From: Thermoplasmata archaeon
GTDB lineage: Archaea; Thermoplasmatota; Thermoplasmata; Lutacidiplasmatales; UBA184
DNA: 33,293 nt
Reading direction: 5' to 3'
Assembly: GCA_022749895.1 (NCBI GenBank)
Contig: JAKIWS010000017.1
Location: forward strand, 1 to 33,293
Shown: one piece after another, positions 1-33,293 of the stretch
Layout: every line of letters begins with the position of its first letter
How positions within the stretch are numbered: position 1 is the stretch's first letter
Notes under the pieces: generated by a model
The model's database searches: none
Told to the model about the DNA's origin: nothing
Seen by the model: the letters and a program-made list of their open reading frames with translations, nothing else
Program-made: the position numbers and the translations under genes

Positions 1-1
1 G

Positions 2-2986
2 GGGACGCCGGTCGTCCTCACGTTCACCATCGTCCGCGCGACGCTCCCGGGCGGGCCGTTCCAGGGCACGACGTACTTGACGCTGGACGCCGCGGCCGAC
101 GCGACGCACACGGCGCTCCAGAACAGCTACAACGGGGCACAGGCGACCGCGATCGGGAGCCAGTACTTCCAGCATTACCCCGCGCTCCTCTACGACGGTC
201 TCTTCGTCTTCCTGATGGCGGTCGGGATCGCAATGATCCTCCTCGCCTTCCTCTACGCCCCGCGCGTCGAGCGGTGGTTCATGAAGCAGACGAAGGAACC
301 GAAGAACCTCGCGGTCGGCCTCATGGGCGCGACGGCGTTGTTCGGCGGATTCTTCCTGCCGTTCTACCCGTGGCCCTACGTGCTGTTCATCGCCGGCGCG
401 GTGATGCTGATCGCCTGGAAGTTCCCGCAGCTCGCGCTGCTCGTCCTGGTGCTGTTCACCGCCCCGGAGGTGGCTTACCAATCCGGTACGCTGGGGTTCA
501 TCTTCCTGTTCGCGTCGATCCCGGTGCTGTTCGCCGCGCTCATCGACTGGCGGTTCGGGCTCGGGGCGTTCCTGACCCTGTTCCTCGCGCCGGTCGGGCT
601 CTCGTTCGTCGTGCCGGTGTTCCTCGCGATGATCTTCTCGCTGTACCTCGGTCTCGCGGTCGCGATCGCGGGCGGACTCATGATCTCGCTGTTCGTCACC
701 CTCGGGAACCTTCCCGTGCTCGGCTACTTGGTCGGTCCCGGGGCGACCGGTTCCCCGAGCCTGATCGCCGGCCATGCGGCCGCGCTCAATCCCACGCTCC
801 CGATCGAGTACTTCAGCTTCAATTCGGTCGGCCAGGCGTTCGGCTCGATGCTGAACCCGAACCCCCAGCTCCTGGGCATCGGCGGCGGGGGGGTCGGTTC
901 GATCGCGATCCCACTCATCGAGGTCGGAGCCTGGTGCTTCGCCGCCTGGCTCGTCACGACGGCGCTCAAGGACCGCGAGAAGCAGACGTTCAAGCAGGTC
1001 GTGCGGTACTCGGTGTACGCCGGGCTCGCGATCGCGGTCGTGACCCTGCTGGCCTTCGCGGCGTTCAGCTACACGAACTGGACGAACGTCGTCGTCTTCC
1101 TCATGGTCCCCGGGATGATGACGGCGGTCGCGGGATCGCTCGTCATCCGCGATGCGTTCGAGGCGTACTTCACGAGCCAGCTCGGGGGCGCGAGCGTCGG
1201 AACCCGCGTCTCGGAGATGCGGGGCCTCCAGAAGATCACGTTCGAGATGGTGGGCGGTCTTCACGATGTGAAGGCCGACATCAAGGAATCGATGATCATC
1301 CCGCTGATGCGGAAGGACGTCACGACGCGCTTCCGCCTCGAGCCGCCGAAGGGGATCCTCCTGTTCGGCCCGCCCGGCTGCGGGAAGACGATGCTGATGA
1401 AGGCGCTCGCGAGCGAGCTCGGGGTCGAGATGATCTCGATCAAGTGCAGTGATCTGATGAGCAAATGGTACGGTGAATCCGAGAACCGGGTCGCCGACCT
1501 CTTGCGGACCGCGCGCGAGCGGGCCCCGTGCATCCTCTTCATGGACGAGATCGACGCGGTCGCGAAGCGCCGGGACATGTACACCGCGGACGATGTCACG
1601 CCCCGGCTCCTGAGCATCTTGCTCTCGGAGATGGACGGGATCGACAAGTCCGCCGGGGTCATGGTCGTGGGCTCGACCAACAAGCCCGACCTGATCGACC
1701 CGGCGCTGATGCGACCCGGTCGGCTCGACAAGATCATCTACGTCCCGCCGCCCGACTTCAACGAGCGGATGGAGATCACCCACGTGCACCTCGTGGGACG
1801 GCCGGTCGCGAACGACATCGACTTGGCGGAAATCGCGAAGAAGACCGAGCGGTTCTCGGGCGCTGACCTCGCGAACCTCGTGCGGGAAGGGGCGACGATC
1901 GCCGTCCGGCGCGAGATGATGACCGGCGTGCGCGCCCCGATCGCGATGGACGACTTCCGCCAGATCATCGGCCGGATCAAGCCGTCGATCTCGCTCCGCA
2001 TGATCGCGGACTACGAGACGATGAAGCTGGATTACGAGCGGAAGATGCACCAGGTCCAGCGGATGGAGCGGAAGATCGTCGTCAAGTGGGACGATGTCGG
2101 CGGCCTGACCGACATCAAGCAGGCGATCCGGGAGTACGTCGAGCTGCCGTTGACGCGGCCCGAGCTCATGGAGAACTACAAGATCAAGACCGGGCGCGGG
2201 ATCCTGCTCTTCGGCCCGCCGGGCTGCGGCAAGACGCACATCATGCGCGCGGCCGCGAACGAGCTCAACGTTCCGATGCAGATCGTGAACGGTCCCGAGC
2301 TCGTGAGCGCGCTCGCCGGCCAGAGCGAGGCCGCGGTGCGGGACGTCTTGTACCGGGCGCGCGAGAACGCGCCGTCGATCGTCTTCTTCGACGAGATCGA
2401 CGCGCTCGCGAGCCGAGAATCGATGAAGACCCCGGAAGTCTCGCGCGCGGTGAGCCAGTTCCTGACGGAGATGGACGGTCTCCGCCCGAAGGACAAGGTG
2501 ATCATCATCGCGACGACGAACCGGCCGCAGATGCTCGACCCGGCGCTGCTGCGTCCCGGTCGTTTCGACAAGATCTTCTACGTGCCGCCGCCGGACCTGG
2601 ATGCGCGGCAGGACATCTACCGCATCCACATGAAGGGGGTCCCGAGCGAGGGCGCCATCGACTTTGGCGAGCTCGCGAAGAGGTCCGATGGGTTCTCCGG
2701 CGCCGACATCGCGTCCGTGGTCGACGAAGGGAAGCTGATCGCGCTGCGCGAGCAGCTGTCGGTCGAGCTCAACGAGAGCCCCGGCGCCCGACAAGGCGCC
2801 ATGGCGGGTCTCTTCACCGCGAGCGCGACCCCGACCGCGGCCTCCAAGATCGAGCCGATCTCGAAGGTCGTCGGCGTCCGCATGGACAACCTGCTGGAAG
2901 CCGTCGGGAAGACGAAGTCGTCGATCACGCGGGAAACCCTCGCTTGGGCGGAAGAGTTCATCCGGAGCTACGGAACGCGCGCGTAG
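2..2986 (+). CDS. Membrane-embedded Cdc48-like double AAA+ ATPase (5' partial)
   Basis: The reading frame is open from the window edge, so the true start lies upstream; the first possible in-window start is TTG at 77 and residues are counted from it. Residues ~37-358 contain about ten hydrophobic segments, with a longer polar loop at ~215-275. Two AAA+ modules follow. D1 has Walker A GPPGCGKT (~431) and Walker B ILFMDEID. D2 has Walker A GPPGCGKT (~713) and Walker B IVFFDEID. Both keep the paired arginines of the PALxRPGR motif, so both look able to hydrolyse ATP. No HExxH or other protease motif follows D2; the protein ends in a short helical tail. The modules resemble Cdc48/VAT unfoldases, but the usual soluble N-domain is replaced by membrane helices. 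A role in extracting or unfolding membrane proteins is inference. The residues before TTG-77 look like the end of a beta-rich, probably extracytoplasmic, segment. The stop is TAG. Confidence 0.9.
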   Translation, partial: GTPVVLTFTIVRATLPGGPFQGTTYLTLDAAADATHTALQNSYNGAQATAIGSQYFQHYPALLYDGLFVFLMAVGIAMILLAFLYAPRVERWFMKQTKEPKNLAVGLMGATALFGGFFLPFYPWPYVLFIAGAVMLIAWKFPQLALLVLVLFTAPEVAYQSGTLGFIFLFASIPVLFAALIDWRFGLGAFLTLFLAPVGLSFVVPVFLAMIFSLYLGLAVAIAGGLMISLFVTLGNLPVLGYLVGPGATGSPSLIAGHAAALNPTLPIEYFSFNSVGQAFGSMLNPNPQLLGIGGGGVGSIAIPLIEVGAWCFAAWLVTTALKDREKQTFKQVVRYSVYAGLAIAVVTLLAFAAFSYTNWTNVVVFLMVPGMMTAVAGSLVIRDAFEAYFTSQLGGASVGTRVSEMRGLQKITFEMVGGLHDVKADIKESMIIPLMRKDVTTRFRLEPPKGILLFGPPGCGKTMLMKALASELGVEMISIKCSDLMSKWYGESENRVADLLRTARERAPCILFMDEIDAVAKRRDMYTADDVTPRLLSILLSEMDGIDKSAGVMVVGSTNKPDLIDPALMRPGRLDKIIYVPPPDFNERMEITHVHLVGRPVANDIDLAEIAKKTERFSGADLANLVREGATIAVRREMMTGVRAPIAMDDFRQIIGRIKPSISLRMIADYETMKLDYERKMHQVQRMERKIVVKWDDVGGLTDIKQAIREYVELPLTRPELMENYKIKTGRGILLFGPPGCGKTHIMRAAANELNVPMQIVNGPELVSALAGQSEAAVRDVLYRARENAPSIVFFDEIDALASRESMKTPEVSRAVSQFLTEMDGLRPKDKVIIIATTNRPQMLDPALLRPGRFDKIFYVPPPDLDARQDIYRIHMKGVPSEGAIDFGELAKRSDGFSGADIASVVDEGKLIALREQLSVELNESPGARQGAMAGLFTASATPTAASKIEPISKVVGVRMDNLLEAVGKTKSSITRETLAWAEEFIRSYGTRA

Positions 2987-3122
2987 GCGGGGCTCGAGGG
3001 ACACACGAACGGGAGGCTACGCAACGTCCGATGTCGGGGGACTCATTGACCGGCCTGGCGCGCCCGGGCTCGCGTAGCGGAGTGGCGGTCGCGCATCCGG
3101 TCCGCGCGTCCCCCCCGAAGCG

Positions 3123-3479
3123 ATGGCCGAACCGTCCGGAAAGCCCGCCTCGACCGTCGTCGAGCCGAACGTCTATTTCGCGCTCGGCGTCGTGGGGGCG
3201 GTCGTCTTCCTCATCGGCGTCTTCAAGCCGCTCTTGGGACGACTCCCCTACAGCGGGTACCTCGGCATCGTCATCGCGGCCGCCGGCGGCGCCGTCGCGG
3301 TCTTCGGATTCGGTCGCTGGGTCGACGCGCGCAAGCCTCCCGCGCACCCTGCCCTCGCCTCCCCCGAAGAACGGGACCGGATCCGCTACTCGTCGAGTTT
3401 CGAAGTCTACGACCCTCGGGCACCGGAGAAACCCTCCCGCCCCGTCGGCCGCCGCCCTCGGGACCGGCCCCCGCGCTGA
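3123..3479 (+). CDS. Small two-helix membrane protein, unknown function
   Basis: This 118-residue protein starts at ATG 3123 and ends in TGA. It has a short N-terminal tail, two hydrophobic segments (about residues 18-40 and 44-66) and a basic, proline-rich cytoplasmic-looking tail of about 50 residues. I recognise no family. It lies 136 nt after the AAA+ gene and 27 nt before the large surface-protein gene on the same strand, so it is probably co-transcribed with the surface genes. It could be an accessory membrane subunit, but nothing in the sequence shows that directly. Confidence 0.65.
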   Translation: MAEPSGKPASTVVEPNVYFALGVVGAVVFLIGVFKPLLGRLPYSGYLGIVIAAAGGAVAVFGFGRWVDARKPPAHPALASPEERDRIRYSSSFEVYDPRAPEKPSRPVGRRPRDRPPR

Positions 3480-3506
3480 CCTCCCGCCCCCGCCGAGTCG
3501 CCGCCC

Positions 3507-6500
3507 ATGACCGGCCGCCGGTTCGGGGCCGGCCCGACGATCCTCGTCGCGATCGTGATGGTCACGAGCCTCTGGGTCGCGCTCGGAACGAACGGGGCCG
3601 CTTCGATCGTCCCGGCGCCGCCCGCAAGCGCCCACGGGGCGCTTTCCGCTCACCCGACCGCACTTTCGACTCCGCCGCCCCGGGTGCACCCCTCGACGGT
3701 CCCGTGCCCTCCTCCTCCGCCGATCATCTATCCCGCGTACCACGCGGTGGGGAACGGCTACCCCCTTCAGCCGGACTTTTCGAGCCAAGGCAACTGCGCC
3801 CCGCTCGGGAACGACCAGGTCCACGCGTCGTTCTTCTCGAACGTGGCGGGCTCGGGGACCCACTTCACGATCCCGCTCTACCTCCCCGCGCTGGGGACCC
3901 AGGGCCAGCCGTGCAATTACAACGACGTCTACGTCGGGATCGTGGTCGGCGGCGACGGCTTGAGCATCAACACCCAGTCGTACGCGGTGGTCTCGTTCAC
4001 GCCGAACGTCGGCTGCCAGAACCAGAGTTCAAACACCCTGACGTACAGCGAGAACGCGATGGTCTGGGGGCTGTTCAACGCCTCCAAGATGTGGCCCGCC
4101 ACGGCGGCGACCTTCGCCTGCCCGAACGGCGGGGAGAGCTTCACCCGCGACAGCGCGTACTACTGCGAGCAGAACCAGGTCAACGCCGGCTCGGGTTCCC
4201 TCATCGCGTCGAGCCTCCCCTCGGCCACCTGGTACAACTTGACGTTCGTCGGCGGGGTCGGACCGTCAAACCCCCTCGGGTTCTTTGAGAACACGAGCGC
4301 CAGCGTCGGGGCGTCCCACAGTTACACCTTCAACGCTCTCAACACGAGCAACCACACCTACTACCCCTACTACCACAGCTCCTGCCTGGACGCGTGTCTC
4401 CTCAACTGGTCGACGTCGTTCGGTCTCGGGTTGGGCGCCGACCTCTGTTCAACGTACAACCCGACGCAGAACCCCGCCTGCAACTCCTACAACCAGTACA
4501 ACTGGGAGAGCGGTCCCCCGGTCGCCTGGGGGGTTCCGCACTTCTACACGGCGGGCGCCTGGCGCGGCGACTATGCGACGTTCGCTCCGGAATCGACGTC
4601 GGGGGTCTGCAACAGCTTCGCGGCCGCCGGGACGGTCGCCCCGTGCTACAACGCGGACGCGAACGGAGGGACGGGGTACTATCCGACCTTCACCTTCAAC
4701 GGCACCTCGCTCAATTTCGGCACCTCGTGGCCGTGGACGACCGAGAACTTCGGCACCGCGATCAAGGAGTACCAGTCGAACACCTACCAGAAGGACTTCA
4801 CGCCGTTCTGGGTCGACCACGACGCGAACTCGAGCCGCGGCGGCTTCGTGACGCCCGGGAGCTCGGTCAACGTGAGCGCGCGCGTACAGGACCTCGGCAA
4901 CGTGAGCTCGGTCTCGCTGAACTACCAGCTCCCCAACGCCGCCTGGAGCAACGTCTCGATGGTGCGGAAGGCCGGGACGCCGACGTACGGGATCTACAAC
5001 GCAACGATCCCCGGCAGCGGCGGTAACGGGCTCATCCACTTCTACATCTCCGCCGTCAACAACGCCAGCGTCACGGCGTTCCTGGGCCACAACGACACCG
5101 TGTCCCGGGGCCCGCTCCCCCACTTCCAGGTGCTGCTCCAGACCACCCCGGGCAACTGCGGCAACGTCTGGTTCAACGGGACGGCGTACCGGAACAACAC
5201 CTACCTTTCGGAGCTGCCCGGCGTCTACGCGGTCAAGGGGAACCCGTGCTGGCCGTACGTCTTCTTCAACTGGTCGCGGTCCGGCGGCGTCGTCCTGGGT
5301 TCCTACAACCAGACCACGCAGGCGCTCGTGACCTCGAACGGTACGCTCGACGTCATCCTGCTGTACATCCGGCCGACCGACAACATCACCGTCGCGACCT
5401 CCCCCGCGATCTGCGGCACCGTCAACATCGACGGCAACGCGTACACGAACGGGCAGACGCTCGGTCTCCTCGACAACCTTCCCAACACCATCGGCCTCTT
5501 CTCCGGCTGCGGCGGCTACGTCTTCGGTGGATGGGGGATCCTCGGCAACTTCACGATCCTCGGACGGTCGCTGACGCCCCACGGGAACGGGACGATCATC
5601 GCGAATTTCATCCCCTCCGGAACGGCGGTCCAGGTGCTGTTCCAGACGTCGCCCACGAGCTGCGGGGGCATCGGCTACAACAACACGGGGTACGTGAACG
5701 GTGAGAACCTGAACTTCACGCCCGGGACGTACGCCATCGCCCCGCTGCCGTGCGCGCACTACGGGTTCCTCAAGTGGAACGCCAGCGCCGGCGTCAGCGT
5801 CGCCGGGTCGTCGATGACCGTGACGAGCGCGGGGGTCGTCCGGGAAGTCAACTACCACTTGACCGAGGTCACGCTCGTGACGGTGCCCGGATTCTGTGGG
5901 TACATCACCTTCGACGGCACCAACTACCGCAATGGGAGCGTGGTCGTCGTCCAGAACAATTCGACGCACCTCATCTCGGCGGTGAGCTGCACCAACTACT
6001 ACTTCTTCGGCTTCAACACGACGCCCGGCCTCAGCGTGAGCGGACACGTCTTCACGATCAACTATTCCGGCGTGCTCAAGTCGATCAATATCCCAGGGAC
6101 GAGCGCGGTGTTCATCGGGTTCATCACCGACCCGCCGTTCTGCGGCACGATCAATTTCGAATCCAGCACGTTCGTGAATGCGAACTACACCTACGTGCCC
6201 CCGGGCACCGTCGCCCCGATCTCGGCGAACACGTGCCGGAACTACGGCTTCGTCACGTGGATCACGACCGGCGGGATCACGATCGTGGGCGGGAACGCCT
6301 ACGTGAACACCTCCGGGTCGATCGACGCGGTGTTCCGCCCGCTCGCGGATGTCTTCCTCTACACCGACCCCGCGGGGTGTGGCTCGATCGACCTCGGGGG
6401 TCGGATCTACGGGAACAACGCGACGGCGACCGTCCCCGAGACCGCGGTCTTCAGCCTCGCCGCCATTCCGTGCACCGGCTACGCGCTCACCGCGTGGGAG

Positions 6501-7286
6501 AACTCCAGCGGCGCGACGATCACGGGCAGCAACATCTCCTTTGCCACGACCTCGATATTGACGGCGGTGTTCACGCAGGTCGGCTACACCGTCGGCTTCA
6601 CGATCAACCCCCCCAACTGCGGGGACATGACCGTCCAGGGCCGCGTCGTCGTGAACGGTTCCACCTTCGCGCTCTCGCGCGGTGTGTATGCCATCAAGGC
6701 GACCCCGTGCGCCGGGGATCACCTCGCCGGCTGGTCGACCAACGGCAGCGTGAACGTGAGCGGGAGCCACCTCTACGTGAACGGGAGCGGCAACGTCACG
6801 GCGACGTTCCAGCCGGTCCCGCCCTCCGTGAGCCTGTCGGTGCCCACGGGCTCGTTCACGGGGTTGCCGGTCTCGTTCATCGCGGCGGTCGCCGTCCTCG
6901 TGCCCCCGTACAACTATACGTACCAGTGGGCGTTTGGCGACGGCAGTCCTCCCGAGACGACGTTCGTGAACTTTACCGACCACGTCTACGGTCACACCGG
7001 CACCTTCGCGGTCGGGGTCACCGTCACGGACGGCTTCAACCGGACCGCCCACGCGAACTCGACCGTCAGCGTCGTGGCGCAGAACACGACCTCCGCCGGG
7101 TCGACGCTGATCCCCGGCCTGACCGCGATCGGCCTCGCGTTGGGGGTTCTTCTGGTCGCGCTCGCCTTCGTGGGGTACTGGCGCCGGCGCCACCCCGCCA
7201 CGGAGGCCGAGCCCGCCGCTCCGCCGCCCCCCGCGACGACCGACGAACTCGATGTTTCCCCAGAAGAGATGGAGACGAAACCATGA
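3507..7286 (+). CDS. Large secreted, membrane-anchored protein with seven Cys-paired InlB-B-like repeats and a PKD domain
   Basis: The 1259-residue protein starts at ATG 3507. It has a Sec-type signal segment (about residues 11-33), then a Cys- and Asn/Thr-rich N-terminal domain (~60-540) that resembles the N-terminal half of the protein at 10874. Residues ~542-1104 hold seven repeats of about 80 residues. Each has a Cys-Gly near its start, a second Cys about 30-35 residues later, an aromatic/Gly-x-W core and a final beta strand ending in F. This pattern matches the divergent InlB B-repeat family (Flg_new-like), with two added cysteines that probably form a disulfide. A PKD domain (FGDGS, ~1108-1195), one transmembrane helix (~1201-1225) and an acidic, proline-rich tail follow. 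Many N-x-S/T sequons suggest glycosylation. The role is likely surface adhesion or matrix; no catalytic motif was seen. Its TGA overlaps the next start as ATGA. Confidence 0.88.
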   Translation: MTGRRFGAGPTILVAIVMVTSLWVALGTNGAASIVPAPPASAHGALSAHPTALSTPPPRVHPSTVPCPPPPPIIYPAYHAVGNGYPLQPDFSSQGNCAPLGNDQVHASFFSNVAGSGTHFTIPLYLPALGTQGQPCNYNDVYVGIVVGGDGLSINTQSYAVVSFTPNVGCQNQSSNTLTYSENAMVWGLFNASKMWPATAATFACPNGGESFTRDSAYYCEQNQVNAGSGSLIASSLPSATWYNLTFVGGVGPSNPLGFFENTSASVGASHSYTFNALNTSNHTYYPYYHSSCLDACLLNWSTSFGLGLGADLCSTYNPTQNPACNSYNQYNWESGPPVAWGVPHFYTAGAWRGDYATFAPESTSGVCNSFAAAGTVAPCYNADANGGTGYYPTFTFNGTSLNFGTSWPWTTENFGTAIKEYQSNTYQKDFTPFWVDHDANSSRGGFVTPGSSVNVSARVQDLGNVSSVSLNYQLPNAAWSNVSMVRKAGTPTYGIYNATIPGSGGNGLIHFYISAVNNASVTAFLGHNDTVSRGPLPHFQVLLQTTPGNCGNVWFNGTAYRNNTYLSELPGVYAVKGNPCWPYVFFNWSRSGGVVLGSYNQTTQALVTSNGTLDVILLYIRPTDNITVATSPAICGTVNIDGNAYTNGQTLGLLDNLPNTIGLFSGCGGYVFGGWGILGNFTILGRSLTPHGNGTIIANFIPSGTAVQVLFQTSPTSCGGIGYNNTGYVNGENLNFTPGTYAIAPLPCAHYGFLKWNASAGVSVAGSSMTVTSAGVVREVNYHLTEVTLVTVPGFCGYITFDGTNYRNGSVVVVQNNSTHLISAVSCTNYYFFGFNTTPGLSVSGHVFTINYSGVLKSINIPGTSAVFIGFITDPPFCGTINFESSTFVNANYTYVPPGTVAPISANTCRNYGFVTWITTGGITIVGGNAYVNTSGSIDAVFRPLADVFLYTDPAGCGSIDLGGRIYGNNATATVPETAVFSLAAIPCTGYALTAWENSSGATITGSNISFATTSILTAVFTQVGYTVGFTINPPNCGDMTVQGRVVVNGSTFALSRGVYAIKATPCAGDHLAGWSTNGSVNVSGSHLYVNGSGNVTATFQPVPPSVSLSVPTGSFTGLPVSFIAAVAVLVPPYNYTYQWAFGDGSPPETTFVNFTDHVYGHTGTFAVGVTVTDGFNRTAHANSTVSVVAQNTTSAGSTLIPGLTAIGLALGVLLVALAFVGYWRRRHPATEAEPAAPPPPATTDELDVSPEEMETKP

Positions 7287-10200
7287 AGTACAACTACCCC
7301 GAACGGGCGCCCGCACGTATGACGACGAACCAACTGTCGACGCTTCAATCATCGGTCGCCGACCGCCGCCGGCCTTGGGCCCTCGCGGGGGTCGTGGTGT
7401 TGACGGTCCTGATGCTCACGAGCCTCGTTCCCTCCCTACTTGCTTCCGGCCACGCCGCCTCGGGTGCCCACCCCGGTGCACTCGGAACGGCGCTCGCGCC
7501 CTCGGTGGCACCGCCATCGTCGACGACCGTGACGATCCCCCGCGCGAACCTCAACGCCCTCCAGGCGAGCCATGCGCAGGTCCCGATCAGCCAGGTCGTC
7601 CGATCCGAAGCCTCCCTGCGGGCTTCCGGGGTCCCTCTTTCTCAGTGGTTCGGGGGCTCCGTCGGCGGAGGTCCCGCGGTGGGGGCTTCCCCGTCCTTGG
7701 CCCCGGTGCGTTCGACGGTCCTCCCCGCCTCGGGCTCCACGAACTCCAACTTCCTGATCGCCGGGTCGAACTGCACGGACGAGAGTTCCGTGGTTCAAGC
7801 CGGCTCCAACAACCGCTCGCTCCTCGCCGTCGGCGATTCCCTTCTCGGCACGTACAACGGAACGGGAGGGAGTCCGTGCTACACGCCGGCTCCGACGCCG
7901 TTCTTCATCAAACATGGGATCAGTGCGGCGTTCCGCTCGACCGATGGCGGCCGCACCTGGGCCACGGATTACTTGGGGCTCGCGACCCAGTGGACGAAGG
8001 TCGGGGACGCGTCGAACGGGTCGATCAACCACGGGGAGGGGACCGTCGCGAGTTCCCCTTCGAACCTTTCGCTGTTCGCGGCGACGTACTTCCCCCAGTG
8101 CTTCTGGCTCGGCGCGACGTTCGATAGCAACTGCACCACGACCGCTCAGATGAACCAGTTCTACAACAACTGGGGCGTCGACGTGGGGCGGTCGACCGAC
8201 GGCGGCGTGAGCTGGAGCGCCCCGGTGCAGGTCTCCGGGATTCCCACCTTCATGCTCTACAACCTTCCGTCGTGCTCCGGGATGAACGGGACGTTCACCA
8301 ACTACGCGAACGTGACGGAGCGCCCGTGGCTCGCGTTGAACGGCTTCAACCACGTCGCGGTCGTGGGTTGGGACATCCTGCACTACGCGATCAACTACAC
8401 CGCGTGCACGATCGGCGCCGTCTCGGCGTACGTCCAGATCTCGGTGTCGGCGGATGGCGGTCTCACCTGGTCCGTCCCCCGAACGATCAGCAGCAACGGT
8501 GCGGAGTCGTTCCAGGTGGCGGTCGGCCCAGCGCCCACGTACCCGATCCACATCATCGCCCTCGATTTCAACAACGCCACGGTCCAAGCCTCGAACGGGG
8601 AACTCGACCTTTCCATCCTCTACGGGAAATCGACGACCAACGGCACCTCGTTCCCGGCGATGGCCGATGTCGGCGGGGCGCTGGCGGTCCACAATGCTCC
8701 GGTCACGACGCCCGCGTCGTGGCTCGGGTTCTCCTTCCCGAGCCTCGCCGTGGACAACTGGACGGCGTCCGCCCATGTCGGAAGCGTCTACATCGCCTGG
8801 GCCGACAACCAGAGCGGGAGCCTCCAGGGGCACGCCGCGATCGACCTGATCCGCAGCACCAACGGCGGCGGGACGTTCACCACTCCGGTCCGGATCTCGC
8901 TTCCCGGCAATGCGCACACCTACTTCCAGCCGAAGGTCACCGTCGGGCCCGACGGCAAGGTCTGGGTCGTCTACGTCGGCAACGACCCCTCGACGGGCTA
9001 CTACCGAACGTACGGTATCTTCTCGACCGACGGCGGCGCGACGTGGTCGGCCCAGTTCGTGGTGACGGACCAGGATAGCATCCCCAATGTCACGCAACGG
9101 ATCGGGTTCAATCTCGGCCTCGTCGCGACGACGGCCGGGACGTTCGCGACCTGGAGCGACTGCCGGACGACCCTCTGCACCACCACGAGCGACCCCCGCT
9201 TCTTTGACGGCAACCTCTACGCGGCCGAGTTCCGCCCGATCTCCATCACGAGCAACGCGGTCGGGGTCCCGTTGACGGTCGCCGTGACCGGCTTCTCGCT
9301 CCCCGTCAAGCTACCGAACGTGACCGCCGTCGATGACGGCATCCTGGTCGGCGTGTCGGCGCCCTCGACGTTCCCCGATGTCCCGGGCTACGTCTGGGCG
9401 TTCCAAGGGTACAGCGGCGCGGTCACGTCCCCGAACCAGGTGGCGTCGTTCACGGCGGCCGGAGCCCCGTCGCTCACCGTGACGTACGTCGCCGTCCAGG
9501 CGTCGTGGATCACCGGGACGTTCTTCCCGCGCACCTCCTCCAGCCTGCTCACGGTGGAAAACGTAGCGGTGGCGATGTCGCCCTTCAACGCGACCACGCT
9601 CACGTTCAACTGGTCGGTCGCCGCGGGCCAGACGTACACCATCAACGCGAGCGCGGGGCCAAAGTACCAATCGATCATCGGGCAGATCGTAACGACCACG
9701 CCCGGTCAGGCGAGCCCGCTTCACATCAACCTGCTCCGGACGCTCGGATGGATCGCAGGACGGGCGAACCCGGCCAATGCCACGATCAAGATCAACGGGA
9801 CCGTGGTGACACCGAACCCGACCACGGCGATCTACAACTACACCGCCGGATTCCAGTGGGGGTACTACTGGGTCAACGGGACGTCGCCCGGACTGGCGCC
9901 GTCGTACAACTACATCATCGTCAACCCCGGGGTCACGACGAACGTGCCGATCACCCTCGGCGGCGGCTGGATCGTCGGCGCGGTCGCGCAGCCGAAAGCG
10001 ACGCTCCGGGTCGGCGTGGACGGGATGCCGCTCAACTCGACGACGCTGGTGAACGGCGTCTTCAACATCTCCGTGCGGGGCGGCTTCCACATGGTCACCG
10101 CGACGGAGACCGGCTACAACCTCTCGCGGCAGAACGTCCTCGTCCATCCGGGGCAAAGCACGCTCGTGAACATCACGCTCACGAACAAGGGCTGGATCTC

Positions 10201-10738
10201 CGGGCTCATCAGCCCGCAGGCGGCGCTTTCGAAGGCGTTCCTGAAGGTCACGAACAAGACCGCCCTGGGCGGATTCCAGACGATCGATACCGCGACGGGC
10301 ACCTTCAACGTGAGCGTGGCGGGTGGCTACAACTGGACGGTCAACGTCACCGCGGCCGGCTACAACGCGGCCCAAGCCGTGGTCTACGTGACCGCGGGCA
10401 ACGCTTCGTCGGGGAACCCCGTCTCGCTCACCCTGACGCCGACGAGCAGCTGCACGACGAACTGCCCGCCCCCACCGTGCACCACGAACTGCCCCACGAC
10501 GAGCGCCGGGCCGAACAACCTGCTGCTCTACGGGGTCATCATCGCGGTCGTCGTCGTGGCCGCCATCGTCGCCGCGCTGCTCCTGATGCGCGGACGGCGG
10601 GGCGGGGGCGGCGGAAGCGGCGAGGAGCCGGCGGAAGACCCGGCGCTCGGCGAGCAGACCTACCAGTCGTCGCCGACCGCGGACCTGCCCAAACTGCAGT
10701 CGGACGGGTCGTTCTCGGAAGGGGAGCCTCCGCAGTAA
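7283..10738 (+). CDS. Secreted Asp-box (BNR) beta-propeller protein with PEGA/carboxypeptidase-regulatory-like domains and C-terminal anchor
   Basis: The start is ATG 7283, overlapping the preceding TGA (ATGA), with GGAG eight bases upstream; ATG 7319 is an alternative. The protein is 1151 residues. A hydrophobic signal segment lies near residues 32-55. Asp-box motifs of the form S-x-D/N-G-G-x-T/S-W/F occur near residues 219, 303, 389, 524 and 581, marking a sialidase/BNR-type propeller over about 120-640. Residues ~800-1050 are beta-sandwich repeats (G-W-I-x-G openings, G-Y motifs) like carboxypeptidase-regulatory or PEGA domains. A Cys/Pro linker with two CTTNCP motifs near 1055-1070 precedes one transmembrane helix (~1079-1102) and a Gly-rich, acidic tail. 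Sialidase catalytic residues (FRIP motif, arginine triad) were not recognised, so the propeller is called as a binding scaffold. It shares its architecture with the - strand protein at 14363-16951. Confidence 0.88.
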   Translation: MKYNYPERAPARMTTNQLSTLQSSVADRRRPWALAGVVVLTVLMLTSLVPSLLASGHAASGAHPGALGTALAPSVAPPSSTTVTIPRANLNALQASHAQVPISQVVRSEASLRASGVPLSQWFGGSVGGGPAVGASPSLAPVRSTVLPASGSTNSNFLIAGSNCTDESSVVQAGSNNRSLLAVGDSLLGTYNGTGGSPCYTPAPTPFFIKHGISAAFRSTDGGRTWATDYLGLATQWTKVGDASNGSINHGEGTVASSPSNLSLFAATYFPQCFWLGATFDSNCTTTAQMNQFYNNWGVDVGRSTDGGVSWSAPVQVSGIPTFMLYNLPSCSGMNGTFTNYANVTERPWLALNGFNHVAVVGWDILHYAINYTACTIGAVSAYVQISVSADGGLTWSVPRTISSNGAESFQVAVGPAPTYPIHIIALDFNNATVQASNGELDLSILYGKSTTNGTSFPAMADVGGALAVHNAPVTTPASWLGFSFPSLAVDNWTASAHVGSVYIAWADNQSGSLQGHAAIDLIRSTNGGGTFTTPVRISLPGNAHTYFQPKVTVGPDGKVWVVYVGNDPSTGYYRTYGIFSTDGGATWSAQFVVTDQDSIPNVTQRIGFNLGLVATTAGTFATWSDCRTTLCTTTSDPRFFDGNLYAAEFRPISITSNAVGVPLTVAVTGFSLPVKLPNVTAVDDGILVGVSAPSTFPDVPGYVWAFQGYSGAVTSPNQVASFTAAGAPSLTVTYVAVQASWITGTFFPRTSSSLLTVENVAVAMSPFNATTLTFNWSVAAGQTYTINASAGPKYQSIIGQIVTTTPGQASPLHINLLRTLGWIAGRANPANATIKINGTVVTPNPTTAIYNYTAGFQWGYYWVNGTSPGLAPSYNYIIVNPGVTTNVPITLGGGWIVGAVAQPKATLRVGVDGMPLNSTTLVNGVFNISVRGGFHMVTATETGYNLSRQNVLVHPGQSTLVNITLTNKGWISGLISPQAALSKAFLKVTNKTALGGFQTIDTATGTFNVSVAGGYNWTVNVTAAGYNAAQAVVYVTAGNASSGNPVSLTLTPTSSCTTNCPPPPCTTNCPTTSAGPNNLLLYGVIIAVVVVAAIVAALLLMRGRRGGGGGSGEEPAEDPALGEQTYQSSPTADLPKLQSDGSFSEGEPPQ

Positions 10739-10840
10739 CGCGGTGCCGGGTGGGCCCAGCGACGCTCGCCGCGCCGCCAAGGCCCACGCCCCGTGAGACC
10801 GGCGGCGCTCTCGAGCCTTCGGCGAGGTGGCCGCAGGGTA

Positions 10841-10850
10841 GGTATTTACC
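10841..10850 (+). promoter_or_regulatory. TATA-like element of the 10874 surface-protein gene
   Basis: The decamer ggtatttacc is centred about 28 nt upstream of ATG 10874, the spacing expected for an archaeal TATA box feeding a leaderless or nearly leaderless transcript. The identical decamer lies upstream of the convergent surface gene that starts at 16951. Confidence 0.5.
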
Positions 10851-10873
10851 GCGGCCCCCGGTGAGCGACCGAG

Positions 10874-13800
10874 ATGGGTAGCCGGTCCCCGCATCGAACG
10901 GTGGCGCGCCTCGCGCTCCTCGCCACCTTGGCGGTCCTCGTCGTGAGCTCCCTCCCGAGCCTCGCGAGCGCAGCCTCGCTGCATCCGGTCCCATCCGGAA
11001 CCAGTCCGGCGCGGCCGGGGTCGATCGTATCGGACGCCCACCGCGGGCCGCATGCGGGACTCGCCGCGCGTCCGGACGGGATCCCGGCCTGCTCCGCCCT
11101 GGCCCCGCTCCCGGCGGGCGAAGTGCCGGCGGTGCTCGCAACGGAGCAAGCCCCCTGTCCCCGGGGGGGCGACGCCTCGATGGTGAGTTTCTACAACGGG
11201 AGCGGAGCCTCCGCCGAGCGATTCCGCGCCAATCTTACCCTACCCTCCGGGACGGACGCGGGGCGCATTCTCCGGTCGATCTTCGTGGGAGTGTGGGTCG
11301 GGGGGATCCCCTGCTCCTACCAGGCGAAGTCGTTTCTCGAGGTCGCCCTCCTCCCGCCGTTCGCAGGTCCCGGCGTGGCTCCGAGCGCGAACTGGAGCGT
11401 GCTCACGCCGCTGTTCGGCCTCACGCCGGTTGCCTCCTGCGATCCCGCGTGCCAGAACGACAGTGCGACGCTCACGATCCAGGGGAGGCTCTACTGCGAC
11501 GATCAGTTGAGCGTCGTTCCCTCGGCGCGCACCCCCGTCGCGCCCCGCGGTGGCTTTGCTCCAGGGGACGCCGTGTCGGTGGACGTGGTCGGGGTGACCA
11601 ATGGAACGAGCGGGCTCACGCTCTACGTCAACGACACCTCCCGCCCGGGACGGAATCTTCTCGTCAACTGGGGACCGACCTCGACCCGCCAGGGTCGCCC
11701 CGTCACCCCGTTCTTCGTCGCGGCGGCCAACACCTCCACCGGCTGGGGGTACGCCGGCCCGGTATCGATCGGGTGGAACGGGTGTCCGAGCGTCGCGGGG
11801 AGCGCCGCGTGCAACAGCTACGACGGATCGCTCCTCGGCGCCATCGGCTCGCCGCGGGTCACGCGGGTCGCGTTCTGGGATCCCGCGACGGGCCAGTACT
11901 CCCGTTCGTACGCGTTCGTTCAGGCGACGTCGAGCTCGACCGGGTGCACGCGTCCGGTCGGGGCGGGCGCGTCGTGCGCCGACTTCCGGCAGTTCGGGGG
12001 GACCGGGGCGTACCCCAACTGGACTTTGACGGCGACGGCGGGACAGGTAGCCTGGCAGGCGACCGCTCAGCCGCCGGGCAATCTCGACCCGTTCGGCGGC
12101 GGAGGTAGCGAATACGTTCCGGACAACCTCTCGACCCCCATAGCGCCCCTTGGCCTCACGTTCCTCCAGGATGCATCGACGGGTACTCGATACGTGAATC
12201 TCTCGGTGGTCGTCGGCGCTCCCGACGGCGTCGCGGCGGTCGCCTTCGACGTCCTCGGTTGCAGTTCCTCGAGTTCGCCGGTCGTCATTCCGGCCGCGGG
12301 GACGCGCGGCGGGGGGCCGGGCAACACCACGCAGTTCGCGACGTGGAGCGCCTCCCTCACCCTACCGGGGTATCCGGGGCGGTACCCCTACTGGGTGCGG
12401 GCGGAAACGTCGGCGGGAAGCTGGAGCCCTCCCCGGTACGGCAATGCCACCGTCGGCGGAACGCTGGCGGCCTGCAACTTCGGAACCGTGGCGGCCCCCG
12501 TGTACTCCGCGTCGAACGTCACGGCGGTCGCGGGCGGGTACGCGCTCACGTGGTCGGAAGCGACGCCAGGGGTCGCGAGCTTCGCCATCTACCTCAACGC
12601 CACGACGGGAGGAGCGCACCTCCTCTACACCACCGGGCCGGCCCGCTCCGCGGTGCTCCGTCCCGGCCTCGGCGGCCTCGTGTACGATGTGGCAATCTCG
12701 GCGACGACGCTCACCGGGAACACGTCCGCCACCGGAGGCACGGCCGTCGGACCGACGACCTTAGCGACGATCGGCATCACCCTCTCGAGCGTGCCCCTCG
12801 TTCTGATCGCGCCCTCCCTCATGGCGACGGTGACCGCGACGATCGTGGGAGGGGCCCCACCGTACAACGTCAGCTTTGATTTCGGCGACGGGAGCGGGGT
12901 CACCCTCACCGACTCCGGTCCGCTCGCGTCGACGTCGCATACGTTCGCCGTCGACGCCGGGGTGGCCCGCGTCGGGGCCTCCGTGGTCGACGCCCGCGGC
13001 GACGTGGCGGTGGCCCCGGTCGACCTCTTCCGCGTGGTGGCGACCCCGCTCGGGGTCAATGCTTCGCTCGCCGCCGGCGACAGTTTCGTGGTGCTCGCTT
13101 GGGCGGCGCCGGCGAGCCCGGGCGGGGCGATCACCCACTACGCGGTCCTGTACGCCGAGGGGGCCACCTCCCCGCTCGACCTGTCCGCGACGTGGCCCAA
13201 CAACGGCACGCTACCAGGTACCGCCCACATCTGGAACACGACGCGGCTCACGCTGGTCATCCCGGCGAACGACGGCGTCGTCTTCTCGGCCCGGGTGATC
13301 GCGTTCAACGTCCACGGCGCGGGCGGGCTCTTCAACGGGACCCAGTTCGTGAGCGCTGTGCCCGCTCCCCTCACGGTCGGCCCGATCGTGGCGGCTCCGG
13401 GAGGCTCGGCGCCGTTCCTGGACTCCTTCTCGACGCTGATGACGACCGGCACGAACAACTCGATCAGTCAGGCGATCTATTCGTTCACCGGCGGCGCGTT
13501 CGTGTACGCCCAGGTCGCCGGGGGGAACGGGACGTTCTGGGCCAACGCGACCCGGGTCTTCGCCGTCCCCGGCCTCATCGCGGTCACGCTCCACGTCGTC
13601 GACGCGTTCAACGACGTCGCCATCGTGACGACGGATATCGTCGTCGTCGCTGGAGCCGGGCCGTCGGTCTCGGTGACGCTGACGACCGGGGCCACGCCGG
13701 CACTGTTCGTCGGCGAGCACCTCTCGTTCGTACCCACGGTGACGGGGGGCAGCGGGAACTACAGCTACCTCTGGGAGTTTGGGGACGGCACGGTCGCGAA

Positions 13801-14410
13801 CGCGACCACGCCGAGCCACGTCTACGGCAACTCGGGGAACTTCACCGTCCGTCTGACGGTCCTCGACAACGTGACCGGGGGCGGGACCGTCTGGACCGGG
13901 TCGGTCACCATTTTCGCGATCCCCACCGTCGTCATCTCGACCACCCAGGGGCCGAACGGTTCGTTCTCCTACGTCTTTAGCGCGTTCTACTTCGGCGGCA
14001 GCGGTGTCACGTCCTTCGCCTGGTCGTTCAGCGACGGGGCGACCTCGGGCGGGGTGCGGGTGGGCCACGCGTTCCCCGGCCCCGGACGCTACACGGTCAA
14101 CGTGACGGCCATCGACGTCCCGTCCGGGCGCTCGGCGAACGCGTCGGTGGTCCTCGTCGTCGGTTCGGTCGCCGCGGGGTCGAGCACGACGCCCGCGACG
14201 GCCTACATCATCGCCATCGCCGTGCTGGCGGGATTGGCCGCGTTCGGCCTGCTCGGGTGGGCCGTCGAGAAGGGCAAGGGTCCCGGGCCGCCGCTCACGG
14301 CGGAGGAGGAGGCGGCGACCCGCGACCCGTTCCCCGTCGGGGAGCGTCCGCGCGAGCTGCCCTCAGGGGACGACGTCGTCATTCGGGAACTCCCGCCCCC
14401 GCGGGAATGA
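10874..14410 (+). CDS. Secreted, membrane-anchored FN3/PKD multidomain protein
   Basis: The protein is 1178 residues from ATG 10874, with a Sec signal segment at about residues 9-33. Its N-terminal part (~60-535) shares order and spacing of motifs with the 3507 protein: an S-F-Y/F-x-N-x-x-G opening, an F/Y-VG-x-x-V-G-G segment, ACNSY, and GTG-x-YP. A fibronectin-III-like domain (~535-620) follows, then a PKD domain (~641-720, FGDGS), a second FN3 (~726-825), a degenerate PKD (~833-925) and two further PKD domains (~931-1010 with FGDGT, ~1016-1095 with FSDGA). One transmembrane helix (~1110-1131) and a charged tail close the protein. It starts a separate transcript 135 nt after the propeller gene. 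Its last 48 nt overlap the antisense end of the convergent gene. It is probably a surface or adhesin-like protein; no catalytic site was seen. Confidence 0.87.
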   Translation: MGSRSPHRTVARLALLATLAVLVVSSLPSLASAASLHPVPSGTSPARPGSIVSDAHRGPHAGLAARPDGIPACSALAPLPAGEVPAVLATEQAPCPRGGDASMVSFYNGSGASAERFRANLTLPSGTDAGRILRSIFVGVWVGGIPCSYQAKSFLEVALLPPFAGPGVAPSANWSVLTPLFGLTPVASCDPACQNDSATLTIQGRLYCDDQLSVVPSARTPVAPRGGFAPGDAVSVDVVGVTNGTSGLTLYVNDTSRPGRNLLVNWGPTSTRQGRPVTPFFVAAANTSTGWGYAGPVSIGWNGCPSVAGSAACNSYDGSLLGAIGSPRVTRVAFWDPATGQYSRSYAFVQATSSSTGCTRPVGAGASCADFRQFGGTGAYPNWTLTATAGQVAWQATAQPPGNLDPFGGGGSEYVPDNLSTPIAPLGLTFLQDASTGTRYVNLSVVVGAPDGVAAVAFDVLGCSSSSSPVVIPAAGTRGGGPGNTTQFATWSASLTLPGYPGRYPYWVRAETSAGSWSPPRYGNATVGGTLAACNFGTVAAPVYSASNVTAVAGGYALTWSEATPGVASFAIYLNATTGGAHLLYTTGPARSAVLRPGLGGLVYDVAISATTLTGNTSATGGTAVGPTTLATIGITLSSVPLVLIAPSLMATVTATIVGGAPPYNVSFDFGDGSGVTLTDSGPLASTSHTFAVDAGVARVGASVVDARGDVAVAPVDLFRVVATPLGVNASLAAGDSFVVLAWAAPASPGGAITHYAVLYAEGATSPLDLSATWPNNGTLPGTAHIWNTTRLTLVIPANDGVVFSARVIAFNVHGAGGLFNGTQFVSAVPAPLTVGPIVAAPGGSAPFLDSFSTLMTTGTNNSISQAIYSFTGGAFVYAQVAGGNGTFWANATRVFAVPGLIAVTLHVVDAFNDVAIVTTDIVVVAGAGPSVSVTLTTGATPALFVGEHLSFVPTVTGGSGNYSYLWEFGDGTVANATTPSHVYGNSGNFTVRLTVLDNVTGGGTVWTGSVTIFAIPTVVISTTQGPNGSFSYVFSAFYFGGSGVTSFAWSFSDGATSGGVRVGHAFPGPGRYTVNVTAIDVPSGRSANASVVLVVGSVAAGSSTTPATAYIIAIAVLAGLAAFGLLGWAVEKGKGPGPPLTAEEEAATRDPFPVGERPRELPSGDDVVIRELPPPRE

Positions 14411-16951
14411 TTCCCCCGGGGGCAGGATCTCCGGCTCACCGACCCACGGTTCATGCGACGGCGGACGCCGACGATCGCGTCGCGCGGTCACGATCGCCGC
14501 CACCACCACCGCGGCGCCGGCGAGGGCGAGCGCCGCCGGCAGCGCCCAGTTCGGTATCCCTCCCGAACCTCCGTCGGATACCCGGACCGGCAGGAGGTTG
14601 ATGATCACCGGGACCGCCTGGCCCGGCGCGACGGTGACGGAGAGGTTCGCGGGAAGGTACCGGGCCGACGTGACACCGACCGTATGCGTCCCCGGAGCGA
14701 TGCTGAGGTTGAGCTGGCCGTGGGGGCTCAAGGTGACCGGCCGCCCGTCAACGGTGACCGAGGCCGTGGCCGGTGAGATCGCGAACTGCAGCGTTCCGTT
14801 CATCGGAACGAGCGTGACGTTGTCCCAGAGCGACGCGTTGCCGGGGAGGAAGAGCGTCGCGACCGAGGGGACGTAGTTCGGCGCCTCGACGCGCAGGGTA
14901 TGGTTGGCAAATCCGGCCCCGAGGAGGTGGAACGATCCGTCTAGACGGACGTGCGCGATCGCTCCGTCCCAGAAGACGATCGCATTGGGCGGCGCCACCC
15001 GGCCCTGGACGCTCCCGTTGAGGGCGAGAAGGTCGAAGGCAACCGGAACGGTCGTGTTCCACGTCAGTTCGAGCGTGGCGTTGGAGGGAGCGTAGCCGGG
15101 GGCGCTCGCGTTGACGAGGTGGCGGCCGGGCGTCGTGTTGATGGCGAACGCCCCTCCGACGACCGGGACCGCCGCGCTGTCGAGCGTGACCGTGGCGGAC
15201 GCGGGCCGGACCGTCCCGTTGATCGCTCCCCACGCCGTTAGCCGTCGGTCGACCGGAGGCGAGAACGGTCCGGTGCCCGTCGGATTGAACGCCGCCACAT
15301 GCAGGAGGTACGTGACCGAGGGCGTCAGGTCCGTGACGATCGCGGCCCGGATCGAAGGTCCAACGTTCCGATAGAGGACGGGTCCCCCGCTGGCGTTCCA
15401 GCTGATGTTGAAGCCGCTCACAGGACCGACCGCGGGCCCGACGGACCAGCTGACGTTCACCGAGGCAGGGCCGGGAACGGCTGCCAGGATCGTCGGGGCC
15501 GACGGCAGGGGGTCGCCGAAGACCGCGGCGTAGACCTGCGACGCGACGGTACCGTTCGGGAGCGGCCGACCGTACGACCAGCTGACCGTTACCCCGCCCG
15601 AGCCGAGATACGTGAGCCCGATCGTGTCGCCGGTCCAGTAGCCCGCGATGCCCGTGCTGGACGAGATCCGCACGGGAGGGAGAAGGGCGGTCCCGTTCGG
15701 CGCGAGCGCCGAGAGCCAGGTGGTCCACCCGGCGCCGGTCGAGTTGTTGGTCATCCACGCGACGAAGGCGACGCCGGGTTCGCCGGCGGCGGGGGTGACC
15801 ATGATGTGGGCCGCGGCGTTGCGGTCCGGGTTGACCCGGATCGGATAGTCCCACCTCGCCCCGTCGTTGGTGGAGCGCGCGAGCCATGCGGCATCGACGG
15901 TCCCATTCTGGTCGTCGAACCCCGCGTAGAGCGTTCCGTCCGTGCCCCGGGTGAGCGCCCCATCGATCCACCAGTCGGTCGGCGCGAGGCTCCCGTTTCC
16001 GACCGTGACACGCGGCGTCCACGAACGTCCTCCGTCGAACGAGCGGGTGAAGTAATTCGAGCCGTTCAGGAGGTAGTGGGTCGCGTTGGTCGGGGCGTCC
16101 TCGTAGAGCATCTCCACCGTGCCGCTCGGCGTGACGAGGAGAGGGCCCGACGTCGCCGCGCCCCACGGGTACTCCGGGTCGACCGGCGAGGGGCTCGACC
16201 AGTTCGCGCCTCCGTTCGAGGAGTGGACGACGAGGATGTTGTACGCGCCGGCGATAAAGTAGCAGCTTGCACCGGGAGCGCAGCCGATCTTATCCGGGGC
16301 ACCCGGTGGCGAGTAGTCCCAGCTCAGGTAGACCGTTCCGTTCGGCGCGACCGCGATGAAGTCGCGGTCCGCGAACGCGTTGGGGTTCGGGTGGAACGCG
16401 GTCGCGTTCCCCGCGAAACTGGCGCCGAAGTTCCACGACCACGCGAGTTGCGGGGCGTTGCCGGTCCCGCGGAGGTCGCGCATGTACCCCACGTACACGG
16501 TCCCGTTGGGGGCCAGCGCGATCGACGGGTCCCAGCTGGCGGCGCCCAGGCTCCCCACCACCGCCACGGCGGGCTGGAACGAATAGCCGCCATCGAGCGA
16601 CCGCGCGAAGCCGATCCCGCTGCAGCCGATCCACGCTTCGTAGAGATAGTTCCGGACCGGGTCGAACGCCTGCTGGACCTCGGCGTTCCCCGAGGTGACG
16701 CACGGGGTATCGACCAGCACGTTGCGTGGGAACTGACCGGCCGACGGCCCTGGTCGGGCCAACGGTTCGGCGGAAAGCGAGGCGGCACTTCCCCCGTGAT
16801 GAGTGGGAGATACGTCCGTGCGCGCTCCGTCAACCGCTCCATGGAGTGGGTCGCCGGGCGCTGGGGCGGCGGTCGAAGCTCCGGCCGGGCTCGTGAACAG
16901 GAGCAGCGCCCCGACGAGCGCGACGGTCGTCAGGCTGGGGCGGCGCCTCAT
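14363..16951 (-). CDS. Secreted Asp-box (BNR) propeller, FN3 and PEGA-like protein with C-terminal anchor
   Basis: I chose ATG 16951 rather than a longer upstream start because it directly begins an R-rich signal peptide (MRRRPSL then a hydrophobic core) and lies 26 nt from a TAAATA box. The protein is 862 residues. Asp-box-like motifs lie near residues 117 (SLDGGYSF), 242 (SNGGANW), 302 (SFDGGRSW) and 358 (STNDGARW), giving a BNR-type propeller over ~60-470. An FN3 domain (~481-575) and three to four short carboxypeptidase-regulatory/PEGA-like beta domains (~580-800) follow. One transmembrane helix (~805-828) and a charged tail end the protein. This is the same architecture as the + strand protein at 7283, with an added FN3. 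The 3' end overlaps the 10874 gene by 48 nt on the opposite strand. Confidence 0.87.
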   Translation of the reverse strand: MRRRPSLTTVALVGALLLFTSPAGASTAAPAPGDPLHGAVDGARTDVSPTHHGGSAASLSAEPLARPGPSAGQFPRNVLVDTPCVTSGNAEVQQAFDPVRNYLYEAWIGCSGIGFARSLDGGYSFQPAVAVVGSLGAASWDPSIALAPNGTVYVGYMRDLRGTGNAPQLAWSWNFGASFAGNATAFHPNPNAFADRDFIAVAPNGTVYLSWDYSPPGAPDKIGCAPGASCYFIAGAYNILVVHSSNGGANWSSPSPVDPEYPWGAATSGPLLVTPSGTVEMLYEDAPTNATHYLLNGSNYFTRSFDGGRSWTPRVTVGNGSLAPTDWWIDGALTRGTDGTLYAGFDDQNGTVDAAWLARSTNDGARWDYPIRVNPDRNAAAHIMVTPAAGEPGVAFVAWMTNNSTGAGWTTWLSALAPNGTALLPPVRISSSTGIAGYWTGDTIGLTYLGSGGVTVSWSYGRPLPNGTVASQVYAAVFGDPLPSAPTILAAVPGPASVNVSWSVGPAVGPVSGFNISWNASGGPVLYRNVGPSIRAAIVTDLTPSVTYLLHVAAFNPTGTGPFSPPVDRRLTAWGAINGTVRPASATVTLDSAAVPVVGGAFAINTTPGRHLVNASAPGYAPSNATLELTWNTTVPVAFDLLALNGSVQGRVAPPNAIVFWDGAIAHVRLDGSFHLLGAGFANHTLRVEAPNYVPSVATLFLPGNASLWDNVTLVPMNGTLQFAISPATASVTVDGRPVTLSPHGQLNLSIAPGTHTVGVTSARYLPANLSVTVAPGQAVPVIINLLPVRVSDGGSGGIPNWALPAALALAGAAVVVAAIVTARRDRRRPPSHEPWVGEPEILPPGESFPRGREFPNDDVVP

Positions 16952-16972
16952 CGTGAATCGAAACGCGGGCAC

Positions 16973-16982
16973 GGTATTTACC
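16973..16982 (-). promoter_or_regulatory. TATA box of the 14363-16951 surface-protein gene
   Basis: Read on the - strand this is ggtaaatacc, a good archaeal TATA core, centred 26 nt from ATG 16951 and consistent with a leaderless transcript. It lies in the 167-nt divergent region shared with orc1/cdc6. Confidence 0.55.
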
Positions 16983-17118
16983 CCCGGCCAACCCGCACGC
17001 GTCCCGCTTTCAGGGTGCGAGGCGCGGCCGCGGCCCAATCGAGCTGATTTCGGCAAAAGGTAGATATGGCACCCGCCCCTGCGAACGCTCGCCCGAGGCC
17101 ACGCGGGCAGGCGTCGCG

Positions 17119-18546
17119 GTGCAGCCATCTCCTGAGCCAAAGCTACCGGAGGTGCCCGACGGCTCTCTACCGTCGACCGTGGCTCACGAGGCGGCGGTCC
17201 CGCTTTCGGAGCGGCCGGCCGCCGGGGGAGGGGAGCTCGCCTCGGCGGGGCCTCCCCCGTCCAACTCCGGGCGCGGGACGGCCGCCGATGTCTTCGACGC
17301 CGTCGTGAACTACTCTTCAGAACTTTTCAAAGGCAATTTCGAGATCCTTCGGGAGTCATACGTCCCGTCGAGGTTGCCGCACCGTGAGCATCAGATCCGA
17401 CAGGTCGCGGAGGTCCTTGCCCCGGCGCTGAAAGGGAGCGTGCCGTCGAATCTTCTCATCTACGGGAAGATCGGGACCGGGAAGACCGCGGTCGTCGCCC
17501 AGGTCCGGCTCGACATGCAGCGGCGCTCGGACGCCCACGGGAACGTCGCCTTCGTCAATGTCAACTGCGCGTCGATCGACACGCCGTACAGTCTGCTCCA
17601 GACGATCGGGAACTCCTTCGCGGAGACGGAAGAGCAGCGGATCCCGACCGGCTGGTCGCTCGACCGCGTGCAGCAGGCGATGCGCGAACTCATGGACGAG
17701 CGCGGGGGAACGCTCGTGCTCATCCTCGACGAGATCGACCGCCTCGTCAGCCGCAGCGGCGACAGCGTGCTCTATACCCTGAGCCAGCTCAATAACGACC
17801 TCGAGCGGGGCCGGCTCGCGATCGTCGGGATCTCGAACGACCTCAAGTTCACCTCCAACCTCGATGCTCGGGTCCGCAGCCGGCTCAACGAGGAGAAGAT
17901 CCTGTTCCCGCCGTACGATGCGCCGCAGCTCCAGGACATCCTGCGGGACCGGGCTCGGGACGTCTTCCGCGATGGCGTGCTCGATGCGGGCGTCATCGAG
18001 CGGTGCGCGGCGTACGCGGCGCTCGAGAACGGGGACGCCCGCCGCGCGCTCTCGCTCCTCCGGGTCGCCGCTCAGGTCGCCGACCGCGAGAAGTCCAAGC
18101 GGGTGACGAGCGACCACGTCGTCAAGGCGAAGAGCCGCCTCGAGCGCGACATCATCCTCGACTGCGTCCGGACCCTGCCCCAGCATTGCAAGGTGCTCCT
18201 GTACGCGATTCTACAGGCGTACGAACGACGCCGTACGGGCGTCCTCACGGGGGAGGTCTACGAGGGCTACGCGCGGCTCTCGCAAAAGCTCGGGCTGCCC
18301 CCGCTCCACTCGCGGAGCATCTCCAACTATCTGACCGAGCTCGAGAGCCTCGGCCTCATTCGCGCGACGATCGTCTCCAAGGGCCGGGGCGGCCGGACCC
18401 GCGAGATCGTTGTCGACGTCCCCACCGCGGAGACGATCCCGGCCCTCGAGGAGGACGAGTTGCTCGCCCAGCTCGCCCGCCGGCGCAACCTTTCGCAGAC
18501 GATCCTGACCAATTTCGACAACCCGAACCGCGGCGGACCGTACTGA
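17119..18546 (+). CDS. cdc6: Orc1/Cdc6 replication initiator ATPase
   Basis: The protein is 475 residues from GTG 17119; no earlier in-frame start was found. About 55 low-complexity residues precede the conserved region. The AAA+ core has Walker A GKIGTGKT (~116) and Walker B LILDEID (~200-206), then a sensor-1 region (GISND) and the sensor-2 lid with NGDARRAL, typical of Orc1/Cdc6. Residues ~345-450 form the C-terminal winged-helix DNA-binding domain. The family binds origin recognition boxes and loads MCM helicase at archaeal origins. It is divergent from the surface-protein gene and followed after 109 nt by a toxin-antitoxin pair. I saw no convincing origin boxes or AT-rich unwinding element beside it, so it may be one of several paralogs away from the active origin. 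Confidence 0.95.
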   Translation: MQPSPEPKLPEVPDGSLPSTVAHEAAVPLSERPAAGGGELASAGPPPSNSGRGTAADVFDAVVNYSSELFKGNFEILRESYVPSRLPHREHQIRQVAEVLAPALKGSVPSNLLIYGKIGTGKTAVVAQVRLDMQRRSDAHGNVAFVNVNCASIDTPYSLLQTIGNSFAETEEQRIPTGWSLDRVQQAMRELMDERGGTLVLILDEIDRLVSRSGDSVLYTLSQLNNDLERGRLAIVGISNDLKFTSNLDARVRSRLNEEKILFPPYDAPQLQDILRDRARDVFRDGVLDAGVIERCAAYAALENGDARRALSLLRVAAQVADREKSKRVTSDHVVKAKSRLERDIILDCVRTLPQHCKVLLYAILQAYERRRTGVLTGEVYEGYARLSQKLGLPPLHSRSISNYLTELESLGLIRATIVSKGRGGRTREIVVDVPTAETIPALEEDELLAQLARRRNLSQTILTNFDNPNRGGPY

Positions 18547-18624
18547 GCAGCCGCCGGACGCATCCTGCCCCCCGTCCCGACTTCGCTCAGCTCTCGCCAG
18601 CGACGCCCGCGCGCCGGTACTTCA

Positions 18625-18631
18625 CAATTAT
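18625..18631 (+). promoter_or_regulatory. TATA-like element of the toxin-antitoxin operon
   Basis: An AT-rich patch (caattat) in otherwise GC-rich DNA is centred about 28 nt upstream of ATG 18656, fitting a leaderless archaeal transcript. Confidence 0.45.
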
Positions 18632-18655
18632 CAGTCCAATTGGGGTAGACGATAC

Positions 18656-18871
18656 ATGGCGAGTCAGTCGGGGGCGACGACCATCACCGTCCCGCTGTTC
18701 GTACGGCGGGCTTTGGAGAAGTACAAAACCGACGGCAAGTCGTACGGGGACGTCATCCTTGAATTCATCGAGGAACACCCTACGGAGGAGTTTCTTCGCG
18801 AAATGGACCGCCGCTACCGGGAAGAGCCCCGCGTCTCCCTGGCCGACTTGAGGAAGCGTCGAGCGTACTGA
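18656..18871 (+). CDS. RelB/VapB-like antitoxin
   Basis: The protein has 71 residues from ATG 18656. Its N-terminal TTITVP strand followed by a short helix with K-S-Y-G-D-V-I matches the archaeal antitoxin pattern (TTI-V ... YDDVI) of ribbon-helix-helix-like proteins that pair with RelE or PIN toxins. The C-terminal half is highly charged and helical and is expected to wrap the toxin. It lies directly upstream of a RelE-like gene, with 46 nt between its TGA and the toxin's first ATG. Antitoxins of this type usually repress their own operon; no operator was identified here. Confidence 0.75.
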   Translation: MASQSGATTITVPLFVRRALEKYKTDGKSYGDVILEFIEEHPTEEFLREMDRRYREEPRVSLADLRKRRAY

Positions 18872-18917
18872 AGGGGGCTAATCGATCCAGTTTGCTCGCT
18901 CGGCCGCCCATGAACTG

Positions 18918-19154
18918 ATGCGACTCCCGCGGGGAATACGCCGTCAATTCGATACAGGGTTCGAGCGGCTGGAGCATTCACCGTTTCGTTCGGTTCGAGG
19001 TCTCCTCGACGTTCATCCTTTGAAAGGAGGGAATGGGTTGTGGACCATGCGGGTTGGGGGTTTCCGGGGGCTCTACCCGGTCGACGGAGACCGGGTTGTG
19101 TTCGTCGCGTTCCGACCCCGGCCCACGGCGTACCGGAATCTCTCCGCGCTCTAG
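18918..19154 (+). CDS. RelE/ParE-superfamily toxin, 5' end possibly damaged
   Basis: From ATG 18918 the product is 78 residues, short for RelE (usually ~85-95). The core HPLKGGNGLWTMRVG, then GLYPVDGDRVVF and the RPRPTAYRNL ending, fit the RelE fold. R45, R66/R68 and Y72 sit where RelE mRNA interferases carry functional Arg and Tyr. The frame stays open upstream to a TAA at 18879-18881, and those 12 codons (SIQFARSAAHEL) look like the missing first strand and helix of RelE. There is no ATG, GTG or TTG among them. Either a non-canonical start is used, the start codon has mutated, or a truncated toxin is made from ATG 18918. It forms a toxin-antitoxin unit with the gene upstream. Confidence 0.72.
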   Translation: MRLPRGIRRQFDTGFERLEHSPFRSVRGLLDVHPLKGGNGLWTMRVGGFRGLYPVDGDRVVFVAFRPRPTAYRNLSAL

Positions 19155-19208
19155 CCAATTCCCGAAGCCGTAACCGCCGTTGCCAATCTCCCAGGCCGCG
19201 TGTAACGT

Positions 19209-19421
19209 CTACCCGACCGTCACCGATTCTTCGCTCGCCGTCGTCAGGGAGGGAATGGAACTCCGCGCACGACGTCGCCCGCGCTCGGCCCGGAGCTCGG
19301 CGAGGTCTCGGTCCAGTTCTTTGAGGTCGCGGGCGGCCCGCCTCACCCGGAGCTTCGCGATCGCTTCCAGGGTGGCGATCTCCGCCTCGAGCGAATCGTC
19401 CGAGCCGCGGAACGTGCCCAT
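19209..19421 (-). CDS. Small coiled-coil protein, unknown function
   Basis: A 70-residue frame starts at ATG 19421, three bases after the TGA of the aldehyde dehydrogenase gene on the same strand. Residues ~10-55 have an alternating charged/hydrophobic pattern (EAEIATLEAIAKL, then DLKELDRDLAELRAE) typical of a coiled coil, which random GC-rich frames rarely show. No family is recognised. Tight spacing suggests co-transcription with the dehydrogenase. It could still be a chance frame. Confidence 0.5.
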   Translation of the reverse strand: MGTFRGSDDSLEAEIATLEAIAKLRVRRAARDLKELDRDLAELRAERGRRRARSSIPSLTTASEESVTVG

Positions 19422-19424
19422 CGC

Positions 19425-20915
19425 TCACTCGCCGACGTCGATCTGCGCCTTCTGCAGGCGCGCGGAGAAGTCGATGAAGACGGTCTTGATCTCAGTGAAC
19501 TCCTCGATCGCGACCGATCCGGCTTCCCGGCCCCCGTTGCCGGTGTTCTTGACCCCACCGAACGGCAGTTGGACCTCGGCGCCGATCGTGGGCGCGTTGA
19601 TGTAGGTGATGCCGGCCTCGAGCTCCTCGATCGCCCGAAAGGCGAGGTTCACGTCGCGGGTGTAGATGGACGACGAGAGGCCGTACGGGACGTCGTTGGC
19701 GACCTTCACCGCTTCCGCGTAATCCTTGACCTTCACGACGGAGAGGACCGGTCCGAAGATCTCCTCGACGCTGATCCTCGTCCCGTGGCGCGTCTCGAAG
19801 ATCGTCGGGGCGATGAAGTAACCCCGGTCGTAGGCGCCGCCGGTCAGCTTCGTCCCCCCGGTGCGCAACTTGGCTCCTTCGCGCTTCCCGATCTCGATGT
19901 AGCTCAGGACCTTCGACTCCTGGTCCGCGGACGCGACCGGTCCCATGTCGGTCGTCGGGTCGATCGGGTCGCCGACCTTGAACCGCTCGACGCGTTCGAC
20001 GAGACGGTCGAGGAGCTGGTCGTAGACCTTCTCGTGAACGATGAGGCGGCTCGTCGCGGTGCACCGTTGACCGGAGGTCCCGAACGCGCCGAACGTCACG
20101 CCTTCGAGCGCGAGGGCTAGGTCCGCATCGTCGAGGACGATCTGGGGGTTCTTCCCGCCCAGCTCGAGATGGACCATCTTGAGCCCCTTCGCGCCCCGGA
20201 CGTACACCTCGCGCCCGGTCTCCACGCCGCCGGTGAAGGAGATGGCGCGGACCCGGGGGTCGTCGATGAGGGCCGAGCCGACCACCCCCCCGGAACCCGT
20301 CACGAAATTGAGGACGCCTTTCGGCAGCCCGGCTTGCTCGTACGTCTCGACGACCTTCGCCGCGCAGAGGGCGGTGTTCGACGCCGGCTTGAAGACGACC
20401 GTGTTGCCGCAGATGAGCGCCGCCGCGATCTTCCAGTTCGGGATGGCCGTCGGGAAGTTCCACGGGGTGATGCACGCGACCACGCCTTTGGGCTGCCGGA
20501 CGGTGAGGCAGAACTTGTGGTGGAGCTCGGACGGGACGGTCTCCCCGGCGAGCCGCCGACCTTCCCCGGCCATGTACTCGACGAAATCGATCGATTCCTG
20601 GACGTCCCCCCGGCCTTCCGCGATGACCTTCCCCATCTCGCGGGTCACGATCACCCCGAGCTCCTCCTTGTTCCGGCGGAACAGTTCGGCGGCCCGGAGC
20701 AGGATCTCCCCGCGATGCGGGGCGGGGGTCGAGCGCCAGGCGGCGAACGCTCGCGCGGCCGCGGTGACCGCCGCGTCGGCGTCGTCTTTCTCTCCCGCGA
20801 CGAACGAGGCCAGGAGGTCGCCGTTCGTCGGGTTCCGCGTAGAGAATCGCTGGCGACCGGCGGGTTCCACCCACGCACCGTCGATGAAGAGGCCGTAGGA
20901 CCGGGGCTCGCTCAT
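19425..20915 (-). CDS. NAD(P)+-dependent aldehyde dehydrogenase (alpha-ketoglutaric-semialdehyde dehydrogenase-like)
   Basis: I chose ATG 20915 because MSEPRSYGLFIDG matches the usual ALDH N-terminus; an upstream frame adds 45 unlikely residues. The protein has 496 residues, standard for the ALDH superfamily. The general base is Glu251 in LELGG and the catalytic nucleophile is Cys285 in GQRCTATSR. Cofactor-binding TPWNFP and EEIFGPV motifs are present. The segment INAPTIGAEVQLPFGG plus KNTGNG resembles 2,5-dioxopentanoate (alpha-ketoglutaric semialdehyde) dehydrogenases from sugar-acid pathways. Substrate choice is inferred from that similarity only, and no sugar-acid genes are nearby. It is divergent from serS. 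Confidence 0.93.
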   Translation of the reverse strand: MSEPRSYGLFIDGAWVEPAGRQRFSTRNPTNGDLLASFVAGEKDDADAAVTAAARAFAAWRSTPAPHRGEILLRAAELFRRNKEELGVIVTREMGKVIAEGRGDVQESIDFVEYMAGEGRRLAGETVPSELHHKFCLTVRQPKGVVACITPWNFPTAIPNWKIAAALICGNTVVFKPASNTALCAAKVVETYEQAGLPKGVLNFVTGSGGVVGSALIDDPRVRAISFTGGVETGREVYVRGAKGLKMVHLELGGKNPQIVLDDADLALALEGVTFGAFGTSGQRCTATSRLIVHEKVYDQLLDRLVERVERFKVGDPIDPTTDMGPVASADQESKVLSYIEIGKREGAKLRTGGTKLTGGAYDRGYFIAPTIFETRHGTRISVEEIFGPVLSVVKVKDYAEAVKVANDVPYGLSSSIYTRDVNLAFRAIEELEAGITYINAPTIGAEVQLPFGGVKNTGNGGREAGSVAIEEFTEIKTVFIDFSARLQKAQIDVGE

Positions 20916-20952
20916 CGCCACATCCTCGCGGGGGTCGCCGAGTCGACCGGGT

Positions 20953-20960
20953 GTAAAAGC
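20953..20960 (-). promoter_or_regulatory. Putative TATA element of the aldehyde dehydrogenase gene
   Basis: The - strand reads gcttttac about 41 nt upstream of ATG 20915, leaving a short leader that contains GAGG about 11 nt before the start. Confidence 0.35.
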
Positions 20961-21052
20961 CTGCCCCGGAGACGCGTTCCCCCTCCGGCGGCAGGGTCGG
21001 ACGAGCGGCACCCCGGCCCCGGGCGACCCGTCCCGACGAGCGCCGGCCATAC

Positions 21053-21060
21053 CGTTATCA
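21053..21060 (+). promoter_or_regulatory. Putative TATA element of serS
   Basis: The sequence cgttatca lies about 29 nt upstream of ATG 21086, in a GC-rich divergent intergenic region, consistent with a leaderless mRNA. Confidence 0.4.
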
Positions 21061-21085
21061 AGGACGCCCCCGATTTGCCGCCCCG

Positions 21086-22597
21086 ATGGAGAACGACCTC
21101 ACCGCGGAGATTCTCCTCAGCTCGGCCGCGGTCCCCTCGGCCCTGATCGACGAGCTCCTGCCTCCGCTCGCCGCGGACGCTCTCCAAAAGGCCCTCGGAA
21201 ACCGGGGGGAGGGACGGCTGGTCCGGCATACGTTGAACGGCGATCACCTCACCCTCGAAATCGCGACCACCGGCGGACGTCCGCACCAGCCCCTGCTCTC
21301 GATTACACGTCGCCTCGGCGAGGAGCTGGGCCGCCGGGCGAAGGTCGGCATTCGCTCGGTCACCGTCCCGAAGTACCGGATCACCTTCCCGGTCGACCCG
21401 ATGCCGACCCGCCCGGTCCCGCTCGCGATCCCGCATCGGCTCGCCTTCGCCGACGGACGCGCCACCCTCGAATTGCACGACCTCCCCGAAGAGGCGCTGC
21501 GGGACAATTGGCCCGACCGGGCGGCGACGCTCGTTGAGGCGAAGGTCCGCCGCCAATCGTACGCCGGGAAGGAGCAGGCGTGGGAACTGATCGACCAGAG
21601 CCCACCCCGCGTGCACGTCGGAAACGACGATCCTACCGAGGCGATGCTGAAGCGGAACTGGGTCCGGAGCGGTCCGACCAAGGGCAAGTGGTTCCTCGGG
21701 CCTCTCGCCGCCCATCTGCTGCGGACGATGGAACGGATCGCCCGGGAGGAGGTGCTGATCCCCCTCGGTTTCGTGGAGGTCGTGCAGCCGCACCACGACT
21801 CGTTCGATATCCTCCTCAAGACCGGACACTTGGAGGGCTTGCCGGGCGAGTTCTACTACGTCACGGAACCCAAGTCCCGCGACCCGGCGGACTGGGAGCG
21901 GTTCACCGACCTTGTGGCGATCACCCGCAAGGTGCCCCACGAGGAGCTCGCGAAGCTCGTGAGCCCGCCGTCCGCGATCGCGTGCTACGCGCAGTGCCCC
22001 ACGATCTACTGGTGGCTCTCGGGCCGGACGCTGGCGGTCGACGACCTGCCGCTCAAGGTCTACGACCGGGCCGCGATCTCGAACCGGTACGAGAGCGGGG
22101 GGCGCCACGGACTCGAACGCGTCGACGAGTTCCACCGGATCGAGCCGGTCTACCTCGGGACTCCGGAACAGCTCGTGGCGCTCCGGGAGCAACTCCTCGC
22201 CCGGTACCGGCACGTGTTCGATTCGATCCTGGAGCTCGAGTGGCGCACCGCCTGGGTCACGCCGTTCTACCTGCAGCAGAGCGGGGGCGTCGGGCTCGAA
22301 GAGCCGGGGCAGCGGGTCAAGGGAACGATCGACTTCGAGGCGTACCTCCCGTACCGGGGCCCCCGCGACAAGGCCGAGTGGCTGGAGTTCCAGAACCTCT
22401 CGATTGTCGGCGACAAGTACACCCGGCCGTTCACGATCCGGGCGCAGAAGGGGGAACTGTGGTCGGGGTGCTCCGGGATCGGACTCGAGCGGTGGCTCAC
22501 GGCGTTCCTCGCGGAAAAGGGCCTCGAGCCGAACGACTGGCCCGCGGAGTTCCGGCGCTACGCCGGCGAGCTGCCCAGGGACGTGAAGTTCCTCTAG
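21086..22597 (+). CDS. serS: Seryl-tRNA synthetase, methanogenic (type 2) form
   Basis: The protein is 503 residues from ATG 21086, the usual size of the atypical SerRS known from Methanosarcina barkeri and other methanogens. It carries the family's characteristic N-terminal tRNA-binding domain and a class II core. Segments diagnostic of that type are CYAQCP, RYESGG, ERVDEFHRIE, LEFQN and LWSGCSGIGLERW, and it ends in PRDVKFL as the Methanosarcina protein ends in a similar motif. The active-site zinc ligands of this form (Cys, Glu, Cys) correspond to Cys300, Glu348 and Cys462, all present. The enzyme charges tRNA-Ser with serine. Canonical SerRS has a coiled-coil arm and no such zinc site. 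The Hef gene follows after 44 nt. Confidence 0.93.
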   Translation: MENDLTAEILLSSAAVPSALIDELLPPLAADALQKALGNRGEGRLVRHTLNGDHLTLEIATTGGRPHQPLLSITRRLGEELGRRAKVGIRSVTVPKYRITFPVDPMPTRPVPLAIPHRLAFADGRATLELHDLPEEALRDNWPDRAATLVEAKVRRQSYAGKEQAWELIDQSPPRVHVGNDDPTEAMLKRNWVRSGPTKGKWFLGPLAAHLLRTMERIAREEVLIPLGFVEVVQPHHDSFDILLKTGHLEGLPGEFYYVTEPKSRDPADWERFTDLVAITRKVPHEELAKLVSPPSAIACYAQCPTIYWWLSGRTLAVDDLPLKVYDRAAISNRYESGGRHGLERVDEFHRIEPVYLGTPEQLVALREQLLARYRHVFDSILELEWRTAWVTPFYLQQSGGVGLEEPGQRVKGTIDFEAYLPYRGPRDKAEWLEFQNLSIVGDKYTRPFTIRAQKGELWSGCSGIGLERWLTAFLAEKGLEPNDWPAEFRRYAGELPRDVKFL

Positions 22598-22641
22598 CGC
22601 TCCTCGACCGCGACGCGACGCCGGCTCGAGCGAGGTCGTAG

Positions 22642-24414
22642 GTGCCGTCCCGAAAGCCCGCTCCCGTCCAACATCGGCTGGAAGAGTTTGGAGGCAGCTT
22701 CGAGCCCGCCGCGGCGTCCTCCCCCCCGCGAGAACCCGAGACGCCGCCCCCCCTCCCGGGTATTTGGCAGGTCGAGGACGGCTGGGTCGTCCACCCCCTC
22801 CTGGCCGACCGCACGATCCGGGCGCTGCCGTTCCAGATCGATCTGGCCCGCATCGGGCTCGTCGAAGACCTGCTCGTGGTCCTGCCGACCGGCCTCGGCA
22901 AGACGGTGATCGGCGCCCTGGAGGCGGCCGAGATCCTTCGACGTCGCGCGGGGAAGGTACTGTTCCTCGCCCCGACGCGGCCGCTCGTGGTCCAGCACGC
23001 GGAATCGTTCGCGCGATGGTTCCGATCGGTCCGACGCGCGCGGTTCACCGGCACCGTGCGACGGGTCGTTCGCGAGGGCGCCTGGGACGCCGCCCAAGTG
23101 GTGTTCGCCACGCCGGAGATCGTGGTGAACGATCTGGCGAGCGGCGAGTACGACCTCAAGGAGGTCGCGCTCGTCATCTTCGACGAGGCCCACCACGCGG
23201 TCGGCAAGTACGCCTACGTCCCCCTCGCCGAGCGGTACCGCGCCGAGCGGCCGAGGGACGGCCGGGTCCTGGGTCTCACCGCGTCGCCGGGGGGCAAAGA
23301 CGCCCACATCGAGGAGGTGGTCGGCCATCTCGGTGTCGCGCGGATCGAGGCGCGCAGCCGGGAAGACGATGGGGTGCGCCAGTACGTCCAGGCGATCGAC
23401 GTGTCGTTCCAGTGGGTCACCCTCCCGCCGGAATCGCTCCGCATCCAGGAGGGGATCCGGTCGGCGTCCCACGAAGTGGCTCGTCGGTTGCAGAAGATGG
23501 GCTATCTCCGCAAGAAGCCGATCGCCAACCTCTCGGTCAAGGACTTGATCGACCTCCGGGTCGAGATCTTCGCGCGACCCGGGCCGATGACCCGGAAGTT
23601 CGGCCCGTTGTTCCACCAGCTCATTCTGCTCCATCTGCACCACGCCCTCGAACGTCTCGAGACGCAGGGGGTCGAGCCGTTCGTTCAGTACCTCGACCGG
23701 TTGGCCGCCAAGGAGAAACCGAGCCGGGGCGACCTCGCCGTGCTGAAGATTCCCGGCGTGGTGAAGGCGCGCACGGAGGCCGCGGCGTTCCTGGCCCGCC
23801 CGCACACGCCGTCGCACCCGAAGCTCGACGCGCTCGTCGAGGTCGTGCGTCGCGAGCTCGCGTCGGGACGGCCCCGCCCACCCCGGGTCCTGATCTTCGC
23901 TCAGTACCGGGACACGATCCACGGAATCCAGGAGGTCCTCACGCGGGAGGGGGTGACGGTCGGACGTTTCGTCGGCCAATCGCGTCGCGACCGCGACGAC
24001 CCCGGCATGAGCCAGAAGGAGCAGGGCCGCGTGTTGGACGCGTTCCGCCAGGGGGCGTTCCCCGTCCTCGTCGCCAGCAGCGTCGCCGAAGAGGGGTTGG
24101 ACGTCCCGGACGTCGACCTCGTCGTCTTCTTCGAGGCGGTCCCCAGCGAGATCCGGGCGATCCAGCGGCGCGGCCGGACCGGACGTAGTTCCGTCGGCCG
24201 CGTCCTCGTCCTCCTGACGGAAGGCACGCGGGACGTCGGGTACCAGGCGGCGGAGGCCCGCCGCGAGCGCGCCATGGGGCGGATCGTCCGCCGTCTCTCG
24301 GCGGAGAGCCGCCGCCGCTCCGCGGGGGAGCGTGCGGCGTCCTCCGTGGGCGAGGAGGATCCCCCGGTTCATCCCCCCCGGCCGGCGCGCCGGCGGGACG
24401 TCCCGGTCGATTGA
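22642..24414 (+). CDS. hef: Hef/FANCM-type SF2 helicase, nuclease domain absent
   Basis: The start is GTG 22642; the protein has 590 residues. Motif I PTGLGKT (~83-89), motif Ia APTRPLV, motif II DEAH (181-184), motif III LTASPG and motif VI QRRGRTGR (508-515) define an SF2 helicase. The VVQHAESF and DEAHHAVGKYAY segments and the large helical insert between the RecA folds (~270-400) are typical of archaeal Hef and FANCM. The family remodels stalled replication forks. Euryarchaeal Hef normally continues into an XPF-type nuclease (ERKxxxD) and HhH domain, but here only about 60 charged, low-complexity residues follow the helicase. Hef without nuclease may act with a separate XPF-like nuclease elsewhere. 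Confidence 0.92.
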   Translation: MPSRKPAPVQHRLEEFGGSFEPAAASSPPREPETPPPLPGIWQVEDGWVVHPLLADRTIRALPFQIDLARIGLVEDLLVVLPTGLGKTVIGALEAAEILRRRAGKVLFLAPTRPLVVQHAESFARWFRSVRRARFTGTVRRVVREGAWDAAQVVFATPEIVVNDLASGEYDLKEVALVIFDEAHHAVGKYAYVPLAERYRAERPRDGRVLGLTASPGGKDAHIEEVVGHLGVARIEARSREDDGVRQYVQAIDVSFQWVTLPPESLRIQEGIRSASHEVARRLQKMGYLRKKPIANLSVKDLIDLRVEIFARPGPMTRKFGPLFHQLILLHLHHALERLETQGVEPFVQYLDRLAAKEKPSRGDLAVLKIPGVVKARTEAAAFLARPHTPSHPKLDALVEVVRRELASGRPRPPRVLIFAQYRDTIHGIQEVLTREGVTVGRFVGQSRRDRDDPGMSQKEQGRVLDAFRQGAFPVLVASSVAEEGLDVPDVDLVVFFEAVPSEIRAIQRRGRTGRSSVGRVLVLLTEGTRDVGYQAAEARRERAMGRIVRRLSAESRRRSAGERAASSVGEEDPPVHPPRPARRRDVPVD

Positions 24415-24422
24415 ACCGGCGG

Positions 24423-24501
24423 AACGTTGGACCGGCGGCCGGGTGGTTAAGAAGGTTGGCGGGCGCGCGCCGGCCCACGCTTGCAAGGAGAACGTTAAGA
24501 A
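24423..24501 (+). promoter_or_regulatory. Upstream region of the kdp operon with repeated short motifs
   Basis: Two GTTAAGAA copies (24446-24453 and 24494-24501) and two AACGTT palindromes (24423-24428 and 24491-24496) occur in the 123 nt before kdpF. The second GTTAAGAA lies about 40 nt upstream of ATG 24538 and could be the TATA region. The repeats could be operator sites, but this is inference. Confidence 0.3.
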
Positions 24502-24537
24502 CCGACCCGCGGCTCGGCCGCCACCGAACGGCCTCCC

Positions 24538-24651
24538 ATGGACCTCGTGAACCTCCTGGCAGCGAATCTGGGCCTGCTCGTCTTCACCGTGGTGGCGGCG
24601 GGCCTCTTCGTCTACCTGTTCTACGCGATGCTCTTCCCGACGCGCTTCTAG
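24538..24651 (+). CDS. kdpF: KdpF, small subunit of the potassium-transporting P-type ATPase
   Basis: This frame encodes 37 residues, starting MDLVNLLAAN, with a single transmembrane helix and the ending YLFYAMLFPTRF, which matches the KdpF family's Y-L-x-Y-A-x-L-x-P-x-x-F ending. KdpF stabilises the KdpABC complex. It is the first gene of the operon. Its TAG is in the same frame as kdpA, 33 nt before the proposed kdpA start. Confidence 0.88.
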   Translation: MDLVNLLAANLGLLVFTVVAAGLFVYLFYAMLFPTRF

Positions 24652-24684
24652 GGCCGGAGAGGACACTCCCAGGTTCGCACCACG

Positions 24685-26361
24685 CTGGCGTACTCTCTCT
24701 ACCCGGACGTCATCCTAACCCTTCTCCTGGGTTTCCTCCTCGCCTGGCCGCTGGGCCGGTACATGGCCCGAGTGTACTTGGGTCGACCGTCGCTGTTCGA
24801 CCGGGTCCTCAACCCGATCGAACGGGGACTCTACTGGCTGCTCGGCACCGACCCCCGGCGGATGATGGGCTGGCGCGAGTACGCGGCCTCCCTCATCCTC
24901 TGCAACGTCGCCGCCATCGTGTTCGTCTACGTGCTGCTCGTCGAGCAGGGCTCCCTCCCGTGGAACGCCTGGGCGGTCCCCGGGATGCACTGGGACCTCG
25001 CGCTCCACACGTCGTCGTCGTTCGTCACGAACACCGACTATCAGCACTACACACCCGAATCGTCGGTCTCCCTCCTGGGGTCGCTGCTGGGCCTTCAGAT
25101 GCTGATGTTCCTCTCCGCTGCGAGCGGCCTCTCCGCGCTCGTGGGCCTCGTTCGGGGGTTCATCCGCCGCGACGGCACCGTCGGGAATGTCTGGGTCGAC
25201 CTCGTCCGGACGTTCACCCGGATCCTCCTTCCGATCTCGCTCCTCGGAGCGGGGCTCCTCGCCCTCGCCTCCGTGCCCCAGACCTGGCACACGGCGGTGA
25301 CGATCTTCCCGCTCACCGGGGGTCGGGAGTCGGTACCGATCGGGCCGATCGCCTCGTGGGACAGTATCGAATTCCTCGGGACGAACGGCGGCGGCTACTT
25401 CGCGGCCAACGCGGCCCACCCGTTCCAGAACCCGACCGCGGTCACGAACTTCCTCTCGATCCTCCTGATGATGCTCATCCCGTTCGCGACGCCGTTCATG
25501 TTCGGGGCGATGGTCCGCCGCCCCGGCGAGGCGTGGCCGTACATCGGCGTGATCCTGACGGTGTTCCTGATCGCGCTCGGTCTCTTCATCTACTTCCAGT
25601 CCGCGAACACGTTCCTCCGCGGGATCCCGGTCGACCAGAGCCACGGGTACCTCCTCGGGGCCGAGGCCCGCTTCACCTTGCCCGAAAGCGCGCTGTTCAA
25701 CGTCACGAGCATCTACAGCAACGTCGGCGCGGTATCGATGTCGCTGGGCTCCCTCACCCCGGGGGCGCAGATGGTCCTCCTCTGGGGGATGTTCCTGCAG
25801 TCGACCCCCGGCGGGGAGGGGACCGGGTTCGGGGTCCTGCTGCTCAACGCCGTCCTCGCGATCTTCGTCGGGGGACTCATGGTCGGCCGCACGCCCGAGT
25901 ACCTGGGGAAGAAGCTCGGCCGGACGGAGGTCAAGTGGGCCGCCGTGACGCTGCTCGCGCACCCGTTCGCGATCTTCGTGCCGTTGGCGCTCGCCTACGT
26001 ACTGGGACTCGCGATGCCCGCCGTCGGGTCGGGCGCCCAGCCGTTCACGGTCATCCTGTACGAGTTCACGAGCGAATCCGCGAACAACGGGAGCGGGATG
26101 GCGCCGATCTCCGACAATACCGTGTTCTTCAACGTCGCCGGGACGTTGATCATGCTGTTCGGTCGGTACCTGCCGATCGTCGCGATGCTGGCGATCGGGG
26201 GGTCGCTCGCCCGCCAGGCGCCGAACCCTCCCGGTCCGGGGACCCTCAAGACGACGTCGGTGACGTTCACGAGCTATCTCACCGTCTTTCTCCTCGTCAT
26301 CACCGGGCTCCTCTTCCTCCCCGTCCTGGCTCTGGGACCCTTGTCCCAGTTCGGGTTGTGA
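24685..26361 (+). CDS. kdpA: KdpA, potassium-translocating subunit
   Basis: The product is a polytopic membrane protein of the SKT family that carries K+ through four filter-bearing repeats. Visible filter-region segments are SFVTNTDYQHY, LGTNGGGYFAAN, YSNVGAVS and ESANNGSG, with the GRTPEYLGKK cytoplasmic signature and the ending LALGP. The first ATG (24763) would cut off the first helix. The family-conserved N-terminus begins with YPDVILTLLLGFLLAWPLGRYMA, of which only a part is listed here for orientation: YPDVILTL then WPLGRYMA. No ATG, GTG or TTG exists between the KdpF stop and this point. CTG at 24685 places PLG at residues 22-24, exactly as in Escherichia coli KdpA, and gives 558 residues against its 557. 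I therefore propose CTG as the start. The TGA overlaps the kdpB start. Confidence 0.9.
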   Translation: MAYSLYPDVILTLLLGFLLAWPLGRYMARVYLGRPSLFDRVLNPIERGLYWLLGTDPRRMMGWREYAASLILCNVAAIVFVYVLLVEQGSLPWNAWAVPGMHWDLALHTSSSFVTNTDYQHYTPESSVSLLGSLLGLQMLMFLSAASGLSALVGLVRGFIRRDGTVGNVWVDLVRTFTRILLPISLLGAGLLALASVPQTWHTAVTIFPLTGGRESVPIGPIASWDSIEFLGTNGGGYFAANAAHPFQNPTAVTNFLSILLMMLIPFATPFMFGAMVRRPGEAWPYIGVILTVFLIALGLFIYFQSANTFLRGIPVDQSHGYLLGAEARFTLPESALFNVTSIYSNVGAVSMSLGSLTPGAQMVLLWGMFLQSTPGGEGTGFGVLLLNAVLAIFVGGLMVGRTPEYLGKKLGRTEVKWAAVTLLAHPFAIFVPLALAYVLGLAMPAVGSGAQPFTVILYEFTSESANNGSGMAPISDNTVFFNVAGTLIMLFGRYLPIVAMLAIGGSLARQAPNPPGPGTLKTTSVTFTSYLTVFLLVITGLLFLPVLALGPLSQFGL

Positions 26362-28505
26362 TCCCCGTGCCGGTGCCGGAGACCCCCGTGGCCCCGATCA
26401 CCCCCGCTCCGGGGGCGCACGTGAGCGTCCGCCGCGAACGTCGCACGAGCGTCGGTCGGATCCTACGCACGTCGTTCGTGAAGTTCCGGCTGCGCGACCA
26501 AGCCCGCAATCCGGTGATGTTCGTCGTCTACGTGTTCTTCTGGTTCACGCTCGTCCTGACGTTCCTCCCCCAACCGTTTCCGGACCTTCACGGTCGGGGG
26601 TACAACGGCGACTACTACCTGCTCATCACGGTCATCCTGTTCCTCACCCTCTGGTTCGCCAACGTCGCGGAATCGATCGCCGAGGCCCAGGCCAAGGCCC
26701 AGGCGGATTCCCTCCGGGGCGTTCGGACGGGGCTCCGGGCCCGGCAGATCCTCCCGGATGGACGCCTCGCCTCGGTGATCGCCTCGGGGCTCCGGATCGG
26801 GGAGAAGATCGAGGTCCGCCCGGGCGAGATCGTCCCGGTCGACGGGGACGTCACGAAAGGCGTCGGTGTGATCGACGAATCGATGATGACCGGGGAATCC
26901 GCCCCGGTCGTCCGCGAGAGCGGGGGCGACCGGACCAGCATCCTCGGCGGGAGCCGCGTACTCCAGGGGACGATCGAGCTGCGCGTGGCGTCCGAGCCGG
27001 GGACGAGCTTCCTCGACCGGATGATCCGCCTGGTCGAAGAGACCCGGCGCGACAAGAGCCCGAACGAGATCGCCCTCACGATCGTCCTCACCGCGCTCAC
27101 CGTGGCGCTGCTCATCGTCGTCGTCGCGTTCTCGTACCTCGTCGAGTTCACGGGCCAGGGCGTTCTCAACCTCGGCACGATGATCGCGCTCGCGGTCTGC
27201 CTCATCCCGACGACCATCGGGGGGCTCCTTTCCGCGGTCGGGATCTCCGGGATCAACCGGGCGGCCCGGGCGAACGTCATCGCCAAATCCGGCAAGGCGG
27301 TCGAGGCGGCCGGGGACCTGGACGTTCTCATCCTCGACAAGACCGGGACGATCACCGTCGGGGCACGGCTCGCCGTGCAGTTCGTCCCTTCCGCGGGGGT
27401 CGAGATGACCGAGCTCCTGAGGACCGCGATCCTCTCCTCGATGCTTGACGACACGCCCGAAGGCCGTTCGATCGTCCGGCTCGCCACGCTCCGCGGCGCG
27501 ACGGCCGGACGCACGGCGTTCGACGATGCCCGGGTCGTGCCGTTCTCGGCGGAGCGGAGGATGTCGGGGGTGGTCCTCGCGGACGGCACCGAGGCGATGA
27601 AAGGGTCGATCACCTCGATGGAGAAGGCCGGTTCCCCGCTCCCGCCGGAGCTCCGCCCGATCGTCGAGTCGTCCTCCAAGGAGGGGATGACCCCGCTGCT
27701 CCTGACGCTCCAGCGCCGACCGATGGGCGTCGTGATGCTCAAGGACGTCGTCAAACCCGGCATCCGCGACCGGTTGCGCGAGCTCCGCGTCATGGGGATC
27801 CGGACGGTCATGTGCACGGGGGACAACCGGCTCACCGCCGCGGCGATCGCGCACGAGAGCGGCGTCGACGAGTTCATCGCGGAAGCGCGCCCCGAATCGA
27901 AGCTCCAGCTCGTCAACCGCGAGAAGGCGTACGGTCGGCTCGTCGCCATGACCGGCGACGGGACCAACGACGCGCCCGCGCTCGCGCGGGCGGATGTCGG
28001 CCTCGCGATGAACAGCGGCACCTCCGCCGCGAAGGAAGCCGGCAACATGGTCGACCTGGACAGCGATCCGACGAAGCTCATCGAGGTCGTCTCGATCGGC
28101 AAACAGCTCCTGATCACCCGGGGCGCGCTCACGACGTTCTCGATCACGAACGACGTCGCGAAGTACTTCGCGATCATTCCGGCGATGTTCGTCGGGGTCT
28201 CCGGCGTCGCGCTGCTCAACATCATGCAGCTCAACGACCCGGCGCTCGCCGTGCTCGCCGCCCTCTTGTTCAACGCCCTCATGATCCCGGCGCTGATCCC
28301 CCTCGCGCTCCGCGGGGTCGCCTTCCGGCCCCAGTCGGCCGTCGAGCTGCTCCGCCGGAACCTGATCCTCTACGGGATCGGCGGCCTCGTGAGCGCCTTC
28401 GTCGGTATCAAGCTCATCTACCTCCTTCTGGCGTACGTGGCGGCGTCGCCGACGATCGTCAGCTGGGCGACCCAACTTCATCAGTTCCTGGGAGGGCTTC
28501 CGTGA
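26358..28505 (+). CDS. kdpB: KdpB, catalytic P-type ATPase subunit
   Basis: I chose GTG 26358, which overlaps the kdpA TGA as GTGA; GTG 26367 is the alternative. The protein is 715 residues. The actuator loop has TGES (~178-181). The phosphorylation motif DKTGTIT has its Asp at residue 327. The nucleotide domain shows SAERRMSG and KGS, and the hinge has TGDGTNDAPALA. These define a type IA P-type ATPase that powers K+ uptake through KdpA. Several membrane helices flank the catalytic domains. About 35 proline-rich N-terminal residues exceed the bacterial length. The TGA overlaps the kdpC GTG. Confidence 0.96.
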   Translation: MIPVPVPETPVAPITPAPGAHVSVRRERRTSVGRILRTSFVKFRLRDQARNPVMFVVYVFFWFTLVLTFLPQPFPDLHGRGYNGDYYLLITVILFLTLWFANVAESIAEAQAKAQADSLRGVRTGLRARQILPDGRLASVIASGLRIGEKIEVRPGEIVPVDGDVTKGVGVIDESMMTGESAPVVRESGGDRTSILGGSRVLQGTIELRVASEPGTSFLDRMIRLVEETRRDKSPNEIALTIVLTALTVALLIVVVAFSYLVEFTGQGVLNLGTMIALAVCLIPTTIGGLLSAVGISGINRAARANVIAKSGKAVEAAGDLDVLILDKTGTITVGARLAVQFVPSAGVEMTELLRTAILSSMLDDTPEGRSIVRLATLRGATAGRTAFDDARVVPFSAERRMSGVVLADGTEAMKGSITSMEKAGSPLPPELRPIVESSSKEGMTPLLLTLQRRPMGVVMLKDVVKPGIRDRLRELRVMGIRTVMCTGDNRLTAAAIAHESGVDEFIAEARPESKLQLVNREKAYGRLVAMTGDGTNDAPALARADVGLAMNSGTSAAKEAGNMVDLDSDPTKLIEVVSIGKQLLITRGALTTFSITNDVAKYFAIIPAMFVGVSGVALLNIMQLNDPALAVLAALLFNALMIPALIPLALRGVAFRPQSAVELLRRNLILYGIGGLVSAFVGIKLIYLLLAYVAASPTIVSWATQLHQFLGGLP

Positions 28506-29197
28506 CCGCCGCCCCGGCTTCGGCGTCCTCCCCCCCCGGACCTCCCTCGCCGACCCCGATGCCGATCACGGACGTCGTCCGCCCCCGCGACGAACCGATG
28601 GACCGTCGCATGGCCCCGGAGCCGCCGTTCCGCCTCCCCTCCGTCCGCGCCTCCGCCGTCCTCGTCGTCTTCCTCATCGTGGTGGGGGGGCTCGGCTACC
28701 CGATCCTCGTGACCGCGTTCGCCCAGTACGTCACCCCCGCGACCGCGAACGGGAGCTTGGTCGTGGCCGCCAACGGCACCGTCATCGCGTCCGAGCTTCT
28801 GGGGCAGAACATCACGAACGCGTCCTTGTTCTGGCTGCGCCCTTCCCTGATCGACTACCAGCCGTTCAGCCAGGCCGGCAACGAGACGCCGTACGGCCCG
28901 ACGAACCCGGCGTTGCGCAATCTGACGCTCTACTACATCGGCCAGTACGGGCTCCTGAACGTCTCCGTGCCGATCGACCTGGCGACGCCGTCGTCCAGCG
29001 GGCTCGACCCCGCGATCACGCCGGAGGCCGCGCTCGTGCAGATCCCCCGGGTCGCGGCCCACATCGGTCTCAGTCAACCGCTGCTCACGTCGCTCGTCCA
29101 GGCGTGGATCACGCAGCCCACCGCGGGCTTTCTCGGTCCGGCGTACGTGAACGTTCTCGACCTGGACCGGGCGCTCCTCGCGCTCCGGGGGAGGTAA
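28502..29197 (+). CDS. kdpC: KdpC, potassium-transporting ATPase subunit
   Basis: GTG 28502 overlaps the kdpB TGA (GTGA), with GGAGG six bases upstream. The protein is 231 residues. A proline-rich cytoplasmic lead of about 40 residues precedes one transmembrane helix (about residues 45-68). The extracytoplasmic domain keeps the KdpC landmarks: YGPTNPAL, SSSGLDPAITPEAAL-x-QIPRVA and the ending YVNVLDLDRAL. KdpC assists ATP binding and complex assembly. The long N-terminal lead is unusual for the family. Confidence 0.94.
   Translation: MTAAPASASSPPGPPSPTPMPITDVVRPRDEPMDRRMAPEPPFRLPSVRASAVLVVFLIVVGGLGYPILVTAFAQYVTPATANGSLVVAANGTVIASELLGQNITNASLFWLRPSLIDYQPFSQAGNETPYGPTNPALRNLTLYYIGQYGLLNVSVPIDLATPSSSGLDPAITPEAALVQIPRVAAHIGLSQPLLTSLVQAWITQPTAGFLGPAYVNVLDLDRALLALRGR
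29190..29195 (+). promoter_or_regulatory. Strong Shine-Dalgarno site of the Usp gene
   Basis: GGAGGT overlaps the kdpC TAA and lies seven bases before GTG 29203, which decides that start over the ATG at 29104 lying inside kdpC. Confidence 0.7.
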
Positions 29198-29202
29198 CTC
29201 GC

Positions 29203-30006
29203 GTGTACCGCCGTCTCCTGGTGCCGATCGAGCAGCCCGCCGACGTGGAACCGCTCCTCAGGTTCGCGGCGCAGCTTTTGGACGCCGACGGCGAGATCCG
29301 GGTCCTCCACGTCATCCCGACGCGCTCGCTCCCGGAGGTGACGCGGCGGTGGCGGGCGTCGGTCAACATTGTCGTCCCCGCCCACGAGACGGGCGCCGCG
29401 CTCGACATCCGCGTCGACCCCGAGGTGCGCTCGGCCGCCGATGTCGCCGGGGAGATCCTCGACAGCGCGGAAACGCACCACGTCGACGGCATCCTGATGA
29501 CGCTCCGGGGGAGCGCCCGCCGCACCCGGAGCATCTTCGTCGGCCATACCGCGTCGAGCGTCCTCCACCACGCGGCGGTCGACGTGCTGATCGTGAACCG
29601 GCTCGCACTCGTCGAGAAGAAGGTCCCGCGGATCTTGGTCCCGACGTTCAGTTCGACCCCGAGCGCGAAAGCGCTCAAAGCCGCGGAAGAGATCGCGCTC
29701 TACGGCCACGGAACGCCGATCGTCACCCTCGCGCTCGGGGCCCGGGACGGCGCCGTCCCGGAACCGGCGACCCGTTCGCCCCGCGGCCTCCCGATCCACC
29801 ACAAGCACTCCGCGTTCTCGGAAGCGATCCTCGGCCACCGCCACCGCCTGCCGGAGCTGATCCTGCAGGCGGCCGCCCGCCTCCGCTACGGTCTCCTCCT
29901 CGTCGGGGAGGAGTCGATCCGCGGCGAGGGGCCGCTTTTGACGCGGCGGTTCCTCGAAGAGCTGTTCCGGCGCGCCCCGTGCCCGGTCGTCGCGATCCGG
30001 GGCTAG
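29203..30006 (+). CDS. Tandem universal stress protein (Usp) domain protein
   Basis: GTG 29203 is preferred because of the GGAGGT site and because VYRRLLVPIEQP matches the first beta strand of Usp domains. The 267 residues form two Usp-like halves: YRRLLVPIEQ to DVLIVNR (about 1-130) and RILVPTFSSTPS to CPVVAIRG (about 140-267). Usp domains bind ATP or act as dimeric signalling modules. It follows kdpC by five bases, so it is the fifth gene of the kdp operon. Bacterial KdpD sensors contain a Usp domain, so this protein may take part in sensing or regulating Kdp, but that is inference from position. No histidine kinase or response regulator with a DNA-binding domain is adjacent. Confidence 0.85.
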   Translation: MYRRLLVPIEQPADVEPLLRFAAQLLDADGEIRVLHVIPTRSLPEVTRRWRASVNIVVPAHETGAALDIRVDPEVRSAADVAGEILDSAETHHVDGILMTLRGSARRTRSIFVGHTASSVLHHAAVDVLIVNRLALVEKKVPRILVPTFSSTPSAKALKAAEEIALYGHGTPIVTLALGARDGAVPEPATRSPRGLPIHHKHSAFSEAILGHRHRLPELILQAAARLRYGLLLVGEESIRGEGPLLTRRFLEELFRRAPCPVVAIRG

Positions 30007-30015
30007 CATCGGCGG

Positions 30016-30786
30016 ATGTCGGAGCTCCTCTTCGTCGGCGCCGGGCTCGGAGACGAAAAGGACCTTTCCCGGCGCGCGCTCGAGGAGCTCCGCCGCGTCG
30101 CCGAGGTCTTCGCGGAAGAGTACACCGCGGTGTTCCCGACCGGGACCCTCGACCGGCTCGCCGCGGAGCTGGGCCGGCCGGTCGAGCGGCTCACCCGGCG
30201 GGAGGTCGAGCAACCGGATCGGATCCTGGAGCGCCTCGCCGGCGGTCGCGACGTCGCCTTCCTGACCCCCGGCGACCCGTTCGCCGCGACCACGCACGTC
30301 GCCTTGCGCCTGGCCGTGGAGGAAGCGGGACACACGTGGCGGTATCTCCCCGCCGCGAGCGTGCTCACCGCGGCGGCGGGCTTGCTGGGACTGATCCACT
30401 ACCGGTTCGGGCGGACCGTCACGATCCCGTTCCCGGAGCCGAACTTCGACCCCACCTCGCCGTGGGACTCGATCGGGCGGAATCGCGTCGCGGGCCTCCA
30501 CACGCTCGTGCTGCTCGATCTCCACCCCTCCGACGGTCGATTTCTCCGGGCCGAGGAGGCTCTCGGGATGGTCGACCGGCTCGAGGGGACTCCCGGGGCG
30601 CTCGCCGGAGGAGAATCGGTCGGCGTCGTGGCCCGGGTCGGTCAGCCGAGCGCCCAAGCCTGGTGGGGGACGGTTCCCGAGCTTCGCGCGCTCAACTTCG
30701 GTCCGCCGATGCACGCCCTGGTCGTTCCGGCTCCGGAGCTCCACTTCCAGGAGGCCGCCGCGGTCAAGCGGTGGCGGCCGGCTTAG
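30016..30786 (+). CDS. dphB: Diphthine synthase (diphthamide biosynthesis methyltransferase)
   Basis: The protein is 256 residues from ATG 30016, the normal DphB length. It shows the tetrapyrrole-methylase fold signatures: LFVGAGLGDEKDLS at the N-terminus, EEYTAV, FLTPGDPFAATTH for S-adenosylmethionine binding, and VLTAAAGLLGLIHYRFGRT. DphB methylates the modified histidine of elongation factor 2 on the way to diphthamide in archaea and eukaryotes. It starts nine bases after the Usp stop, so it may be transcribed from the kdp operon. Its last codons lie inside the first unit of a 47-bp tandem duplication. Confidence 0.96.
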   Translation: MSELLFVGAGLGDEKDLSRRALEELRRVAEVFAEEYTAVFPTGTLDRLAAELGRPVERLTRREVEQPDRILERLAGGRDVAFLTPGDPFAATTHVALRLAVEEAGHTWRYLPAASVLTAAAGLLGLIHYRFGRTVTIPFPEPNFDPTSPWDSIGRNRVAGLHTLVLLDLHPSDGRFLRAEEALGMVDRLEGTPGALAGGESVGVVARVGQPSAQAWWGTVPELRALNFGPPMHALVVPAPELHFQEAAAVKRWRPA

Positions 30787-30866
30787 CCGGGAAGAGGCCC
30801 GTCAGCTCATCGCGGAGGTGGCGGCCGGCTTAGCCGGGAAGAGGCCCGTCAGCTCATCGCGGAGGT
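30770..30866. repeat. Perfect 47-bp tandem duplication at a convergent gene junction
   Basis: Positions 30770-30816 are repeated exactly at 30817-30863, and the match continues three bases to 30866. Each unit includes the last codons and stop of dphB, a small inverted repeat (ccggcttagccgg) and the stop-codon region of the convergent receiver gene. In effect the tail of dphB is duplicated downstream of its own stop. Confidence 0.95.
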
Positions 30867-31268
30867 CGGGGGGGCGCCCGTCGTTAAGGCGTCGAGCGAG
30901 GTACTCAGGACGTCGGCGAACTCCCGAAGGTGGAACGGCCGCGTGAGCACCACGTCCGGACGGGCCCCGCCCGTCTCCGGGACTGGCCTGCGCCGGTCCG
31001 TGGTGAGCAGTATAACACGGATGGGCCGACTCGCCTCGCGTGCTTGCGCGACGAGGGTCGCGATGCTCCCCTCGGCGAGACTCGCGTCGGCGATCAGCAG
31101 CGACGGTCGGTGCGTCTTCAGCAGGCTGACGCCGTGGGTCGAGCCGGCCGCTTCGCCCAACACTTGGACGTGATGGAGGCGCAAGAGACCCCGCAATAGG
31201 AGGCGGGTCTCCTCGTCCCCCGCGACCACGACCGCCGTCGGCCGACCACCTACGTCGCCTACCGCCAT
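30849..31268 (-). CDS. Stand-alone response-regulator receiver domain protein
   Basis: The protein has 139 residues from ATG 31268 and is a single CheY-like domain. The acidic pocket is D18/E19, the phospho-acceptor Asp61 lies in LLIADAS, the switch Thr is in ILLTT (~89-90), and LTRPF (107-112) replaces the usual T/S-K-P-F. The invariant Lys is thus Arg110. No output domain is attached. It is convergent with dphB, with its stop inside the tandem duplication. Its histidine kinase is not in the window. Thirteen proline/threonine-rich residues end the chain. Confidence 0.8.
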   Translation of the reverse strand: MAVGDVGGRPTAVVVAGDEETRLLLRGLLRLHHVQVLGEAAGSTHGVSLLKTHRPSLLIADASLAEGSIATLVAQAREASRPIRVILLTTDRRRPVPETGGARPDVVLTRPFHLREFADVLSTSLDALTTGAPPTSAMS

Positions 31269-31322
31269 CGCCGAAGTCGCCCCGGAGCGACGGGCCGAGG
31301 AGAAGGGCCCCCCCTTATCAAA

Positions 31323-32876
31323 TCATGCCGGAGAATCCGCCCGTCGACCCCACTCGGCGGCGCCGGCGGCCGCCAAGAGCGCCGTCAACGCCTCGTGGTA
31401 GCCGTCCGAGGGCCCCGTCAGGAGGCGGGCCGCGAGCGGCTCGAGGGCGCTCCCGAACTGCCGTTCGGTGTCGCTGAACTGCCAGGAGTGCGCCTCGCCC
31501 CGACCGAGGGCGCGGAGCAGTCCGTAGGCGAGGCCCCGCTCCTTGCCTTCGCGGGGGAGGCTCTGGAGCAGCTTCCGCTCCGCGGCGGCCGGCCCGTCGA
31601 TCCGCTGGACCCTAGCGACCCCGTCGACGAACGCCGCCTCCCGGGACAACTGTTCGTACTGCGGGAGCGCTTCGCCCCGCGCCCGGGCCCGACCGGTCTC
31701 GGCGGCGCGCCGGAGCAGTTCCGAGACCCGCCCGGGGGAAGCCCGTGCGTCCTTCACGAGGCGCTCCGCCTCGGCGTGGTCCGGGACGATCGCCCGGACG
31801 ATCGCGTCCGCGTGCACGGGCCAGAGCCGCTCCAGGGCCCGGCTGGCCGCGGCCTCATCGATCTCGAAGCGACCCTGGACCGACGGGAGCACCTCCTCGA
31901 GGGCGCGTCGCTCGTCGGGGGTGGCGTCGAGGGCGGCCAAGAAGGCGGCCCGGTCGTCGCCGAAACAGCGGCCCCCGGCGACGAACAGCGGTTCGCGCAC
32001 GCCATCCAGGAACTTCCCGACCTCGACCTTGTGATTGTCCAGCAGCTCGCGGTCGGAGGTCCGTCCGAGGACGTACGACCGCCGCGCGCTCTTCGAGAGC
32101 TCGGGGAGCCGTGCGTGGACGCAGCGGCTGCCGAGCTCGCAGCGGATATGGAGGTCGACGCCGACGACGAATTCGTCCTCCGGGGACGGTCCCGCCACGC
32201 CCGTCGTGAGGCGCGCGAGCAGCTGGCGATCGTCCCGGACGCATTTCGCGCAGACCCGGAAGCTCCGGTCGGCCCCGGCCCAGACGACCTCGAGGAACGG
32301 GGCCGGACTCGTACCCCCCAGGTGGGCGCATTGGAAGATCCGACCGCCGTCGGCCGACGTGAGCCGGTACGGGAGCCCGGCGAGCTGGGTCGTAAGGAAT
32401 TCGGGCGGGGGTCGCGGCGAGCGACCGGTGCAGTAGAGCGTGTCCGGTGAGGCGAAGAAGTGGAAGCCCTTACGCGCCCACTCCAGGTACCCGTAGAGCA
32501 GTCGGCGCGGGTCGGAGAACTGCTGCACCGCGATGTGGGCCTCGGGCGGAGCCCGTCCGAGCGGCGCGAACGGCACATCCCCACCGGGGAACGGCGCCAC
32601 GACGAGCGCGGGAAGGTCGGGGTCGAGGTAGAACTTGAGCAGACCGGCGTACGCGCGGGCGAGGGGCTCGCCCCAACGTCCGCTCGCGCGTTCGAGCGCT
32701 TTCTCGTCGTCGCGCTCTTCGCGGACCGCCTCGAGCTCGCTCCGGAGCTTCTCGAACCGCTCCTTTGGGGCCTCCCCGCGGAGCTCCGGGATCAGCGGGT
32801 CGACGCTCTCGCGCAGCTTTTTCGCGCTTTTGAGCAGCTCCCCCTCCCGGCCCCCGGAGCCTCGTCGGACCCGCAT
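31323..32876 (-). CDS. Unrecognised Cys-rich cytoplasmic protein
   Basis: The protein is 517 residues from ATG 32876. I do not recognise a family. Residues ~10-65 are highly charged and helical (coiled-coil-like). A central region (~149-304) contains Cys149, C183-x-H185, C209-x2-C212, C246-x5-C252-x-H254 and Cys304, suggesting one or two zinc sites. The C-terminal ~200 residues are helical, with many Arg and Glu. No signal peptide or membrane helix is visible. A TATA-like ctaagtaac lies ~37 nt upstream on the - strand. The receiver gene follows 54 nt downstream on the same strand, so the two might be co-transcribed. Confidence 0.75.
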   Translation of the reverse strand: MRVRRGSGGREGELLKSAKKLRESVDPLIPELRGEAPKERFEKLRSELEAVREERDDEKALERASGRWGEPLARAYAGLLKFYLDPDLPALVVAPFPGGDVPFAPLGRAPPEAHIAVQQFSDPRRLLYGYLEWARKGFHFFASPDTLYCTGRSPRPPPEFLTTQLAGLPYRLTSADGGRIFQCAHLGGTSPAPFLEVVWAGADRSFRVCAKCVRDDRQLLARLTTGVAGPSPEDEFVVGVDLHIRCELGSRCVHARLPELSKSARRSYVLGRTSDRELLDNHKVEVGKFLDGVREPLFVAGGRCFGDDRAAFLAALDATPDERRALEEVLPSVQGRFEIDEAAASRALERLWPVHADAIVRAIVPDHAEAERLVKDARASPGRVSELLRRAAETGRARARGEALPQYEQLSREAAFVDGVARVQRIDGPAAAERKLLQSLPREGKERGLAYGLLRALGRGEAHSWQFSDTERQFGSALEPLAARLLTGPSDGYHEALTALLAAAGAAEWGRRADSPA

Positions 32877-32946
32877 CGCTTCGTGCCCGTCGGCGAAGCG
32901 CGGGGGGGTTACTTAGCCTCTCGGCGTCCGGCCACCGGTCCCGGAT

Positions 32947-33293
32947 CTACCGGCGGCAAAGGTCGATGAAATTTTGGAAGATCCGCCGTCCGCCCTCGGT
33001 GTGCTCCACCTCGGGATGGAACTGGACCCCGCGAATGAGGCGGGTCGGGTGCGCCATCGCCTGGATGGGACAACTCTCGGAATGCGCGAGCCGCCGCCAC
33101 CCGTCCGGGAGCCGGACCACCGAATCGTTGTGGCTTGCCCAGACGGTCAGGTGGGAGGGGAGCTCGCGGAAGATCGGGTCGTCCGGTCCGTCGACGTCCA
33201 AGCTCACGCGGCCGAACTCCGGTTGATTGCCGCCCGCCACGGCCCCGCCGAAATGCCGGGCGAGGAACTGGTGGCCGACGCAGATGCCGAGGA
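32947..33293 (-). CDS. guaA: GMP synthase glutaminase subunit A (5' partial)
   Basis: The gene runs off the window end, and the frame stays open through the last base. The visible 114 residues begin with LGICVGHQ, containing the nucleophilic Cys of class I glutamine amidotransferases. They continue through ASHNDSV and PIQAM, and end with GVQFHPEVEHT, carrying the catalytic His and Glu, then IFQNFIDLC. This matches the stand-alone archaeal GuaA-A subunit, which releases ammonia from glutamine for XMP amination by a separate synthetase subunit. The stop at TAG right after the glutaminase domain confirms the split form. Confidence 0.94.
   Translation of the reverse strand, partial: LGICVGHQFLARHFGGAVAGGNQPEFGRVSLDVDGPDDPIFRELPSHLTVWASHNDSVVRLPDGWRRLAHSESCPIQAMAHPTRLIRGVQFHPEVEHTEGGRRIFQNFIDLCRR

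Follow-up and report, generated by a model that had tools for sequence, protein, structure and literature searches.

A membrane-embedded double-AAA protein of Thermoplasmatota, encoded with and in some lineages fused to Ig-like surface proteins

Background

Descriptions of archaeal AAA machines that pull on membrane proteins are, to our knowledge, few, with LonB as the main example. A 33,293-nucleotide stretch of DNA from an archaeon of the Lutacidiplasmatales (hereafter the window; GenBank assembly GCA_022749895.1, contig JAKIWS010000017.1, positions 1 to 33,293) opens with a gene that raises the question of what a protein with two AAA modules placed directly behind a large membrane domain might act upon, and on which side of the membrane. 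The initial annotation had described the product as a Cdc48-type double ATPase fused to about ten hydrophobic segments, and had proposed for it either a dislocase passing its substrates to the proteasome or a motor for the neighbouring surface proteins. In the open-access full-text literature we found no description of such a membrane double-AAA family.

Results and discussion

Architecture of the protein and its relatives

The gene and its parts are as follows, all on the + strand:

2..2986, +: double-AAA protein with a membrane domain; 994 codons, truncated at the 5' end by the contig edge
2..193, +: end of an extracytoplasmic ectodomain (aa 1-64), the rest of which lies beyond the contig edge and is seen in the relatives L016-L028
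194..1189, +: membrane domain (aa 65-396) with nine modelled transmembrane (TM) helices and a re-entrant pair at aa 183-211, without a Pfam or PDB-fold match
1232..1966, +: AAA module D1 (aa 411-655), Pfam AAA match with lid
1367-1390, 1460-1483 and 1532-1555, +: D1 Walker A, aromatic pore loop SKWYGESE and Walker B
2078..2791, +: AAA module D2 (aa 693-930), Pfam AAA match with lid
2213-2236, 2306-2329 and 2378-2401, +: D2 Walker A, non-aromatic pore loop SALAGQSE and Walker B
2792..2983, +: C-terminal region; the protein ends in SYGTRA and lacks an HbYX motif

The reading frame is cut off on its 5' side by the start of the contig. Its product contains two AAA modules with their lids (Pfam AAA, 3.7e-86), and Walker A and Walker B are intact in both. 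The membrane AAA protein is also encoded on 13 other Thermoplasmata contigs, one of them named Candidatus Lutacidiplasma silvani, with 61-92% identity over the membrane part; hence the frame is neither an artefact nor a chance occurrence. Full-length relatives, of about 1200 aa, show a Pro/Ala-rich N-terminal tail, a first helix (TM1), an ectodomain of about 155 aa, the membrane domain, D1 and D2 in that order, and so supply the N-terminus that the window lacks, namely TM1 and most of the ectodomain. These relatives qualify the earlier statement that the protein has no soluble N-domain: no N-domain family appears among the Pfam matches shown, but an additional TM helix and an extracytoplasmic domain do precede the membrane part. 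The stated absence of a protease domain is borne out by the same set of Pfam matches, and a membrane protease was accordingly rejected as a candidate.

An AlphaFold2 model of the membrane domain, built on an alignment of 37 relatives, reached a mean pLDDT of 82.9 and a pTM of 0.82. It places nine TM helices and the re-entrant pair within aa 65-396, so that the predicted succession of about ten hydrophobic segments and two intact AAA modules is upheld by the model, the Pfam matches and the Walker motifs alike. Read by the positive-inside rule, the modelled helices would place the AAA modules on the cytosolic side of the membrane, with one long loop exposed on the other. Four of the loops assigned to the cytosol and the AAA-proximal end carry 11-25 Lys and Arg per 100 residues, against 0-1.8 in the loops assigned to the outside; a fifth inside loop, a short one beside the re-entrant pair (MIFSLYL), has no charge and lends the topology no support. 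From this distribution we infer the arrangement of membrane domain and cytosolic AAA modules. A Foldseek search of the PDB with the membrane-domain model returned no match at E<=0.001, and the same search with the model of a surface protein described below returned 349, which indicates that the fold search works. The modelled membrane domain thus appears to be of no recognised fold, although a blank search with a model derived from 37 sequences falls short of proving a new one. That the protein is a membrane-embedded AAA motor or unfoldase is well supported.

D1 as the conserved motor and the erosion of D2

The two modules differ markedly in their conservation. In all 38 D1 modules covered by our motif table the pore loop WYG is identical, as are Walker A and the RPGR Arg-finger motif; the table omits only the D1 of L016, which is cut short by the end of its contig. 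Walker B of D1 keeps DE in 36 of the 38. The other two, at the class-level loci L073 (970-3582) and L077 (10230-12917), have DDLE in place of DEID, and both of these loci keep the ectodomain as a separate gene; judged by sequence, the activity of their D1 ring is uncertain.

The pore loop of D2 is the non-aromatic LAG throughout the window's order, and beyond that order D2 is degenerate or lost. Its Walker A is degenerate in L070, L073 and L077, and the module is absent from L071, L074-L076, L078, L079 and L081-L083. The sequence of L080 stops before D2, for which reason it was left out of this count. At L072, a separate frame just after the AAA gene (6432-7217) encodes D2-like sequence, apparently the relic of a broken-off D2. 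As D1 is kept everywhere and D2 is degenerate or absent in several lineages, it is D1 that has been retained as the motor, and D2 can be dispensed with. The aromatic pore motif that D1 preserves has been tied to substrate threading (PMC5511170).

As regards ancestry, D1 matches D2 of VAT with 235 bits and D1 of VAT with 177, and D2 likewise matches VAT D2 (216 bits) better than VAT D1 (186 bits). In a tree of 81 modules, obtained by a short search and rooted at the midpoint only, D1 and D2 form two clades of their own outside soluble Cdc48 and PAN (SH-aLRT 99 and 98). The label Cdc48-type therefore holds for the fold and for the closest solved relatives, but not for descent, since both modules fall outside the Cdc48 D1 and D2 clades.

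A conserved surface-protein operon

Downstream of the AAA gene, the window continues with three genes of the same strand:

3123..3479, +: small protein of 118 aa with two predicted TM helices, whose position is conserved in the window's genus and in nearby genera
3507..7286, +: giant single-pass surface protein of 1259 aa with a PKD domain and a Pro/Glu-rich cytosolic tail; homologous genes occupy this position in related loci
7283..10738, +: second giant single-pass surface protein, of 1151 aa, likewise with homologues at this position in related loci

The search for homologs and their neighbours that the initial annotation had suggested recovered the same membrane part elsewhere, together with a surface-protein operon conserved across classes. 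Gene calls in the related loci were made in this analysis, with a model trained on the AAA gene, and the contigs, being from metagenome-assembled genomes, may hold errors. Within the family and order to which the window belongs, the AAA gene is directly preceded, on the same strand, by two genes for single-pass surface proteins. The intergenic gaps mostly measure 11-50 bp but reach 409 bp at some loci, according to which start codon is taken. At most loci a small multi-TM gene lies 3' of the AAA gene, and the whole set is flanked by genes for giant single-pass surface proteins. The two giants of the window match 18 (3507-7286) and 12 (7283-10738) genes in other loci, mostly at the same place; overall, the giants vary between lineages and share no common tail motif. 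Among the small downstream proteins, no relationship is detectable between those of the window's genus and the others, which are related to one another.

The model of the upstream surface protein (pLDDT 82.4) comprises tandem beta-sandwich (Ig-like) domains, one further beta domain and a C-terminal TM helix. Both upstream proteins end in a charged tail: among the 291 complete genes at these loci, 38 have a C-terminus of the form [KRQ][KR][IV][TS][LV], and every one of the 38 is a copy of one or other upstream surface gene. A search of the window's genome, which is 83% complete, gave no match to the upstream surface gene.

Other elements of the neighbourhood differ from lineage to lineage. Where the ectodomain is fused, as set out below, a gene for a von Willebrand A (vWA) protein lies directly upstream of the AAA gene (at L074, PF00092 with 8.9e-11). 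A tail of the KVxVGA type is seen on the gene upstream of the AAA gene at L071 (493 aa), L074 (465 aa, the vWA protein) and L075 (434 aa), and sits instead on the small TM protein at L069 and L066. In the window's genus, a protein of about 700 aa ending in GxGRFE or similar precedes the surface genes (L025 2947-5091 and relatives); its match to the vWA proteins of other classes is confined to 67 N-terminal columns. DUF4350 (PF14258), a flavodoxin-like subunit, gave no match in the neighbours scanned, which are a part of all neighbours.

Fusion and co-occurrence

The tie between motor and surface protein goes beyond gene order. In L070-L072, L074-L076 and L078-L081 the AAA protein itself starts with an ectodomain. 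Profile comparison of this fused ectodomain with the separate upstream protein gave an HH probability of 99.9 and an E-value of 2.8e-36 over 339 columns that include the TM helix, against 1.6% for the vWA neighbour used as a control. The ectodomain is kept as a separate gene in the class-level loci L073 and L077, and the fused state requires two changes on the D1 tree.

The two components also occur together. The membrane AAA protein was found in 29 of 390 genomes of the phylum Thermoplasmatota, spread over several classes. A profile of the upstream surface protein matches in 27 of these 29 and in none of the 361 genomes that lack the AAA protein (E<=1e-8); five of the latter give matches at 5e-7 to 7e-6 only. 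Among the 29, the profile misses the window's genome and G344, in both of which the AAA gene lies at a contig end. Fisher's test puts the co-occurrence at 1.2e-39, a figure that ignores kinship through shared descent. Seven same-genus genomes, 91-100% complete, lack both the membrane AAA protein and the upstream surface family.

Proposed function and the alternatives to it

The reading that we prefer, and to which we would give an even chance, is that the protein forms the ATP-driven core of a dedicated cell-surface protein complex and is not a general quality-control ATPase. The AAA modules would assemble, as is known of their family, into a hexameric ring beneath a ring of ten-helix membrane domains. 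The Ig-like single-pass surface proteins, whether encoded upstream or fused, may be permanent subunits that bind surface clients outside the cell; we take them as subunits because it is improbable that a motor would use up, as a substrate, an ectodomain fused to its own chain. In the membrane-proximal D1 ring, the WYG pore loops would grip a disordered cytosolic tail and pull on it with ATP, if threading proceeds as elsewhere among AAA proteins. Such pulling might serve to extract the operon-encoded surface proteins, to remodel them, or to help insert and assemble them. D2 may hydrolyse or merely bind ATP, probably without threading, as a regulatory ring that has been eroded or lost in several lineages. 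The conserved tails of the upstream proteins could be assembly interfaces rather than handles.

The main competitor, which we regard as unlikely though worth serious attention, is an archaeal membrane dislocase that extracts misfolded or surplus membrane proteins and releases them to soluble Cdc48 or PAN, which with the 20S proteasome would degrade them. An AAA unfoldase with an aromatic D1 pore loop, joined directly to a membrane domain and lacking a protease domain of its own, fits such a system, and possible partners are at hand: 20S proteasome genes are present in all seven hosts tested, and released clients could reach the full-length soluble Cdc48 encoded in the window's genome and in nine of ten other hosts tested. 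However, the membrane AAA protein ends without HbYX, whereas the Cdc48 of the host ends in IYR, and its patchy occurrence, even within a genus, is unlike that of a housekeeping system; these two observations make direct feeding of the proteasome less likely. That the gene is so constantly linked, or else fused, to a single type of surface protein also speaks against a general dislocase. Between the two roles originally proposed, the conservation of the operon across classes and the fusion thus favour a motor for the neighbouring surface proteins, and the hand-over to the proteasome is weakened. Rather improbable, in our view, is a signalling or mechanical switch in the manner of MoxR-vWA pairs, in which ATP hydrolysis would change the state of an Ig-like/vWA adhesion complex without threading. 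The Ig-like ectodomains and the vWA gene next to the fused AAA genes are in keeping with it, and a predicted archaeal system of vWA, Ig-like, 2-3 TM and MoxR AAA proteins is on record (PMC5898192), but the invariant aromatic WYG of D1 points to threading, the role linked to this motif (PMC5511170).

It might further be supposed that a Cdc48/VAT protein merely had its N-domain replaced by a membrane domain, within the Lutacidiplasmatales only, VAT and p97 being the closest solved relatives. Such a protein would hardly have two modules that are both nearer to VAT D2 than to VAT D1 and that form separate supported clades outside soluble Cdc48 and PAN; moreover, distant classes carry the protein with one module, and soluble Cdc48 coexists with it in the hosts. 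Given the module tree and the genome distribution, we set this derivation aside as highly improbable. A 2016 census had found generally one Cdc48 type in prokaryotes (PMC5070193). Two other candidates were also rejected: a viral origin, as no relative occurs in viral contigs, and a defence system, the PADLOC matches (IetA, TRIP13) falling on AAA modules in general.

Returning to the dedicated surface complex, a bolder formulation, which we offer tentatively and with more doubt than belief, is that Thermoplasmatota possess a separate class of membrane AAA+ machine, distinguished by a membrane fold of its own and by Ig-like ectodomain subunits dedicated to it. Spending ATP in the cytosol, it might export giant surface proteins, assemble them or act on them mechanically outside the cell, and would then amount to a novel system of secretion or surface assembly. 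The family combines a Cdc48-class motor, a membrane domain of no recognised fold and a putative extracellular recognition part, in some species within a single chain, and one polypeptide could then serve to study how ATP hydrolysis inside is coupled to protein handling outside. It also provides concrete hypotheses of function for the giant surface-protein operons of uncultured soil archaea.

Other genes of the window

Elsewhere the window encodes: 1) an Orc1/Cdc6 replication initiator (17179-18546, +; TIGR02928, 395 bits), near which a replication origin may lie. 2) A serine--tRNA ligase-like protein of the rare archaeal type (21086-22597, +), with a tRNA_bind_4 domain and a PRK00960 score of 454 bits, below the cut-off of 611. 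3) A Hef-like helicase (22642-24414, +), whose match is limited to the helicase portion, positions 4-517 of a 781-position model. 4) A KdpA-KdpB-KdpC potassium pump operon (24763-29197, +), in which KdpA and KdpB pass their cut-offs and KdpC scores below its own.

Comparison with known systems

The best model matches of the AAA part are CDC48, PAN and FtsH. With Cdc48 and VAT (the p97 class), its best solved relatives by sequence, the protein shares two tandem AAA modules with lids and the classical Walker, sensor and Arg-finger motifs. It differs in that a membrane domain and ectodomain stand in place of the soluble double-psi barrel N-domain, in its score against TIGR01243 (CDC48) of 537.6 bits, where the cut-off is 802.65, and in its D2 pore loop without an aromatic residue, its lack of HbYX and the placement of its modules outside the Cdc48 D1 and D2 clades. 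As in FtsH and the membrane AAA proteases, a cytosolic AAA module directly follows N-terminal membrane helices, but there are about ten helices here and not two, two AAA modules, and a score of 453 bits against the FtsH cut-off of 600; no M41 zinc peptidase is found, there being no peptidase among the matches shown and no sequence left for one after D2. Bcs1 has a single AAA module and a small membrane anchor. This membrane-anchored AAA ATPase, a homo-heptamer, moves protein across a membrane (PMC10567702). LonB is the membrane-attached AAA+ machine of archaea (PMC9263693); its membrane anchor is a segment within the AAA+ module, and it has a protease of its own, whereas the present protein has an N-terminal membrane domain and lacks a protease.

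By composition, the closest described analogue is the system in the neighbourhood of arCOG01314, with its vWA proteins, Ig-like anchored surface proteins, small 2-3 TM proteins and an AAA ATPase, predicted to act in secretion or remodelling (PMC5898192). Its AAA protein belongs to the MoxR/GvpN family, and arCOG01314 is absent from Thermoplasmata (PMC5898192). The present protein scores 29.7 bits against the GvpN model, where 266.8 are required, and is a Cdc48-class AAA protein with a built-in membrane domain.
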